Assembly: GCA_016223085.1 (NCBI GenBank)
Contig: JACRPS010000004.1
Coordinates: forward strand, 248,001-312,000
Source: Chloroflexota bacterium
Lineage (GTDB): Bacteria; Chloroflexota; Anaerolineae; Aggregatilineales; Phototrophicaceae
Length of the DNA stretch: 64,000 bases
Direction of reading: 5' to 3'
Positions 1 through 64,000 of this stretch are shown piece after piece. The notes beneath the pieces are model-generated. The model did not search any database and was not told where the DNA came from. It was given only the letters and a program-made list of their open reading frames with translations. The number at the start of each line of letters is the position of its first letter. Within the stretch, counting starts at the first letter, position 1. Position numbers and translations under genes: made by a program.

Positions 1-1
1 T

Positions 2-277
2 TTGCTGGTTGATTCATACGGCAATTACTCCCATCGCATGTGGTTCTACCTGCCGGAAGCAGATGTCCTGTCAGACCGGAATCGGGATGCCGGGGAGTTT
101 GCCAAACTGCGGCGGCAGATGCAGCGGGAAGTCTGGATTGTGCCGGCAGCCAGAAACGAGTTTAGCGATACCTACGCCTGGATACCGGACGCCGCCGATG
201 AAGTTGTCCAGGCGGGAAACATGGGTGTTTATGCCGTTCAGAATGCAGCCTTTGACCGGCACATAAAGGGGCAATAG
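2..277 (+). CDS. C-terminal fragment of an unrecognised protein (5' end outside window)
   Basis: An open frame enters from the left edge and stops at 275-277, leaving about 91 residues. It is rich in aromatic and charged residues (HRMWFYLPEADVLSD, DTYAWIPDAADE) and shows no signal peptide or membrane segment. I do not recognise the family. It lies about 36 bases before the KdsC-GmhA fusion, in the same direction and with similar base composition, so it is probably the upstream member of the polysaccharide operon. A sugar-modifying or nucleotide-sugar enzyme would fit, but nothing in the fragment proves it. The frame is open to the first base, so the true start is off the window. Confidence 0.6.
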   Translation: MLVDSYGNYSHRMWFYLPEADVLSDRNRDAGEFAKLRRQMQREVWIVPAARNEFSDTYAWIPDAADEVVQAGNMGVYAVQNAAFDRHIKGQ

Positions 278-313
278 CTATCATGACAAACCTTATTGTA
301 AGCAGGACAAGTG

Positions 314-1381
314 ATGCTTATGGCAACTGATTTAAAACTGCTGGCGCTGGATATTGACGGTGTGCTCACCGATGGACGGACGACACTTTCCGCCTCTGGC
401 GAGGAAGTGAAACAGCTTTATTTCCATGACCTCGACGGCATCACGGCGCTGACCCGCCGGGGGACGCCAGTGGTGCTGGTCACGGGCGAAACCGGCCCGC
501 TGGTGAAAGCAATTGCCGGGCGGCTCAAGCTGCCGGTGCTGGAGGGGCGGAAGGACAAGCTGGCGGCCATTCAGCAGCTTGCGGCGGATTACGACCTGAC
601 GCTCGACCAAATCTGCTACGTCGGTGACAGCGACCGGGATGCGCCGGCGCTGCGCGTGGTGGGGCTGGGCCTGGCGCCTGCCAACGCCTCCAGTGCTGCC
701 AAAGCCGCCGCTCACCGGGTGCTGTCTGGTTTCGGTGGTCATGGCGCTGTCGCTGAAGCGATTATCCTGGTTGAACAGTTGTCGTTGAACGGCAACAGCA
801 CGCATGGTGTCCATCTGCGGCGTATCGTCGAGGCCAGTATCGCCGCTCACCAGTGCCTGCTGGATGAATCGCTGCCGGTGCTGGGCGAAGTGGCACAGAC
901 GTTTGTCCGCGCCCTGCGCCGGGGCAATAAGATCATGCTGTTTGGCAACGGTGGCAGCGCCGCCGATGCTCAGCACGTCGCCGGGGAACTGGTGGGGCGC
1001 TTTCTGAAAGAGCGTAATCCCCTGCCGGCCATCGCCCTGACGACTGACTCTTCCATCCTGACGGCCATCGCCAATGACTGGGACTTCCACGACGTGTTTG
1101 CCCGCCAGATTCGGGCGCTGACGCGCCCGGGTGATGTGGCGGTTGGTATCAGCACCAGCGGCAAATCACCGAATGTGTTAAAAGCTCTGGCCGATGCGCG
1201 CGCCTGCGGCGCGACCACCATCGGTTTTACCGGCGCGGCTGGCGCGGCCATGCGGACGGCAGCCGATATTTGCTTCTGCGCGCCGGCGCATCTCACCCCG
1301 CGCATTCAGGAACTGCATCTGCTGGCCTGGCACGCCATCTGCGAGGTTGTTGAGGAAACGCTATTAACGGACAATAGGTAA
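314..1381 (+). CDS. KdsC-like HAD phosphatase fused to GmhA-like phosphoheptose isomerase
   Basis: Two enzymes are fused in one chain of about 355 residues. Residues ~1-155 are a KdsC-type HAD phosphatase, with the nucleophile motif LDIDGVLTDG and the later acidic motif GDSDRDAP. Residues ~165-350 are a SIS-domain isomerase of the GmhA type, with FGNGGSAADAQH and the phosphosugar loop GISTSGKSPN. GmhA converts sedoheptulose 7-phosphate to D-glycero-D-manno-heptose 7-phosphate; KdsC-like phosphatases release phosphate from sugar acids or related sugars. The fusion suggests a heptose or acidic-sugar precursor for the surface glycan built by the genes downstream. ATG 314 lies six bases after AGGA; ATG 320 and GTG 311 are alternatives. 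The next gene starts two bases after the stop. Confidence 0.85.
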   Translation: MLMATDLKLLALDIDGVLTDGRTTLSASGEEVKQLYFHDLDGITALTRRGTPVVLVTGETGPLVKAIAGRLKLPVLEGRKDKLAAIQQLAADYDLTLDQICYVGDSDRDAPALRVVGLGLAPANASSAAKAAAHRVLSGFGGHGAVAEAIILVEQLSLNGNSTHGVHLRRIVEASIAAHQCLLDESLPVLGEVAQTFVRALRRGNKIMLFGNGGSAADAQHVAGELVGRFLKERNPLPAIALTTDSSILTAIANDWDFHDVFARQIRALTRPGDVAVGISTSGKSPNVLKALADARACGATTIGFTGAAGAAMRTAADICFCAPAHLTPRIQELHLLAWHAICEVVEETLLTDNR

Positions 1382-1383
1382 CG

Positions 1384-2811
1384 ATGAGTATTGTTATTGG
1401 ATGTGACAGTTTTCTGGCGCTGCGCAACGTTCGCAACGGCAATCTGGGCCAGCATCTGCGCGACAAGGGGCTGGTGGTGCTGGTGGACCCCAGCCAGTAC
1501 GATGGTTCGCACAATGCCGCGCCGCCGGGTGTGGCAATCCGCAGCCTGCTGGAGTTTAACGCTGGCAAAGACCCCCGGTTAGCGCCGCTGATGAACCGGG
1601 CGTATGTCGCGCGCAAGTCGTTTTACGACCCGGCTACGATGTGGGAGAAGTTCCGCACCAGCAGCCACAAGTATCACCAGAACAATATGCTGCGGCGCGC
1701 GGTCAGTGTCGCGCGGGCGCGGATGCAGTTTTACCGCTACCGTCTCGCCGGTTTTATGGGCAAGGCCCAACCCTGGCGGCAGGACTTCGCCACAGCGTTA
1801 CAGGCTCACCCTATCATGGACGAGTACTGCCGTTTGCTGAAAGAACTGGATGCCGAAGTGGTGGTGGCATTCTCACTGGAAGGCCCGCGCGAAATGGCGC
1901 TAATCGAAGCTGCCCGCAAAATGGGGCTGCCAACGGCGGTGATGATCCGGTCGCGTGACAATCTGGCAGCCAAAATCCAGCATCTGCCGGATGCGGATGC
2001 CTACTGCGTCTGGGCTGAAACCACCCGTAACATGCTGCTGCGCCTGTACCCGGAGCTTCCGGCGGAGCGGATTCACATCACCGGCTCACCGCAGTTTGAC
2101 CACCATCTGAATCCGGCCTACCGCCTCACCCGTGAGGAATTCTTCCGGCGCATCGGCCTTGACCCGGCGCGCCCGCTGGTGGTTTACACCTGCGCCACGC
2201 CGGAACTGGTGCAGCACGAAATCAATATCACGCAGCACCTGGCCGATGTCGTGCGGCAGGGCCGGCTGGCAAACAATGCGCAGTTGCTGGTGCGCGGCCA
2301 CCCGCGCAGCTTTGGCTCGAATTATCCCCTGCTGCGCCAGACTTACCCCGGTGTGGCCGTGTACCCCCCGCCGTGTAACCACCCGTACAAAAGCGCTGAA
2401 CATGAGGCGGTGGTGGTGCAGTTGATTCTTGAAGACGAACCGATGCACCTGGCGACACTGGCCTATCAGGATGTGCAGGTGAACATCAGCGGCACGATGA
2501 TTGTGGACTCCGCCATTTTCGACAAACCGACCGTTGGCGTGTATTACGACATCCCCTCAAACGTGCTGGCCGGGTTGTCGGTCAGACGGTTTTACAAACG
2601 CAGCGACATGCAGCCAATTCTGGCAAGCGGCGGGGTACGGCTGGCGCACTCACCGGATGAGTGTGTTGCGTGGATTAACCGTTATCTGGAAAACCCGGCG
2701 CTGGATGCCGACGGTCGCCGGCGTATCCGCGAACAGGAGGTCGGCCCGCTGGATGGTCGTGCGGGCGAACGGATGGCGGCGCTGTTCCGGCAGTTGAGTG
2801 AGCGAGGGTAA
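1384..2811 (+). CDS. GT-B-fold surface-polysaccharide transferase (CDP-glycerol transferase/epimerase-like)
   Basis: This 475-residue cytoplasmic protein has no signal peptide. The second half has the look of a GT-B Rossmann domain: ITGSPQFDHHL, then PLVVYTCATPE, LLVRGHPRS, and a late segment (VNISGTMIVDSAIFDKPTVGVYYD) like the donor-binding region of CDP-glycerol glycerophosphotransferases and of surface-polysaccharide proteins related to UDP-GlcNAc 2-epimerase. Substrate and linkage cannot be read from the sequence. It follows the KdsC-GmhA fusion by two bases and is followed by another transferase of the same general type with which it nearly overlaps. A role in moving an activated sugar or polyol phosphate onto the glycan is inferred from fold and context. 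Confidence 0.65.
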   Translation: MSIVIGCDSFLALRNVRNGNLGQHLRDKGLVVLVDPSQYDGSHNAAPPGVAIRSLLEFNAGKDPRLAPLMNRAYVARKSFYDPATMWEKFRTSSHKYHQNNMLRRAVSVARARMQFYRYRLAGFMGKAQPWRQDFATALQAHPIMDEYCRLLKELDAEVVVAFSLEGPREMALIEAARKMGLPTAVMIRSRDNLAAKIQHLPDADAYCVWAETTRNMLLRLYPELPAERIHITGSPQFDHHLNPAYRLTREEFFRRIGLDPARPLVVYTCATPELVQHEINITQHLADVVRQGRLANNAQLLVRGHPRSFGSNYPLLRQTYPGVAVYPPPCNHPYKSAEHEAVVVQLILEDEPMHLATLAYQDVQVNISGTMIVDSAIFDKPTVGVYYDIPSNVLAGLSVRRFYKRSDMQPILASGGVRLAHSPDECVAWINRYLENPALDADGRRRIREQEVGPLDGRAGERMAALFRQLSERG

Positions 2812-2815
2812 GCGG

Positions 2816-4189
2816 ATGGCCTCGCTGGCACACCTTCCCACGCTTGATGAACGCTGGCTGGAGTTCGCCCGCTGCGCCCAGCCGGTGTTCGCCGTGCATC
2901 CTGAACTTGTGCCGCTGCGCCAGACGATCTTTAAGCAATTCGTTGAGCAGCAGACCACGTTTACCGCCCGGCAGCGGTTCAAACAATGGGCACGGCTGGC
3001 GCTGCGCCAGAAGCGCAGCCAGGGTGATCTATCGCCAGTGGAGGTGGTCTTCTGGCTGGACTCCTCGCGCGAGGTGCTGACCGAAGCGCTCCTGCCCGTC
3101 GTCCGCGAAGTGACTGCGGGAGGGGTACAGGTGGCGCTCATTACGTCGCCAACGGTACAACGGCAGATACAATTGACTCCACCACCGATCACCTTTTCCG
3201 TCCCGGCGCGCTGGCAGCCGTCCTCACGCTGGCGGGCAGGATGGCACGCGCTGCGGGAGATATTCCCGGACGCCCTGCATCCGGCGTCATTCGACGCATT
3301 TTGTGATCTGGCATCCGCTGCCGCCAACACCGTTGAGGAAGTCAAACGCCTGCTGTCACAGCTCCGCCCTCGCCTGCTGGTGCTGGCCGCCGATCACCTG
3401 CTGCCGGGGTCTGCCGCCGCTGCCGCCGCGCGCGACCTGGGCATTGAATCGCTGGTGCTGCTGCACGGTGCGGTCAGTCCCTACAATGCACCGCTGACCG
3501 CTGACCGGATGGGAGTGTGGGGAGAAGTCTCGTTCGATCAAATGGTGCAGCTTGGCGTGCCGCCGGAACAGCTGGTTGTTCTCGGTAGCCCGCGCCATGA
3601 TTCCTTCCCGGCAGTTCCGGCTGATGCACGCCAGCGTTTTCGTGACACGCTGGGACTGCGCGACCTGCCCTGTCTGGTCTTTTTCTCCAACGGCAACGAC
3701 CTCCGGCGCAATTCACGGGTGGCGGTTGAAGGCTGCGCCCGATGGTTAAACACGGCGGCGGCAGCCCTGCCTGACCGGATGGAAGTGGCCGTCCGGCTGC
3801 ACCCGAATGAGGACGGCAGCCTGTATGCCAATTCCCCTCTGCTTCATGTCTTCAAGCACGAATGTGATCTGGCGACGACCTTAAGCGCCGCTGATGTGTG
3901 CGCCGCGCTCTGCTCTACCACGCTGGTGGATGCCCTGCTCTACAACAAACCCGTGCTTCAGTTTTATGCTGAGGGCTGGCCGAACCTGGCCGATAACTGG
4001 CGACGCGGTCTATCGCTCCGCATAGCGGACGAAACACAACTGGTGGACTTTCTCTCAGCCGGTATGGGCCGCTGGCAGACGCTGGCAGCAGAGCAGGCGC
4101 AGCAGGTGGACAGCGTTTTTGCTCACCGGGGTCGTGCCCGTCAGGCTGTCGCTGATTATCTGGTGGGGCGCGCACGGAGGATGGCATGA
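2816..4189 (+). CDS. second GT-B-like polysaccharide transferase
   Basis: About 457 residues. The C-terminal half carries LGSPRHDSFP, LVFFSNGNDLRRNS, VAVRLHPNEDGSLY and a late CSTTLVDALLYNKPVLQFYAEG segment. This is the same order of motifs as in the preceding gene and in CDP-glycerol glycerophosphotransferase-like proteins, so the two may be distant paralogues. The frame is open from GTG 2798, but AGGG at 2805-2808 is best placed for ATG 2816, which was chosen. The 3' end overlaps the acetyltransferase gene by four bases (ATGA), so translation is probably coupled. The exact substrate is unknown. Confidence 0.65.
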   Translation: MASLAHLPTLDERWLEFARCAQPVFAVHPELVPLRQTIFKQFVEQQTTFTARQRFKQWARLALRQKRSQGDLSPVEVVFWLDSSREVLTEALLPVVREVTAGGVQVALITSPTVQRQIQLTPPPITFSVPARWQPSSRWRAGWHALREIFPDALHPASFDAFCDLASAAANTVEEVKRLLSQLRPRLLVLAADHLLPGSAAAAAARDLGIESLVLLHGAVSPYNAPLTADRMGVWGEVSFDQMVQLGVPPEQLVVLGSPRHDSFPAVPADARQRFRDTLGLRDLPCLVFFSNGNDLRRNSRVAVEGCARWLNTAAAALPDRMEVAVRLHPNEDGSLYANSPLLHVFKHECDLATTLSAADVCAALCSTTLVDALLYNKPVLQFYAEGWPNLADNWRRGLSLRIADETQLVDFLSAGMGRWQTLAAEQAQQVDSVFAHRGRARQAVADYLVGRARRMA

Positions 4190-4821
4190 GCCTGCTGAAA
4201 GGGGTACTGAAGGGGCTTCGCGCCCCTATGACGATCACCGCACTGCTGGCCGATCAGTACGTCTGGCCGGCCTGGCTGCGCGCTCAGGGGGTCGAGTTTG
4301 GGCCGGGGTTGAAGCTGGTCGGTGGCCCGGATGTCCGTTTGACACCCGGCGGCAAAATCCACCTGGGGAGTAACGTCTCCCTGTATTCGCGCCGCGCCAG
4401 CAATCCGCTGCTGCTGCATCATCCCTGTGCCCTCCGGCTGCTGGCGTCCAACGCGTGCATTTCGATTGGCAGCGGTTCGGCGCTGTCAGGCACGGTGATC
4501 TGCGCTGCGACTTCGGTCGAAATCGGTGAACACGTCCTGATCGGCGCCAACTGCAAAATCAGCGATACAGACTTTCACCCGCTCTCGCCAGAAGCGCGAC
4601 GTCACGATCGGAATCAGGGCGCGCAAACCGAACCGATTGTGATTGAAAATGATGTTTTTATCGGCGCGCACGCCTTCATTCTGAAAGGCAGCAGGCTGGG
4701 CGTGGGCTGCGTAGTTGGGGCGGGTGCGGTTGTCGCCGGCACGTTTCCACCGCGCAGCGTGATCGCGGGCAATCCGGCCAGAATCATCAGGCAGTTAAGC
4801 ACGGAAGGAATGGCACCATGA
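4186..4821 (+). CDS. hexapeptide-repeat acyltransferase (WbbJ/LbetaH type)
   Basis: This 211-residue protein has the imperfect hexapeptide repeats of a left-handed beta helix in its second half ([15 protein letters not shown], then [41 protein letters not shown]). The closing 'NPA' motif is typical of maltose/galactoside O-acetyltransferase-like enzymes. Such enzymes move an acetyl group from acetyl-CoA to a sugar hydroxyl or amine. An insertion-like loop with the likely catalytic His ([14 protein letters not shown]) separates the helix coils, as in this family. It overlaps both neighbours by four bases, inside the polysaccharide operon, so it probably decorates the glycan or a nucleotide-sugar precursor. 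Confidence 0.85.
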
Positions 4822-5888
4822 AGAAGCTACTTGTCACCGGCTCCAGCGGACTGATCGGTTCGGAAGTTGTCACCTACTTCGACAGCGCCGGCTGGGACGT
4901 GCATGGGATTGATAACAATATGCGCGCCGATTTCTTTGGCCCGAACGGAGATACCCGCTGGAATCAGCGCCGCCTGGAAGCAAGCTGCCACAGCTTTCAC
5001 CATCACGAACTTGACATCCGCGACCGCGCCGCCGTGATGGCCTGCATCAACCAGCTTCAACCCGATCTGGTTGTCCATACAGCAGCCCAGCCCAGCCATG
5101 ATCTGGCCGCCAGTCGCCCGTTTGATGATTTTGATGTGAACGCCGGCGGCACGCTGAACCTGCTGGAAGCGGTACGCCAGCATGCACCGGAGGCAGTGTT
5201 TGTCCACATGTCCACCAACAAGGTGTACGGGGATGCTCCAAACCGGCTGCCCCTGACCGAACTGGCAACACGCTGGGATTATGCAAACGCCGCCGACTGC
5301 AACGGCATCCGCGAGGACATGTCCATTGACCAGTCCAAACACTCGATCTTTGGCGCGTCAAAGGTGGCGGCGGATGTGATGGTGCAGGAATACGGGCGCT
5401 ACTTCGGCCTCAAGACCTGCTGCCTGCGCGGTGGCTGCCTGACCGGGCCGAACCACTCCGGCGTGGAACTGCACGGCTTTCTGAGTTATCTCGTTAAGGT
5501 CAATGTTAGTGGCGGGGTTTACCGTATTTACGGGTATAAAGGGAAGCAGGTGCGGGATAACATCCATGCCTACGATGTGGCCCGGTTTATCGAATGTTTT
5601 TACCAGTCGCCACGCTGCGGCGAAGTTTACAACCTCGGCGGCGGACGCGGCAACTCGTGTTCCATCTGGGAAGCCTTTACCCTTGCGGAGCAGTTGAGTG
5701 GCCGCAGGATGCAGTACGAGTATGTGGACAAAAACCGGGAGGGCGACCACATCTGTTACATTTCCGACCTCTCAAAAATCAAGTCCCATTACCCTGACTG
5801 GGAGATTACCCGCACGCTGCCTATGATTTTTGAGGAGATTCATCGAGCCTGGCAGGAGCGTATCGCCAATGCCGTCAACACTGCCTAA
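4818..5888 (+). CDS. NAD-dependent nucleotide-sugar epimerase, CDP-paratose 2-epimerase-like
   Basis: An extended SDR enzyme of 356 residues: Rossmann motif [10 protein letters not shown] at the N terminus, [19 protein letters not shown] and the late [13 protein letters not shown]. Together these resemble CDP-paratose 2-epimerase (RfbE) and related NDP-sugar epimerases. The usual YxxxK catalytic motif appears as FGASK, with Phe in place of Tyr. Close relatives of this subfamily may share that, so the change need not mean loss of activity. It would supply a modified nucleotide sugar for the transferases around it. It overlaps the acetyltransferase upstream and runs 20 bases into the next glycosyltransferase gene. 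Confidence 0.8.
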
Positions 5889-7047
5889 AATCCTGTATCT
5901 GTCGCGCAGCGTACCGCCAGGCGCCAGTGGCTCTAGCGTCATCACGGCGAACCTGGCACGGCAGTTTACACCGGGCGAAATGGTGATCATCGGCGCGTAC
6001 TTCGTCGGGTCGCCGCCGGTGGAATGGCAGCCAGAGTGGCCCCGGCTGATTCATGCCACCATCCACCCGCCGGACGGCTGGCGCGGTGGGCGCTGGCTGC
6101 GCTGGCTGCAATGGCCCTGGCTGGTACTGCTCGGCCTGTGGGTTTGCCTGCGCCAACAGTGCCAGGTCATTCTGGGCACGTATCCCGACGAAGTTTACCT
6201 GCTGGCAGCCTACGTCATCAGCCTGCTGACCGGCAGGCCGCTGTTGTTGTATTTCCACAATACCTATCTGGAGCAGCCGCGTGGCAACATCATGGCTGGA
6301 TGGCTGCAACCGCGTGTGTTTAAACGTGCCCGGCATATGTTTGTGATGAGCCGCGCGATGCAGGACCTGTACCGTCGCTACTATCCCGATCTCAGCTGTA
6401 CGCCGCTGGTGCACAGCTTTAATGAACCACTGCCCAACTCCCAGGCTCTGCCTGCGACTGATACGGTGCAGCACCCGCTGCGGCTCGCGCTATCGGGCAG
6501 CGTGAATGCCTCCAACGAAGGCGCAGTGGCCCACCTGGCACAGGCACTGGCGGCGCTGCCTGATACCGAATTGTGGCTTTACTCGCGTACCAATCCGGCT
6601 TACCTCAGACAACTGGGTATTGACGGTCCCCGGTTCCGCCTGACCACCGTTTCCCGCGATCATCTGATTCAGGAACTGCAACAGGCGGATATTCTGTTTC
6701 TGCCGCATGGCTTCTCGGACCGGGAGTCGGTCGAAGAAATTGAGACGGTATTCCCATCCAGGACGATTGAGTACCTGATCTCAGGCCGTCCGATTCTGGC
6801 ACATGTGCCGGAAAAATGTTACATTGCTGATTTCCTGCGCGAACATCAGTGCGCCCTGCTTGTGACCCAACCAGAGGCACTCGTTGAAGCCATCAACCGC
6901 CTGCGATCAGATAGAGGCCTGCGGCGGCAACTGGTTGCCAATGCGCTACGGGCAGCGCACCAGTTTCACGGGCCGGTGGTTGCCAGTCATTTACGAAATG
7001 TCATTCAGTCCAGTGAAGTCACGTTAGCCGCGAAGTTGCCATTATGA
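5869..7047 (+). CDS. glycosyltransferase, GT-B fold (GT4-like)
   Basis: About 392 residues beginning [24 protein letters not shown] 5869 was preferred over an in-frame ATG at 5830 because AGGAG at about 5853 is well placed and the earlier start would extend far into the epimerase gene. The N-terminal half has a hydrophobic stretch ([16 protein letters not shown]) that may tether it to the membrane. The C-terminal half has [15 protein letters not shown] and LFLPHGFSD...[21 protein letters not shown], the usual donor-site pattern with E near the end. It overlaps the O-antigen ligase gene by four bases. Probably an inverting or retaining sugar transferase of the glycan assembly line; the specificity is unknown. 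Confidence 0.75.
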
Positions 7048-8462
7048 ATGCTGTATCGTTTTCTCAACGCTGGCTTGTCCCTACAATTATCATCCTCGTC
7101 ATGGTTGCGCTGACGATCTCGGTTGGCTGGAATTACGGCCAGGGAAACCCGGATAGCGCCAATCCAATTGTCGTCGGGGCGGCTGCCATTGCCCTGGTGG
7201 TCGTGATCTTCCGTCAGCCCTTCTGGGGGCTGGGGCTTGTCATCGCCACCCTGCCGATTGTGGATACCCTGCCCAAACTGCCGCTGGTCACGTCGCTGTT
7301 TCCAATCATTGGTCTGGCGACGCTGGCAGCTTTTATCTACCAGCGGCACCGCGCCGGGTTGTCCATCTTCCCGCAGCGATTTAACTCCAGCTATGCTTTC
7401 GGCGCAGCCTTTGTCCTGTGGATTTTTATCTCCAACCCGGAGGCAGCTCTGCGTGCTGGCAGAGGCGTGGCCCTGCTCACGTATTTTCAACTGCTGGTGC
7501 TGCTGTGGATGAGCGGTGAACTGCTGACGGATGTGTCAAGCAACCGCAAGATCATGTGGCTGTATGTGGCTTCGTGCCTGCTATCTGCCTATTACGCCAT
7601 CCAGGACACTGCCCTGGGTGAAACGTTTAGCACTGAAGGTAAAAGCGGCCTGGGTGGTATCAGCAGCAGTGCGCGCCAGTTTGCGGTGGCGCTGATTGTC
7701 CTGTTCTTCCTGCGCAACGGTCTCAAGCGTTATATCCAGCGCGGCTTGATTATTATCACGTGGGCCGCCCAGATCATGCTGCTGTATGGCATCGCCACCA
7801 CCGGCTCACGCACCGGCGTTTTGATCGTCGCCATCGGCGTGTTTGTGATCCTGCTGGCGCCGACCTCGAAGATACGTCCGCAGCGGATCATCATGCCGGG
7901 CATCGTCATTTTTACCATCTACTTCGCCGTACCTTCGAGCTACTGGGACAGTCTGTGGAACAGCATCTTTCCGGCGATTGAGGAAGGGTCGGATACGGTT
8001 GGCACCCGCTACGAACTGTGGGCAACCGCCATGCGCATGGTGGAGGATAAACCGATCACCGGCGTTGGCATCAACCAGTTTATTCCCAACGTGCTGCAAT
8101 ACAGTGACCCGCTATCCTCCACAGTGGTAGTCACCGGCGCACACAGCATCTACTTCTCCGTGATTGCCGAAACCGGGGTGATCGGCCTGGCGCTGTACGC
8201 CGGAATGTTGGTCTCCAGCCTGATTTACGCTTTGCGTGCCGCCTTTGTCCTGCGCGAAAACGAACAGGCGAGTCTGCTGGCGTTTACGTGGTTTACTGCG
8301 CTGGTTATCATTCTGGTAGGCGGGATCACCAAGCAGGACCAGTATGACAAACTGCTTTGGTTCGTGCTGGGCGCCTGCGCGGCAATGGAACAACTGCGGC
8401 ATCAGGTGAACCAGAAACACCGTTCTCTGCCGGTCCAGTGGCGGCAGGTAACAGCGTCATGA
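7044..8462 (+). CDS. O-antigen ligase/polymerase (WaaL/Wzy-like) membrane protein
   Basis: A 472-residue integral membrane protein with about ten to twelve hydrophobic helices. The large loop between late helices carries GTRYELWATAMRMVEDKPITGVGINQF and a following GAHSIYFSVIAETGVIGLALY. This is the signature layout of the Wzy_C/O-antigen ligase superfamily, whose conserved Arg and His lie in this periplasmic loop. Members polymerise repeat units or transfer finished polysaccharide to an acceptor. Chloroflexota lack a classic LPS, so the acceptor here is unclear. It lies between glycosyltransferase genes and overlaps both by four bases. Confidence 0.85.
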   Translation: MNAVSFSQRWLVPTIIILVMVALTISVGWNYGQGNPDSANPIVVGAAAIALVVVIFRQPFWGLGLVIATLPIVDTLPKLPLVTSLFPIIGLATLAAFIYQRHRAGLSIFPQRFNSSYAFGAAFVLWIFISNPEAALRAGRGVALLTYFQLLVLLWMSGELLTDVSSNRKIMWLYVASCLLSAYYAIQDTALGETFSTEGKSGLGGISSSARQFAVALIVLFFLRNGLKRYIQRGLIIITWAAQIMLLYGIATTGSRTGVLIVAIGVFVILLAPTSKIRPQRIIMPGIVIFTIYFAVPSSYWDSLWNSIFPAIEEGSDTVGTRYELWATAMRMVEDKPITGVGINQFIPNVLQYSDPLSSTVVVTGAHSIYFSVIAETGVIGLALYAGMLVSSLIYALRAAFVLRENEQASLLAFTWFTALVIILVGGITKQDQYDKLLWFVLGACAAMEQLRHQVNQKHRSLPVQWRQVTAS

Positions 8463-9586
8463 CCCGACTCGATCAACCCCGTGTGCTGTATATCGTCAGT
8501 CAGCTTGGTCAGGGCGGTGCGGAACAGCAGCTGTACTACCTGCTGAAGTACCTGAAGCCGAACGGGACCTTGCTGTCCCTGGCACCCGGTGGTTACTGGC
8601 TGAATCCGATTCGGGAGCTGGGCTATCCGGTGATTGAACTCCGGCGGTACGGCTCGTACGATGTGCGGCGTCTATGGGCGGTGATGCAGGTCATTCGGAA
8701 ACAGCAGCCTGACATCGTACACCTGTTTATGGATGGTGTACCTGGCGCCTATGGGCGGATTGCCACCCTGCTGCTGCGTCACCCGCGTGTAGTCGTTGGC
8801 ATTCGCAATCACCCTGCCCGTGATCCCTACTGGTATTCACTGCTCACCCGCGTCGGCCTGAATCACCATATTACCCTGTTTATCTCCAATGCCATTTCAT
8901 CTCAAAAGTATCTGGTTGAACATGACCACGTGCCGGAGCATAAATCCTGCTTTGTGCCCAACGGTATCGAACTGGAGCGTTTTTTCCCTGCCCGGGATTC
9001 GATAGCCAGAAGCCTGCTGCCGGAGGACTGGGGCGATAAAGTGATCGTCGGCACAGTCGGCAGATTATCCAGTTCCAAATCGCCGGAAACCTTCCTTCAG
9101 GTTGCCCGACGGGTGCTGGATCGCAACCCGACCGTGCGGTTCCTTCATGCCGGAGACGGCCCGCTACGCGAGCAGGTCGAACACCTGCGTCATGCGCTGA
9201 ATCTGGATGGCTGCGTGCAGTTTCTTGGCTCACGGTCAGATGTGCCGGAAATCCTGCGCACGCTGGACATTTTTGTTCTGACCAGCAGCAACGAAGGCAC
9301 GCCGAATGTGGTGATGGAAGCAATGGCAACGGCGCTGCCATGTGTAGTGACCGATACCGGCGATTGCAAGGAGATCGTAACACATGGTCAGACTGGCTTT
9401 GTAGCGGCGGTGAACGATGTTGAAGCCCTGACCGAACACATCCTGTGCCTGGCAAACGACGCTCAACTCCGCCGGGCCTATGGTGCCGCCGGCTGCCAGC
9501 GGATTCAGGCCTTCGGAGTGCAGCAAATGGCGGAACAGTATCAGCAGTTATATCACGAAGTTATGACAGGGGTAAAACAGGCATGA
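8459..9586 (+). CDS. glycosyltransferase family 4
   Basis: About 375 residues from MTRLDQPRVLYIVSQLGQGGAEQQLYYLL, the typical N terminus of GT4 enzymes. The middle has IVGTVGRLSSSKSPETFLQVA, and the donor-site segment reads DIFVLTSSNEGTPNVVMEAMATALPCVVTDTGD, with the EGTPNVVMEAMA form of the EX7E motif. The start at ATG 8459 overlaps the O-antigen ligase gene by four bases; the frame is open further upstream but only as a shadow of that gene. These enzymes are usually retaining and act on the cytoplasmic face on lipid-linked intermediates. The sugar is unknown. Confidence 0.88.
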   Translation: MTRLDQPRVLYIVSQLGQGGAEQQLYYLLKYLKPNGTLLSLAPGGYWLNPIRELGYPVIELRRYGSYDVRRLWAVMQVIRKQQPDIVHLFMDGVPGAYGRIATLLLRHPRVVVGIRNHPARDPYWYSLLTRVGLNHHITLFISNAISSQKYLVEHDHVPEHKSCFVPNGIELERFFPARDSIARSLLPEDWGDKVIVGTVGRLSSSKSPETFLQVARRVLDRNPTVRFLHAGDGPLREQVEHLRHALNLDGCVQFLGSRSDVPEILRTLDIFVLTSSNEGTPNVVMEAMATALPCVVTDTGDCKEIVTHGQTGFVAAVNDVEALTEHILCLANDAQLRRAYGAAGCQRIQAFGVQQMAEQYQQLYHEVMTGVKQA

Positions 9587-10638
9587 GCCAGACAGTAGCG
9601 GCACAGACACCGGCAGCGACTTCGGGGACACAACCCATCAAAGTGCTGTTTATTACGTCGCAGTGGCCGACACCGCAGTTTCCTGCTGCTGCGCCGTTTG
9701 TCGAGCGCGAAGTGCGCGCGCTGCGGGAAGCCGGCGTGGAGGTGGACGTAATCGCCTATGAAGGCGGCTGGAGCATCAGCAAATACATACGGGCCGTGCG
9801 GGAGATGCGCCGCTGCCTGAAGCAGAACCGGTATGATCTTATCCATGCCTATTTCGGCCAGTGTGGCCTGGTTGCCCGCGCCCAGACACGCCTGCCGGTG
9901 GTTATCACGTATGGCGGCAGCGATGTGGAAGGCACGCCCGTTTTTAGCGGCTTTAACCGTTACAAAAATTACATTCTCATTGGCGTCAGCCGAACGCTCG
10001 CGCTGCTGGTCAACCAGGTGATCGTCGTTTCGGATAACCTGGGGCGGAAACTGCCGCGCAAGGATTATCATACCATTACCATCGCGCTGGATTTGGATTT
10101 GTTCCGGCCAATGGACAAACAGGAAGCGCGCCGGCAGCTTGGCCTGCCGCAGGACATCAAACTGGCGCTGTTTGCCGCCAACCCGGCCAATACACGCAAA
10201 CGTTATGATCTGGCGCAGGAAGTATGCCGTATTGCCAGCCAGACTCTGCCCGTCCAACTGGTTGTTGCCAGCAAACGCCCGCCGGCAGAAGTACCGGTTT
10301 TTATGAGCGCCTGCGACGCGCTGCTGCTCACCTCCACCAACGAAGGCTCACCCAATGTCGTGCGGGAAGCCCTGGCGTGTAATCTGCCGGTGGTTTCAAC
10401 CGACGTAGGCGATGTGCGCGAACGGATTGGGCATCTGCCTTCCTGCGCGGTGGTCGCCAGCGACAAAGCGGAAGACCTGGCTACCAGCTTAATCCGCGTT
10501 TTGCAGTACGGCGGCAGCCATGATCTGCGCCAGGAGGTACTCGATCAGGATTACCGGATTATTGGCCAGAAGGTGGTCAACGTCTACCATCAGCTACTGG
10601 GGCGCGACACGGCAGGCGTATCGCACCGGGCGTCGTGA
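9583..10638 (+). CDS. glycosyltransferase family 4
   Basis: About 351 residues. After a short polar leader it reads IKVLFITSQWPTPQFPAAAPFVEREVRALREAG. It has ITYGGSDVEG in the acceptor half and CDALLLTSTNEGSPNVVREALACNLPVVSTDVGDVRERIG in the donor half, so the EX7E motif is intact. It resembles transferases that extend exopolysaccharide repeat units. ATG 9583 overlaps the previous stop by four bases. The gene ends 35 bases before the formyltransferase-like gene. The short N-terminal leader (SQTVAAQTPAATSGTQP) is low in complexity and probably disordered. Confidence 0.87.
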   Translation: MSQTVAAQTPAATSGTQPIKVLFITSQWPTPQFPAAAPFVEREVRALREAGVEVDVIAYEGGWSISKYIRAVREMRRCLKQNRYDLIHAYFGQCGLVARAQTRLPVVITYGGSDVEGTPVFSGFNRYKNYILIGVSRTLALLVNQVIVVSDNLGRKLPRKDYHTITIALDLDLFRPMDKQEARRQLGLPQDIKLALFAANPANTRKRYDLAQEVCRIASQTLPVQLVVASKRPPAEVPVFMSACDALLLTSTNEGSPNVVREALACNLPVVSTDVGDVRERIGHLPSCAVVASDKAEDLATSLIRVLQYGGSHDLRQEVLDQDYRIIGQKVVNVYHQLLGRDTAGVSHRAS

Positions 10639-10673
10639 ATGCTGGCCAGCTAGACAGGAAAGGAGCGATTACC

Positions 10674-11489
10674 ATGCGGGTTGTGTTTATCGGTCGTCAA
10701 AACTTCGCCAATCACTGCTTCGCCAACTGGATCGCGCAGCGCCATGAGCTATGCGCGTACTTCCGGGCAGATATGAACCGCTACACCGCCGCCTATCAAA
10801 TGCAGTGGTTCAAGAAGCGTATCCGTCGGCGCGGCCTCATCCGCGCGCTGGACGAAATCGCCTACCAGCTTTATTACAGCGCCTTCAAGTTTAAAAAGGA
10901 TCAGGAACTGTTGAGTCAGGCGTTTGAGGCTTATTTTGGCAGGGCTGCTTTTGATCCACCGCCCGGTGTGCCCTACTATGAATTTGAAGACCTCAACAGC
11001 CCGGAGGCCGTCCAGACTCTGAAGGATTTAAAGCCCGATCTGGTATTTGCATCGTGCGTGACTCAGTACTTCAAGAAACCCTATATGGAAATCCCCCGAC
11101 TGGGCACCGTACTCTACCATGAGGGGCTAACGCCGGAATACAAAGGGCTGCACACCGCTTTCTGGGCGCTCTACAATGGTGAAAAACACCGTATCGGGTA
11201 TACGCTGCTCCAGCTTGACGACAAAATAGATCATGGACAGCCATTGGCGCAGGGGGTGGGCAAACTGAACCCTAACCACGTCCATTACTTCGCCTATGCC
11301 GGTCACAAAACGCTGATGGATGGTCTACCGGATGTTGAAAAGGCACTGGCGGCGCTGGAACAGGGACAGCAGCCGCGCGTCCACCGGGAGCATGGCCCGG
11401 CGAAAATGTACAGTTATCCGGGATTATCAGACCAGATACGCTGCTGGTTAAGAACGTCCGGTAGCCAGAAGCAGGCAACAGCGCGATAG
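10674..11489 (+). CDS. formyltransferase-fold protein of the polysaccharide cluster
   Basis: About 271 residues starting at ATG 10674, ten bases after AAAGGAG (10660-10666). The core matches the formyltransferase fold: LKPDLVFASCVTQYFKK, then GTVLYHEGLTPEYKGLHTAFWAL, then LLQLDDKIDHGQPLAQG. In methionyl-tRNA and sugar formyltransferases (ArnA, VioF, QdtF types) the catalytic triad is Asn, His, Asp. Here His and the later Asp are present but the Asn position reads Leu (VLYH rather than INIH). It could N-formylate an amino sugar using formyl-THF, or have another acyl-transfer role. The context argues for glycan decoration rather than initiator tRNA formylation. Confidence 0.75.
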   Translation: MRVVFIGRQNFANHCFANWIAQRHELCAYFRADMNRYTAAYQMQWFKKRIRRRGLIRALDEIAYQLYYSAFKFKKDQELLSQAFEAYFGRAAFDPPPGVPYYEFEDLNSPEAVQTLKDLKPDLVFASCVTQYFKKPYMEIPRLGTVLYHEGLTPEYKGLHTAFWALYNGEKHRIGYTLLQLDDKIDHGQPLAQGVGKLNPNHVHYFAYAGHKTLMDGLPDVEKALAALEQGQQPRVHREHGPAKMYSYPGLSDQIRCWLRTSGSQKQATAR

Positions 11490-11530
11490 AGCTATCAGCC
11501 GCTTCCGGTTCATAATTGCAAGGAGAACCC

Positions 11531-12541
11531 GTGATACGACCCTTTGTTTCCGTGCTGATGCCCATTCGTAATGAAGCGGATTTTATCGCTCGCAGTCTGG
11601 CCGCCGTGCTGCGACAGGATTACCCGCATGATCGAATGGAAGTCCTGATCGCCGATGGCATGTCTACCGACGAGACGCGTGCCATCGTTGCGGAGACAGC
11701 CCGTTGTTATCCCGACGTGCCGGTCACGCTGGTAGATAACCCACAGAAAATCGTGCCAACCGGGCTGAATCGGCTGATGGCGCAGGCACGGGGCAGCATC
11801 ATCATTCGGGTGGACGGTCACTGCGAAATTGAACCGGATTATGTGTCACGGTGTGTGCAGTATTTACAGCAGAGCGACATCGCTGGCGTGGGCGGCCCAA
11901 TCGAAACCATCGGCAGCGACCGGATGAGCACGATCATTGCAGCGGCGATGAGTTCGGCCTTCGGCGTTGGTGGCTCTGCATTTCGCACTGTAAAGGACCG
12001 CGCCCTGCTGGTGGATACGATTGCATTCCCGGCGTACAAACGGGAAGTGATTGAAGCCGCCGGCCCATATGATGAAGAACTGGTGCGCAACCAGGACGAT
12101 GAATACAACTACCGTCTGCGCTCAATGGGCTATCAAATCCTGCTGGCGCCGGACATCCGTTCCCGCTACTACAGCCGCAGTTCGTTACGGGCACTGTGGC
12201 GACAGTACTTCCAGTATGGCTACTGGAAAGTTCGCGTTCTGCAAAAGCACCCTCTCCAGATGAGTTTGCGCCAGTTTGTGCCGCCAGCCTTCGTGCTGGT
12301 GGCGCTGGGCGGGGCGCTGCTGGCGCCGTTCAGCCGAGTGTTCCGGGCGCTATGGCTGTCTGCGCTGACACTGTACGCGGCAGCAAACCTTGTTGCGTCG
12401 TGGCTCGTCGTCCGCAAGTCCGATGTGCGCCAGTTGCCTGCCCTGTCGCTGGTGTTTGCTATCCTGCACTTCAGCTATGGTCTGGGCTTCCTGCGCGGGA
12501 CGGTACGATTCGCGCGCCGGTTTCGAGACATGGCGCGGTAA
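11531..12541 (+). CDS. glycosyltransferase family 2, ExoA-like, membrane-anchored
   Basis: About 336 residues. GTG 11531 follows AGGAG (11521-11525) by five bases and is preferred over TTG 11516. The GT-A domain has VSVLMPIRNEADFIARSL at the N terminus and a DGH metal-binding variant (IIIRVDGHCEIEPDYV). After it come AFPAYKREVIEAAGPYDEELVRNQDDEYNYRL and QxxRW-like QYFQYGYWKVRV, typical of ExoA-type succinoglycan transferases. Three or four hydrophobic helices follow at the C terminus. It is the last gene of the plus-strand operon and faces a minus-strand gene whose stop is 43 bases away. Confidence 0.87.
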   Translation: MIRPFVSVLMPIRNEADFIARSLAAVLRQDYPHDRMEVLIADGMSTDETRAIVAETARCYPDVPVTLVDNPQKIVPTGLNRLMAQARGSIIIRVDGHCEIEPDYVSRCVQYLQQSDIAGVGGPIETIGSDRMSTIIAAAMSSAFGVGGSAFRTVKDRALLVDTIAFPAYKREVIEAAGPYDEELVRNQDDEYNYRLRSMGYQILLAPDIRSRYYSRSSLRALWRQYFQYGYWKVRVLQKHPLQMSLRQFVPPAFVLVALGGALLAPFSRVFRALWLSALTLYAAANLVASWLVVRKSDVRQLPALSLVFAILHFSYGLGFLRGTVRFARRFRDMAR

Positions 12542-12583
12542 TGATTCTGGAATTGGGTCGGTGTTCATTGAACTACTGGCAGG

Positions 12584-14290
12584 CTAATCGGTTTCATGCG
12601 GCACATAACCAACGCGTACCAGCCGTAGCACAACGTCGTATGCCTTCCAGGGTGATGTCAGTTCCCGGTAGTCGCCGCCGACCACCGGCCCTCCGGCCTG
12701 TGTAAGTCCGTCATAGGCCCGGTACCACTCAGTAGCGAACACACCTTCTACCTCGCGCAAATCAAGCCGGACGGCAGGTGTGATCGAAAAATCGAGATGG
12801 GCCGTTCGCTCGGCGCTGTAGGCATTGGGATGGTAGATCAGGAATTCATCATCCTCCCGACGCATCAACTCGGGCCGCCGTTTTACGTTCCGACCTGCCA
12901 CGTCACTAACCAGACTGTCATCAGGCTGGAACTGGGACAGGTCTATACCACGCTGGCTGAAATAGGAAGCAATATAGGGCACCGAATCCAGACCGCTTAA
13001 CCCGCCCCACCGGCGACCGTTAAACTCAAAGGGCTGCTGGCCGGCCTCGTTATACGGGTGGAGAACCGGGTAACGCCCGCCATAGTTGGCGGAGCCGCCG
13101 GAAAGTATCCACGACCAGAACAGCCACCGCTGAAAATAGCGGGGCGTGCGCGGATAACGGGTATCGTGGTCCTGCTCATAATAATCTTCCGCCAGGAACA
13201 CGTGCAGCGGATAGTTCTGATACTGCTTGATACGCTCCGCACCCAGCGCAAACTGGTCCTGCAGGTGGATATAGCCGACCCAATCCGCATCTTCCTGCCC
13301 GAGGTAGCAGAAGGTCATTTCGCGGGTTGGGCTGACCGAAACAAGGTGCTGCCAGGGATCATGGGCAGCAAAGTACCGCCCCACCTCCCGCCCGAAGCGG
13401 CGGTTGTTCGGAAAATCCTCGGTACAGCTCATATCGTTGACCGTCAGCCAGAAAATCTGGGGATAGGCTGCCCACCGTGCGATCATATAACGCATCGTGT
13501 TTTCCCGCACGGCGGGCGGTATTTCCCTCCACGCCGTTCCAACCTCATCGGTCTGCCAGTCAACCTGACCGAAGATAATCATCTGGACGTAAAGCGACGG
13601 ATAATGATTTAGCATCCACTGCAAACGTTCATCCGTTGCTTGGAATTTCTTCAGGTCATAGCGAGTGAGGTCATCCCCTTCCCAGGGGTAATTGCTGCTC
13701 TCTGCATCTTTGCCCCATGCCCAGCCGCCCAAAGCCCCACTGCGCACGGAGGTGATACCCAGCGCCACGACATCGTGGATATACGGCTGCCACTGCGATT
13801 CATCGGCGTTGAACAGACGATAGGCGGTATCGTTGATATTCAGAAACCACTGCTGATTATCGGTCATCCACTGGCGTGGATTCCGGGGGTGCGGCTTTAA
13901 CATGCCGCGCAGGTCTGATGGGACAGCGGTAAAGGTGCCGCGCTGGCCGTTAAGCTGGGGGTCGTCGGTTGACTCGGAGAACCAGTTCCAGTCTCCAGTT
14001 TCCGTGATGTACACACGCGCGCGCCAGGTCGCGCCGCCATCATAAAACGCATCTATGGCTTTGGCAGCGCCGGATGGGGGCTGGAATGTTACCCGGACAA
14101 CCGTCGTAAAGGGGTTTTCAGCCGGAGTGCCACCGGTGAGCGTGATTTCGTGAACGCCGAACAGGCGGGCAGTCTGGTTGCCGGTAGAAAAGTTGTTCTC
14201 GGACTGTGAAACGACAGGCTGGCTGCTAAAAGCCAAAGTCATAACGATCATCAAGACTACCAGCAGCCACCGACGCGGTATGCTTTCCAT
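12584..14290 (-). CDS. exported DUF5060/DUF4038 glycoside-hydrolase-like protein
   Basis: A 568-residue protein with a clear signal peptide (RRWLLVVLMIVMTLAFSS, cleaved near VVSQS). Residues ~45-140 look like a DUF5060 beta-sandwich (FTTVVRVTFQPPSGAAKAIDAFYDGG, then WRARVYITETGDWNWF). The following region (NQQWFLNINDTAYRLFNADESQWQPYI) starts a DUF4038-like TIM barrel of the kind found in putative collagen-binding and glycosidase proteins, with candidate acidic residues in EVGTAWREIPP and FLAEDYYEQ. It probably acts outside the membrane on polysaccharide. It is convergent with the glycan operon. The start has GGAGTGTAG just upstream. Confidence 0.75.
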   Translation of the reverse strand: MESIPRRWLLVVLMIVMTLAFSSQPVVSQSENNFSTGNQTARLFGVHEITLTGGTPAENPFTTVVRVTFQPPSGAAKAIDAFYDGGATWRARVYITETGDWNWFSESTDDPQLNGQRGTFTAVPSDLRGMLKPHPRNPRQWMTDNQQWFLNINDTAYRLFNADESQWQPYIHDVVALGITSVRSGALGGWAWGKDAESSNYPWEGDDLTRYDLKKFQATDERLQWMLNHYPSLYVQMIIFGQVDWQTDEVGTAWREIPPAVRENTMRYMIARWAAYPQIFWLTVNDMSCTEDFPNNRRFGREVGRYFAAHDPWQHLVSVSPTREMTFCYLGQEDADWVGYIHLQDQFALGAERIKQYQNYPLHVFLAEDYYEQDHDTRYPRTPRYFQRWLFWSWILSGGSANYGGRYPVLHPYNEAGQQPFEFNGRRWGGLSGLDSVPYIASYFSQRGIDLSQFQPDDSLVSDVAGRNVKRRPELMRREDDEFLIYHPNAYSAERTAHLDFSITPAVRLDLREVEGVFATEWYRAYDGLTQAGGPVVGGDYRELTSPWKAYDVVLRLVRVGYVPHETD

Positions 14291-14545
14291 CTACACTCCA
14301 CACTTCTCAGTTGACAGCAATTTACCTCCTCATCCCATGACACTGTCCCGGTTGAGATGATTGTTCTTGAGAGCGCAAATTATAGCAGCTTAACAGCAGC
14401 CACAAAACGCAGGTTGTAATACAGTCAGGAGGTTTTGTTGAGAATTGGATTAAGAATTGCTGAATCTGGTCAGGTGAGAGAGATTGTATCGGAATCAAAA
14501 AGGGGCAAGGCGTATGCCCTGCCCCTCTGCGGTACGGCTGGTGGG

Positions 14546-16942
14546 TTAGTTGTCTACCATGATGACGCCCTTCAGGCCATAGTTCATGCCAACCAGTACC
14601 AGGTCAAAAATATTAATCAGGCTATCCCGGTTCAGATCGGCAGGTGGGAAGAGTGTACCCTCCAGCCCGAAGTTGGCGCTGATGAGGCTGGCATCGGCCA
14701 GATCAATCGCGGTGTTACTGTCCAGATCACCGGCCAGCAGCATCATCGGGTTGAGGTTAATGGTCGTCCCCGTACCGTCCACCATCACAGCACGACCCAG
14801 CGGCAGATGCTGCGGCGCACTCGCCTTCAGCACGTACTGTCCCGGCGCAACATTGGTGAAGTTGTAGCTGCCGGTTTCAGACGTAACCTGCTCACTGACC
14901 ACCTGATCGTTGGTGAGCAGTTGCACGATGATACCGAGGCCGCCGCTCTGCCCCTGATAGGACAACACGCCTGAAATCGTGCCAGCTATACTGGTCGGCA
15001 TTGCCGTTGGCTGCGGTAGCGGCACCTCGGTTGGCAGCGGTGGCTCGGTCGGCAGCGGCACTTCCAGGCGCGGCGTCGCCGTCGGCTCCGGAACCTGTGG
15101 TGTTGTCACCGGCGTTACCGCGGCCGGGGCGCCGGGCGCAAACTGGGTATTCACCAGGTCAAACGACAGGTCGCTGCCGGCGCCGTCAACGGCAATCGCC
15201 GTACAGGTCACTGCGCTGGGGGCAACCGTGCGAACCCGGTAGTTCAGCTTGAGTGCGACACCATCGCCGGAGAACGGCGGTTCCGGGCGCAGCCGGGTTG
15301 CCGCCACCGTCCAGCTTCCGTCTGCCGCTGCATAGCCACGATCAGCAAACAGGCTGTTGGTTTTGGTGAAAATCGTGCCTTCAGTAGTGCTGACACCTTC
15401 CAGAACGGCTGGGTCAACCACACACCGTAGCTCAACCCCGTACAGGTTTTGAAAATGCGTGAGATTGACACTCAAACTCACCGTGCTGCCGACCGCAGCA
15501 TTGGCAGTATCAAACTTGGTGTACAGGGTTGGGTTTGTAAACACAACCGGCGTCGGCGTGGGCGGAACCGCCTGGGTTGGCGGTACAGGTGTTGCCGTGA
15601 CCGGGGGCGGCGCCGCGACACCCACAAACTCAAACGCGCCAATATCGAACCCACTCCCCTGGGGCCGCGCCACTTTGGCAAAGTCAAACGACACTTCGCT
15701 CACAACCACCCCTTTGTCAATCGCGGGACTGTTCATTTGCAGGGCAAAGTTTTTGGCGCCGGCGTTTACAAACCGGGGGTCCTGATTGACGAAGTTATTG
15801 CGGATGGTGGCGGTCCCACGCGGATCACCTTCAACGCGCGGATTTTGACCGTACGTCAGGTTGTTTTCGATGACCGTGTTGATGCCCCGCGCGTTTAGAA
15901 TGGCGGGATAGGTATAGCCCTGGTAGACGATGTTGTTTTTGACGACAGCATTCTTCACGGTGTCGGTATCATTCGCGCCGGCGGCAATGACGATGCCATA
16001 GCCAGCCGTTGCCATCACGGTATTATTAAAGACTTTGGCATCGTTGCCATTGTAATTCACTTCGATTCCTGCCGCGTGGCTGCCCCACACGACGTTGTTG
16101 TACACCAGCGTCCCGGAACCGGCGTAAACGCCGATACCCCGGCCCTGCTTCTTCCGGCCATCCTCCCCTGGCGCAACATTGTTGTCGTAGATCACGTTGT
16201 TACGCACGATATTGTTGACGGCATTCTGCCCCCACCCGATCTTAATGCCGGTTCCCATGTTGCCATAAATGACATTACCTTCGATCAGGCTATAGCTGGA
16301 GGTGTGATAGATGCCGTGATCGAAGTCGGTCACGCCGTTGTTGAAGATCGTATTGCCGATGTACTCAATGTAGTTGGAGTTGCCGGTGCTCAGGATACCA
16401 CCGCCGAAATACTGGTATAAACCATTCGAGAGGGTCGAAGCGCCAGCGTTCTGGATTTTGTTGCGCAGAATGCGAATGTAGCTGGGCGACGGGCGCCCGT
16501 CCGTCACACCGGCGAGTTTGATACACTCGTACTTGACATTGGTTCCATCCAGGGTAAAACCCTCGATGATAATATGGTGTTTGTCACCGTTCAGGCTGAT
16601 AACCCGTTCCGCGCCTTGATTGGGCTTAATCACCACTTCTTCACCGGGATAGGCGCGCAGTGTCACCGGCTTTTCCCAGGAAAGGCCACTGGGAATCGTG
16701 TTCCGCAGTTCTTCCGCATACAGGCCCTTGCGGACCAGCAACGTATCGCCAGGTTGGAGCACGCTGACACCTTTTGCCAGCGTGCGGAACGGCTGAGCTT
16801 CCGTACCGGGATTTGCGTCATTGCCGGTCAGCGCCACATAAAAGGTACGGCCTGCCTGTGCCTGGCTGTTCGACACAACGCCGCTAAAGACCAGCAGCGC
16901 GCACAGGAACATGGATAGACGCAATATGATTCGTTTATTCAC
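14546..16942 (-). CDS. exported right-handed beta-helix protein with cohesin-like and dockerin domains
   Basis: About 798 residues from GTG 16942, seven bases after AAGGAG on the minus strand. Order: signal peptide (LRLSMFLCALLVFSGVVSNSQAQA); a DUF1565/Beta_helix region with many N-x-I repeats (EGNVIYGNMGTGIKI, NIVRNNVIYDNN) up to ~430; a Thr/Pro linker; a cohesin-like beta sandwich (AAVGSTVSLSVNLTHFQNLYGVELRC); a second linker; a carboxypeptidase-regulatory-like fold (TISGVLSYQGQSGGLG); and a C-terminal dockerin-type Ca-binding pair (GDLDSNTAIDLADASLI and ADLNRDSLINIFDLVLV). Beta helices of this kind bind or cleave polysaccharides. A cohesin-like and a dockerin-like module in one chain could let copies link to one another. 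Confidence 0.8.
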   Translation of the reverse strand: MNKRIILRLSMFLCALLVFSGVVSNSQAQAGRTFYVALTGNDANPGTEAQPFRTLAKGVSVLQPGDTLLVRKGLYAEELRNTIPSGLSWEKPVTLRAYPGEEVVIKPNQGAERVISLNGDKHHIIIEGFTLDGTNVKYECIKLAGVTDGRPSPSYIRILRNKIQNAGASTLSNGLYQYFGGGILSTGNSNYIEYIGNTIFNNGVTDFDHGIYHTSSYSLIEGNVIYGNMGTGIKIGWGQNAVNNIVRNNVIYDNNVAPGEDGRKKQGRGIGVYAGSGTLVYNNVVWGSHAAGIEVNYNGNDAKVFNNTVMATAGYGIVIAAGANDTDTVKNAVVKNNIVYQGYTYPAILNARGINTVIENNLTYGQNPRVEGDPRGTATIRNNFVNQDPRFVNAGAKNFALQMNSPAIDKGVVVSEVSFDFAKVARPQGSGFDIGAFEFVGVAAPPPVTATPVPPTQAVPPTPTPVVFTNPTLYTKFDTANAAVGSTVSLSVNLTHFQNLYGVELRCVVDPAVLEGVSTTEGTIFTKTNSLFADRGYAAADGSWTVAATRLRPEPPFSGDGVALKLNYRVRTVAPSAVTCTAIAVDGAGSDLSFDLVNTQFAPGAPAAVTPVTTPQVPEPTATPRLEVPLPTEPPLPTEVPLPQPTAMPTSIAGTISGVLSYQGQSGGLGIIVQLLTNDQVVSEQVTSETGSYNFTNVAPGQYVLKASAPQHLPLGRAVMVDGTGTTINLNPMMLLAGDLDSNTAIDLADASLISANFGLEGTLFPPADLNRDSLINIFDLVLVGMNYGLKGVIMVDN

Positions 16943-17151
16943 GATCAACTCCTTACAGCGTCTTACGTCTATTGCAGAATTCAATGAATTCTTAAGACAT
17001 ATTCACGCCTTGATTTTTACTTTTTTTATTTTTACCGGCTATCTCCACCTCATCAATAGTCCTATCGTCATACTAACGCAACTTGCCGTCCAATACCAGA
17101 CACCTACAATAATAGTACACAATGACATGTTATCAGGCAGCTAAACAAAGT

Positions 17152-17937
17152 ATGGATAATCTCGATAGTCAGGTGGTTCTGGTTACAGGCAGTGGTCGCG
17201 GCATTGGCCGGGCTATGGCTGAACGGTTAGCGGCTGCGGGGGCGGCGGTAGCAGTCGCAGCGCGCTCTGAAAACGAGGTGCGTGAAACAGCAAACCGTAT
17301 TCAGGCACAGGGGGGACGGGCGCTGGCCGTCCCGTTCGACGTGACCGATACCGCCCAGGTTGGCAATGCCATCACGCTGGTTGAAACACGCCTTGGCCCG
17401 GTGGATGTCTTGGTCAACAATGCAGGCGCGTTTGGCCCAATCGGCCCACTGTGGGAAATCAATTCAGATGATTGGTGGCAAACGCTGACAGTCAACGTCT
17501 ACGGTACGCTGCTATGTACGCGCCACGTTCTGCCGGGTATGATCGAGCGTAGACAGGGACGAATTATCACCCTCGCCAGCAGCGTGGCAACCCGCGCGCG
17601 CCCCTACGCCACCGCTTATTCCACCTCTAAAGCAGCCCTAGTCCATCTTATGGAATGCCTCGCCATTGAAACAAAAGACCGGGGTGTTGCGGTCTTTGCC
17701 ATCCACCCCGGTACGGTTCTGACGGATATGACACGTATGATCATTGATACCGAACCCGGCCAGAAATGGCTGCCAACCACCCGCAGCACCTTTGCCGAAG
17801 GGCGGGATGTTCCGCCAGAACGCGCCGCCGAACTGGTTGTACGGCTTGCGTCTGGCCAGGCCGACCGCCTTTCTGGTCGCTTCATCAGCGTTTTTGACGA
17901 CCTGACGGAACTGCTCCGCCAGACCAACAGCAGCTAA
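17152..17937 (+). CDS. SDR-family oxidoreductase
   Basis: About 261 residues of a classical short-chain dehydrogenase. It has the cofactor motif VTGSGRGIGRAMA, NNAG at VNNAGAFGPIG, the catalytic Ser in TLASSVATRA, and YxxxK as AYSTSKAAL. It is a single-domain cytoplasmic NAD(P)-dependent enzyme; the substrate cannot be told. The frame is also open from ATG 17122 (ten residues longer), and neither start has a good ribosome-binding site. The shorter one matches the usual distance to the glycine motif. It stands alone between two minus-strand blocks and is divergent from the beta-helix gene, with an AT-rich region (16990-17120) between them. Confidence 0.85.
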   Translation: MDNLDSQVVLVTGSGRGIGRAMAERLAAAGAAVAVAARSENEVRETANRIQAQGGRALAVPFDVTDTAQVGNAITLVETRLGPVDVLVNNAGAFGPIGPLWEINSDDWWQTLTVNVYGTLLCTRHVLPGMIERRQGRIITLASSVATRARPYATAYSTSKAALVHLMECLAIETKDRGVAVFAIHPGTVLTDMTRMIIDTEPGQKWLPTTRSTFAEGRDVPPERAAELVVRLASGQADRLSGRFISVFDDLTELLRQTNSS

Positions 17938-17957
17938 ATGACCTCCCCTATCAGGAG

Positions 17958-19607
17958 CTATCCCGGACCGTCAATAACCGGCAGCAGGCTGGTATCATGA
18001 TTGGCAATAATTAGCGTCGCAAATACCCAGCCCTGGTAAGCCCCGGACTCCACCCGAATCCAGTCGCCCGCCTCCGTCCGTCCGGTCGCACGCAGCGTTT
18101 GCCCGGCAGTGAGAACCCCCACCAGCGGGGCAGTCTGTGCCGGCTCCTGCCGCAAATTGGCATTACGAATGGATGACACCCGAACCGTTGGCCCGGGAGG
18201 GAATCGGAGGTCAACCGGATCCAATTTATCGGTCGCACTGATGGTGGGATTTTGCTCAAAGCAATCTGTCCCGGTCGTGGCAGCAGCGTCAGCATACAGA
18301 CACAGCCGGCTGATGGTCGTTGCCTCCCCCACCACGCGCAGCGGCAGGCGCAGTTCAACGCCATCGCTAACTGCCACCTGGGCGTCGGGGATTGCAACTT
18401 CACCTTCATCAGTGTTTACAACAACGCCATCCGATGTGGCAGAAATCGTAACCACCCGGTCGTCGGGGTGCTGGAAATCCACCTCCAGTCGAACGCGGGC
18501 ATCGGACGCCTCGGCTGTCTCCACCATCAGGTAAACAAACGCGTCATTTTTGAACGCCCGCGCCTGCTGGAGGTCCAACGCAGGCTGGTCAACGTCAGCT
18601 CCGTCGTTGGCTACCGGAACCGCCGCGTCCCAGTCATCACCACTGCCATCGAGCGCAATCCAGGTGTAAGCGGGTGGCAGGGCCGGCCATTGATCTTCGG
18701 GCAGCCCCAGCAGCCAGGCTGCCAGCCGTTCCACAAAAATCTGGTTGCCGGGGTGGCTGGGGAACACGCTGCCGGGGATTTTCGCCAGGCCGTAACCATT
18801 CCGCAGCATTTCCGAATCACCCAGAACAGCAATCCGTGAGCCAGCATAGGTATTTTCTGCCAGCCCCGCAATATTGACTCTCCCGCTGACATCGCCTTCG
18901 AGATTAAGTTCCAGCGGCGCGGAGTCAGCAGCAAAGGTGAATACGCTGGTATCTGTTTCACCGAAGGCACTGCTGGTTTGCAGCAGCGGCACGGCATAGC
19001 TATCTACTCCGACCGGCTCAATCCGTACCGGTCTGGCGCTCCATACTTCCACCGACAGTTGGTAGCGTATCAGCGGTTCAACAACCGGATGCGGCACAAC
19101 ATCGGCATAGGCATCGAGAAAGGTTGCGGACAGAACGGCAATCAAATCCTTCGTAAACCAGGGTTCCGCCATAAAGGCATCAATCACGGTGATTCCATAG
19201 GCGTCATTCAGCAGATTAATCAGGCCACTGCCCCAGCGGTCGCTGTTATTACCGGCGTAGCCCACCGGGTCAAGCGCCAGCAGCAGATCGTTGCCGCGCG
19301 CCAGATGCAGCCACAGACGCACCAGCGATAGAATACTCAACCGCTGACGCGGCCCGACCAGAACCACAACATCGGCACTGGCTGGCACCGAATCGATTAG
19401 ATTCACGACCTGGGTTCGCGCTCCCAGGCTGCGAAAGATACCATCCAGCGTGCTGATACCATCCGGCCCGGCGTCAAAAGTGGATGCGACGTCAATCTCC
19501 GGGTTGAGCACAAACACAACCAGCGGACTTTGCTGCTCCTGCATGGCAGCAGGAGCAGCACCGACCAGAAGGCACGCCAGGAGAATGAGCGTTAACCAGC
19601 GTCGCAT
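17958..19607 (-). CDS. exported DUF4350-like protein with C-terminal SH3 domain
   Basis: About 549 residues from ATG 19607, which follows the upstream stop by four bases and the ribosome site GAGGGA. Signal peptide MRRWLTLILLACLLVGAAPAAM. The N-terminal half is a Rossmann-like domain of the DUF4350/GldG kind (VVFVLNPEIDVAS, then ADVVVLVGPRQRLSIL, LARGNDLLLALDPVG). A beta-rich middle follows, then a bacterial SH3 domain at the C terminus (RNANLRQEPAQTAPLVGVLTAGQTLRA, then GWVFATLI). SH3b domains often bind cell-wall material. It is co-transcribed with its paralogue just upstream. Confidence 0.7.
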   Translation of the reverse strand: MRRWLTLILLACLLVGAAPAAMQEQQSPLVVFVLNPEIDVASTFDAGPDGISTLDGIFRSLGARTQVVNLIDSVPASADVVVLVGPRQRLSILSLVRLWLHLARGNDLLLALDPVGYAGNNSDRWGSGLINLLNDAYGITVIDAFMAEPWFTKDLIAVLSATFLDAYADVVPHPVVEPLIRYQLSVEVWSARPVRIEPVGVDSYAVPLLQTSSAFGETDTSVFTFAADSAPLELNLEGDVSGRVNIAGLAENTYAGSRIAVLGDSEMLRNGYGLAKIPGSVFPSHPGNQIFVERLAAWLLGLPEDQWPALPPAYTWIALDGSGDDWDAAVPVANDGADVDQPALDLQQARAFKNDAFVYLMVETAEASDARVRLEVDFQHPDDRVVTISATSDGVVVNTDEGEVAIPDAQVAVSDGVELRLPLRVVGEATTISRLCLYADAAATTGTDCFEQNPTISATDKLDPVDLRFPPGPTVRVSSIRNANLRQEPAQTAPLVGVLTAGQTLRATGRTEAGDWIRVESGAYQGWVFATLIIANHDTSLLPVIDGPG

Positions 19608-19611
19608 ACCG

Positions 19612-21120
19612 CTATCCCTCTTCCCGGATAACTGCGGCAATGGTGATGTCGGCGCTGTCCATATTGTTGGCTTCGTTAACGTCGTTGGCATTGCTGTCCA
19701 TGATTTCAGCCGTGCTGGTAATGGTCGTCCGCACCGTACCGTTCAGAACGCGCACGACAATTTTCAGGTTGGCCCCTTCATTGGGCGCCAGTTCCAGCAC
19801 CAGCCATTCGCCGGTTTCCGAGTTAAACGTGCCGCCGTCGGCCAGAATGTATTCCAGCCCGGCAGGCAGTTCATATTTGACAATCACATTCTCAACCGGG
19901 TCCGGGCCGTTGTTAATCAGGTTCAGGTCATAGATAATGACTTCACCCTCACCCGGACGCATGTTGCTGACGGCAATGTTTACCCCCAGGTCGGCTCTCA
20001 CGGTTGGCCCTTCTTCGATCACGGGTGTTGGCACCAACGTTGGCGTTGCCGTTGGCCCCGGCGTCGGGAAGGAAACTTCTACTGGCTCTGCCCCCAGCAG
20101 CCAGGCCACACTGTTCAGCATAAACTGGATGTTGCCTCGGTAGAGGAAGGACAGTGTATTCGGTGGCGAACTTTGGAAACCCCTGCCGTTGGTCGCAATA
20201 TCGCGGTCCCCAATCACGATTAAGCGCATCTGCGACTCGGGGTTTTCAAACGCAACGGCCAGCGGCAGGAAACCGGATGGGACATCCTGGCCGATGTTGT
20301 AGAGCGCCACCCCATTGTCATAATACTGCGGGAAGTTGTTTTCCCCGTAAAATTCGCTCTCTGAAAAGACCAGCGGCTCAACCGGGAATTCACGGGTAGA
20401 CAGATCAATCTCAATCGAACGCGCGCCAAAGAAAGCCAATGGCTCACTGATGTCACTGACAATCGGACTGTCGCTGGATTTTTCGCCGGTAGTGAACTGG
20501 TAACGCGGAGCCGGCATCTGGACTGGCGTGGCAGTCGGCAACGCGGTTTCCGGTTCGGCGGTTGCTTCCGCCGTCGCTTCGGCGCTGACCGCTGCGGCAG
20601 CCAGCGGTTCGATCTTCGGCACGATGCCTTCAGTCAACACGAGATCATTGCGGGCGCGCACCCCCAGATCAGACCACAGCAACTGGAACAGGCCAGACTC
20701 CAGGGCTACGCCCCGCGCCCGTCCCCGTTCCCACGCCAGCGGATCCACCATTAGCAGCATTTTGCCGCCGTTGTTCAGATACGTCCACAGCCGCGCAGTC
20801 TGGCTGGCATTGTAGTCATCCACTGGACCGGCAACGATCACCAGATCGGCATCGGTGGGAAAGTTGCTACGCCATTCGACCGTAGCTAGTTCGGCCCCAA
20901 GTTCCCGCAGCAGGCCGGCAAACCGTGACAGTCCGGCCTCGGATCGGTCGAAGCGGCTGGCTTCGCCATTCGCCTCGGTGAAATAAATCTTAAAGCCGTC
21001 CAGTCGCGGCGTACCCTGCAACAGTGGATCGGCAGACACGAACGAAACAGAGCTATAACCGGCGAGGATTAAAATGAACAAAAAACTGATACTGAGCAAT
21101 TGAAACGTTTTATGACGCAT
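19612..21120 (-). CDS. exported DUF4350-like protein with DUF11-type C-terminal domain
   Basis: A 502-residue protein with signal peptide MRHKTFQLLSISFLFILILAGY. The N-terminal half (GFKIYFTEANGEASRF, then ATVEWRSNFPTDADLVIVAGPVDDYNASQTARLWTYLNNGGKMLLMVDP) matches the Rossmann-like part of the next gene. In ABC-associated GldG/DUF4350 proteins this domain reports on membrane or gliding functions. A Thr/Pro linker (FPTPGPTATPTLVPTP) leads to a DUF11-like beta sandwich (YDLNLINNGPDPVENVIVKYELPAG). No ABC transporter genes accompany the pair here. The role is unknown; an extracytoplasmic location is well supported. Confidence 0.7.
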   Translation of the reverse strand: MRHKTFQLLSISFLFILILAGYSSVSFVSADPLLQGTPRLDGFKIYFTEANGEASRFDRSEAGLSRFAGLLRELGAELATVEWRSNFPTDADLVIVAGPVDDYNASQTARLWTYLNNGGKMLLMVDPLAWERGRARGVALESGLFQLLWSDLGVRARNDLVLTEGIVPKIEPLAAAAVSAEATAEATAEPETALPTATPVQMPAPRYQFTTGEKSSDSPIVSDISEPLAFFGARSIEIDLSTREFPVEPLVFSESEFYGENNFPQYYDNGVALYNIGQDVPSGFLPLAVAFENPESQMRLIVIGDRDIATNGRGFQSSPPNTLSFLYRGNIQFMLNSVAWLLGAEPVEVSFPTPGPTATPTLVPTPVIEEGPTVRADLGVNIAVSNMRPGEGEVIIYDLNLINNGPDPVENVIVKYELPAGLEYILADGGTFNSETGEWLVLELAPNEGANLKIVVRVLNGTVRTTITSTAEIMDSNANDVNEANNMDSADITIAAVIREEG

Positions 21121-21299
21121 GATCTACTCACCTCACGGAAGTCAAAGATGCGCACAGACTGACAACCAGTATAAATCACGGAGGCCGGTTCAGGCGAACC
21201 GTTGCCATGTCCAATGGACGTATCTGCATTAAAACATACCTTTCCTTTCGGATGCCTTGCAGCCCAGTATGGCTCAATCCGCCGATGTCTACCCCCGTG

Positions 21300-22325
21300 T
21301 TACAGATATGCCCGGAAAAACGCGATGGTGCGTTGCATCGCCAGGTCAAACGACGGCGCGCCGATGTTGTGCCCGCCACTGTCATACTCGTAGAACTCGT
21401 ACACTTTTCCATGCGCCTGAAGTACGGCAGCCAGATCACGCGAGTAGCCGATATTGACGACATCATCATCAACAGCGTGGTGCAGTTGCAGCGGACTGTT
21501 CAGGTAGCCGATATTCTCTGTCAGCGATACGGCCTGCCAGAACGGAACCGAGGTGTTAGGCCGACCGTAGGTTTCAAAGATCGCACGGCTGCGCCGTAAA
21601 CCTGGCGACTCCGGCACGCGGACAAAGGAGGTGTCCGTGATGGCGTACTTTTCAAAATCGTCATAGCTGTAAACCGCCCCGGCCCAGATCACCCCCGCCT
21701 GAATCGCTGGCTCAACCAGCATCGCCCGCAGCACCAGGTTGCCGGCCATGCTGTGCCCCCACATACCAATACCGTCCGGGTCAATGATGTTCATGCGTTG
21801 CAGGCTACGCAGGGCCGAAATCGCGTCAATCGTGTAGTTCGGCGAAAAATACGACCCAATCGCTTCGCCTTCAGAGTCGCCATGACCGCGCAGGTCAATC
21901 TTAAACACGATGAAGCCGCTCTGCGCCAGTGCGTCCACGTAGGCCACGTAGCGCTCCGTTGTGACATAGGTATCAGGCGGGATGTAGCCATGATTAAACA
22001 CAATCGCCTTAAATCCACCTTCCGGCACGTCACCGAACGGAATCGTCAGCAGGCCGTAGATTTTGTAACCCTCTGACCGATAGCTGGCGATATAGCGGGA
22101 ATAATTCGCACCATTGGGCAGCGCCTGCTCAACCAGGATGTCGCTCGCTTCGATCTCGCGCTGCTGAAGCGCGGCAATCGTCAGGTCACTGCCGACGGTG
22201 AAAGCGGATTCGGTGGATTCAGGTGTTACCTCCTGCGCAGCAGCCATACCCATGATCGTGAACAGGCAGGCAACAAGCATGAGCAGCACAAATCGCATAC
22301 GATACCGATTTGAACAGGTTGTCAT
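21300..22325 (-). CDS. exported alpha/beta hydrolase (prolyl-oligopeptidase/dienelactone-hydrolase type)
   Basis: About 341 residues from ATG 22325, after GGGAG on the minus strand. Signal peptide MRFVLLMLVACLFTIMGMAAAQ. The nucleophile elbow is GHSMAG, the acid lies near HHAVDDDVVNIG and the catalytic His in YDSGGHNIG. Before the elbow come FNHGYIPPDT (oxyanion side) and DLRGHGDSEGEAIG. The layout fits secreted acyl-aminoacyl peptidase or esterase-like hydrolases of the S9/DLH group. The substrate is not evident. It is probably transcribed alone, with 180 bases between its stop and the upstream gene block at 21120. Confidence 0.82.
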   Translation of the reverse strand: MTTCSNRYRMRFVLLMLVACLFTIMGMAAAQEVTPESTESAFTVGSDLTIAALQQREIEASDILVEQALPNGANYSRYIASYRSEGYKIYGLLTIPFGDVPEGGFKAIVFNHGYIPPDTYVTTERYVAYVDALAQSGFIVFKIDLRGHGDSEGEAIGSYFSPNYTIDAISALRSLQRMNIIDPDGIGMWGHSMAGNLVLRAMLVEPAIQAGVIWAGAVYSYDDFEKYAITDTSFVRVPESPGLRRSRAIFETYGRPNTSVPFWQAVSLTENIGYLNSPLQLHHAVDDDVVNIGYSRDLAAVLQAHGKVYEFYEYDSGGHNIGAPSFDLAMQRTIAFFRAYL

Positions 22326-22473
22326 TGATTTCTCCCAAAACATTTCAAGAGGAGAATACTGTGATGGGACAGCAGCCGTCAACCGACACATAGCTCATCA
22401 TCTGAAAAAAGAGAACGTACGCATCGCAATGCCGGCATTGGAGCAGCAGGCCGATGCCAAAGCGACAGTACTC

Positions 22474-23130
22474 TTACTGGTCGAATTGTCCGTCGCGCGC
22501 CTGCTGGATATACGATTCGAGTCTGCGGCGCACTGATTTTTTGATTTTGCCCTGCCGCAGCCCGTCTTCCAGGTAAGGAATTGCCTGCTGGCTGTCACAC
22601 GTTAATAAATGTTCCGCCACGTACTCGATGTCCATGTCGTTCGTCTGTTCCTCAAACACGGCCTTAATAAACGCATAGGCGCGGGCGTCACCTTTTCCGG
22701 CGGCCCCCAGGATACTGGCAACCGTCACTCGCTGATTGGGAGACGCAGCAGCAAACTCTAACAGCGGCTCAATCGCTGCCGCGCCCATATCTTCCAGAGC
22801 GCGGCAGGCCTGGCCGGTTACAACCGCCTCCCAGTCTTCTTGGGCGACGATCTGGAGCAGACGTGGGATGGCTTCCACCACCTGCCATTTGCCCAGCAGA
22901 TGAACCGCATTGATCGGCGCGAAGCCGCTGCCCAGGCTTTCCACCTGGTATAAATCGTCCGTGTCCAGAATCAGATAGATGAAGTCCAACACCGTGTCTT
23001 TTTGACTTTCCAGCACCTGAGCGGCGTAGTCCACGTTAAAATGTTCACTAAACAACAGCCAGGCCGCGCGGTGCAGGGGGTGCTGCGAATCGTGGATGGC
23101 CTGCCGCCAGATTGGCATTTCCTCGCTCAT
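22474..23130 (-). CDS. HEAT-repeat protein
   Basis: This 218-residue, mostly helical protein has repeated helix pairs such as INAVHLLGKWQVVEAIPRLLQI, AVVTGQACRALEDMGAAAIEPLLEFA, and HLLTCDSQQAIPYLEDGLR. The pattern is that of HEAT or PBS-lyase repeats, which form a solenoid used for protein binding. There is no signal peptide and no catalytic motif. It lies upstream of the alpha/beta hydrolase on the same strand, separated by about 150 bases. The start at 23130 has GGGAAAG a short distance upstream. The partner is unknown. Confidence 0.75.
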   Translation of the reverse strand: MSEEMPIWRQAIHDSQHPLHRAAWLLFSEHFNVDYAAQVLESQKDTVLDFIYLILDTDDLYQVESLGSGFAPINAVHLLGKWQVVEAIPRLLQIVAQEDWEAVVTGQACRALEDMGAAAIEPLLEFAAASPNQRVTVASILGAAGKGDARAYAFIKAVFEEQTNDMDIEYVAEHLLTCDSQQAIPYLEDGLRQGKIKKSVRRRLESYIQQARDGQFDQ

Positions 23131-23234
23131 ATTACTTTCCCTTTGCCTTACCCTGATCCAACCTGATCCTCGCCCGGTCTATGAAAGATAGCGTGAAATC
23201 GTCGGGTTGAAAACAGATTCTCCGCAGTCCCGCT

Positions 23235-24392
23235 CTACATATACCCCTCGCCCAGCGAGACTGGTACGTCCAGTAGTTGTCCGTTCCGAAAGATGGTCAG
23301 CGTTACCGTGTCACCTGGACGGAAGTTTTCGTCAAGATACAGCAGCATGGCATTCCGGCTGGTCATCGGCTGGCCGTTGATAGCGACGATGATATCCCCG
23401 CCAGCGACCACATAACGCCCGCGCCGGATACCCACTTCGGCTGCCTGCAAGCCCGCGTTCGAAGCCGGGCCGTCAGCATCCGTCTTCACGATGAGCAGCC
23501 CCTGTTGTGGCCCGCCGGCGGCGGGAGTAATCTCCGCCCCCAGCTCTATCACCTGAATCCCCAATGATGGATGAGCATAGCGCCCGGCGCTGACCAAATC
23601 CGGCACGACCCGCTTCACGACGTTCACCGGCACGGCAAAGCCAATACCAACCGACCCACCGGAGGGTGAGTTAATCGCAGTATTGATGCCAACGACTCGT
23701 CCGTGTGTATCCAGCAGCGGCCCGCCAGAATTGCCAGGATTGATCGCGGCGTCAGTCTGGATCACCTGCCCCAGCAGCGCACCGCTGTCCGTCTCCAACT
23801 GGCGACCAAGCGCGCTGACCACTCCCGTCGTCAGCGTGCGATCCAGCCCAAACGGGTTACCAATCGCTACCACCGTCTGGCCGACACGCAGCAGCGACGA
23901 ATCGCCCAGTTCCAGCGGCGTCAGCACATCCGGCGGAGCGTCAATGTGGATCACCGCCAGATCGTAATAACGGTCCGTACCAACGACCTGCGCGGGCAGC
24001 GAGTCGCCGTTTGCCAGCAGCACGTTTAATTCCGCCGCATTTTCCACCACATGAAAGTTGGTGACAATATGCCCTACTGTGTCGTAGACAAAACCGGAAC
24101 CGGTGCCTTCACGTGCGGTCACACCGTAAAACCAGTCCGTCGTCGTCTGCCGGGTAGTGATATGAACCACCGATGGACTGGCCCGTTCGTACACGTTAAT
24201 CATGATTTGATCATACGCATTCAGTTCGTTATAGACCGACTCCGGCAGCGGCGTGGGGGTTGCTGCCAGCGCCAGTCGCTGCGGTGCGAAGGGGATTGCA
24301 GCGGTCATACGGGCAAAAACTGCCGCAGCCCCCAGCAGCAGGCCACTGGAAAATACAACCAGACCCATCAGGATAATCATCGGGCGTCGCAT
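23235..24392 (-). CDS. HtrA/DegP-type trypsin-like serine protease with PDZ domain
   Basis: About 385 residues from ATG 24392, preceded by GAGGAGGGACG, a strong ribosome site. An N-terminal membrane anchor (MIILMGLVVFSSGLLLGAAAVF) is followed by the protease domain. The catalytic triad is His in HIVTNFHVVENA, Asp in DLAVIHID and Ser in GNSGGPLLD. The C-terminal PDZ domain contains GLQAAEVGIRRGRYVVAGGDIIVAINGQP. These proteases degrade or refold damaged envelope proteins. The frame is open further upstream (to 24593) without support. A short gap separates it from the HEAT-repeat gene. Confidence 0.92.
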   Translation of the reverse strand: MRRPMIILMGLVVFSSGLLLGAAAVFARMTAAIPFAPQRLALAATPTPLPESVYNELNAYDQIMINVYERASPSVVHITTRQTTTDWFYGVTAREGTGSGFVYDTVGHIVTNFHVVENAAELNVLLANGDSLPAQVVGTDRYYDLAVIHIDAPPDVLTPLELGDSSLLRVGQTVVAIGNPFGLDRTLTTGVVSALGRQLETDSGALLGQVIQTDAAINPGNSGGPLLDTHGRVVGINTAINSPSGGSVGIGFAVPVNVVKRVVPDLVSAGRYAHPSLGIQVIELGAEITPAAGGPQQGLLIVKTDADGPASNAGLQAAEVGIRRGRYVVAGGDIIVAINGQPMTSRNAMLLYLDENFRPGDTVTLTIFRNGQLLDVPVSLGEGYM

Positions 24393-24608
24393 CGTCCCTC
24401 CTCTCTGCCCGTCTATCCGCTTTGTTGTACGGGCGACGAGCATTATCAGCCCGGCGATTGGCTTGGTATTTCTGTTGTGAATCATTCCTCGTTTGCCGAA
24501 CTTTTGCCATAACCATCTCATCAGCCAGCGCGGTTTTGGCGCTTGCCTGTGGCGGAAGGAGGCACTATAGTACACACGGATTGGAAGGAACAAGGGACAC
24601 CAGACACC

Positions 24609-25313
24609 ATGTCGTCACCTGGCCGCTTCATCGTCCTCGAAGGGAATAATGGTCTGGGGAAAACCACGCAGGCCCATTTGCTCGACCAGTATTTGACACA
24701 GCAGGCCATCCCACACCGGCTGTACTGTTTTCCCCGTTACGACTCGTTTTTTGGACAGATGGCAGCGGCGTTTTTGCGCGGCGAGCACGGCAGCATTGAC
24801 AGCACCAGCCCCTATTTTGTGGCGCTGGTGTTCGCCAATGACCGGATGCTGGTGCGGGACGAAATCCGCGCCGCGCTGGATGATGGCCTGATCGTGCTGG
24901 CCGACCGCTGGGTATCATCCAATCTGGCGGTGCAGGCCTCAAAGTTCAGCGACGACAGCAAACGCGAGGACTTCAACCGCTGGGTGCAGCAGTTGGAATA
25001 CGAGGTTTTTCGGCAGCCGCAGCCAGACCTGACTATCTACCTGCGGGCCAGGCCGGACATCACGTTTCGCAATCTGCGAGGGCGCAAGCAGCAGGATTAC
25101 CTGAAGGGCAAAACCGACATCGAGGAAGCCAACAGCCGGCTGGTGCAGGCCAGCTTCGAGCAGTACGAACGGCTGGCCACCGCACTGCCTGACTGGGTTA
25201 CGCTTGATCTGGAAACCGGCGCGCCGCCGGGGAAAATCCTGCCGATTGACACGGTACACGCCGCCATCCTGGAACTGCTGCATCAGCACCGCATTTTACC
25301 CCGGAAAGAATAG
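24609..25313 (+). CDS. tmk: thymidylate kinase
   Basis: About 234 residues. It has the P-loop LEGNNGLGKTTQA near the N terminus, DRWVSSNLAVQASK (the DRY-like TMP kinase motif) and a lid region (LRGRKQQDYLKGKTDIEE). The enzyme phosphorylates dTMP to dTDP. The P-loop reads NNGLGKTT where most relatives have a D at the second N position. ATG 24609 gives the right family length; the frame is open up to 24543. It is divergent from the HtrA gene and convergent with the aminotransferase gene, whose stop is two bases away. Confidence 0.88.
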   Translation: MSSPGRFIVLEGNNGLGKTTQAHLLDQYLTQQAIPHRLYCFPRYDSFFGQMAAAFLRGEHGSIDSTSPYFVALVFANDRMLVRDEIRAALDDGLIVLADRWVSSNLAVQASKFSDDSKREDFNRWVQQLEYEVFRQPQPDLTIYLRARPDITFRNLRGRKQQDYLKGKTDIEEANSRLVQASFEQYERLATALPDWVTLDLETGAPPGKILPIDTVHAAILELLHQHRILPRKE

Positions 25314-25315
25314 GT

Positions 25316-26428
25316 TCATTCCGAATCAAGAAATCGCCAGATGGCGGCTGCCAGTCGTTCTGCCGCTTCGTCGTCGGTAGCTACTGGCAGGTTGATGATC
25401 GCCGCGCCGAGGCGGTCAGCGGTAGGCGTTGGCGGGGTATGCAGATCGGGGCAGAGCGCCGCCAGCATGGGGCGTAGCGACGGATACCAGCGTGTGACCT
25501 CGTGGAAACCCTGCTGCCACAGGTCGCGCAGCAGGCGGTCACGCTGCTCCGGCGGCGCCAGCAGCGGGTAGCGCCAGACCGCTGCGCCAGCCGGTCGCGG
25601 CAGGGTATGCAGCGGCGCGTGATTCAGCCGATCATCGTACAACGCGGCGATGGCTGCCCGGTGGCGCACTTTGGCTGGTAGTTCGCGCAAAGCGTCCGGC
25701 AGGTCAGACCACCATGACGGCGGCAGGCGGTAAACAATCAGATCGCGGTAGATGTCATACAGTCGGGGATACAGCCCCGGCAGCGCCGGGTTCTCCGTCT
25801 CAAACTGGTGCAGCGCCCAGTAGAGTTGATTCCACTGGTCAGTCAGGCCAACGAGCTGTTCGCTCCACCAGGGCGCACTGGCCAGTACCTGTTTGATGTC
25901 ATGCGCCAGTCGCTCGTCGTCCGTCAACAGCGCGCCGCCGCCCTCAACGTCCGCGATTTTCCCCGGCCCAAAGCTGAACAGGGAAAAATCGCCCCACGAA
26001 CCCGCCGGTCGGCCATCAGCCGTCAATCCTGCCGCCTGCGCCGCGTCTTCAATGACCAGCGTGTGAGTAGCACGCGCCCAATCACTGATGACCTGCATCG
26101 GCGCGGGTAAACCGTAGAGATGGGTGGGAATCACGGCGGCAAGGCGCGGTGCGCCGATCAGGCTGTCCAGACCCAGATTGCCGGTTGCCGGGTCTACATC
26201 CAGCAGCACCGGCGTGTTGCCACTGGCAATGATCGCCCACAGCATGATGTAACAGGTGTTGGCGGGAATGCCGATGGGTTGCTGCTGCCAGCCCAGCGCA
26301 CGCAGCGCCGCCCACAATCCGGCGGCTGCCCTGCCGGTCAGCAGCACGTGGCGCCGGCCCGTCCAGTCACGCAAAACCTGCGCGGCCAGGAACGCGGAGG
26401 CGCTGCCTGAGGCGACGCGGCGCGGCAT
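25316..26428 (-). CDS. DegT/DnrJ/EryC1-type PLP-dependent aminotransferase
   Basis: A 370-residue fold-type I aminotransferase. It has NTCYIMLWAIIASGNTPVLLDVDPATGNL near the N terminus, VIEDAAQAAG (the Asp that holds the PLP ring nitrogen) and the Schiff-base Lys in LFSFGPGKIADVEGGG. The family transaminates keto sugars in nucleotide-sugar pathways, but other members act on small molecules. It starts only eight bases after the histidine kinase stop, so it is probably the distal gene of that operon. That is an unusual place for a sugar aminotransferase. Confidence 0.82.
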   Translation of the reverse strand: MPRRVASGSASAFLAAQVLRDWTGRRHVLLTGRAAAGLWAALRALGWQQQPIGIPANTCYIMLWAIIASGNTPVLLDVDPATGNLGLDSLIGAPRLAAVIPTHLYGLPAPMQVISDWARATHTLVIEDAAQAAGLTADGRPAGSWGDFSLFSFGPGKIADVEGGGALLTDDERLAHDIKQVLASAPWWSEQLVGLTDQWNQLYWALHQFETENPALPGLYPRLYDIYRDLIVYRLPPSWWSDLPDALRELPAKVRHRAAIAALYDDRLNHAPLHTLPRPAGAAVWRYPLLAPPEQRDRLLRDLWQQGFHEVTRWYPSLRPMLAALCPDLHTPPTPTADRLGAAIINLPVATDDEAAERLAAAIWRFLDSE

Positions 26429-26435
26429 TGTTCCT

Positions 26436-29400
26436 CTAGGCGTCCCGCGCCCAAATGGCGATAATTTCCGTCCCCTGGCCGATTTCCGTCTTCAGTTCCA
26501 GCACCGCGCCAATGCTCCGGGCGCGTTCCTGCATGATGCTGAGGCCCATCGAACGCGACTGGACGTGCTGCGGATCAAAACCGCGCCCGTTGTCGCGCAC
26601 GCGCAGCACGGTGCGTCCGGCCTCGCTGGTCAGCGCAATATCCACCTGCGTGGCGCGCGCGTGTTTGACAATGTTGTTCAGCGCCTCCTGGGCAATCCGG
26701 TACAGCGTCATATGCACATCCGGCGGGAAATTGGTCTGCCCATTGACGTGAACATCTATTCTGAGATTCGTGCGCGCGCTGGTCGCCAGGGCCAACTGGC
26801 GCAGCAGTTCGTGCATGTTGGTTTTGATGAGATTGGTCGGGCTAAGTTCCATCAGCAGGTTACGCAGTTCGGCGTGAGCGCCCCGGTTCAGGCGGGTGAG
26901 CTGTTCCAATTGCGGCTCGACCTTATCGGGATTCCGTTTCCACAGGCGCGGCAGCGACTCTGACAGCAGACTGGACGAGAACAGCATCTGGCTAACGGCG
27001 TCGTGCAGATCATAGGCCAGCCGCTGACGTTCCTCCATCGCCGCCAGCGTTTGCGCTTCCTCGTACAACTGCGCGTTCTGGATGGCAATCGCCGCCTGAG
27101 CAGCGAACGCCTGGAGATGATCAGCATGCACTGGCGTGAAAAAGTCAACGGTCGTACTGGTGAGGTTCAAAAAGCCGATGATTTCCGATTGCAGGATAAT
27201 CGGAACCCCTACATACGAGCGCATCCAGTCCTGATTGTCCACCAGCACCCAGGCCGGGAACTGGCGCACGTCCGGTATCAACATCGGCTCGGCAGTTGCC
27301 ATCATCTGGTTCAGCGTTGCCGTATCATTCACCGGAAAAACGAGGTTGGTGGTATCCACGCCCCACCGCTCGTACCCCTGACTGCGTACAATCCGGGCTT
27401 CGCCAGCCTCGATAAACATGATGTCCGCCGTGTCGTGCGGCACCACCCGGCCAACATTTGCCAGAATCCGGTCCAGCACCTCAGACAAATGCAGCGTGCC
27501 GGTCAGGGTCAGCGCCGTGTCCCGCAGGGCATCGCTCAGGGCGCGCTGTTCCTGCTCCGCCAGTTCCCGCCGCCGCCGTTCGGTAATATCGCGGAAGACG
27601 AGGATTGAGCCAATTATCCGCCGGTTTTCGTCCAGAATCGGCGCGCCGCTATCGTCAATCGGATACTGTGTCCCGTTCCGCGCCGTCAAAATCGTGTGGT
27701 TGTTTAAGCCGATGATCCGGCCTTCTGCCAGAGCCAGCAGCGCCGGGTTTTGTACCGGCTCACCCGTTGCCTCGCTACAAATCTGGAACACGTCGGACAG
27801 GTGCCTGCCAATCGCTTCTGCTTCCGTCCAGCCAGTCAGTCCCTGCGCGATGGCATTCATAAACGTGACACAGCCGTTCTCATCAGTGGCGACCACTCCA
27901 TCGCCAATGCTGCCCAGCGTGACCAGCAGCCGTTCGCGGTGTTCGTAGACCTGTCGGTATAGCCGGGCATTATCCAGCGCCACTGCCACCCGCCGCGCCA
28001 GTTCATCCAACAGATTCGCGTATGGTGTCGGTTCAGAATTGCGCAGAACCCGCCCACACGAGATTGTCCCGACAGCCCGTCCCTGAATTTTGACCGGCAC
28101 GCACTCGATAACCTGTTCATCCGTCTGAAACTGGCGGCGGTGGCGCGAGTCAATCACCTGTTCGGCCAACCCGGTTGGTATGCGATCAAGTGTGGGAGCA
28201 GCCGCAACCAGACGCAGGATGTGGTCATCGTCCAGCAGATGGATGGCACAGCCATCAGCAATATCCGGTACGACCAGTTCTGCCACCCGCTGTAACGTTT
28301 TACGGCTGTCGAGGTCTGACGCCAGAATCCGGCTGGCCTCCGACAGAAAGACCAGTTCGGCGGTGCGCTCATGGACGGTGATTTCCAGGCTATCACGCGC
28401 CGCCTGCAACTCGGCTTCAATCTTTTTGCGCTCGCTGATCTCAGCAGCCAGATTGAGATTGGATTGCTGCAAATCCCGCTGCCGCTGTTCCAGCGACTCC
28501 GCCATATGGTTGAAAGCCCTTGCCAGCGTCAGCAGTTCGTTGGTGTGTTCAACCTGACGTGTATCCACCCGCGCCGTCAGATCACCGGCGGCCAGCCGGT
28601 CCGTACTGGCAACTAACTGGCGCGTTGGCTGGACGACGAGTCGCCGCGCGCCCACAAAAGCAACCGCCAGCGATACAATGCCCACCAGTCCCAGCGCCAC
28701 CAGATATTGCAGGAACAGTTCATTCGCATCGGCAAAAGCGTTGGCATAGCTCATGCCCACAATCACGTAAGCGCTGCCGTTGGTTTTATCCAGCGGCGTA
28801 AAACCAAACAGGCGGTAGGACCCGTCCAGCCCGGTGCCTTCTACCGTCCCGGACTGTTCCGCCAGCACCGTCTGAACCACCTGCGGATTCCAGTGCGGCT
28901 TGCCGATCAAATCGTCACGACTTGGATAGCGGTAAAGCACAATCCCTTTTCGGTCTATCGCCGTAATCGTTGCATCAGGCGGCAGCGCCGCGCTGGTGAT
29001 TAAATCGCCCACCTTGCGTAAATCCAGACTTAAACCAAGCTGGTATTTCACCCGGTTGTTCTCGTCAAACACCGGATAAGACAGGGTGACAACCGGCCTT
29101 TTGGAAACAATGCCGATTTCAAAATCTCCCACGCTAAAACCCATTCGTTCCATCGCGCGCCGGAACCACAGCCGGTCAACGACGTTCACCGGGGGCGTAA
29201 CCGGGATACCAGTGCATACGGTATCGCCGTTGGTATCCACCATAAAGACATTGGTATAGGTGGTAAACTGCTCTCGCAGGCTGACAAAGAGCGCGTCGCA
29301 GGCCGCCGCGTCACCGCTCTTGACGGCAGGGATTTGCGCCAGCGCCACCAGCAACTGCTGCGCGCTGGTGATAAACTGTTCCTGATTGCTGGCGGAAAGC

Positions 29401-29573
29401 TGGGCTAACCGCAAAGCATCCTGCCGCGCCTTACGAAGCGCAAACGCACTCTGCTGCGAAACGGTGTACCAAGTCAGAAGCAGCACCGGCACCAGGATAA
29501 ATACAATCAACAGCAGCAGGCGCGCCTGCAAGCTGGACAGCACTGAGCGAAAGCCCAGCTTTGGATGTCGCAT
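26436..29573 (-). CDS. membrane sensor histidine kinase with Cache, HAMP, GAF and PAS domains
   Basis: About 1045 residues. Two transmembrane segments (LLLLIVFILVPVLLLTWYTV and YLVALGLVGIVSLAVAF) bracket an extracytoplasmic Cache-like sensor. They are followed by HAMP (RLVVQPTRQLVASTDRLAAGDL), a coiled coil, GAF, PAS (LLVTLGSIGDGVVATDENG), a second GAF, and the HisKA_3 phosphoacceptor box RLAYDLHDAVSQMLF. The ATPase domain ends DNGRGFDPQHVQ...GLSIMQERA. This is the kinase type paired with NarL regulators. ATG 29573 is 15 bases inside the first possible start (GTG 29588), after AGAGGTGA. The response regulator stop is at 29591, so the two are co-transcribed. Confidence 0.9.
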   Translation of the reverse strand: MRHPKLGFRSVLSSLQARLLLLIVFILVPVLLLTWYTVSQQSAFALRKARQDALRLAQLSASNQEQFITSAQQLLVALAQIPAVKSGDAAACDALFVSLREQFTTYTNVFMVDTNGDTVCTGIPVTPPVNVVDRLWFRRAMERMGFSVGDFEIGIVSKRPVVTLSYPVFDENNRVKYQLGLSLDLRKVGDLITSAALPPDATITAIDRKGIVLYRYPSRDDLIGKPHWNPQVVQTVLAEQSGTVEGTGLDGSYRLFGFTPLDKTNGSAYVIVGMSYANAFADANELFLQYLVALGLVGIVSLAVAFVGARRLVVQPTRQLVASTDRLAAGDLTARVDTRQVEHTNELLTLARAFNHMAESLEQRQRDLQQSNLNLAAEISERKKIEAELQAARDSLEITVHERTAELVFLSEASRILASDLDSRKTLQRVAELVVPDIADGCAIHLLDDDHILRLVAAAPTLDRIPTGLAEQVIDSRHRRQFQTDEQVIECVPVKIQGRAVGTISCGRVLRNSEPTPYANLLDELARRVAVALDNARLYRQVYEHRERLLVTLGSIGDGVVATDENGCVTFMNAIAQGLTGWTEAEAIGRHLSDVFQICSEATGEPVQNPALLALAEGRIIGLNNHTILTARNGTQYPIDDSGAPILDENRRIIGSILVFRDITERRRRELAEQEQRALSDALRDTALTLTGTLHLSEVLDRILANVGRVVPHDTADIMFIEAGEARIVRSQGYERWGVDTTNLVFPVNDTATLNQMMATAEPMLIPDVRQFPAWVLVDNQDWMRSYVGVPIILQSEIIGFLNLTSTTVDFFTPVHADHLQAFAAQAAIAIQNAQLYEEAQTLAAMEERQRLAYDLHDAVSQMLFSSSLLSESLPRLWKRNPDKVEPQLEQLTRLNRGAHAELRNLLMELSPTNLIKTNMHELLRQLALATSARTNLRIDVHVNGQTNFPPDVHMTLYRIAQEALNNIVKHARATQVDIALTSEAGRTVLRVRDNGRGFDPQHVQSRSMGLSIMQERARSIGAVLELKTEIGQGTEIIAIWARDA

Positions 29574-29590
29574 CACGGCAATTGTCACCT

Positions 29591-30229
29591 CTACTCAACG
29601 AGGTGATGCTGGAGCGCCAGTGCAACGGCCTCACTGCGACTGTCCACACTGAGTTTGGAAAAGATATTACTTACATGATTCTTGACGGTTGACCGGCTGA
29701 TGTACAGGCGCTCGCCGATTTCACGGTTGTTATAGCCACGCACGATCAGGCCCAGCACTTCGCGTTCGCGTTCGCTCAGGTCAAACTGTGGCGACGGGCG
29801 TGACACGGATTCAATCAGCGCCTGCGTGGCCTCTGGCGACAGCGTTGTCTGCCCGGCGTGCGCCTTGCGGATTCCATCCGCCAGTTCGTCAATCGAGACA
29901 TTTTTTAACAGGTAGCTGATCGCGCCCGCTTTTAACACTGCTGGTACCAGTTCGTCATTTTCAAAGCTGGTCAGCGCCACGACCTGCGTCTGGGGATGAT
30001 TGCGCCGGATAACGCGGGTTGCTTCGATGCCATCCACTTCCGGCATCACCAGGTCCATCACCACCACATCCGGCTGAAGTTCGTCACACAAGCGGATGGC
30101 TTCAGCGCCGTTCGACGCTTCGCCTACAAGCTGTAAATCCTCACAGGTTTCCAGAAAAACCGATAAGCCATTACGCACAATCTCGTGATCGTCAACGATA
30201 ATAATACGGATACGGCTTGATGCAGTCAC
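29591..30229 (-). CDS. NarL/FixJ-family response regulator
   Basis: 212 residues. The receiver domain starts IRIIIVDDHEIVRNGL, with the phosphoacceptor Asp in VVVMDLVMPEVDG, Thr/Ser in VVALTSFEND and Lys in YLLKNVS. The C terminus is a LuxR-type helix-turn-helix (LSEREREVLGLIVRGYNNREIGERLYISRSTVKNHVSNIFSKL). GTG 30229 has GGAG nine bases upstream. The kinase gene follows directly. The pair senses an external or membrane signal through the Cache domain and regulates transcription; the target genes are not evident. Confidence 0.93.
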   Translation of the reverse strand: MTASSRIRIIIVDDHEIVRNGLSVFLETCEDLQLVGEASNGAEAIRLCDELQPDVVVMDLVMPEVDGIEATRVIRRNHPQTQVVALTSFENDELVPAVLKAGAISYLLKNVSIDELADGIRKAHAGQTTLSPEATQALIESVSRPSPQFDLSEREREVLGLIVRGYNNREIGERLYISRSTVKNHVSNIFSKLSVDSRSEAVALALQHHLVE

Positions 30230-30464
30230 AATCCGTTACTCCATTTGAACGACATACTTCCGTCACGCCTTCCATTATAGCGGAAAACTGACCAGGTGTT
30301 ATAGTCATTGGAATAAACTGGTTCGGGAGATTGTGGCACATCCGTTAATGGGCAGCAGCGATAACCTGACCGGCAGAGTGGAGTCGGGCGGAAGTGCTGA
30401 CAAAATACTGAAACCGGGGCTTCCGGCAGCGCGTCCCACTCACCGGAAACCCCACCTGTAACCT

Positions 30465-31964
30465 TCAACCGGTGGGCTGACCGGCGTGCAACTGAGTGTG
30501 CAGAAATTCGCTGACAACCCGTTCGCCACGAGGGGTCAGCCGCACCTGTTCATCCTCCAGTATGACCAGATTCAGCGTCCGCAGCCGGGCAATCGCCAGC
30601 CGGGTGTGGGTCGGAGTCCAGCCGAGGTGTTCGTGCAGCCGGTCAGCGGCAAGTTCCTCTGGCGCTTCAGGCCGGCCCTGATGGTGGTAGATGTGCCCCA
30701 GTATCATCTGATCGGCAAACTGCTGCCGTTGCATCCGGCGGCGTAGGGCGGCGGCTACCAGACCGTAGCGGGGCGACAGCACCCACGCGGCCAGGAAAAA
30801 CAGGAACGCCATGATAACCATCGAGGCAGAAATGGACGAGTTCCACTGGGTATAACCGTCCAGCCCAACCGTACGGTCGAGAAAAACCAGTACGTCGCTG
30901 ATGGGCAGGATGCCGAGGAGCTGCCCGCGCGCCAGTTCGTAGCCGGTCATGGCAGACAGTGCGCCAAAGACCGGGCTAATCAGCAGCATGATGGCCAGCC
31001 GGTCAGTCAGCAGATAGGCAGTAGCCGCCGGGATGATGAAGAAGGCCACCACCAGCACCGAGCCAACCGCGTCGAAGGCGCTGACGGCGGTGACGCTGAC
31101 CAGCGTCATCAGCATATAATTGAGCGCAACGGGGCGGAAACCGAGCGCTGTCGCCAGCGCCGAGTCAAACGAGGTGAGCTTTAACTCCTTATAGAACAGC
31201 GCGATGAAACCAACGTTCAGCAGTGTCACCAGCCCCATCAGCGTGAGCGACCGGGGCCAGAACACCAGCGCGGGTGGTTCAGGAATCAGGCGCTCGCGCC
31301 ACGCTTCGGCGGCACTGTACGTGCCGCAGTTGGCACAGACCTCTTCAAACACCGCTTTCGGGTCGCGCGGGGTGATGCCGCCGGACGAACAGTTGATGCA
31401 CCGCCGCCCCATTTCGGCGCGGGGATGGTCGGGCGTAATCACTACATCGTCACAGTTGTCAAAGCAGTGGCTGTTGGTGTTGGCCCAGGCGACGCCAATC
31501 TCCCCCACCAGCACCGCGTCCGTGTCCAGATGAACGTCATCGGCATACCTTGAGATGATAATGATGGCGATGGCAAACAGCAGCGGAAACACCAGACCCA
31601 GCGCCGCATCCTGTTTGACCAGTCCCGACCGCTGCACCAGTTCAGTGAGGATAACGGTCAGGACGCCAGCAGCGGCAGCGCCGATGACCAGCAGCGGCGA
31701 ACTAAGATCGGCTTCCGTACCCAGCAGCCCCACCATCACGAAGAAAGCGACCACAATCCCCAGTAGCACGGTGTGGCTGATCGCATCACTGGTCAGCGAC
31801 ATTTTCCGCAGCAGCAGGAATACTCCCAGGCAGGCAGTTGAGATGGACACCAGCGCGCCGATCAGGATGGCAACCGCGCGCGGGTCGCTGAGGGCAGCGT
31901 TGAGCTGCTCAATCGGGATGAACTTCACCAGAATAGTGATGATAATCTGTTCCAGCGCGTACAT
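30465..31964 (-). CDS. metal ABC transporter permease with Cys-rich insert, fused to DtxR-like domain
   Basis: About 499 residues from ATG 31964, after AGGAG and overlapping the upstream gene region by one base of spacing. Residues ~1-170 and ~250-390 form the ABC-3 permease of the ZnuB/MntB type (ALVSISTACLGVFLLLRKMSLTSDAISH). Between them sits an insert of about 70 residues with Cys pairs (HCFDNC, CINC, CANC), not normal for the family. The last ~85 residues are a winged-helix DtxR/MntR-like segment (MILGHIYHHQGRPEAPEELAADRLHEHLGWT, then VRLTPRGERVV). Permease-DtxR fusions are known in several phyla. The domain could sense the transported metal or control the operon. Confidence 0.88.
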   Translation of the reverse strand: MYALEQIIITILVKFIPIEQLNAALSDPRAVAILIGALVSISTACLGVFLLLRKMSLTSDAISHTVLLGIVVAFFVMVGLLGTEADLSSPLLVIGAAAAGVLTVILTELVQRSGLVKQDAALGLVFPLLFAIAIIIISRYADDVHLDTDAVLVGEIGVAWANTNSHCFDNCDDVVITPDHPRAEMGRRCINCSSGGITPRDPKAVFEEVCANCGTYSAAEAWRERLIPEPPALVFWPRSLTLMGLVTLLNVGFIALFYKELKLTSFDSALATALGFRPVALNYMLMTLVSVTAVSAFDAVGSVLVVAFFIIPAATAYLLTDRLAIMLLISPVFGALSAMTGYELARGQLLGILPISDVLVFLDRTVGLDGYTQWNSSISASMVIMAFLFFLAAWVLSPRYGLVAAALRRRMQRQQFADQMILGHIYHHQGRPEAPEELAADRLHEHLGWTPTHTRLAIARLRTLNLVILEDEQVRLTPRGERVVSEFLHTQLHAGQPTG

Positions 31965-31965
31965 G

Positions 31966-32955
31966 TTACGGTTTCTCCTGAAGCCCCGCCAGCGCGGCGA
32001 ACCGCTGCCGGTCACGCTGCTGCTGCCGCAGCGTCCAGATCACGCCGCGACCGGGCGCGATCGCCAGCGATACAGCCACCAGCACCGACGCCACCACAAT
32101 AATCAGCGGGCCGGTTGGCAATCCCTGATCGAGCGCGCTCAGAATCGCGCCAGAAGCGCCAGAAACCGCGCCCAGCAGTGCAGACAGCACGACCATCTGG
32201 CCGAGATGGTGCGTCCACTGGCGGGCGGCGACCGCCGGCGCAATCAGTAGCCCGACCATCAGGATGACGCCCGCCAGTTGCAAGCCCAGTACGATGGCAA
32301 CGACGATCAGCGTGGACAGCAGCATATCCAGCGTCCGCACCGGGTAGCCGTTGGCGCGTGCGAATTCGGCATTGAAGGTGATGAGCTTAAACTCCTTCCA
32401 GAACAGCGCCAGGCAGATGAAGACGACAACGCCAACGACACTGATCAGAATCACATCCTGCTGGACGATGGCGGCAGCCTGGCCGAAGATGAACGTATCC
32501 AGCCCGGCCTGGCTGGCGTCCGGCCTTTGCTGAATGTAGGCCAGCAGCGCGATACCGACGGCAAAAAACGCCGCCAGCGCCATGCCCATCGCCGTATCCG
32601 GCTTGATACGGGTCGTACGTGTCACCACCGTTACAAAATGCGCTGCCAGCCAACTGGCGATTCCCGCGCCCAGCAGCAGCCAGCCCAGGTCACGCCCGGC
32701 GATCAGGAACGCGACAGCCACGCCCGGCAGCGCCGCGTGCGAGAGTGTGTCGCCCATCAGGCTCTGCTGCCGCAGCACCGCAAACGCGCCTAACGCGCCG
32801 CTGACCGTACCGAGCATCGCCCCGCCGACGGCAACGGTCGCCAGCGTGTAGGTGTACCGGATGTTAAACAACCAGGCACTGACAGGCACAGCCAGTACAA
32901 ATAGAATGGCAAGAGCGCCGATCCCCAGCCAGCCGCGTTTCTCCTGCTGTGTCAT
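31966..32955 (-). CDS. metal ABC transporter permease (ZnuB/MntB family)
   Basis: 329 residues with about eight to nine transmembrane helices. Typical ABC-3 motifs are FAVLRQQSLMGDTLSHAALPGVAVAFLI (the region that contacts the ATPase) and GLQLAGVILMVGLLIAPAVAARQW. It is the first of two different permeases in this operon, so the transporter is probably a heterodimer of 31966-32955 and the DtxR-fused permease. It follows the ATPase gene by three bases. The substrate is Mn, Zn or Fe by family, not resolvable here. Confidence 0.9.
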   Translation of the reverse strand: MTQQEKRGWLGIGALAILFVLAVPVSAWLFNIRYTYTLATVAVGGAMLGTVSGALGAFAVLRQQSLMGDTLSHAALPGVAVAFLIAGRDLGWLLLGAGIASWLAAHFVTVVTRTTRIKPDTAMGMALAAFFAVGIALLAYIQQRPDASQAGLDTFIFGQAAAIVQQDVILISVVGVVVFICLALFWKEFKLITFNAEFARANGYPVRTLDMLLSTLIVVAIVLGLQLAGVILMVGLLIAPAVAARQWTHHLGQMVVLSALLGAVSGASGAILSALDQGLPTGPLIIVVASVLVAVSLAIAPGRGVIWTLRQQQRDRQRFAALAGLQEKP

Positions 32956-32958
32956 GGC

Positions 32959-33729
32959 CTAAACCTCCATCCGGTCGCGGCTGCTGGCCAGCGTTGAGAT
33001 GCGCCCACCATAGGTCTTCATGAGGTTGTCCTCGGTGTAAACGACCTCGGTCGGACCGCTGGCGATCAGTTGCACGTTCAGCAGCGCCACCCAGTCGAAG
33101 TATTCTGGCACGGTTTGCAGATCGTGATGGACGACGATCACTGTCTTCCCCCGCGCGCGCAGTTCGTGCAGCAGGGTGACAATGGCGCGTTCGGTCACGG
33201 CGTCTACGGCGGCAAAGGGTTCATCCATGAAATAAAGCTGCGCATCCTGCACCAGCGCGCGCGCCAGGAAGGTGCGCTGCTGCTGCCCACCGGAAAGCTG
33301 GCTGATCTGCCGATGCGCCAGATCGGACAGGCTAACCTGTTCCAGCGCGGCCATCGCCAGCTCGCGTTCCCGTTTGCCCGGTCGCCTGAACCAACCCAGC
33401 TTGCCATACAACCCCATCATCACCACATCCAGCACCGATGTTGGGAAGTCCCAGTCCACACTGCTGCGCTGTGGCACGTAGCCCACCAGGTGGCGCGCTC
33501 TGGCATACGGCTGGCCGTAGAACCGGATGTCCCCGGTCGCACGGGGGATCAGGTCCAGTGCGGCTTTAATCAGCGTGCTTTTCCCCGCGCCATTTGGACC
33601 GACAACGGCCATCAGTACGCCCTCTGGCACCTGCAAATCCACATCCCACAGTGCCGGGCTACTGTTGTAGGCGACCGTCAGATCGTGGATGTCGAGCGCA
33701 AAATCATCATGGTTGGTATGGTTCACCAT
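32959..33729 (-). CDS. metal ABC transporter ATP-binding protein (ZnuC/MntA-like)
   Basis: About 256 residues from ATG 33729, directly after AGGAGGTATCC, an ideal ribosome site. Walker [10 protein letters not shown], signature [17 protein letters not shown], Walker [13 protein letters not shown] and switch His in VIVVHHDL. The Q-loop reads [13 protein letters not shown], with the typical PQR-S-DW form of Mn/Zn transporters. It drives uptake through the two permeases downstream. A gap of about 118 bases separates it from the substrate-binding gene upstream. Confidence 0.93.
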
Positions 33730-33847
33730 TGGATACCTCCTCAATGTGATGAAACCGCATCGAGCAGTTCCGCTGGCGGGACAGGTTCAAGCCCTTCAGG
33801 CCAGGGCGGAATGGGATAGCCATACGATTGTAAGATCGTGATGATGT

Positions 33848-34708
33848 TTAGTACAACTGGCGCACCCCCAGCCCAACCTGTCCGCCGCCCGCATTCACCG
33901 CTTCCCGCACTGCTTCGATGGCGTCCGGCGGCACGCTGCTTTCAACAAACATCACTGGAATCCCGTTGTCCATGACAAACCTCGCGATGTTCTGAATATC
34001 AGCCACGCCGGCTTCGTCTTCCGTGCTGATCCCCTGCAAGCCACGCACGTTCCAGCCAAAGGCCGCGCCGAAGTACTGGAACGCGTCGTGGGACGTGACC
34101 AGCGTGCGCTGCTGTTCCGGCACCTGGGACATCGCTTCTAGCGCCCAGGTGTAGAGGGTGTCCAGATCGGCAATATAGGCGTCGGCATTAGCGGCGTAAA
34201 CGTCGGCATGTGCCGGGTCCACTTCGCTTAAAACTTCCACCAGCCCTTCCGCCGCAAGCTGCCAGTTACGAGGGTCAAACCAGAAGTGCGGGTCATCCAC
34301 ATTGGTTAGTTCTTCGGATAAGGTGAAACCGCCAATGACAAACCCTGCTGCTTTAACTGGGTCGGACAGCGCGTATACTCGCACATTGCGCTCGCCGAGG
34401 GCTTCAAACACGGTGTCAAACTGGCCTTCCAGATGCAACCCACTGTAGATCACCAGGTCAGCCTGACTCATGGCGGCGATATTCGCTTCAGTCGGCTGGT
34501 ACAGGTGGGGGTCAACACCGGCGCCCATGAGCGGTGTAATTTGCACCCACTCGTCTGCCCCTTCCCCGGCCAGGATACGGGTCAGGTCGGTGGCCTGAGT
34601 AGTGGTCGTAACCACTTTCAATGCATGATCATTGTTGGCATGTACTCCGCCAACGAGAACGAGCAGCATCAGCAGGAGGCTGAAGAGTATTCGAGTGAAG
34701 GCAATCAT
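33848..34708 (-). CDS. metal ABC transporter substrate-binding protein, truncated at the C terminus
   Basis: About 286 residues from ATG 34708, after GGGAGAG. It has a signal peptide (FTRILFSLLLMLLVLVGGVHA), and metal-ligand motifs in DPHLYQP, DPHFWFDP and TSHDAFQYFG, with an acidic ligand near FVESSVPPDA. The family then normally continues past 'LYSDALG', whose Asp is the fourth ligand, to an end near 'NVDTIV'. Here the frame stops right after VRQLY. Another frame just downstream reads NIITILQSYGYP, like the missing tail, so an out-of-frame deletion or a sequence error is likely. It is the first gene of the metal-transport operon. Confidence 0.82.
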   Translation of the reverse strand: MIAFTRILFSLLLMLLVLVGGVHANNDHALKVVTTTTQATDLTRILAGEGADEWVQITPLMGAGVDPHLYQPTEANIAAMSQADLVIYSGLHLEGQFDTVFEALGERNVRVYALSDPVKAAGFVIGGFTLSEELTNVDDPHFWFDPRNWQLAAEGLVEVLSEVDPAHADVYAANADAYIADLDTLYTWALEAMSQVPEQQRTLVTSHDAFQYFGAAFGWNVRGLQGISTEDEAGVADIQNIARFVMDNGIPVMFVESSVPPDAIEAVREAVNAGGGQVGLGVRQLY

Positions 34709-34747
34709 GTAGAGACTCTCCCTTAGTAAACATCTACGGCAACTATG

Positions 34748-34778
34748 TTTAGCCAACCCTTTTTAGGCTAAGCTAACA
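34748..34778. promoter_or_regulatory. possible DtxR/MntR-type operator
   Basis: The region between the binding-protein gene and its divergent neighbour holds TTTAGCC and, from 34762, TTTAGGCTAAGCTAAC. Read on the minus strand the second part is TTAGCTTAGCCTAAA, close to the TTAGG-TTAG-CCTAA pattern of DtxR/IdeR-type boxes. It lies 40-70 bases upstream of ATG 34708. A metal-dependent repressor, possibly the DtxR-like domain fused to the operon's permease, could act here. No footprint can be inferred from sequence. Confidence 0.4.
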
Positions 34779-34894
34779 TCAAGCTGTTGTCAAGTGGTTT
34801 GTTGAAGCTGATGTTCTCATTCGAATTACATTTTTCTAATAATCGCCTTCGTAAAGTAGAGACATAAAAGCAACCCGGTGGGAACGGAGCAGCT

Positions 34895-35401
34895 ATGACT
34901 GAACGTGTTGGAGACCTGGAAATTGGACAGGACCTGGAATTCCAGCGGCGTGCCTGGGCCGTTCAGCGGGTGGCGTGGATAGGGATGCTGCTGTTTATTA
35001 TCGCTGCCCTGTTAGGACTGCTAGGCGATTCCGGCCCTCTGAGCAACGCAACTGCTGGCAGCGAAGCGGACGGGCTGCAAATCCAGTACCACCGGTTTAT
35101 GCGGCAGGGCAAACCCATGTCACTGACAGTTCAGGCCGAGGTGCCAGCGGGACAAAACACTCTGCGCCTGCGGGTTAATCGCGCTTACCTCGACCGCTTT
35201 CAGCTTGACCAGATTACCCCCGACCCGGAATCGGTTGCTGCGCGTGACGGACAGCTTGTCTACGAGTTTGCGCTGGAAAATCCTGCCGGTCAGGTGACAA
35301 TCAAGTTCAACATGCGCCCAGAGCAAGGTGGGTTCGTAACCGGAGAAATCGGCCTCGATGGTAGTGAAACGCTTTCCATCAACCAGTTTATCTATCCATG
35401 A
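34895..35401 (+). CDS. small single-pass membrane protein next to YetF
   Basis: 168 residues with one transmembrane helix ([19 protein letters not shown]) after a short cytoplasmic N terminus, then a beta-rich exposed domain ([21 protein letters not shown], then [13 protein letters not shown]). I do not recognise a named family. The start has GGAG six bases upstream. It precedes the DUF421 gene by 22 bases on the same strand and is probably co-transcribed with it. Confidence 0.75.
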
Positions 35402-35423
35402 TTATCGGACAAGGACTAAATCC

Positions 35424-35882
35424 ATGGAATCGGTGCTGCGCGGTATCGCTATTTACGTCATCATCATGATTATCTTTCGCTTCAGCGGCAAACGCTCGCT
35501 GGCGCAGATTACAACGTTTGATTTTGTGCTGCTGTTGATTATCAGCGAGACGACACAGCAGGCTCTGGTTGGCGAAGATTTTTCAATCACGAGCGCAACG
35601 ACGTTGATCGTCACATTAATGGGGCTGGACATAGGTCTCTCGCTGTTAAAACAGCGCTCGAAACGGATTGAAAAGCTGGTGGACAGCGTGCCACTCATCA
35701 TCGTGGAAAACGGCAAACCGTTAAAAGATCGCATGGAGAAGGCCCGGGTTGATGAGGAAGACGTGCTGACCGCCGCGCGGGAACTGCGCGGACTGGAGCG
35801 CATGGAACAGGTGAAATACGCGGTGCTGGAACGCAGCGGTGGGATTTCGATTGTGCCCTTCGAGCATGAAGTCGGCCATTGA
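35424..35882 (+). CDS. YetF/DUF421-family membrane protein
   Basis: 152 residues from ATG 35424, after AAGGA. Two or three N-terminal transmembrane helices ([38 protein letters not shown], split here only by the polar GKR) lead into the soluble DUF421 domain ([33 protein letters not shown] and the closing [15 protein letters not shown]). YetF proteins are widespread, with poorly known function; some respond to spore or envelope conditions. It is the last host gene before tRNA-Asp and the integrated element. Confidence 0.85.
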
Positions 35883-35907
35883 CAGGGTAAGCAAGGGCTG
35901 ATATACT
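35879..35907 (+). promoter_or_regulatory. sigma70-type promoter of tRNA-Asp
   Basis: TTGACA at 35879-35884 and TATACT at 35902-35907 are 17 bases apart, matching the consensus -35 and -10 boxes at the ideal spacing. Transcription would start near 35914, about 15 bases before the tRNA. The -35 box overlaps the stop codon of the YetF-like gene, so the promoter belongs to the tRNA. Confidence 0.8.
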
Positions 35908-35928
35908 CGTCACCATTCATCCAAACTA

Positions 35929-36002
35929 GGGGGTGTGGTGTAGCGGCCTAACATACTGCCCTGTCAAGGCAGAGACCGCGGGTTCGAATCCCGTCATCCC
36001 CG
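35929..36002 (+). tRNA. tRNA-Asp (anticodon GUC)
   Basis: The 74 bases fold as a full cloverleaf. The acceptor stem pairs GGGGGTG (35929-35935) with CATCCCC (35995-36001), with one G-U. The D stem is GTGT/ACAT, the anticodon stem CTGCC/GGCAG encloses CTGTCAA with anticodon GTC, and the T arm is GCGGG-TTCGAAT-CCCGT. The discriminator is G at 36002; CCA is not encoded. The recombinase gene on the opposite strand ends inside it, and base composition changes here, so the tRNA 3' half is the probable attachment site of the element. Confidence 0.95.
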
Positions 36003-37573
36003 ACTAGAGTATCATAATTTATGATGTTCGACAATAGAACCCACAAAATCGGCGTGGGTTCTATTGCTTTTATTTCCCCCTCGTACACGTACACCTTGTT
36101 GTACATCAGCCTAAACCACGCCTCGCTTTCTTCGAGCGTGGCTGCATCCCAGATATTCCTGATATTGCCGAGCAGGTCGGCTGCCCGTTCCAAGTCAATC
36201 ATTCGGCCTAGCGTTGGCAGTGGCGTGGCATTGATCTGCGCTTGAATCTCATCGCGCATTTGCCGATATTCGCCCTCGCTGATGTCTCCCAACAGAAACA
36301 ACTGCTTGAGCCGTTCCAGCCGCCCCTGTAGTGAGGTCTGCTGATTCTTGACTGCCGCGTACTGCGGCTGGTCTTTGGTTATCAGCGCCAGCACTCTGTC
36401 CTTCCAATCTGTCGGAACATTCAGACTGAGCAGGATTTCAGCCGCCGTAGCTTCAAACACTTCAGCCGCCACTGACTTCAGATGAGATGAACATTCATGG
36501 CCCTTATCTTTTGCTGGGTCGCGGTAGCGGCGATCACCACGTAAATTCCATCCACGCCAGTTATTGCCACAACCAGCGCAGACCAGCAGCGATGCCAGCG
36601 GGTAGGTGGCGGTGTTTTTGGGCAAACCCCGGCTGAAGTTGGCCGCACGTCGCGCTCGAACTTCCTGACATTTCTCAAAGAGATCGCGGCTGATGAGGGG
36701 TTCATGCCGACCTGGTAGATACTCCTTCGGCTGACTTTTCTTGCCCTGGTAGCTGGTTTCGCCAATGTAGAAGCGATTTTGCAGGATGTAGATGGTTGTG
36801 TCCTTACCGAAGGGGTTGTTGCCAAACTGCCCACTGGTACGGTAGCCCGCTGCTGTGAGAATGTTGGCGATGTCGAGGTCGGAGTAGATGCCGAGGCTGT
36901 ATTTCTCGAATGCCAGTACGACCCCCGGCCCATTGATCGGGCAGATCAACGCATCCGTTTCCCCGTAGCGCCCTTCAGCACTTTCCAGTGTTTCTTCAAT
37001 GAGGGTCGCCAAGCGGCTGTAGTCCGCCTCAGCGATCTTTCCCGCCTGAAAGTCCTCGCCCAGTTGCGTGAGCATATCTTTCAACCGTCGTGGTGTCGTG
37101 TAGCCGAAAGCCAGCGTGCCGTTCCAGCCGCCTTTCCGCGCCCGCTCTTTCTTGCCCTTGATGGTCTCCTGGCTGAGGTTGTCGAGATACCACTCGGCAA
37201 TCGCGGCCATGAGTACAAGCTGAACCTTCCCCGTTGGCGTGGTGAAGTCAAAGCTCTCATTGACCGAAACGAAGGACACATTACGATCTTTGAGATATTT
37301 GAGATAGAAGAGGACATCCTGAAGCGAACGGCTGAAGCGGTCAAGTTTGTGAACAATCAGCACGTCGAACAGTCCCGCTTCGGCGTGACGAAGCATCTGC
37401 TGGAACTCTGGACGCAGAGCATTCTTGCCACTGCGTCCCTTCTCCTCATAGACTTGAACGACATTCCAGCCGCGTTGGACGGCGAACTGTCTAGCGATCT
37501 CGGCTTGAGCAGAGAGGGAGTGGCCTTCGATTTGTTCTTCGCTGGAAACACGGGTATAGATGGCGGCACGCAT
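35948..37573 (-). CDS. large serine recombinase (integrase of the element)
   Basis: About 541 residues from ATG 37573, after AGGAG. The resolvase domain starts MRAAIYTRVSSEEQIEGHSL (catalytic Ser within RVSSEEQ) and has LDRFSRSLQDVLFYL. A 'recombinase' DNA-binding domain follows (GGWNGTLAFGYTTP), then a Zn-ribbon (LLVCAGCGNNWRG...HECSSH) and a coiled-coil C terminus. This architecture is that of large serine integrases. The last ~18 codons (GDDGIRTRGLCLDRAVC) are simply the complement of tRNA-Asp, so the natural C terminus was probably altered by integration. Confidence 0.92.
   Translation of the reverse strand: MRAAIYTRVSSEEQIEGHSLSAQAEIARQFAVQRGWNVVQVYEEKGRSGKNALRPEFQQMLRHAEAGLFDVLIVHKLDRFSRSLQDVLFYLKYLKDRNVSFVSVNESFDFTTPTGKVQLVLMAAIAEWYLDNLSQETIKGKKERARKGGWNGTLAFGYTTPRRLKDMLTQLGEDFQAGKIAEADYSRLATLIEETLESAEGRYGETDALICPINGPGVVLAFEKYSLGIYSDLDIANILTAAGYRTSGQFGNNPFGKDTTIYILQNRFYIGETSYQGKKSQPKEYLPGRHEPLISRDLFEKCQEVRARRAANFSRGLPKNTATYPLASLLVCAGCGNNWRGWNLRGDRRYRDPAKDKGHECSSHLKSVAAEVFEATAAEILLSLNVPTDWKDRVLALITKDQPQYAAVKNQQTSLQGRLERLKQLFLLGDISEGEYRQMRDEIQAQINATPLPTLGRMIDLERAADLLGNIRNIWDAATLEESEAWFRLMYNKVYVYEGEIKAIEPTPILWVLLSNIINYDTLVGDDGIRTRGLCLDRAVC
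36033..36065. terminator. hairpin after tRNA-Asp, probable terminator
   Basis: A 12-bp perfect inverted repeat, AATAGAACCCAC and GTGGGTTCTATT, encloses a nine-base loop and is followed by GCTTTTATTT. It lies 31 bases after the tRNA and would end its transcript. It also lies inside the 3' coding part of the antisense recombinase gene, so the same hairpin may reduce read-through toward it. Confidence 0.65.
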
Positions 37574-37589
37574 GGTTTTTGCTCCTGAT

Positions 37590-37796
37590 TTAGCTGGCTT
37601 TAGCCTGAACGATGCTGCTGGCTTCTTCAGCCATGATTCGTTTGGTGATACTGGCAAGCAGGATGAGAAAGGAATCAATCTCAACCGCTGATGCGGCTTG
37701 CGGTTCGCCCTTCATCTGGATGACACCTCCGTGATCGGCAATATGGTGATCGGGCTGTGCGCTGCTGGACAATTCAGACGTTGATGTTGAACACAT
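37590..37796 (-). CDS. small hypothetical protein upstream of the serine recombinase
   Basis: About 68 residues from ATG 37796, after AGGGGAACAGCT, a good ribosome site. The frame is open further upstream to 37928 without support. The second half is a helix (VEIDSFLILLASITKRIMAEEASSIVQ). The gene ends 16 bases before the recombinase start, so the two are co-transcribed. I do not recognise the family. Small proteins in this place sometimes act as recombination directionality factors; here that is only a guess from position. Confidence 0.6.
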   Translation of the reverse strand: MCSTSTSELSSSAQPDHHIADHGGVIQMKGEPQAASAVEIDSFLILLASITKRIMAEEASSIVQAKAS

Positions 37797-37990
37797 AGCT
37801 GTTCCCCTGTCACTGTGTAAGCGAACAGGGAAGAAGGCGCGATGCCAGAAAAGGGGTTGTGGGCGGGGGATGGCTACGTGGGCAGTTGACATCGGTTTAA
37901 GGTTGACCCTTGCCTGAGCCAGGGTCATGAGGTATACTAATTAGGGTGCATCTATTATGCATAGACGCCCCATAATTGTCAAGGGTGAAT

Positions 37991-39010
37991 ATGAGCGAGA
38001 ACCACGAAATCCTCTTTATTCAGGATAGCAGCCGTAAGCAGAAGGACGCTCGACAGCGCCTCACATACTACGCCGACTACCTCACCGAAACCGGCAACCC
38101 CTGGTATCTGCCTGATCTCAATGCGTACCGTGATTACCTCCTCAACGAACGTCACCTAATGCCTGCCAGTGTCGCGGCTCACGTTGGGACAATCCGTGTC
38201 CGTTACCGTGATCTTCTCCGGGATAAAAACCTTCCTTCTCGGATTGAAGCACATGCACCTGCCGGAACAGACAAAGCCGCTCTTGTAGCGGAAGCACTCA
38301 CCCGGATGGAGCAGGCAACCTCTACGAGCGCGGGTCGTGTTGAGTTCCGCCGCACGCCTCAGGTCAGCCACCTCAATTGCCGACAGATTAACGAACTCCT
38401 AGCGCAACCGAACCTGGCACGGCGTCAAGGTCTACGCGACATAACAGGTATGGGACTAATCATCAGCGCCGGGGTCAATGAAGCGGAGCTGTGTGCATTA
38501 CAGGTATCTGACCTATTCCTACGGCACAATGGCGTGCCAGCCATTCATATTGCTGCGGACGGGAAAGGCACAGAACGGACTATCCAGCTTTACGATGATG
38601 TATATTTCGACATGGCCTGGCTTGAAACCTATCTTCGTACTTACTTGGACGTTGCTGGAATCACTGTAGGGCCAGTATTCCGGGGATTTTTTCGGGGCGG
38701 CGATAGGATGGGGCAAAAACCGTTGACAATTCGTGGTGTTCAGAAAATGCTCAAAGGGTACGTTATTCACGACGATCTCGGAGCAGAAATGACAGCTACG
38801 GCGCTTGATTTACGCCGCACCTATGCCCGGATGTTATATAAAGCCGGGATACCCCTCGAAACGATTCAGGCCAATCTAGGCCACACGAGCAGCCTAACGA
38901 CTTTAGAATACATTGGGCCACCGGACCTGTCGGGTGCGCCTTTTGCAAGCCGCGCATGTAACGGTCAGGTGTTGCTGAACAAGCTGCACCAGCACTGGGA
39001 CAGTCACTAA
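37991..39010 (+). CDS. tyrosine recombinase-like protein with degenerate active site
   Basis: About 339 residues from ATG 37991, after AAGGGTGAAT. The C terminus aligns with the phage-integrase fold: DLRRTYARMLYKAGIPLETIQANLGHTSSLTTLEYIG, with the final Tyr present. The first catalytic Arg motif, usually GLRxSEL, reads AGVNEAEL (Arg replaced by Asn). The HxLR motif reads LDLR (His replaced by Leu). The Lys in DGKGTERTIQL and the second Arg remain. The changes suggest loss of strand cleavage, or a DNA-binding-only role. It is divergent from the recombinase operon. Confidence 0.8.
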   Translation: MSENHEILFIQDSSRKQKDARQRLTYYADYLTETGNPWYLPDLNAYRDYLLNERHLMPASVAAHVGTIRVRYRDLLRDKNLPSRIEAHAPAGTDKAALVAEALTRMEQATSTSAGRVEFRRTPQVSHLNCRQINELLAQPNLARRQGLRDITGMGLIISAGVNEAELCALQVSDLFLRHNGVPAIHIAADGKGTERTIQLYDDVYFDMAWLETYLRTYLDVAGITVGPVFRGFFRGGDRMGQKPLTIRGVQKMLKGYVIHDDLGAEMTATALDLRRTYARMLYKAGIPLETIQANLGHTSSLTTLEYIGPPDLSGAPFASRACNGQVLLNKLHQHWDSH

Positions 39011-39055
39011 CCCCCGTCCTCAGCCCATCAATCGCGTAAGAGCAAGGAAAAATTC

Positions 39056-40045
39056 ATGCCCATCTACTCCGAGATCACTACCCTGGTTGAAGCCGAGCAG
39101 TTTGCTGCTTCACAAGGCATCCGCATCACTGCTACAGATCGTGAAAATATCCGTAAGGCACAAGAAGCGGAAATGAAGCGGCTGGTCGCTCTGAGCACGA
39201 GTGAAATGCAGAGTGGCGTATCACGATGGGTCGAACGCTTCAACGTGTTCTACCCGCGTTTTCTGGAAACGCTAATGGGCATCGGCGATGTGCTAATGTC
39301 CTTCACCCAGACACTCATCACATCCTTCGGTGTGCCCGTTATTCTGGTTTTGCTGCTCATTGTGGAACAACAGCGAGTGGTTCACGGCATTCTGTTGTTC
39401 GAGGCTGACCCTGGACTGGCATCGTTTGCTGCTACCGCGCTCGTTCTGTTGAATTTGGTGCTCGAAGTCCTGATTCACCATGTTGAGCATCAAGAGAACT
39501 ACCGTCCATCCTCCGGCCATCGTTTCAGCCTGCGTCTGTGGCTACAGAATATGGCCTATACTCTAGGCATTGGCAACAATTGGCAGTCGCAATCTGTGTC
39601 TCCGGCGCAACGTTACAAAAAGTTGCTACGTCTCGTCACCTTTAGTATTCTGGCCCTCGCTCTGGCCGGGAGTATGCGAACAGTGATTGCGAATTCGGAC
39701 GGCGCTTGGTACTCTGCAATGGTAAGCATCGTGCTTCGGAGTGATCTATCCCTCATGTTCACCTGGCTCGGCGGTCTGTTGTTTGCATCAGCGGCGGTAC
39801 TGGCAGCACAAGGATTAAGCCGATATGTGGCGCTGCGGACAGTTGAAGGACAGGTGAAGATGATGGCTCGTAGCGGAAAACAGCAAGACGAGTATCAGAA
39901 CGCTTTGGATACAGTGGCCGCTCAGTACGTCCTGGCAAAGGTTGCAGCCGCTCAGGTGAGGCAGAACGGGAAGGACATCCCTGAGGTGGTGACTCCCGCT
40001 GCCCCTTTCTCGACAAACGGCGTTCAACTCTCGTTAACGGAGTAA
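39056..40045 (+). CDS. multi-pass membrane protein of unknown function
   Basis: A 329-residue protein with four or five transmembrane segments (SFGVPVILVLLLIVEQQ; LASFAATALVLLNLVLEVLI; LVTFSILALALAGSM; LMFTWLGGLLFASAAVLAAQGL). Its soluble N terminus has a short helical DNA- or protein-binding-like stretch (QGIRITATDRENIRKAQEAEMKRLV), and the C terminus is helical and charged. I do not recognise the family. ATG 39056 follows AAGGAAAAATTC, 45 bases after the degenerate recombinase gene, so the two are probably one transcript. Confidence 0.7.
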   Translation: MPIYSEITTLVEAEQFAASQGIRITATDRENIRKAQEAEMKRLVALSTSEMQSGVSRWVERFNVFYPRFLETLMGIGDVLMSFTQTLITSFGVPVILVLLLIVEQQRVVHGILLFEADPGLASFAATALVLLNLVLEVLIHHVEHQENYRPSSGHRFSLRLWLQNMAYTLGIGNNWQSQSVSPAQRYKKLLRLVTFSILALALAGSMRTVIANSDGAWYSAMVSIVLRSDLSLMFTWLGGLLFASAAVLAAQGLSRYVALRTVEGQVKMMARSGKQQDEYQNALDTVAAQYVLAKVAAAQVRQNGKDIPEVVTPAAPFSTNGVQLSLTE

Positions 40046-40742
40046 CCCGTTGGCAAGATAATCCGAATTTTCAGCCACAGATCGAGCATTATCTTTGTGC
40101 CTGTGGCTGTGAGGAACAGGTTCAATTTAGGGGAATTGGCCGCAGGCCACGCTATGTTAACGACGCACACCGAATGCGCCATAAGCGGCAATTGGCTCGA
40201 ATTTCCGAACAGCCATAAGTAGCTGATTGAGTAACAAAGTCTGAAATCCCTGCCCACTGCATCTCAGTACATTTCGTACCATTGCAGGCTTATCACAAAT
40301 ACGAAGGACGAGTCGCAATTTGGAACGATAGAGGCATTTGTGAAAAACGTGTGAAGAATTAGTATCCCCCCTTGTGTTGCATGAAAATAGAATTATGATG
40401 AAAGGGGTGAGGTTGAATGCACACAACACCTCGCCAACACTCCCTCTCTACATCTAACTGAATCAGACCCTGTGTCTTCCACCGAGCGCGAATAGATTCA
40501 TTCGCTGCTTACAAGCAACGATGCTGAAAAAAAGCCGCTGTTGCTTAAGTGGATTGCATGTGACAAAGGAGGCATCTCTTGTCATAGAAACGCAACCATT
40601 ACCCCCCAATGCCCCATCCTGCCCGGTGCTGCCTGAAAACCCGGTAGCAATTCCCATAGTCCTAATCCGACAAAAATGTAACTCCTCGCAAGCGACAGAG
40701 AACTGTCGTAATGTACTTCCCCTTGAGAAGGAAACCTCGACC
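40046..40742. other. 697-base intergenic region upstream of the repA-like gene
   Basis: No convincing gene is seen. It holds a 9-bp inverted repeat (CAGCCACAG at 40072-40080 and CTGTGGCTG at 40101-40109), which may end the membrane-protein transcript although no T run follows. The frame of the RepA-like gene is open back to 40521, but the best ribosome site (GAAGGAAACC) serves ATG 40743. Short minus-strand frames at 40157-40429 and 40463-40768 have no supporting features. The region is AT-rich and may hold the promoter of the replication genes. Confidence 0.5.
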
Positions 40743-42047
40743 ATGAATGACAATCGCAACACCTCCAATCTGCACAGTTGTGCATCTTCCGATGTAAGTC
40801 TTGTGTCCGAGCAAGGCTACACTCCCATCCAGGCTCAGGAAGCCCAGTGTATCCGGGACATGCTGTCTGGCTGTCTTGATTCAGCCAAAGAGCCGAACTG
40901 GGGGCAGTTCAACGGTCATGGATACATCATCAAGCAACTATATGATGTGTATAAGGAATCCGGGCCACGGAACGTCTGGTCAACGATGGGTTATCTGGTA
41001 AAGGTAAACCCGGCCTTATCGGATTTCGTGCTTAATCCGCCTCCTGTCCTTCTGCCAAGTGACCAAGCAGAACGGCATATTTTCACTGCTACAGAGTACA
41101 TGGAGCGCCCGCCAGTAGCATACCTGGATTCGGAGAAGACGATTCAGAAGAACGGTATGACGATGATCTTTGGTATGCCTGGGAGCGGGAAAAGCCTGTG
41201 GGCATTGCGGAAATTAGCGGAAATCGCCGACTCCTATCCGGTAATGTTAGTATTGGCCGAAGGAAATAGCGGCACGCCAGAACGAATCCGTGCTGAGGTG
41301 ATGGCGAGAAATGGTCGGTCCCTTAGTGAGCAATTCTACGTGTACGATCAGGGGGTCAATCTTACGAATCTCCAGGCAGTCCAGGATTTCATTAGCGAGA
41401 TGAAATCCAAACGCATTAACCCACAGGTCATTGCCTTCGATACTTTGGCCGCCTGTATGCCCGGTGCAGATGAAAATGGATCGCGTGATGTGTCACTCGT
41501 GGTTGACAATCTGAAACTCGTCGGACGGGAGTGTGGCACTTCCGTCGTGGTTGTTCACCACTCTAAGAAAGACCGTTCCGGCTACCGAGGTCACAGCATC
41601 TTGCATGGTCACTTCGATGTGATCTTGGAGATTGTTCAAACCAAAGGTAACGTGTCGGTTAAGGGCTTCAAGTCAAAGGACAGCGCACTACCTGAGCTAA
41701 GAGCGTACAGGCTTCAACCGTACGTGACCCGTCAAGACCCTGTGACGGGGGCGGATGTAACTGGCGCAGCACTGATTCCCGCTCAGCGGGTTGACCAGGT
41801 AATTGCTCGTTGCAGCGGTAGCACTCTAAATGCGAGGCATCTCGAAGTGCTGAAATTGCTTCGACAGCACAAAGCCGATGGGTGTAGACACCAGGAGATA
41901 TTGGAAGCCACGCAGATTCCAAGGAGCAGCCTCAAGGGGGTCATGGAATCCTTGACGGAAACCAAACTCATCACGCAGCCGGAAGCACGGGGGAAGTATT
42001 TAATCACGGACGATGGGATACAAGCACTTGAGAATCAGGTTCAGTAG
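40743..42047 (+). CDS. RepA-like AAA (AAA_25) helicase/ATPase
   Basis: About 434 residues from ATG 40743. The ATPase core has Walker A FGMPGSGKSLWALRKLAE, Walker B-like PQVIAFDTLAACMPG, and VVVVHHSKKDRSGYRGHSILHGHFD, typical of plasmid RepA helicases of the RecA/DnaB type. The C terminus ends in a winged-helix-like segment (LEVLKLLRQHKADGCRHQEILEATQIPRSSLKGVMESLTE). RepA proteins of this class unwind or load at a plasmid origin. The gene is followed by a GTTCA repeat cluster and by a primase gene, forming a replication module. Confidence 0.88.
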   Translation: MNDNRNTSNLHSCASSDVSLVSEQGYTPIQAQEAQCIRDMLSGCLDSAKEPNWGQFNGHGYIIKQLYDVYKESGPRNVWSTMGYLVKVNPALSDFVLNPPPVLLPSDQAERHIFTATEYMERPPVAYLDSEKTIQKNGMTMIFGMPGSGKSLWALRKLAEIADSYPVMLVLAEGNSGTPERIRAEVMARNGRSLSEQFYVYDQGVNLTNLQAVQDFISEMKSKRINPQVIAFDTLAACMPGADENGSRDVSLVVDNLKLVGRECGTSVVVVHHSKKDRSGYRGHSILHGHFDVILEIVQTKGNVSVKGFKSKDSALPELRAYRLQPYVTRQDPVTGADVTGAALIPAQRVDQVIARCSGSTLNARHLEVLKLLRQHKADGCRHQEILEATQIPRSSLKGVMESLTETKLITQPEARGKYLITDDGIQALENQVQ

Positions 42048-42136
42048 TTCACACAGTTCAAAAACGGTTCACCGGAACTTGTGAACCGCTGGTTCAGAGG
42101 TTCTACAGGTTCACCCCCCTTAAGGGGTGAACCTGT
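42039..42136. repeat. GTTCA iteron-like cluster with two inverted repeats, candidate replication origin
   Basis: Between the RepA-like gene and the primase, GTTCA or its complement TGAAC recurs at 42039, 42047, 42056, 42067, 42082, 42092, 42109 and 42128, at steps of about 8-19 bases. Two pairs form inverted repeats: CGGTTCAC (42065) with GTGAACCG (42081), and the 13-bp perfect ACAGGTTCACCCC (42105-42117) with its complement (42124-42136) around CCTTAA. Repeats of this kind next to repA genes are typical of iteron-controlled origins; that function is inferred. Confidence 0.6.
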
Positions 42137-42171
42137 GTACCTGACCCAAACCCAAAGGAGATAACACTCAA

Positions 42172-43200
42172 ATGGATACTCGGCACATCAACATCCTGAA
42201 CGTTATAGGTGGTAATCTGAAACGTGCTGCTGCTACGAATGGCGGCGAGTACGCTGGAACTTGCCCATTTTGCGGAGGACATGATCGCTTTCGTGTCTGG
42301 CCTATGCCAACTGTTGGCAGTCCGCGTTTTTGGTGTAGGCAATGTAATCGAACGGGGGACGTAATCCAGTTTATCATGGAGCGCGATGGTGTGGAATTCA
42401 AAACTGCGCTGGAAAGACTTGGATTAGGCGCTTCGCCATCGTATTCAGTTACGTATCAAAGGCCAAGAAGTGCTTCTAGTCCGAGAGTCTGGAAGGAAAA
42501 CGCTCAGGCTATAGGTTTACAGGACACTGCGTGGCAACAGGCAGCGGCAGAATTCTGCCGTATATCCACTGACCAGTTATGGAGTGCTGATGGTCAGCCT
42601 GCCCGTAACTACCTGTATGAGCGTGGGCTTACTGATGGTGTGATTGAGGCCGCCCAACTTGGTTACAACCCTCACACTCAAACGCAGTACTGGGGAAGTG
42701 TTGCTGTCTGGTTATATAGCGGAATAGTCATTCCCTGGATTAATGGAGGGAATTACTGGAAGGTAAACATTCGGCGACGACCATCGCAATTGAAACCTAA
42801 TGAGCAGCGATATATGCAGGCAAAAGGTGGGGGAAACGGGCTTTATCGAGCCAGTCAGGTAGCCCCTGGTTGTACTGTCGTTATCACCGAAGGTGAATTT
42901 GATGCGCTATGTATCTGCGCGGCATTGGAAAGCTCGAAGCTGGATTCTGTCGTTCCTGTTGCTACCGGGAGCACAGGTGGTAGTCGCCTGCTGAACTGGG
43001 TCGCAACGCTTGCGAAATCAGATCGCATGTTGGTTGCTTTCGATGCAGATGATGCCGGTGATAACGCTTCGAGGTGGTGGCAAGATGTATTTGATGATAA
43101 AGCTGCTCGCCTACGTCCTACTCGGCACGATGTGACAGATATGTTTAAGGCAGGCGACGATATTGTTGCCTGGATTTCTGATGCCCTGAGTTCTCCATAG
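42172..43200 (+). CDS. primase with CHC2 zinc finger and Toprim domain
   Basis: 342 residues from ATG 42172, after AAAGGAG. The N terminus is a CHC2-type zinc finger (TCPFCGGHDRFRV...RFWCRQCNRTGDVIQFIM). The C-terminal Toprim domain has VVITEGEFDALCICAALE and MLVAFDADDAGDNASRWW, with the conserved acidic residues. This is the domain set of DnaG-like primases of plasmids and phages; it makes RNA primers for lagging-strand or origin synthesis. With the RepA-like helicase and the repeat cluster between, it completes a small replicon. Confidence 0.92.
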   Translation: MDTRHINILNVIGGNLKRAAATNGGEYAGTCPFCGGHDRFRVWPMPTVGSPRFWCRQCNRTGDVIQFIMERDGVEFKTALERLGLGASPSYSVTYQRPRSASSPRVWKENAQAIGLQDTAWQQAAAEFCRISTDQLWSADGQPARNYLYERGLTDGVIEAAQLGYNPHTQTQYWGSVAVWLYSGIVIPWINGGNYWKVNIRRRPSQLKPNEQRYMQAKGGGNGLYRASQVAPGCTVVITEGEFDALCICAALESSKLDSVVPVATGSTGGSRLLNWVATLAKSDRMLVAFDADDAGDNASRWWQDVFDDKAARLRPTRHDVTDMFKAGDDIVAWISDALSSP

Positions 43201-43211
43201 CTGTTATGGAG
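43193..43211. promoter_or_regulatory. palindrome CCATA-N5-TATGG, copy 1
   Basis: CTCCATA (43193-43199) and TATGGAG (43205-43211) are perfect inverted arms around GCTGT. The core matches the copies at 44523, 44913 and 45823. The palindrome overlaps the primase stop codon and runs into the following terminator-like hairpin, about 90 bases before the HNH gene start. It may be the operator of an element-encoded regulator. Confidence 0.5.
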
Positions 43212-43236
43212 GGTTAACCCCCCTCCACGCATTTTT
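43207..43236 (+). terminator. probable terminator after the primase gene
   Basis: TGGAGGG (43207-43213) pairs with CCCTCCA (43221-43227) around a seven-base loop and is followed by CGCATTTTTG. The T run and the short GC-rich stem fit an intrinsic terminator for the replication genes. Confidence 0.6.
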
Positions 43237-43299
43237 GCTCCTGGCTTCCCTCAAACTCAAAGGTCAGTATAACCAATTCCTCAACGTAAAGGATACCTC

Positions 43300-43902
43300 A
43301 TGTCGGTTCGCAGAATCCCCCTCACAAAAGGCCAATTCGCTATCGTAGATGAGTGCGATTGCGATGCACTTATCAGTATTGGCAATTGGTGCTATAGCAG
43401 CAGCGGCTATGCTGTACACTACCAAACGGACGAGAATGGAAAGCGAAAAACGCTTTTCATGCATCGCGTCATTATGCAGCGCAAACTTGGTCATCCCCTT
43501 CCAGCAAGCTATCAAGTAGATCACATTTCTGGTGCAATCCAGGGTAATCGAGCGCGGCTTGACAATCGCCGCTCGAATCTGCGCCTGGCAACACACAGCC
43601 AGAACCAAGCCGCAAAAGGTTCACAGAAGAACTCGACCAGCGGTCATAAGGGTATCAATTTTCGGCAGGGGAAATGGGATGTGCGACTACGGTACAAACG
43701 TCAGCGCATCAACCTGGGACGCCATGACGACTTTGAAAAGGCGAAAATGGTGTATCGCTGCGCCCATCACCTGCTTTGGGGCGAATTCTCGACGGAGCAG
43801 AATGTTGAGAATGTCCCTTCGGAGATCGAACAGTGGGTCTGCGCTGTCCTAAACCAGCACGGCATAGTTGTTTCTTCAGATGTAAATTCTACAGCAGCGT
43901 GA
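43300..43902 (+). CDS. HNH endonuclease with AP2-like DNA-binding domain
   Basis: 200 residues. The HNH core reads HRVIMQRKLGHPLPASYQVDHISGAIQGNRARLDNRRSNLRLATHSQNQ, with DH, N and N-x-R in place. Then an AP2-like fold: TSGHKGINFRQGKWDVRLRYKRQRINLGRHDDFEKAKMVY. This is the domain set of free-standing homing-type endonucleases common in phages and mobile elements. It probably helps the element or itself spread. It is convergent with the decayed phosphoesterase gene, whose old frame overlaps its 3' end. Confidence 0.88.
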   Translation: MSVRRIPLTKGQFAIVDECDCDALISIGNWCYSSSGYAVHYQTDENGKRKTLFMHRVIMQRKLGHPLPASYQVDHISGAIQGNRARLDNRRSNLRLATHSQNQAAKGSQKNSTSGHKGINFRQGKWDVRLRYKRQRINLGRHDDFEKAKMVYRCAHHLLWGEFSTEQNVENVPSEIEQWVCAVLNQHGIVVSSDVNSTAA

Positions 43903-43939
43903 ACTGCGCCCCCTTGTATTGCTTCGGGTTTGCGCCCTC

Positions 43940-44458
43940 TTATCTCGATGAATTCCCGGTAAGGACGATCTCATCGAACCACTTGAACATCTGCCGGAGA
44001 ATGAGGACGACCAGATTGCGGCTGCTTTCGTAGCCCAGGTCGCTATCATTTGCCAGGACTTGCGCCCAATGGTTGATACCTTCCTGATCGGACGCGATGA
44101 AGTCCCCGGCGATGATGAGGCGCTTAATCCCGTGCCACATGGCCGTCAGCAGCACCAGCAGCAGGTACAGGGGCGAGAAGTCCGGCACTTCGATGTCGCT
44201 GATGATAATGGCGTCGTCGGCCTCGATTTCCTCATAGTCGAGGTATTGCCGCGACGGAGAGGCGGGGATGTCCACCTGCTCGAAGGCTTCCTTGAGATAC
44301 AGGCGTTTGTAGTAACGGTGGTCGCGCAGCTTCCGCTCAAGCGATTGGGGCTTCATCCCATAGTCCACCGCCCGGAGCGCAATTGCTTCTGTGTCCCCGG
44401 CGTCATACAGCTTGAGCAGTTCCTCGCGTTCGGGGATGGTGATGTCTTTCCAGGCCAT
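43940..44458 (-). pseudogene. decayed metallophosphoesterase-like gene
   Basis: About 172 residues from ATG 44458 (AGGAG upstream). The start MAWKDITIPEREELLKLYDAGDTEAI is like phage-type regulators or phosphoesterases. Then comes a calcineurin-like core: IIISDIEVPDFSP, LIIAGDFIASDQEG and IVLTGNSSR. The usual metal ligands are missing: DxH reads DIE, and GNH reads GNS. The frame stops right there, but in the same frame after the stop about 16 more codons (EGANPKQYKGAQFTLL) look like the lost tail. An internal deletion or nonsense change is likely. Confidence 0.55.
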
Positions 44459-44522
44459 GTAGGTGTAGTCTCCTGGGGGCTGATTGTCAGAGAGCAGGGG
44501 GCGCTAATGTGGTTGTACGCCC

Positions 44523-44550
44523 CCATATCTGTTATGGAATGTTCGGTTTA
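44523..44550. repeat. left copy of a 28-bp perfect inverted repeat
   Basis: These 28 bases are the exact reverse complement of 45810-45837. They begin CCATATCTGTTATGG, which is itself the CCATA-N5-TATGG palindrome (44523-44537), and end GGTTTA. The repeat lies 43 bases before the LexA-like HTH gene. It could be a terminal repeat of a small mobile unit, a duplicated operator region, or both. Confidence 0.8.
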
Positions 44551-44592
44551 TTTCTACCGCTCGATTGACCTCACATAAAAGGAGACAGCACC

Positions 44593-44850
44593 ATGAGGGT
44601 CAAAAAGATCAATCCGTTACCCGACCAACTCAGCGAGAATGAAATGATGGCGATGCAGTTTAAAGAGGGCTACGTCACCACAAAGCGAAGATCACCCACC
44701 ACGCGGGAGATCAGCGCCGCGATACACCTTTCTGTCTCGGCCACACACGACCTAATACAGCGACTCATTGAGTACGGCTATCTGGCGCGGAAAAGCCGAC
44801 GGCAGCGCCATCGTAACTATAGGGTGCTGCGCTCAACTGTCACTTCGTAA
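44593..44850 (+). CDS. LexA-type winged-helix DNA-binding protein
   Basis: 85 residues. The core (SPTTREISAAIHLSVSATHDLIQRLIEYGYLARKSRRQRHRNYRVL) resembles the N-terminal DNA-binding domain of LexA: PTTREIS, a recognition helix with SVSATHDLI, and the wing. There is no S24 peptidase domain, so it would not self-cleave. ATG 44593 follows AAAGGAG. It lies just downstream of a CCATA-N5-TATGG palindrome, so autoregulation is plausible. It ends 28 bases before a terminator-like hairpin. Confidence 0.75.
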   Translation: MRVKKINPLPDQLSENEMMAMQFKEGYVTTKRRSPTTREISAAIHLSVSATHDLIQRLIEYGYLARKSRRQRHRNYRVLRSTVTS

Positions 44851-44878
44851 TGGCAATTGCACCCTGAGATAGCACAAT

Positions 44879-44908
44879 GCCCCTGGTTTTGGTTACAGGG
44901 GCGTTTTC
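44879..44908 (+). terminator. probable terminator of the LexA-like gene
   Basis: GCCCCTG (44879-44885) pairs with CAGGGGC (44896-44902) around a ten-base loop, followed by GTTTTC. It lies 28 bases after the stop codon of the HTH gene. Confidence 0.65.
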
Positions 44909-44912
44909 ACTT

Positions 44913-44927
44913 CCATATCCGTTATGG
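44913..44927. promoter_or_regulatory. palindrome CCATA-N5-TATGG, copy 3
   Basis: CCATATCCGTTATGG differs from the 44523 copy by one base in the spacer. It directly follows the terminator-like hairpin of the HTH gene. The arms are perfect. It is likely a protein-binding site rather than coding sequence. Confidence 0.5.
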
Positions 44928-45202
44928 GGCTTTGGGTGACTGCCGCTGCTCCTTCGTTTGCACGGTACATGCGTTTCTGGCCGCGATGGTCGGTATGCCA
45001 GAGAGTGTACAGCACGCCGCCAAAAAATTTACTTTCGACATGGAGAGAGGGGGACAAGATATGTACCTGTCCCCTATTTTGGGGATGAATTTGCCTGAAA
45101 CTGGCCTTTTTGTCCAGTTTTGCCTGGTTTTTCCCCAGAAGTGACTGGACTCTTTGGAAGGAGGAGTCCAGTTGTGAGCCTGGTCTGCACACTATGCCGC
45201 GC

Positions 45203-45745
45203 TCACTTACCCCATCTATAGATGTCACTGGGGTGAGGTGGCAGTGATTTCAGCCATCGTCGCCATTCTTTTCGTCCTTCTAGGGTATCGGCGCAGGGCA
45301 TATCCTCTAACGGTTCACGATGACGTTTGAAGGAGTATCCCATTGCATTTAGGAGTGTGCGGAAACGCTTGTCGCTGATCTCGACTCCTGTTTTCTCCTC
45401 CATCAACGTATTAAGGGCTTTCGCGTCCATCAGATGCATATCCTGGGCGAACTCGGCCATCACAGTTTCAAGCAGTTTGCGATATTCCTCAGTAGCAAGA
45501 GGTGGTCGCCCCTGACGCGGCTGCTCTAACAGTCCCTCAATTCCTGCCGCCCGCCACCGTTTGAGCCAGGCATAAAGCGGCTTTCTCGTTTTGACGCCGA
45601 CGGCATTGGCAACGGCAGCAAAGGTGTTGCCTTCGTCGAGCAGCAGAAGGGCTTTTGCTCGTTGCCGAACTTCTGGACGTTCATCATTCATCGCGGCCTG
45701 AAGCTGCTCTTTTTCGTTCGGGGTTAGGCGGAAGGAATGGGACAT
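45203..45745 (-). pseudogene. truncated IS630-type transposase, HTH part only
   Basis: About 180 residues from ATG 45745 (CAGGAG upstream). The helix-turn-helix region (MNDERPEVRQRAKALLLLDEGNTFAAVANAVGVKTRKPLYAWLKRWRAAGIEGLLEQPRQGRPP) is the typical N terminus of IS630/Tc1-like transposases. It continues with the linker (RFRTLLNAMGYSFKRHREPLED). It ends ...PHPSDIYRWGK, just where the DDE catalytic domain should begin (usually near 'DI-F-DE'). So the protein cannot cut DNA by itself but may bind it. It faces the LexA-like gene inside the inverted repeats. Confidence 0.7.
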
Positions 45746-46121
45746 GGGGTTTTGCTCCTGGGGATTAAGGAAGGCGGAAGGATGACGACAGGCCGGTGCT
45801 GCCGCGCCATAAACCGAACATTCCATAACAGATATGGAGGCGGTTTATTGACAGAGGCGTGGAAAAGAGCAACGTAACCCACAGTAGCCGCCGCTCTATT
45901 TTTTTCTGGAACTCTGAATAAACGGAGAGATTGGATTTTGCGGTGAAACTATTATACCACAACGAGGCATCAGCTTGAAGGCTCACATAATGGCGATCAT
46001 CCGCGCTGGTCAAATCGAAACTTCAAAAGGACTTGTTAGAGCCTGCTTGCGGTAAGGTGGCGGAAGTGAGATAATTTGCAGTATCCAAGTATTCAAGATA
46101 GTTATTACTTAGAAGTACGTT
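45746..46121. other. intergenic region upstream of the TIR gene
   Basis: 376 bases. It holds the right 28-bp repeat (45810-45837) with its palindrome and then an AT-rich stretch leading to the TIR gene. Promoter-like AT-rich segments occur near 46060-46110, but no clear consensus promoter is seen. The TIR start at 46122 has no strong ribosome site. I see no gene here. Confidence 0.5.
45810..45837. repeat. right copy of a 28-bp perfect inverted repeat
   Basis: Exact reverse complement of 44523-44550. It contains the palindrome CCATA-ACAGA-TATGG at 45823-45837. It lies 64 bases before the start of the truncated IS630-type gene on the minus strand, so it occupies the likely promoter region of that gene. 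Confidence 0.8.
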
Positions 46122-47222
46122 ATGCCTCGCATCTTCATTTCCTACCGACGCGAAGACAGCCGAACCATCACTGGGCGGATTTATGATCGCTTGGTCACGG
46201 CCTTCGGTAGAGAAAATGTATTCAAAGATGTAGACAGCGTTCCCCCCGGCAAAGATTTTAGAGGCGTCATTAAAGAAGCGGTTAGTAACTGTGATGTGGT
46301 GCTGGTGATAATCGGGCCACGTTGGCTACATACTGCTGATAAACAGGGCAACAGGCGTCTTGATAATCCACAGGACTTTGTGCGTGTCGAGGTTGAAACA
46401 GGTCTTCAGCGACAGGGGGTAGATGTAATTCCACTCCTTGTAGAAGGTGCGTCCTTTCCAAGCGAGGACGAGTTGCCCACCGCGTTAAAGCAATTGGCCT
46501 TCCGAAACGCATGGCCCGTGCAGGACGACCCTTACTTCCACCGCGATATGGATAGGCTGATAGATCATTTAAGGCCGATGAGGTATTGGAAGAATGTTCC
46601 CTGCAAATGGATTGTGGGCGCTGTAGTGATTCCCATTTTAGCAGCACTTATAGCGGGTGTATTGCCAGCCGTCTTGAACCAAGATACGGTCACCCCCACA
46701 AATGCAGTAATACTTCATACAGTGACGCCATCAGCTACCTCGACGTTGACGCCATCTATTTCCCCAACCAGCACGCCGACAACGACATATAGTCCAACGG
46801 ATTCTCCGACGCCAACGGTTACGACTTCACCGACGGATACTGCGACGAATACACCGACAAAAACTTCTACTCCGACGGACACAGCATCTCCTACGAGTGC
46901 GCCAATTCATACCCCCGAATCCTCGCTATCGAATGTGGAAATGATAACACCGACATCATTGGAAGTCTCTGCTCCTCGTTCGTATCCATGTGATGCTACC
47001 GTTATCTATAATCAGACTGCATTGCTGAACGTTATACGTGCTGGACCTTCTAGCAAATCGTCATTTAGACCTCCCATTCGGCAAGGTGCTACTATAAAAA
47101 TTCTGTCGAAAGATCAAGAAGCAACAAATGAATTCTGGTATCACATTGCTGATAGTGAGGGCAACGTGCTGGGTTGGATACCTACAGATTATGTTATCCC
47201 AGGTGAGGACTGTCCTGTTTAG
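46122..47222 (+). CDS. TIR-domain protein with transmembrane helix, Thr/Pro stalk and SH3-like domain
   Basis: 366 residues. The N-terminal TIR domain (~1-150) has PRIFISYRREDSRTITGRIYDRL, the box VFKDVDSVPPGKDF, VLVIIGPRWL and VRVEVETGL, where a catalytic Glu could lie. A transmembrane helix (WIVGAVVIPILAALIAGVLPAVL) is followed by a Thr/Ser/Pro stalk of about 80 residues and a C-terminal SH3-like domain (LLNVIRAGPSSKSSFRPP, then WYHIADSEGNVLGWIPTDYV). This places TIR inside the cell and the SH3 domain outside. TIR domains of bacteria often cleave NAD in defence; here an envelope-linked sensor role is possible. Confidence 0.85.
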   Translation: MPRIFISYRREDSRTITGRIYDRLVTAFGRENVFKDVDSVPPGKDFRGVIKEAVSNCDVVLVIIGPRWLHTADKQGNRRLDNPQDFVRVEVETGLQRQGVDVIPLLVEGASFPSEDELPTALKQLAFRNAWPVQDDPYFHRDMDRLIDHLRPMRYWKNVPCKWIVGAVVIPILAALIAGVLPAVLNQDTVTPTNAVILHTVTPSATSTLTPSISPTSTPTTTYSPTDSPTPTVTTSPTDTATNTPTKTSTPTDTASPTSAPIHTPESSLSNVEMITPTSLEVSAPRSYPCDATVIYNQTALLNVIRAGPSSKSSFRPPIRQGATIKILSKDQEATNEFWYHIADSEGNVLGWIPTDYVIPGEDCPV

Positions 47223-47335
47223 AAAGGTGTTATAGATTCAGGAAAAATAATATGTTGGCAATTCCCCAAACATAGATATGAAAGTTTGGACTATTGCCCA
47301 AAGTCCCGAATCATACCGTTTGAGGAGGCACGAAA

Positions 47336-48268
47336 ATGTCAAATTCTGTAAAAATTCTCGGTACGATGATTATTTTTCTGTTTTCTTTCGTAGTCACCCA
47401 AGCTCAAATTGCAACTGAGCCACAACCCGGAGTAGACGTTCACTGCGGAGATATAGTTCAGGGTGAATTCACGGATGATTTTGAACGTCACGATTATTAC
47501 ATTAACCTTGTGCATGGCGATTCAATCATGGTAGAGGGACGTTCATTAGAGAGGGAGGGCCTTCTCCAGTTTATGTTAGCCATAGTTGATCCTGATGGCA
47601 CTGATAACCTTAGAGCTGGTGCAGACTATGATCCAAGTGAGTCTCCAAGATCAACGTGGGAGCAATCACTTTCAAGAGGGCAGTTCAGTATTGTCGCAAT
47701 GAACAGCAACGCAGATTGGAGTGGCATTAATGGAATACATTGGCAAAACAGGAAGGGCGGAGTGGGTAAATATGAGTTGCATATCAATTGCACTCTCCGA
47801 GATGGCACGGTAGTTCGTGCTGGCGATGTGGTCGCCGCTACTCCAACCTCGCCTGCTTCTGCTTCCTTAGTGGCCTTACCGCCAAATGTTCCTGGCTTTC
47901 CTGGCCTTGCACCCATTGATATGTCCAACGCTGTTAAGTTGCCGCTAATACTCGACACGCCAATGACGGGCATCGTGACACCTACGGGGAACGAGGTGTT
48001 GGGCTTTACACTAGATGCCAATGCTAACGACACCGTGGAATTGAGTTTCAAAAAGCTGTCCGGCAATTTGAACCTGGGCGTCGTTGTATTATCACCGGAG
48101 AACAAGGTTGTCTTTTATGGCGGTCTAGTCCTATCAGAATCATTATCCACACGTTTCAAACTGCCATTGGCAGGGCAGTATACCATTGGCGTTTTTCGCG
48201 TTGATTTACTGCCGCCAGATGTGCCAGAAGCGACAGCATTTCAAGTGCAGGGCACGATAGTTTCGTAA
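47336..48268 (+). CDS. exported repeat-domain protein (paralogue A)
   Basis: 310 residues, with a signal peptide (ILGTMIIFLFSFVVTQAQ). There are two similar beta-sandwich regions of a pre-peptidase-C-like kind: VHCGDIVQGEFTDDFERHDYYINLVHGDSIMV and MTGIVTPTGNEVLGFTLDANANDTVELSF. The first resembles domains that help secreted proteases or adhesins fold. A Pro/Ala linker joins them. The next gene is a clear paralogue. The start at 47336 follows GAGGAGGCACGAAA. No catalytic motif is seen. Confidence 0.75.
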   Translation: MSNSVKILGTMIIFLFSFVVTQAQIATEPQPGVDVHCGDIVQGEFTDDFERHDYYINLVHGDSIMVEGRSLEREGLLQFMLAIVDPDGTDNLRAGADYDPSESPRSTWEQSLSRGQFSIVAMNSNADWSGINGIHWQNRKGGVGKYELHINCTLRDGTVVRAGDVVAATPTSPASASLVALPPNVPGFPGLAPIDMSNAVKLPLILDTPMTGIVTPTGNEVLGFTLDANANDTVELSFKKLSGNLNLGVVVLSPENKVVFYGGLVLSESLSTRFKLPLAGQYTIGVFRVDLLPPDVPEATAFQVQGTIVS

Positions 48269-48297
48269 GTAATCCAGCATTCAGGGGGACCGATACC

Positions 48298-49164
48298 ATG
48301 AGAATATTCCTAAAAACATCTTTCTTTGTCTTGGTGCTGATGCTTCTGTCTTCGATGGGCATTGTAGTAGCACAGATTGCACCAACATCTGTCCAATGTG
48401 GGCAGATTATTGAAGGCGAGTTTCTGAGAGCGGACAATGAGGGAGCGCAAGAGTATACCCTTAGTCTAGCTCCTGGTGATAGGATAACAGTCTCTGGAGA
48501 CACTGTAGGAGCGTATCTAAAATATGCAATACGTGTCTTTGCACCCACAACAGGCGTAGTTGCTAGTGATGATTATGTTCACAGAGATGAGCCTCATGCT
48601 GAATCCAATGTATTGTCAGAGCGGGGTACTTATACCATCCGGGTTTGGTCCAATGGCCCTGGATTATATACTCTCTATATCGGCTGTACTCTACGTGATG
48701 GTACGGTTATTGCTCCTGGTGATGTGCCAGTTTCGCATCAGGTTACTACTTCCACATCTGCAAGTCTTACTCAAGATGTTCCTGAATTTGGTTTCGCTGG
48801 CCTTGCGCCTGTAGATTTTGCTAATGTTGCCCGGCTGACCATACCTGCGAATGTGCCAATGACTGGAGCAATTACGCCAAATGGGGGTGAGATACTTGGC
48901 TATTTGGTCAATGGCAGCGAAGGTGACGTTCTTGAACTGCGCTTTACGCGGCTTTCTGGCAACCTGAATCTTGGCCTTATTGTGCTGTCTCAGAATAACG
49001 AATTGGCATTCCAGGCGAGTCTTATCACGACCAATAGCCTGATAACACAGTTTACGCTGCCATCTACAGGTGAATATACAGTCGGGGTATTTCGTGTTGA
49101 TTTATTGCCTGTAAGTCAGCCCGAACCAACCGCTTTCCAGATTCAGGCGACATTGAATCCCTGA
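48298..49164 (+). CDS. exported repeat-domain protein (paralogue B)
   Basis: 288 residues, with a signal peptide (TSFFVLVLMLLSSMGIVVAQ). It follows the same plan as the preceding gene (VQCGQIIEGEFLRADNEGAQEYTLSLAPGDRITV, and MTGAITPNGGEILGYLVNGSEGDVLELRF). The C-terminal motif GEYTVGVFRVDLLP also matches GQYTIGVFRVDLLP of paralogue A. The two genes are 29 bases apart and look like a tandem duplication. They are probably in one transcript with the SH3 protein downstream. The function is unknown; the location is extracytoplasmic. Confidence 0.75.
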   Translation: MRIFLKTSFFVLVLMLLSSMGIVVAQIAPTSVQCGQIIEGEFLRADNEGAQEYTLSLAPGDRITVSGDTVGAYLKYAIRVFAPTTGVVASDDYVHRDEPHAESNVLSERGTYTIRVWSNGPGLYTLYIGCTLRDGTVIAPGDVPVSHQVTTSTSASLTQDVPEFGFAGLAPVDFANVARLTIPANVPMTGAITPNGGEILGYLVNGSEGDVLELRFTRLSGNLNLGLIVLSQNNELAFQASLITTNSLITQFTLPSTGEYTVGVFRVDLLPVSQPEPTAFQIQATLNP

Positions 49165-49222
49165 TTACGGCATCTAGTTAAAATAGCTGTCCAGGCAGCG
49201 GGAGTGGTGAAGGAGGAGTGCG

Positions 49223-50671
49223 ATGGGGAACTCGTCAAAAGCCAAGTTGAGTCTGTTGACGGCACTTTTTACTCTCGGCCTGCTGCTCCCGGTCACCGCC
49301 CAAGATATGGCGACTTGCACTGTCCGTTCCCGACAAAACGTGAACCGGCGAATGGGGCCGGGTACGGGTTTCGGCGTGGTAGGTGTGCTGCTTGGCGGAC
49401 AAAACACGGCGATCAATGGGCAGGCTACGGGTGATGATGGACTTGTCTGGTGGCAGTTGGCTGACGGTTCATGGGTGCGTTCAGATACTGTAGACGAAAG
49501 GGGCAACTGTGAGAACTTACCAGTGGTTTCTTTGTCACTCTTAGAAACGCCTTTTACACCAACTGCTTCTCCAACTACAGCTACTTTGGAAGCAACGGAA
49601 GAAGCGGATTCGAGTGCCCTATACCATACGGGTGATGAGGTCGTCGTTTACGGCCAGAACATGGTCTTTCTCATCTACTCTGAACCTTCTACCAGTGCAT
49701 CGGTTGCAGAAGCCACAATCAGCGGCGTTAGCTTGGTTATCGTCGGTGGTCCGCAAATAGTTGATGGCGAAACATGGTGGCAAGTGCGCTCACCCAGCGG
49801 GTTGGAAGGTTGGGTTCTCGAAACGATTGATGGTCAAACGGCGCTTCTGTTACCCGGCACATCTTCACCACCAGCGGAGCTTGGTTTGAGGGTCGGTGAA
49901 GAAGCTATTGTAGCAGGGCAGGGGAAAGTGCTGCTGATTTATGCCGAACCCAGAACGGACGCAAGTGTCGTGGAAGCTACGGTGAGCGGGGTCACTTTAA
50001 CTATTACAGACGGCCCAGAGGTTGTTGAAGGTGTGGTTTGGTGGCAAGTGCGCTCACCAAGTGGTACAGAAGGGTGGACACCTGAAACCATAGATGGAGA
50101 ACCGGCTATATTGTCTCCTAGAGCGGTACTTGCCATAAATACTCCGACACCTGTACCTACAGCAGTAGTCTTGGTCACTGTTTCTGCAACAGTGGATACA
50201 GCGCGATTAAATGTTCGACGTGGGCCAGGGCCGGAATACGACGAAGTAAGACAGCTTTCGCGCGGCCAAGCTATTACAATAATTGGACGTAATGACGATG
50301 GCTCATGGGTTCAACTCGATTCAGCCGATCAACAATGGGTCAACGCTCAATATGTGATTATCAACGGTAATGTCAGTACCTTGCCTGTTACCTTTACTGA
50401 AGTCGGCGATTGGGGGCCGCCAGGCGAACCTACAGGCGCTAAAGCGAGAGCAACGACTACTCTTCGTCTAAGAGGGGGCCCTGGTACGAATTACCGTCAG
50501 TTAGAAAACCCCGATATTTTGAAGCCTGGGAGCGTTGTAGACATTGTTGGTCAGAGTGTGGATGGCATCTGGTATCAAGTGAACGTGAACAATCGGAGCG
50601 CATGGATTAGAGCCGAAGGCGTGACGCTTACAGGGAGTACAAATGCTTCCATTCCAGTTACCAGCCCGTAG
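49223..50671 (+). CDS. exported multi-SH3-domain protein
   Basis: 482 residues, with a signal peptide (KLSLLTALFTLGLLLPVTAQ). It has five bacterial SH3 domains: TVRSRQNVNRRMGPGTGFGVVG at the N terminus; two near-duplicates in the middle (VWWQVRSPSGTEGWTPETIDG and TWWQVRSPSGLEGWVLETIDG); then ARLNVRRGPGPEYDEVRQL; and TLRLRGGPGTNYRQLENPD. Thr/Pro linkers separate the first from the rest. SH3b domains bind cell-wall peptides or other ligands. ATG 49223 follows AAGGAGGAGTGCG. Confidence 0.8.
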   Translation: MGNSSKAKLSLLTALFTLGLLLPVTAQDMATCTVRSRQNVNRRMGPGTGFGVVGVLLGGQNTAINGQATGDDGLVWWQLADGSWVRSDTVDERGNCENLPVVSLSLLETPFTPTASPTTATLEATEEADSSALYHTGDEVVVYGQNMVFLIYSEPSTSASVAEATISGVSLVIVGGPQIVDGETWWQVRSPSGLEGWVLETIDGQTALLLPGTSSPPAELGLRVGEEAIVAGQGKVLLIYAEPRTDASVVEATVSGVTLTITDGPEVVEGVVWWQVRSPSGTEGWTPETIDGEPAILSPRAVLAINTPTPVPTAVVLVTVSATVDTARLNVRRGPGPEYDEVRQLSRGQAITIIGRNDDGSWVQLDSADQQWVNAQYVIINGNVSTLPVTFTEVGDWGPPGEPTGAKARATTTLRLRGGPGTNYRQLENPDILKPGSVVDIVGQSVDGIWYQVNVNNRSAWIRAEGVTLTGSTNASIPVTSP

Positions 50672-50806
50672 TGGGTACATAGTACATGGACGGCCTAATT
50701 ATTCTCATGTAAGGCGTTTTTCAGGTGTTTATGGGTTAATGGGTGTATTCAGCACAAAGACTTCCTGGTTTTGCCCGTGTCAGCATGGTGCAGTTTGGGG
50801 GCTGCT

Positions 50807-53800
50807 ATGCTGTGGAAAATGCGTTATGTCACTTTTGTCGGTCTGACGATAGGTATTATCGTCATATTTGTAGTCGTCAGCAACCAGTCACCTAATCAGG
50901 GGAGTCTGCTGCCAACACTAATTTCTTCCCCTTCACTTCCTCCTACTTCACAACCAACCGCATCAATCCCAATCCTGAACGCAGCCAGTACCCCTTTGTC
51001 TCGGATAACATCCACTAGCTTTGTATCAGCAGTTGGGCAAGCGACTCCCACTCCTTTTGAAGCCAGCTTGCAAACGCCGAACACATCTCTAGTTGCTGGT
51101 GTCACACCTCCGATACCATCGGTTGAGCCTATAAACGTCTCTTTGCCGGAAAATCCTATTCCTAATCAGATTATTATGCCGACAAGTACTTCTGTGCAGT
51201 CGAAAATACATGAACGCAGAACTTTTCCTGCTGTGGGAATTGAAGTAGATATTCCGGACGGATGGCTCGTTAACGAATATCAAAATGTCGGTTTTGGCTT
51301 TAGTTTTTACACTCCCAACATATCACTACAAGAGCCTGATTTTGTTTTAACGGGTGCTTATATTGTTTTACAGATTTCTGACGAGGTTGAAAATCCTCGT
51401 AGCTTGACACCTCCTGAAATTTCCAGTGTCGCAACATCAGTTATTGTTGGAGGGTTGGAAGGGGTCGGGTATGAGTTGGTCAATTCTTTTGATACTGTGG
51501 AAAAGAATGTAGATATTTATGGAGATAAAAAGCTCTTTCGGTTCACAATGCAGTACGCACATGGTGATCCGGAAGCCAGAAAATATGAAACTGCTTTTGA
51601 TACAATATTAAGATCGTTGACTTTTGTTCAACGGGAAGGTAGTTTGCCGATCTACAACATTCCTATCTCTATGCAAAATTTGGCATTCACAGCTTTAAGT
51701 TTTCCATTTGAAGCAGGGCAACAATGGAAAATAGCTAGTGGGGGCGGTTATAACAACGGAGCTAGACATGGAGGTAACAATTTTGGCTATGCTCTATATG
51801 CGCTTGATTTCCAACGATATGATGGCGCTGTAGATGGAGTAATGGCCTTATCGCCTACGAGCGGTTCTCTAGACCATCCACATACAGGATACGACAGTCA
51901 GGGGCAAAGTTATGCTCATTGCATAGACATTTCAATTGCTGAAGTTGATGCAACCAATAATCTTTGGCTAGAGGTATGCCACCTAAACTTTGAGTCTTAC
52001 CAAAAGCAAGGAAGTAAGATCATAAAAGGAGAAGTTTTGGGAACATTTGCCCTGGACGGCTGTGGAGGGGCATGCACAACACGCCATATACACTTAGCTG
52101 CATTTATAGGAAAAAAAGGAAACCCCTGGACATCGCCTGAGACGCGCCAAGCATTGCCTTTTAGTTCTACTGAATACGGAAATCTTGCTCTTGATGGACA
52201 AGATTTCTCGCCAGACGGTAGCAAAAACCAATACCGAAATAAAAGTGGACTTTATTCTAGCCTTACACCGATATGCCTACCCGAAACTGCACCCACAAAT
52301 TCACAAGATGTTTGCGGAGGGGGAATGGGCGTAACCATTTACGAAAATCCAAATTTTGGTGGAAAGTCGCTTGTATTACTAAGCAATGATGATGACTTGT
52401 GTAATAATCCCCTAAACCCCAATACCGACCCCTTAACATTTGTTTGCTTCTCGGCCCCAAGTTGGAATGACATTGCATCATCCATCCGTGTTGCGCCAGG
52501 TTGGCACGCGATACTCTACCTCCACAGCAAAGCTCAAGAGCAGGAACTAGGGGAATATCACATTGTGCGAAACTGTAATTCAGATATTACTGACTTTGGC
52601 GATCCATCTTGGAACTTTAGCAATGGCGCGTCCTTGAATGATAATGTTTCTCGCATAGTGGTAGAGCGATGTTCAAGCAGCAATACTCAAAGTCTACTAT
52701 TTGACACTGCTGCCTCTGCAAGCACGCCTTGTAACGTTGATTTCGACAATCTTGTTACCAATTTGAATAATACCGGCCCTGGTTCATTGAGGCAGATCAT
52801 TGCCGATACAAATGAAGGTGACACGGTTTACTTTGGCGTGACGGGGACAATTAAACTTGCGGACTACAGCAGCATTTACATTGACAAGAACCTGACGATA
52901 ATTGGGCCAGGGGCGTCCAGTCTTACTATTCGTGGAAGTAGCACTGCACGAGTCATAATTGCTACTGGCGTGACAGTTACCCTCAATGGACTTGGTATTG
53001 CTGGTGGGGGAATTGAAAATAACGGCATACTGCTATTAACCGACAGTATGGTGTTTGAGAGTTCCAGCAGTGGTATTCTCAATACTGGAAATTTGTCCAT
53101 CACAGAGTCTACAATTTCTGACAACTCCACTATCTGCTCTTCATGTCCTGGGGGCGGAATTTATAATACAGCTTCAGGGATAGCATCCCTCACAAACAGT
53201 ACGATCTCAGACAACAGAGCACTTGGTGGTGGCGGTGCTATTTTCAACGGGGGTGGTATTCTTAGACTGAGCAACGTCACTATATCCAATAACGCCTCGG
53301 TTGGTGCAACAGGAGGCATTTGGAGCAGCGGTGGCACAGTTACTATCAAGAACAGTATCATTGCTGACTATACTGCCTGCACTTTGACAGATGGTGCGAC
53401 GTTAGTAGCGCAGGATACAAATCTAGCGTTGGATGGCTCGTGTCCTGGCTTCACCCTAAACAACATGAACCCACTTTTAGATCGGTTGCGAGACTATGGT
53501 GGGCAAACATGGACGATGCGCCTGGCTGGACTGCCAAATAAGAGTCCCGCACTGGATACAGCGTCAGATTGCACAGACTTGAACGGTAAGGTACTGACAA
53601 CTGACCAACGGGGTCGCCCACGTCCGGTGGATGGAGATGGAAGCGGCGGGGCACGCTGTGACATCGGCGCATTTGAGTTTGCTCCTACTGATGCTACACC
53701 ACAGACATTCACCGTCACTAATCTGAATGAGAGTGGCCCAGGGTCTCTACGGCAGGCTATTGCTGATGCCTATCATAATGACACAATCAATATTGCCCTT

Positions 53801-54673
53801 TCAGGGACAATCATGTTGGATACAGCGTATAGTTATGGTGGTTCTACAACAGGCGGACGCCTATACATTGATAAGAACCTGACAATTAATGGGCCAGGAG
53901 CAGCCTTGCTAAAGGTAGAGGCTGGTGATCGTTGTGGAGTAGCAATCTGTGTCGGTGAACCAGCCTTCAGTATTCGGCAAGGTGTAACGGTCAAGCTAAA
54001 CAGTCTAAGTATCACAAAAGCCGCTACAAGTAGTGGTTGGGGTATCCAAAATGAAGGCACACTCACTTTGACCAATATCTCAGTCTTCGGAAGTTCTGGC
54101 AATGGCATCATCAACAGTGGAAATTTGACTGTATTCAACAGCACGATAAATGACAATACTGTTACCTGCTCTTCCTGCGCGGGAGGTGGAATCTCTAACA
54201 ATGGTGGAACCGTTAACTTGGTTAACAGCACTCTGGTCAATAATTCGGGGGCGAATGCGAGCGGAATCTATAATTCAGATGGGACACTACAGTTAAGCAA
54301 CGTTACGCTCTCTAATACTGGCATTTGGAGCAATGGTGGCTCGGTCATTGTCAAGAACAGCGTCATTGACAATTATAACGACTGTTATTTGACAGAAGGG
54401 GCTTCACTAGTGGTACAGGGAGTAAACTTGTCACGTGGGAATGCCTGCCCTGGTTTCACCTTTACTAACACAAATCCTCTACTAGACCGCCTTCGGGATT
54501 ATGGTGGGCAGACATGGACGATGCGCCTGGCTGGACTGCCAAATAAGAGTCCCGCACTGGATACAGCGTCAGATTGCACAGACTTGAACGGTAAGGTACT
54601 GACAACTGACCAACGGGGGAGGATACAGTACACGGGTTTTCATCATCGCCCCCGGCGTGAATGTTACCATTGA
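50807..54673 (+). CDS. large exported protein: M23-like, beta/gamma-crystallin-like and beta-helix domains; 3' end frameshifted
   Basis: About 1288 residues from ATG 50807. A signal anchor (FVGLTIGIIVIFVVVS) and a Thr/Pro stalk come first. An M23-peptidase-like domain follows, with ARHGGNNFGYALYALDF and the HxH motif TTRHIHLAAF; the first motif is atypical. A beta/gamma-crystallin-like region (MGVTIYENPNFGGKSLVLLS) leads to two tandem 'choice-of-anchor' beta-helix repeats (GPGSLRQIIADTNEGD and GPGSLRQAIADAYHND). The frame then runs past the second DQRGR into unrelated residues (IQYTGFHHRPRRECYH) and stops. The next gene continues the missing third repeat in another frame. Confidence 0.75.
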   Translation: MLWKMRYVTFVGLTIGIIVIFVVVSNQSPNQGSLLPTLISSPSLPPTSQPTASIPILNAASTPLSRITSTSFVSAVGQATPTPFEASLQTPNTSLVAGVTPPIPSVEPINVSLPENPIPNQIIMPTSTSVQSKIHERRTFPAVGIEVDIPDGWLVNEYQNVGFGFSFYTPNISLQEPDFVLTGAYIVLQISDEVENPRSLTPPEISSVATSVIVGGLEGVGYELVNSFDTVEKNVDIYGDKKLFRFTMQYAHGDPEARKYETAFDTILRSLTFVQREGSLPIYNIPISMQNLAFTALSFPFEAGQQWKIASGGGYNNGARHGGNNFGYALYALDFQRYDGAVDGVMALSPTSGSLDHPHTGYDSQGQSYAHCIDISIAEVDATNNLWLEVCHLNFESYQKQGSKIIKGEVLGTFALDGCGGACTTRHIHLAAFIGKKGNPWTSPETRQALPFSSTEYGNLALDGQDFSPDGSKNQYRNKSGLYSSLTPICLPETAPTNSQDVCGGGMGVTIYENPNFGGKSLVLLSNDDDLCNNPLNPNTDPLTFVCFSAPSWNDIASSIRVAPGWHAILYLHSKAQEQELGEYHIVRNCNSDITDFGDPSWNFSNGASLNDNVSRIVVERCSSSNTQSLLFDTAASASTPCNVDFDNLVTNLNNTGPGSLRQIIADTNEGDTVYFGVTGTIKLADYSSIYIDKNLTIIGPGASSLTIRGSSTARVIIATGVTVTLNGLGIAGGGIENNGILLLTDSMVFESSSSGILNTGNLSITESTISDNSTICSSCPGGGIYNTASGIASLTNSTISDNRALGGGGAIFNGGGILRLSNVTISNNASVGATGGIWSSGGTVTIKNSIIADYTACTLTDGATLVAQDTNLALDGSCPGFTLNNMNPLLDRLRDYGGQTWTMRLAGLPNKSPALDTASDCTDLNGKVLTTDQRGRPRPVDGDGSGGARCDIGAFEFAPTDATPQTFTVTNLNESGPGSLRQAIADAYHNDTINIALSGTIMLDTAYSYGGSTTGGRLYIDKNLTINGPGAALLKVEAGDRCGVAICVGEPAFSIRQGVTVKLNSLSITKAATSSGWGIQNEGTLTLTNISVFGSSGNGIINSGNLTVFNSTINDNTVTCSSCAGGGISNNGGTVNLVNSTLVNNSGANASGIYNSDGTLQLSNVTLSNTGIWSNGGSVIVKNSVIDNYNDCYLTEGASLVVQGVNLSRGNACPGFTFTNTNPLLDRLRDYGGQTWTMRLAGLPNKSPALDTASDCTDLNGKVLTTDQRGRIQYTGFHHRPRRECYH
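53507..53613 (+). repeat. 107-bp direct repeat, copy 1
   Basis: Identical to 54512-54618 at every base, exactly 1005 bases (335 codons) away. Both encode the same closing segment of a beta-helix repeat (LPNKSPALDTASDCTDLNGK). Such long exact repeats inside one gene promote slippage or unequal recombination, or collapse in assembly. Confidence 0.85.
54512..54618 (+). repeat. 107-bp direct repeat, copy 2
   Basis: Identical to 53507-53613. It ends exactly at the point where the reading frame of the large protein goes wrong: after CAACGGGG the first copy continues into its normal tail, while this copy continues with unrelated bases that belong to the middle of another beta-helix repeat. Confidence 0.85.
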
Positions 54674-55652
54674 CGGTCTTGGCATTGCAGGCACGGTAAG
54701 TAATACGCCAAGCGGAGGTATACAGAACGACGGGACGCTCGTGCTGACCAACAGTATGGTGTTCGATAGTTCCAGCAGCGGCATCATCAACACTGGGAAT
54801 ATAACTATCACCAGTAGCGCAATCTATAACAACAGTGTTACTTGCAGCGTGTGTTCAGGTGTAGGCATCTATAATGATGGGGGTAGCGTGACCCTGACAA
54901 ATACAACCCTGTCAGGCAACTTAGGGGTAAACGCGAGTGCAATTTACAATTCTTATGGAACACTGAGGTTGAGCAATGTCACGCTTTCTGACAGTGGCAT
55001 TTGGAGCAACGGCGGCTCGGTTCTTGCCAAGAACAGTATTATCAACAGCTATACAGGATGCTCTTTGACAGATGGTGCAGTTCTAACAGCACTTGGCGTC
55101 AACTTATCACTGGGAGATGATTGTCCGGGTTTTACGCTTAAAAATGCAAACCCTCTGCTTGGAGTGCTTCAGGACAATGGCGGTATAACGTTCACGCTTG
55201 CTCTAGAAGCCGCGAGTCCGGCATTAGACGCAGTTATAGACTGTTCTGATAGTACCAGCAAACCCATCATCACAGACCAACGGGGGCGTCCACGTCCTGT
55301 AGATGGAGATGGCAACGGACAGGCACGTTGTGACATCGGCGCATTTGAAGCACCTGTTGACTTTGGAATCAGCTTGAATGCAGCCCCGAAACGCAATTAC
55401 TATACAACGAATACTGTGCTGCTTTCGTGGGGACATATTTCGTGGGCAACGGAATACGAGCTTCAAGTAGACACCGATGATACGTTCGCCAACCCGATAT
55501 ATTTTGTATCTATCGTTCCTTCCAACATATTATCGGTTTGGACGCCTGCATTTCCTGAAGGCCCATACTACTGGCGTGTCCGCGCTCGTCAGCCAAGTGG
55601 CAACTGGGGAATGTGGAGTATGACCGATACGTTTACTATTGATGTGCCATAG
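54657..55652 (+). pseudogene. detached C-terminal part of the large beta-helix protein
   Basis: 331 residues from GTG 54657. The residues before and after the start (STRVFIIAPGVNVTIDGLGIAG) match the middle of the first repeat of the preceding gene (TARVIIATGVTVTLNGLGIAG). So this is the rest of a third beta-helix repeat, whose first third is missing. It keeps the repeat's end (DQRGRPRPVDGDGNGQARCDIGAFE) and adds a C-terminal fibronectin-type-III-like domain (VLLSWGHISWATEYELQVDTDD). Without a signal peptide it would not be exported alone. Confidence 0.7.
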
Positions 55653-55759
55653 AAGCTTCCTTATTTAGGATGCGGTGTGGAGGAAAGGTTGTAATGCCAC
55701 CTGCACCAACGGCAGTAAAGAATGAAAAATCGGCGACCAGTAGAAAGCGCAGCCGACTT

Positions 55760-56296
55760 TCAGAGCAGTGGCTGTTGCATTGCCAACTGCTCATCACAGT
55801 AATCTCGAAAACCACAGGTCGCGCACATCCGAGGATTGTTGTGGCTACGATGTACGTTAGAAATCTGCCGTTTTTGGCGCATCTCTGAGAGGATTTGAGC
55901 TAAGGTCGATTCCCGCTCTACTGTGAACTCCACTGTGAATTGCTGCTCAGGATACCGGATGACTCCGTAGGCTGGGCGAAATCCATAATTGTCTTCAACC
56001 AGCACACAGTACACGATTAACTGCATGACGTGACTGAGATAAGGATATGCAGGCGTTCGGCCTGTTTTGGCCTCAACTGGAATGATTTGCCCATTCTGTT
56101 CGAGAAGAAAATCAGGCCGTCCTTTGAGGCCGTAGCGATGCGAAATAAGCAGTTGCCCGCGCCGTTCTTGCACGTCCTCATAGATCACTTCGCCTTCTGG
56201 CATATGCAGCCGTCGTCGTTGCTGCTGGCTGAACCAGAATAGTGCAAGGCCGAGAACAATTAGAACGAGGGGTAGCAGCAGCCAGTTGTCGTTCAC
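55760..56296 (-). CDS. Cas4-like PD-(D/E)xK nuclease, C-terminal half, membrane-anchored
   Basis: 178 residues from GTG 56296, overlapping the stop of the upstream gene by four bases (GTGA). A transmembrane helix (LLLPLVLIVLGLALFWF) is followed by the nuclease core: LKGRPDFLLEQNGQIIPVEAKTG, with the D...E-x-K pattern, and then MCATCGFRDYC, the C-terminal cysteines of the Cas4 iron-sulphur site. The first cysteine of such a cluster sits in the preceding gene, so the two products together make one Cas4-like unit. No cas1 or cas2 is present nearby. Confidence 0.75.
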   Translation of the reverse strand: MNDNWLLLPLVLIVLGLALFWFSQQQRRRLHMPEGEVIYEDVQERRGQLLISHRYGLKGRPDFLLEQNGQIIPVEAKTGRTPAYPYLSHVMQLIVYCVLVEDNYGFRPAYGVIRYPEQQFTVEFTVERESTLAQILSEMRQKRQISNVHRSHNNPRMCATCGFRDYCDEQLAMQQPLL

Positions 56297-56547
56297 GCCA
56301 TACCTGAAAGCAGCCGGAGTATGACCAAAATGAGCAGCAATACAGCGCCCGCTACTATCAGTTGCCACGCCAGACGTTTGACTCTGGCAATCCACTGAAC
56401 TTGGCGGCCTAGCTGTTGATGCTGCTCTGCGCCAAGCTCCATCACCGCTTGCTGGCTGCTCTCGAAACCCCGTATGCGATACCACCAGGCGCGTTGGCAG
56501 TAAACGAATTCTGCAACTTCACTGGCGGAGATGTGATTGTTCTTCAT
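56293..56547 (-). CDS. Cas4-like N-terminal half, membrane-anchored
   Basis: About 84 residues from ATG 56547 (AGGAA upstream). The N terminus ISASEVAEFVYCQRAWWYRIRG has the opening Cys and the YC-RAW pattern of Cas4/DUF83 nucleases. It is followed by an Hx-like helix (MELGAEQHQQLGRQVQ) and a single transmembrane helix (LAWQLIVAGAVLLLILVILRLL) at the C terminus. It overlaps the nuclease-core gene by four bases. The split falls between the first Cys domain and the nuclease core, with a membrane helix on each side of it. Confidence 0.72.
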   Translation of the reverse strand: MKNNHISASEVAEFVYCQRAWWYRIRGFESSQQAVMELGAEQHQQLGRQVQWIARVKRLAWQLIVAGAVLLLILVILRLLSGMA

Positions 56548-56728
56548 TGCTGTTCCTATTTGACCAACTTTAGCAATATTGGTATAGTCTAGCCGAGAAT
56601 TCAATGCAAACAGTAGGTTTTCTAAGGGGCAAAAAGGCTTTCTAGGGTTTCATTTTCGGGTCAAATCTGCTATAATTGAAGTCGTACAAGCCCACATATA
56701 CGATGCCAATCCCCACAAAGGACACCCG

Positions 56729-57784
56729 ATGAATCCCCTTCAAACCAGTCAAATCACGGTCTTCGATGACTGTACCACTGCGGCCATATCTGTTATGCTG
56801 AAACAGCAACATGCTCGATTGGCACAACTTGACCGCCCCAATTCGCAGTGTTCCATCTCCGCCCGTAATTATGATAGTTCAATCAAAGCTCTTGGTGACT
56901 ACTTGGCACGAACAGGAGCGGTACTGCCTACCAAGAGCGTTCTCGCTCAATGGCGTGATGATATGCTGGTTGGACGTGCTGACGATAGTGGTAGAAGCTA
57001 TGCCGTGAGGAGCGTGAATGCACGCCTCTCTGCTGCTCGAAAGCTATTACGTGCTGTAGCGGACGATGTGACGGACATCACCGTAAAACTCGTCCTTAAT
57101 GACTGGGCCAAAGTGGAGGATGCGAAAGCAACTGTCGTTCAAGATAAGACCGAGATAGATTATGGTCGCCGCCTGACTTTAGAGAGTCTACGGGTATTGG
57201 TGCAGGCCATTGATACTCAAAGCCTTAAAGGACTGCGAGATCGGGCTATCATATCTGTTATGGCAGGGGCTGGATTGCGAGTGTCTGAAGTTGTAGCCTT
57301 AACCATGAAGGATGTGTTTTCAACCGTAAACGAAACCGGACAGCGTGGCATTCGGGTTCAGCGAGGCAAGCACAACAAGAGCCGTATTGTCGTTCTGAAT
57401 GGATGGAACAGTTGGGTCTTGCAGGCAGTACGGGCATACACTGATGCACTTGGGCTAGACTCAGAAGCACATCCAAATGAAGTGGTTTTCCGAGGCGTTA
57501 AGCGCGAGAAGGGCAGTCGCTATTCCTCCCAGGGTGAACGGCTATCTGCACGCAAGGCCGAAGAAGCGGTTAACAGCTATAAGGCTGAGTATATGGGGCA
57601 TATGATGGTAATTAATTGCCATGACCTGCGGCGTACCTACGCCAAGATTTGTAAGCAGTCAGGGATGTCGTGGGAGGCTCTACGTGCAAACATGGGCCAC
57701 AGCAGCGTAACCGTCACCGAGAAGTATGTCGGTTTGGAGGTTGACTGGTCAGAGCGCGTTCCCAATTGGACAATTGAGTTGTGA
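56729..57784 (+). CDS. tyrosine recombinase (XerC/D-like), intact active site
   Basis: 351 residues from ATG 56729, after AAAGGAC. All catalytic motifs are present: AGAGLRVSEVVAL (Arg I), RGKHNKSRIVVL (Lys), CHDLRRTYAKI (HxLR), MGHSSVTVTEKYVG (GHSS and the Tyr nucleophile). The N-terminal SAM-like domain (SIKALGDYLARTGAVLPTKSVLAQWRDDML) binds arms or core. It is more complete than the recombinase at 37991. It may move the element, a smaller element within it, or resolve multimers. It has two near-copies of the element palindrome in its coding part, probably by chance. Confidence 0.9.
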   Translation: MNPLQTSQITVFDDCTTAAISVMLKQQHARLAQLDRPNSQCSISARNYDSSIKALGDYLARTGAVLPTKSVLAQWRDDMLVGRADDSGRSYAVRSVNARLSAARKLLRAVADDVTDITVKLVLNDWAKVEDAKATVVQDKTEIDYGRRLTLESLRVLVQAIDTQSLKGLRDRAIISVMAGAGLRVSEVVALTMKDVFSTVNETGQRGIRVQRGKHNKSRIVVLNGWNSWVLQAVRAYTDALGLDSEAHPNEVVFRGVKREKGSRYSSQGERLSARKAEEAVNSYKAEYMGHMMVINCHDLRRTYAKICKQSGMSWEALRANMGHSSVTVTEKYVGLEVDWSERVPNWTIEL

Positions 57785-57834
57785 AGCCGCCTTAAAGTGT
57801 CGAACGCTAATACCGAGAATGGCTTACGTAAAAG

Positions 57835-58179
57835 TCATTCGCTGAAAATTTGTCTTGCTGCGTAGAATGCCCGCAGAAAGTCCTCTAGGTTGCACCATGA
57901 TTTTTCCGAAAGTTGCCGGGGCCAAATAATCATCCCCAAATTTTCCTTACGGACGCAATAGTGCCCTGACTGTTGAGTCAAGCATATTACGCCTACATTC
58001 GTGACAGCCCATGTGCCAAACTGTTTTAACAACTCAATTTGAGGAAAATCGTAGGTGAGGGCATCCTTTGCCTGTCCCCATAGTTTATCGCCCTTACCAT
58101 CTATCTCGATCTGTGCGGGTAATTGGTTCTGAATGTCCTCGATAAGAGCGTTTAGCTCGGATTCCGGCAGTCGAGGCAT
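57835..58179 (-). CDS. hypothetical protein, 114 residues
   Basis: A short soluble protein (MPRLPESELNALIEDIQNQLPAQIEIDGKGDKLWGQAKDAL split here only by its full sequence in the DNA). It has Trp-rich patches (FGTWAVTNVGVICL, IIWPRQLSEKSWCNLEDFL) and no membrane segment or known motif. I do not recognise it. ATG 58179 follows GGAGG on the minus strand. It is divergent from the XRE-type regulator, so the two may share a regulatory region at 58180-58287. Confidence 0.6.
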   Translation of the reverse strand: MPRLPESELNALIEDIQNQLPAQIEIDGKGDKLWGQAKDALTYDFPQIELLKQFGTWAVTNVGVICLTQQSGHYCVRKENLGMIIWPRQLSEKSWCNLEDFLRAFYAARQIFSE

Positions 58180-58204
58180 ACAACCTCCTGTGGTACTGAA
58201 AAAT

Positions 58205-58220
58205 ACAATGCATTCATTGT
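58205..58220. promoter_or_regulatory. possible operator between divergent genes
   Basis: ACAATG and CATTGT form a six-base inverted repeat around CATT, between the start of the 114-residue gene and the XRE-type regulator. Such short palindromes often bind XRE repressors. Only position supports this. Confidence 0.3.
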
Positions 58221-58287
58221 TGAACTGGAATAAACAGTCTACCTCAGACTTTCTACAATTGCAATATTCCTACCTGTTTCGGGGATA

Positions 58288-58629
58288 TTGCGATTGGACT
58301 CACGACGCTTCGGTGAACGTATCCGTAAAGCCAGAGAGAGACTGGGCATAACCCAAGAAACTTTGGCCGAACGATCTGGTAAAGATCAGCGAGCTATCTC
58401 CGAGTACGAGAATGGAAAACGGAGATTATCGGCCATTGACCTTCCAGTATTTGCAAAGGCGTTGGATGTACCCATACTGTACTTTTTTGAGGGCGAAATT
58501 AATAGGAACGACTTTGACGCGGCGCTACTTCAGGAGTTTAATAAACTGCCTACTGAAGCAGCAAAGGCATCAGCTATAGAGCTAGTTCGTATTTTCTGTA
58601 ACTCTATTAAATCTCATTATCCTCGGTAA
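58288..58629 (+). CDS. XRE-family helix-turn-helix regulator
   Basis: About 113 residues. The HTH_3 domain is complete (FGERIRKARERLGITQETLAERSGKDQRAISEYENGKRRLSAIDLPVFAKALDVPI), and is followed by a short helical tail. TTG 58288 or TTG 58294 is the likely start; no ATG lies nearby. XRE proteins of this size usually repress element genes. Its likely targets are the divergent 114-residue gene or the sigma/DpdA operon that begins 200 bases downstream. Confidence 0.85.
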   Translation: MRLDSRRFGERIRKARERLGITQETLAERSGKDQRAISEYENGKRRLSAIDLPVFAKALDVPILYFFEGEINRNDFDAALLQEFNKLPTEAAKASAIELVRIFCNSIKSHYPR

Positions 58630-58834
58630 CGCTTATATCTACTCCGAAAACCATCCTGTTTCTCGAAACTTTCACCTGTGCAACCGCTGGCTTGGTGGTC
58701 AAACATTGACAAACCGAATTGATACATGAAATTCAAAAATTTTTAGCTTTTAGCATGGGATTCCGGTATAAAATTAATCTTAAACATATCAATGGTCTAT
58801 TCATTCCCACTTACAGTGATTTGGATTACATAAA

Positions 58835-61462
58835 ATGTCCAATAGGAGGCCACATAATACGAATGGAACGTTCAATGCACTTCGCGCATTTTTTGAGGAT
58901 GTTGCCCAAATCCCTATTGTAGGCGGTAAAGAAGATTATTTGCCTTTAACTCGCCGTATCCGTCGAGATATATTTCTCCGAAAAGCAACCGGCGATACCC
59001 CAAAAGCAACCTTTCATAAGATACTACAAAGACAAGAGGCAGCAATAAAGCGGTTTGCTGAATATTGCCAGTTGCATGATCGCCCGCCTCTGGACTTGAC
59101 GAAATTGGCAGTAGAGATTGAACCGTTTCTTGATAATCCTCGACAGGATATGCCACCATCCCTTGCCCATTCTTTTGGAGCTTTTGCTTATAACAAAAAT
59201 GAGGACAGTGCCAAATTTGAGGAAGTAGGCTGGCGCTGTGTTTATTTGACATCGTTAATACCGCCAAATCTACGAGTTCTTGCGACTCCCCCTGTCTTAA
59301 CTGAGGAAGTAACGGAGCATCTTCAGGAAATTCGTGCAGAAGCAAAACAGTCCAAACAACGTTTAGTGGAGGGCACACTTCGATACGTCATTAATATCGC
59401 TTGTTCTTACATTGGCAAGGGAGTCCCGTATCTTGACCTGGTTCAAGAAGGGGTATTTGGTTTAATGCGCGCTGCTGAGGGTTATGATGAGCAGCATGGA
59501 GCACACTTTCAGTTGTACGCTGCTCAGTGGATACGACAGAGAATTGCGCGCTGCATAGCCGATAGTTCACGAGTGATTCGCGTTCCCGTTCATTTGGGCG
59601 AAGAAATCGGAAAGATTGAAAAAATATACGCTCGGCACTTAGAGCAGTCAGGGAAGCTACCCAGTGACTATGAAATATATGCAGAGGTGGAATGGCTAAC
59701 ACGAGACGAGATTGCTTGGTGGCAAAAGAAGGTGAGTGCTACCCAATTACAGGTACGGCTGAAGAAATACCACGAATTACTGCGTTATCGAACCAACGCT
59801 GATGAAACAGCCCCCTGGTATATCTTGCCATCTACTTTGAAGGCACTGAATGAGACATACGAGAGGCTGAGTATTCAAAAAGGGGGTGAACTGTCACCTA
59901 CTGAATTATTCTTGGCGATGAGATGGCTTTCAGAGCAAGACATTGATCTTCTCAACATGGATTTTGAAAGTCAGGCGGCTGAAAAACGGGCGTCGCAGAT
60001 TGGGGCAAAACTGCATAAAGCTGAACGCCTTATGCAAAGATACCGTATTGCAAATGCTAATCACTATTCTTTGGAAAGCACACAATTCACGTTGGAAGAT
60101 GAATTTTTGCTGATAGAGGATGTTCTTCCTGCTGCCGAGACAGTTGAAGAAGCCGCGAATAAAGCGATGCTCGCCTCTACGATAAATTCCGTTATGAACT
60201 GTTTGAGTGATCGGGAGCGACAAATTATTGAACTAAGGTTTGGCCTAAAAGATGGTACTGAACGAACCCTGGAAGAAATTGGTCAAATGTTGGGCTTAAC
60301 TCGTGAGCGCATTCGTCAAATTGAGGCGAAGGCTCTAACAAAACTTCGACATCCTGTACGTTCGAGGCAATTGAGAGCCTACCTTTCAGACGCAGAAACC
60401 GAAATAGTCAGCCGAGAGGAAGTAGATGCAAATTTCTATAGTATAGAACTTCAACATAAACTTGATTTTATAGATTCTACAAATGATGGGGTTGAACTTG
60501 AGATTTACCAGGAACAGAAGCGTACTGATCGGATGATTCGACGCTATATCACAAAGGCGCGTGAAAGATTGTGGGATACTAAGAAACATGGCAGCATCGA
60601 GAGCTTATTGCGTGAAGTCCTTGAAGAATTCGGGCAACCGACACGTTACAGCCAAATTCATGCAAGGGCAATGGAACGAGTTGCTGATGGTTTCCAATTT
60701 TCAAAACAGCGGACTTATTCAACTTTGTTCTATCGCAGTGACATATTCCGCCCCTTCGGGAATGCTGTTTTCGGGTTGGCTTCCTGGACAGCACATACGA
60801 CCAATAGTGGGGGAGAGACAGTTTTTCATCATTGTCCTGTGCCGCTGCTGCCATCAACCGGCTACACCAATGCTTTCTTTGAGTCGGTCATGGTAGGTCG
60901 CGACTTGCTCAAGAAGAAAAATTTAAGTGCGAGAGAATTCTGGTCCGAAATGCGTGCCTGGGCAAAGCGGAATGAAGGGAGTTCAGGCCAGGATGCACAG
61001 AATGCCCTTGATGCCTGGTATGCTGCCGGACTGTTTGACCGGGTTGAGTTCAATTCGGATGGAAAATCACCATTGAAGATGACCATTGGAGCGGATGCCA
61101 AACTGAGTGAGGTAAGGCAGCATTGTTTGCACAATCTGTGTCGGCGCATACTTAAAATGCCGGAACTGCTGCTCACACTTGATCGGGTGGCACGGCCTAC
61201 CGTATCTGTTATTCAGAAAGTTTTGTTTGGTGGAGAGCGGGCAGGGTTTGACGTGCCGTTGCGTCTAGCTATTCTCGCTGCCTTTGGAGCGGTGCAGGCA
61301 GATGGCGAAGAATGGCAATTAACAGACTTAGGGCGAGGGCTGCTAAAAGATCATCCGCCGCAAGAATTGCCTGACTTTGGCGAGATTGAGGCTTTCAAGG
61401 AAAAGGATGAACTCAAATCAGAATTGGAATGGGAGGATGAATTGGCCTTACTTGATATATAA
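58835..61462 (+). CDS. sigma70-like factor with C-terminal winged-helix extensions
   Basis: 875 residues. Residues ~1-170 are a non-standard N terminus. Residues ~176-310 match sigma70 regions 2 and 3 (YLDLVQEGVFGLMRAAEGYD, then YAAQWIRQRIARCI). A helical spacer leads to region 4 at ~453-510, a near-perfect copy of the -35-binding domain (LSDRERQIIELRFGLKDG, then LEEIGQMLGLTRERIRQIEAKAL). Residues ~586-650 look HARE-HTH-like (ESLLREVLEEFGQPTRYSQIHARAMERVADG), and two more winged-helix-like segments follow. It opens the operon with the DpdA-like gene. The best ribosome site nearby serves another frame, so ATG 58835 is a moderate choice. Confidence 0.85.
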   Translation: MSNRRPHNTNGTFNALRAFFEDVAQIPIVGGKEDYLPLTRRIRRDIFLRKATGDTPKATFHKILQRQEAAIKRFAEYCQLHDRPPLDLTKLAVEIEPFLDNPRQDMPPSLAHSFGAFAYNKNEDSAKFEEVGWRCVYLTSLIPPNLRVLATPPVLTEEVTEHLQEIRAEAKQSKQRLVEGTLRYVINIACSYIGKGVPYLDLVQEGVFGLMRAAEGYDEQHGAHFQLYAAQWIRQRIARCIADSSRVIRVPVHLGEEIGKIEKIYARHLEQSGKLPSDYEIYAEVEWLTRDEIAWWQKKVSATQLQVRLKKYHELLRYRTNADETAPWYILPSTLKALNETYERLSIQKGGELSPTELFLAMRWLSEQDIDLLNMDFESQAAEKRASQIGAKLHKAERLMQRYRIANANHYSLESTQFTLEDEFLLIEDVLPAAETVEEAANKAMLASTINSVMNCLSDRERQIIELRFGLKDGTERTLEEIGQMLGLTRERIRQIEAKALTKLRHPVRSRQLRAYLSDAETEIVSREEVDANFYSIELQHKLDFIDSTNDGVELEIYQEQKRTDRMIRRYITKARERLWDTKKHGSIESLLREVLEEFGQPTRYSQIHARAMERVADGFQFSKQRTYSTLFYRSDIFRPFGNAVFGLASWTAHTTNSGGETVFHHCPVPLLPSTGYTNAFFESVMVGRDLLKKKNLSAREFWSEMRAWAKRNEGSSGQDAQNALDAWYAAGLFDRVEFNSDGKSPLKMTIGADAKLSEVRQHCLHNLCRRILKMPELLLTLDRVARPTVSVIQKVLFGGERAGFDVPLRLAILAAFGAVQADGEEWQLTDLGRGLLKDHPPQELPDFGEIEAFKEKDELKSELEWEDELALLDI

Positions 61463-61517
61463 GCTGTAAGGCTAAAATTGTGCTTTGCCTCTCTGATATT
61501 ATGAAGAAAAGAGAATC

Positions 61518-62555
61518 ATGGAGAAGTCAAACAATTTGCAGTTTGTCGCTTCGGTGACTATTTGCCCAAGTGACATTCAAAAGGTACGAAAGCACGTTGA
61601 GATAGCAAAAACGGCTACTGATCCTCTTCACAGTGTGCTCATTACGCCGTTATTTGCCAACCCTCGCTCACTAATGATGGTACGAGACCTGGCAGAGAGC
61701 GGCAAGCAGGTGTATTTCGATAGCGGTGGCTACTATGTTCAAATCGGGCGGCTACGTTACGAAGAATTGTATATGCCACTATTGCAAGCCTACCGTGCAA
61801 ACCCCTGGGCTTCAATTTTTACGCTGCCCGACCACGTACCCACTACCCAGGATGACCCTGATACGGTTGAGTGTAAAGTACATGACACAATTACTTATAG
61901 CACCTTATTTTTTCAGGAATTACCGGATAATTTGAAACCTCGCGCGATGCCCGTTGTTCAAGGACACACGGTACGACAGATTGATGCCTGTTTGCAGGCA
62001 TATATCCGATTAGGCGCAAAACAGATTGGTTTTGGTAGTTTTGGAACATCGGGCAAGAAAAGCGAAATAAATGTTGCTACAAATGGCTCGGTTGGTTTGG
62101 CTAAATACGTAATACAAGTTGCTCATTCGCATGGCATGAAAGTTCATGTTTTTGGTCTTGGAGCACCTGCCCTCGTTGCAATGTTAAAGGGCATTAAGGC
62201 GGATTCATTCGATTCATCGTCTTGGCTAAAAGCGGCTGGTTTCGGGCAAGTCTTTCTTCCATTCATGCGTGCTTACAATATATCGCATAACTATACTGTC
62301 TCTGAGTTGCAGCGGGGCATCACCTTCAATCAGTTTGATGAATGGAAGACCTTGACAGGACATCACTGCAAACTGTGTGAGGAACTAGACAATCTTCAGA
62401 AACATAAGATGTACCGTGCAGCGCACAATCTGATTGTTCTAGCCGAGACTATTGCAATGGTCAATCAAGGTGATTTCAGCCGAATTAAACAGATTTACGT
62501 GAAAGGTTCTGGTAAATATCGGCAGGAGTTTGACCGATGGCTTCAACCAAATTAG
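61518..62555 (+). CDS. DpdA-like DNA guanine transglycosylase (TGT superfamily)
   Basis: 345 residues. The TGT-type barrel shows the catalytic Asp68 in VYFDSGGYYVQ (compare DSGGFQ in tRNA-guanine transglycosylases) and Asp232 in KADSFDSSSW. The glycine loop appears as IGFGSFGTSGKK and VHVFGLGAP. The zinc site is reduced: Cys284, Cys287 and His303 (HHCKLCEE...YRAAHN). DpdA enzymes swap guanine in DNA for preQ0. Size and motifs fit DpdA better than bacterial Tgt. No preQ0 biosynthesis gene (folE, queD, queE, queC) is seen in the window. It overlaps the next gene by 19 bases. Confidence 0.82.
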   Translation: MEKSNNLQFVASVTICPSDIQKVRKHVEIAKTATDPLHSVLITPLFANPRSLMMVRDLAESGKQVYFDSGGYYVQIGRLRYEELYMPLLQAYRANPWASIFTLPDHVPTTQDDPDTVECKVHDTITYSTLFFQELPDNLKPRAMPVVQGHTVRQIDACLQAYIRLGAKQIGFGSFGTSGKKSEINVATNGSVGLAKYVIQVAHSHGMKVHVFGLGAPALVAMLKGIKADSFDSSSWLKAAGFGQVFLPFMRAYNISHNYTVSELQRGITFNQFDEWKTLTGHHCKLCEELDNLQKHKMYRAAHNLIVLAETIAMVNQGDFSRIKQIYVKGSGKYRQEFDRWLQPN

Positions 62556-63382
62556 CCATTCATATACCCCCAGACGCTAACCCTGTCAACATTACGGAGA
62601 TGGTGGTTGCGATAGCCAGACAAGGGGCAGACACAGTTTTTGAAAGTGTGCGTGATCTATTGGAGTACACAGAATCGCAAGGAATTGGTTCAAGAACTGA
62701 AATGCAGTCAACAGCAGTCTACCTGGGATTGCTAGAAAAATCTTCCAGTGGATTGGGTCTGACACGAACAGGTTTTGCTTTGGCAAAAATACGGGAAGAT
62801 GTGCGTTCCGATCTACTCCATTACTTAATGTATACAGGTTGGGAAGAATCCGATCCTGTGAATTTTCTCCCGTCATGGTCATACCGCATATGCTGTGATC
62901 GTTATTGGGAAGGTCAAGAGGTAACGCTAGATTCCGATTACCTTAACCGGCAGGTTGAGGAAACCATTAACCAAGCCCGCGAAGCATTTGCCCAACTGAA
63001 CATCGGGGAAGTGGCAGAAGTTTCATTTAGTCGAAAGAGTTTAGAAGGCGCTCATAAGTGGCTAGGAGCTTTACAGCCACCCGTGATAGAGAACAAGGTT
63101 TTTACACGCCGTTCATTTTGCCCACCCGAATTACTGCTTCTTGCCATCGGGTACGTTATGAAAGATGAAACTGATGCGACTGACATAGACATATTACTGA
63201 CGCGCGAGAAGCGGGACAGAATTTGTAAGGTCTGTTTGCTTGATCACAATGCGCTTGATCGAGCGTTGGATTGGATGCTCCCAATTTTTCCTGCTGTAAT
63301 TTCGCCTGGCACTTCCGCCGGGTTCTATGGTCGCTTTGTGCGGTTACACAAGCTGCCCACATTAGAGGATGTCGTTCGGTGA
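62537..63382 (+). CDS. 281-residue protein after DpdA, possibly DpdG-like
   Basis: A soluble protein with a winged-helix-like first part (AVYLGLLEKSSSGLGLTRTGFALAKI) and a helical middle (YLMYTGWEESDPVNFLPSWSYRICCDRYW). The C-terminal region has ICKVCLLDHNALDRALDWMLPIF. No catalytic motif is visible. Its size and place right after dpdA recall DpdG of the dpd clusters, but I cannot confirm the family. ATG 62537 follows AGGAG and overlaps dpdA by 19 bases. It is translationally coupled to the ATPase gene by a four-base overlap. Confidence 0.7.
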   Translation: MASTKLAIHIPPDANPVNITEMVVAIARQGADTVFESVRDLLEYTESQGIGSRTEMQSTAVYLGLLEKSSSGLGLTRTGFALAKIREDVRSDLLHYLMYTGWEESDPVNFLPSWSYRICCDRYWEGQEVTLDSDYLNRQVEETINQAREAFAQLNIGEVAEVSFSRKSLEGAHKWLGALQPPVIENKVFTRRSFCPPELLLLAIGYVMKDETDATDIDILLTREKRDRICKVCLLDHNALDRALDWMLPIFPAVISPGTSAGFYGRFVRLHKLPTLEDVVR

Positions 63383-63885
63383 GTACCTGGCTGAAGCTGG
63401 TTAATGACCTGAAGCAGCGTCCGCCAGAGAATTTTCTGACGGAAACACAGCGAATAGCGTTTGAGGCTATCTGCTCAATGACACGCTTTCCAGGTTGGAT
63501 TAATTTGCACGGTATATATGGTACAGGAAAAACCTATCTGTCCTGGGCATTGGTGCGGGCAACAGGTGCAGTTTATGTAGCAGGGCCTGTACGGTTAGAA
63601 ATAGCAGCCGACGAACAAGAAACATTCATTGTAGACAATTCACCCTATCGAGAAGATGATGCACGTCGGGTACTGGCGCGCTGTGGTCTACTGGGGGCAA
63701 ACACAGTAGTTCTGGTGACACGTCGCCCAATTACAATGCCAATGCGCCGTGTTGAATTGAATCTACCATCACCCGACGATTTGAATACTGTTATCCGTTC
63801 GCTAGGGCGAATGGGTTATCCATGCGATCAACAACTCTTGCCAGCCAAACCAACTCTCTGGGATGTGCTGCAAGCCTGTATTTAA
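63379..63885 (+). CDS. small P-loop ATPase of the dpd-like operon
   Basis: About 168 residues from GTG 63379, overlapping the previous stop by four bases. It has Walker A INLHGIYGTGKTYLSWALV and a Walker B-like acidic end in ETFIVDNSPYRED. Then come a sensor-like VVLVTRRPITMPMRRVELNLPSPDDL and a short helical lid (LNTVIRSLGRMGYP). It looks like a reduced AAA/STAND-type ATPase core without a C-terminal domain. The longer frame from 63271 would overlap the upstream gene by over 100 bases and has no support. It could power or sense for the modification complex. Confidence 0.75.
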   Translation: MSTWLKLVNDLKQRPPENFLTETQRIAFEAICSMTRFPGWINLHGIYGTGKTYLSWALVRATGAVYVAGPVRLEIAADEQETFIVDNSPYREDDARRVLARCGLLGANTVVLVTRRPITMPMRRVELNLPSPDDLNTVIRSLGRMGYPCDQQLLPAKPTLWDVLQACI

Positions 63886-63897
63886 TTGGGGGCTATC

Positions 63898-64000
63898 ATG
63901 GGTCTTGAAGGACTGGATTACATACTGAACAAAAAAGAGGTTGTTCCAACGGTCAGTGCGCGTGATCTGTTGGAACGCGCCGAGCAAGTAGACATGGACT
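63898..64000 (+). CDS. start of the next gene of the operon (cut by window end)
   Basis: ATG 63898 follows GGGGGC by a few bases and stays open to the window edge for about 34 residues (LEGLDYILNKKEVVPTVSAR, then DLLERAEQVDMD). It starts 12 bases after the ATPase stop, so it is probably the fifth gene of the operon. Too short to assign. Confidence 0.6.
   Translation, partial: MGLEGLDYILNKKEVVPTVSARDLLERAEQVDMD

What the first reader, a model, noticed from the sequence alone, without database searches (positions are those of the whole stretch)
43193..45837. Recurring palindrome CCATA-N5-TATGG in intergenic sites
Seen: four perfect copies at 43193, 44523, 44913 and 45823; all share the oriented core CCATA(T/G)C(T/C)GTTATGG, the last on the opposite strand. 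They sit upstream of the HNH gene, the LexA-like gene and the truncated IS630-type gene, and after a terminator. Partial copies inside the tyrosine recombinase gene (56785, 57248) lack one arm end. Inferred: an operator of an element regulator, perhaps the LexA-like 85-residue protein, controlling several element promoters.
Basis: partly seen in the sequence, partly recalled or inferred. Interest (0 to 1): 0.65.

Follow-up and report, generated by a model that had tools for sequence, protein, structure and literature searches.

The report
Element-specific palindromes at gene-module boundaries
A short mirror-image DNA word recurs inside one mobile element of an Anaerolineae bacterium; related elements carry a different word at comparable places, often right after a gene's end, and in one genome gene blocks have been joined exactly at the word, so it looks more like a joint between movable gene modules than an ordinary gene switch.

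Summary
The palindrome is real: four perfect copies in the window (0.07 expected) and a fifth 25 kb past the fourth, all with one oriented core; the sixth CCATA-N5-TATGG of the 6.03 Mb genome has another core. The LexA-like-operator reading is weak. Other elements of the same family, one of them in this genome, carry their own recurring 14-15 bp palindrome, called P (TGCTAACnGTTAGCA, GGATTACGTAATCC, CCAATCCnGGATTGG, CGTCTTGCAAGACG and others), in 13 of 18 loci with a homologue of the window's HNH gene. The two elements of this genome keep four P at nearly the same spacings but with different sequence. Several P lie 3-22 bp after stop codons, some between convergent genes. In genome G059 (32 exact copies) homology blocks end at P edges (12 of 109 end clusters; 0.4 and 2.0 expected in two nulls) and different genes follow equivalent P. 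Its consensus there is YY-P-RR with unconserved flanks: too short for dif or attC. Best reading: a symmetric protein-binding site marking, and probably serving, exchange of gene modules (0.45). Main rival: a dispersed KorB/parS/matS-like site (0.3). No binder or enzyme is shown.

The parts
43195..43209 (+). palindrome copy P1, CCATAGCTGTTATGG; contains the primase stop codon, 91 bp before the HNH gene
44523..44537 (+). palindrome copy P2, CCATATCTGTTATGG, 56 bp before the LexA-like wHTH gene; followed by AATGTTCGGTTTAT
44913..44927 (+). palindrome copy P3, CCATATCCGTTATGG, 63 bp after the wHTH stop codon, behind a terminator-like hairpin
45823..45837 (-). palindrome copy P4, CCATATCTGTTATGG read on the minus strand, 77 bp before the IS630-like gene; followed by AATGTTCGGTTTAT
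44518..44551 (+). left arm of 34-bp inverted repeat (P2 plus TGTTCGGTTTAT), 97% complementary to the right arm
45809..45842 (-). right arm of the 34-bp inverted repeat (P4 plus TGTTCGGTTTAT)
56784..56798 (+). 14 of 15 copy inside the tyrosine recombinase gene
57249..57263 (+). 14 of 15 copy inside the tyrosine recombinase gene
42172..43200 (+). primase (CHC2 zinc finger, Toprim); P1 overlaps its stop codon
43300..43902 (+). HNH_3 endonuclease; homologues in other elements lie near those elements' own palindromes
44593..44850 (+). 85-aa LexA/IclR-like winged HTH protein
45203..45745 (-). 180-aa IS630-like HTH protein without a DDE domain
56729..57784 (+). tyrosine recombinase; its 79% identical relative in G010 is followed 5 bp after its stop by that element's palindrome

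Best explanation
P is an element-specific, symmetric recognition site of 14-15 bp (18 bp with its flanking pyrimidines/purines) that marks the ends of gene modules in a family of Anaerolineae plasmid-like and integrative elements, and most likely serves as the site at which modules are joined or exchanged. A dimeric element protein would bind P; modules flanked by P could be gained, lost or swapped at it, in either orientation because most P are symmetric. Each element has its own P sequence (in G059 several loci share one), changed together at all sites as its protein changed. Shown: the site families, their positions, their sequence turnover and the coincidence of homology breaks with P. Inferred: binding by a dimer, recombination at P, co-evolution. 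Not known: the enzyme.
For: Recurring or genome-shared P in 13 of 18 loci with a homologue of the window HNH gene (11 if the weaker, GC-rich L237 and L238 are dropped). Two elements of this genome with P at spacings 1328/390/910 and 1366/397/893 but different sequence. G059: 32 exact copies, 0 controls; 12 of 109 clusters of homology-block ends lie within 3 bp of a P edge, against 0.4 expected with P shifted at random (largest 5) and 2.0 with P jittered by up to 100 bp (largest 9), 0 of 5000 trials each reaching 12. The P after dnaE/polY is followed by HNH in L239/L241 but by a 277-aa gene in L269/L271, and in L243 that same gene side meets P with unrelated DNA on the other side. P lies 3-22 bp after stop codons of tyrosine recombinases (L267, G010), HNH (G012, L206), dnaE (L239, G012), ParM (L271) and XRE (G000:C13). 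In L265 and L266 P occurs about once per one to three called genes. 38 non-identical G059 sites: consensus YY-P-RR, no conservation beyond 2 bp on either side.
Against: No recombinase is common to the P loci: the tyrosine recombinase of L267 has no relative among the held loci searched, and none of the six other held relatives of the window's enzyme besides G010's (L150-L153, L155, L156) has a palindrome of arms 6 or more within 40 bp after its stop. 14-18 bp is short for a tyrosine recombinase site, and even and odd palindromes occur. Block ends at P could partly reflect P being conserved in otherwise diverged intergenic DNA; the 12 clusters represent about four or five events. Some P lie inside genes (dnaE, ParM). 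In G059 P also lies beside ordinary-looking chromosomal genes (L267, L270). P in the window and in C13 keep their positions, which also fits a binding site. The one empty-site test was uninformative: the region is absent from G058. Ascertainment by HNH inflates the HNH link; G010 has P but no HNH match.
Confidence: 0.45

Rival explanations
1. P is a dispersed site for an element-encoded DNA-binding protein that marks the replicon for segregation or global control, as parS, matS or KorB sites do; gene modules break near P only because P lies between genes.
For: Near-invariant palindrome with graded YY/RR flanks (28 of 38 non-identical G059 sites exact); copies inside coding sequence of ParM (G012, L245), dnaE (L239) and a 451-aa G012 gene; four of the elements (G012, L206, L238, L239) carry MerR-coiled-coil, ParR-like and ParM genes.
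Against: The window element and G000:C13 show no ParM, ParR or MerR relatives in the held DNA; precise block ends at P; no candidate binder tracks P: XRE, for one, has an identical DQRAISEYENGKRRLSAIDLPV stretch in the two elements of this genome while P differs.
Confidence: 0.3
2. P is an operator of an autoregulated element regulator (LexA-like wHTH or IS630-like HTH) controlling HNH, wHTH and IS630-like promoters.
For: Window P1, P2 and P4 lie 56-91 bp before three genes; P plus TGTTCGGTTTAT or a close variant stands before both HTH genes in the window and in G012, the TTTA starting about 17 bp from the palindrome centre by eye.
Against: Recurring P in G059, which has no wHTH or IS630-like match; P after stop codons and between convergent genes; P plus TGTTCGGTTTAT in G010, and one copy in G038, faces no evident gene start; of 21 IS630-like loci examined only the 4 that also have HNH exceed their simulated controls (L209 and L210 reach 3, as do controls).
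Confidence: 0.15
3. The pair 44518-44551 / 45809-45842 is the terminal inverted repeat of a decayed IS630-type or MITE-like transposon; the other copies are unrelated or derived.
For: 34 bp, 97% complementary, 1.3 kb apart, beside an IS630-like HTH gene; inward-facing pairs of the same motif also in G012 and, less clearly, in G038.
Against: Only HTH domains, no DDE; TA precedes the left end but GT follows the right end, so no TA duplication; no other copy of GGAATGTTCGGTTTAT in this genome at 0 or 1 mismatch; lone P copies elsewhere.
Confidence: 0.07

Closest known systems
Xer/pdif modules of Acinetobacter plasmids
   Same: short inverted-arm sites between gene modules on plasmids, with module shuffling (search listing and abstract starts only: PMC13141974, PMC6449649)
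   Different: dif is 28 bp (PMC3025954, abstract start); P is 14-15 bp with unconserved flanks, and its sequence differs between elements
Integron gene cassettes with attC
   Same: site right behind the cassette gene, arrays of unrelated genes, lineage-specific sites (attC papers seen as listing only; these features recalled)
   Different: P lacks the long folded attC structure and directional asymmetry; no IntI identified
parS, matS, KorB operators
   Same: near-invariant dispersed palindromes recognised by a dimer (recalled; KorB papers as listing only)
   Different: no ParB, MatP or KorB identified (none searched for); module ends coincide with P
REP elements with RAYT
   Same: extragenic palindromes between genes, lineage-specific, many copies as in G059 (recalled)
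   Different: no conserved foot tetranucleotide around P; no RAYT was searched for
PAISt island of Streptomyces turgidiscabies
   Different: 8-bp target; dispersed element-specific copies not mentioned in what I saw

Membership tests
dif/pdif Xer site | 28-bp site (11-bp arms and 6-bp spacer, recalled) | tested here: not met
   38 non-identical G059 sites: information only over 14 bp plus 2 flanking bases each side
Integron attC | long folded site with RYYYAAC / GTTRRRY core boxes | tested here: not met
   no conserved sequence beyond 2 bp outside P in G059; half-sites such as TGCTAAC or CCGTAAC do not fit RYYYAAC (boxes recalled)
Integron attC | IntI integrase | not tested
   no IntI-specific search was made
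LexA-type operator | bound by the co-encoded LexA-like protein | tested here: inconclusive
   indirect only: similar recognition stretch with different palindrome; binding not testable here
Upstream operator | sites lie at promoters | tested here: not met
   of the 82 sites tallied 10 lie between two gene 3' ends and 4 between two 5' ends; several are 3-22 bp after stops (gene calls are longest-ORF and sites include homologous copies, so approximate)
IS630 terminal repeat | TA target duplication | tested here: not met
   TA on the left, GT on the right
IS630 transposase | DDE catalytic domain | tested here: not met
   no DDE family among the matches of the 180-aa protein
REP/RAYT | conserved foot tetranucleotide beside the palindrome | tested here: not met
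   no conserved flanking bases within 25 bp except YY/RR
parS/matS/KorB-like dispersed site | cognate ParB, MatP or KorB protein | not tested
   no search with those families was made; MerR, ParR, ParM found in four elements
Site-specific recombination site | recombination at the site by a named enzyme | not testable with these tools
   only block-end coincidence

The most novel reading that the evidence does not exclude
Anaerolineae mobile elements use an undescribed module-exchange system whose recombination site is a perfect 14-15 bp palindrome placed behind genes, and whose sequence is private to each element and turns over in concert at all sites, giving each element, or each genome as in G059, its own exchange community.
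Probability: 0.3. Interest if true: 0.82.

Novelty: new variant of a known kind. Interest (0 to 1): 0.6.

Why it matters
If right, it is a cassette-like system in a poorly studied phylum, with restriction and other defence genes among the genes it borders, a site much shorter than dif or attC, and site sequences private to each element. It would also make site-protein co-evolution directly testable: two elements in one genome keep the same site positions with different sites. If the main rival holds, it is a new family of dispersed plasmid marker sites with the same strong turnover.

Tried and rejected
LexA-like operator: weakened by the G012 comparison and by a genome lacking the protein. IS630-like protein as general binder: G059 and G044 have no match, and 17 of 21 IS630-like loci examined do not exceed their simulated controls. 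XRE as binder: identical helix stretch in the two elements of this genome. A shared tyrosine recombinase: none common to the P loci. Chance copies: the matches in G016 and G037 lie inside unrelated genes and were dismissed. Search for WTGTTCGGTTTAT: 30 matches in 98 genomes, of which 4 (window 2, G010 1, G012 1) follow a strong palindrome in register; the other 26 were judged chance. In the class sample (396 genomes) 2 of 4 matches to AATGTTCGGTTTAT are not in the window and lack a palindrome. Recurrence statistic alone: control stretches also reached 4 or 5 with GC-rich words (window 1-18000: 5; 17001-35000: 4; L151: 4), so it is not decisive by itself; L249 was set aside for that reason and L237 and L238 are marked weaker. 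G058 as empty-site comparison: region absent. wHTH relatives in viral contigs: none confirmed; in genome contigs only the G012 and G038 loci. HNH matches in 12 plasmid and 652 phage records are all under 60% identical, many annotated as HNH or homing endonucleases. Viral HNH locus L274: recurrence of 3 against 0-2 simulated, with a 5-base spacer, not followed. The stop-proximal sites were read from the list and not tested statistically. No structure was predicted.

Prior description: searches listed no title or abstract start about these palindromes. Only part of two lists was seen (15 of 44, 12 of 312), no paper was opened, and the library holds open-licence papers only.

Full report
Observation. 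Four perfect CCATA-N5-TATGG copies lie at 43195, 44523, 44913 and 45823, against 0.07 expected. A fifth lies at G000:C26:318864, window-scale 70864, 25 kb past the fourth; the sixth in the genome has a different core. The reversed control pattern occurs 8 times genome-wide, so the bare count is ordinary; the clustering and the shared core are not. Two 14-of-15 copies lie inside the tyrosine recombinase gene; by arithmetic about 0.008 such hits are expected in the 92 kb scanned, a figure made after seeing the data.

Anatomy in the window. P1 overlaps the primase stop codon and precedes the HNH gene; P2 precedes the LexA-like wHTH gene; P3 follows it; P4 precedes the IS630-like gene on the minus strand. 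P2 and P4 are followed by AATGTTCGGTTTAT and form a 34-bp inverted repeat. The IS630-like protein matches HTH families but no DDE family; its nine best relatives have open frames of 191-244 aa, so it looks like a family of stand-alone proteins.

Relatives with a different palindrome. In G012:C65 (same length as an Anaerolineae MAG contig named) HNH, IS630-like and wHTH genes stand with GGATTACGTAATCC-type sites (11 hits at up to 3 mismatches in 19 kb, 0.6 expected), three of them followed by TGTTCGGTTTAT or a variant with one or two changes. G010 has TGGATAACCGTTATCC-AATGTTCGGTTTAT 5 bp after a recombinase 79% identical to the window's, and a second P copy 100 bp before an HsdM-like gene (HsdM by eye). 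G038 has GGAACCGGTTCC with TGTTCGATTTAT. The TTTA starts about 17 bp from the palindrome centre in these, counted by eye.

A second element in the same genome. G000:C13 carries HNH, IS630-like, recombinase and XRE relatives and six copies of TGCTAACnGTTAGCA at up to 2 mismatches. Its first four are spaced 1366, 397 and 893 bp; the window's 1328, 390 and 910 bp. Outside the HNH gene the DNA between them is hardly similar. One of its P lies in the short gap between the convergent XRE and helicase genes. So P differs between elements in one genome while positions are kept.

Scope. Of 18 loci holding the 19 HNH matches (9 of 98 family genomes), 13 carry a recurring or genome-shared P (window, L154, G012:C65, L206, L195, L237-L241, L243-L245) and 5 do not (L242, L246, L247, L248, L249; L249 shows only GC-rich repeats). 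L237 and L238 are the weakest, with four GC-rich copies each, a number that three control stretches also reached. Of 21 IS630-like loci examined, the 4 with P above simulated controls are the 4 with HNH. Ascertainment by HNH means the link should be read with care; the P of G010 has no HNH.

G059. CGTCTTGCAAGACG occurs 32 times, control 0. The 38 non-identical sites at up to one mismatch that I could read (28 exact; a few pairs are homologous copies) give YY-CGTCTTGCAAGACG-RR: pyrimidine at -1 in 71 of 76 folded strands and at -2 in 59 of 76, nothing beyond. Within the held loci the next most frequent palindromic words reach 6, and simulated sequence 4-7, against 45 for P. P separates unrelated genes or runs of genes, among them a tyrosine recombinase flanked by P on both sides, a type I restriction system and a Uma2-like gene, and lies also beside ordinary-looking chromosomal genes (Uma2 recalled).

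Junctions at P. Homology blocks between G059 loci begin or end at P: L239:3876 with L240:7201 and L244; L243:2887 with L269:8386 and L271; L265:8112 with L268:13240. Of 109 clusters of block ends, 12 lie within 3 bp of a P edge; 0.4 expected under random shift (largest 5), 2.0 under jitter of up to 100 bp (largest 9), 12 never reached in 5000 trials each. The 12 are not independent. At the P after dnaE/polY, HNH follows in L239 and L241, a 277-aa gene in L269 and L271; in L243 that gene's side meets P with unrelated DNA beyond. Trivial explanation to keep in mind: a conserved P in diverged intergenic DNA also ends alignments.

Position. P lies 3-22 bp after stops of recombinase (L267, G010), HNH (G012, L206), dnaE (L239, G012), ParM (L271) and XRE (C13). 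The dnaE and HNH ends carry P in different genomes with different P sequences. Of the 82 sites tallied (approximate gene calls, homologous copies included), 26 fell inside called ORFs, many of them probably spurious, 37 between tandem genes (23 and 14 in the two classes), 10 between two 3' ends, 4 between two 5' ends, 5 with no called gene on one side.

Interpretation. A plain operator does not explain P behind stops, between convergent genes, or in a genome lacking the HTH proteins. A symmetric site that marks and probably joins modules explains positions, arrays and junctions; a dispersed marker site explains near-invariance and copies inside genes. I put 0.45 on the first and 0.3 on the second. 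The P-plus-TGTTCGGTTTAT form may be an extra feature of one sub-branch; in the window it stands before two genes, in G010 before none that I can see.

Limits. Papers were seen as search listings and abstract starts only; matS, parS, RAYT and attC details are recalled.

Noticed in passing
window 58835-61462 and L009:24-6315 (contig continuation): Sigma-like 875-aa protein matching the MzaA defence model (6e-41), followed beyond the window by a large ATPase-like protein without PADLOC match, a PglZ-like and a HerA-like protein: a probable defence cluster.
   Followed up: partly
window 35929-37684 and window-scale 75930-75942: Large serine recombinase gene overlapping tRNA-Asp; the last 13 bases of the tRNA recur at window-scale 75930, inside a second serine recombinase gene. 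All five P lie between these two places, so they may be the element's borders.
   Followed up: partly
window 46122-47222: Protein with an N-terminal match to the ThsB TIR-like model (5e-11), at the start of a cargo region with repeat-rich secreted-looking proteins (the latter by eye).
   Followed up: no
L265:2048-2061, L268:8778-8791: Another tyrosine-recombinase-like gene is followed just after its stop by a 14-bp perfect palindrome TGGCTCTAGAGCCA, found nowhere else in the held G059 loci.
   Followed up: partly
L269:7767-8381, L271:3484-4098: 204-aa frame joins the start of a Y-family-like polymerase gene to the end of dnaE, as if the stretch between them in L239 were missing (polymerase names by eye).
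   Followed up: no
L245:1300-2100: Four palindromes lie in a stretch with loosely repeated motifs near a ParM-like gene; could be an origin or centromere region.
   Followed up: no
L269:6892, L269:8386, L243:2887: Three G059 palindromes are followed within about 15 bp by CTGTCCGGAA, reminiscent of the window's TGTTCGG behind P2 and P4.
   Followed up: no
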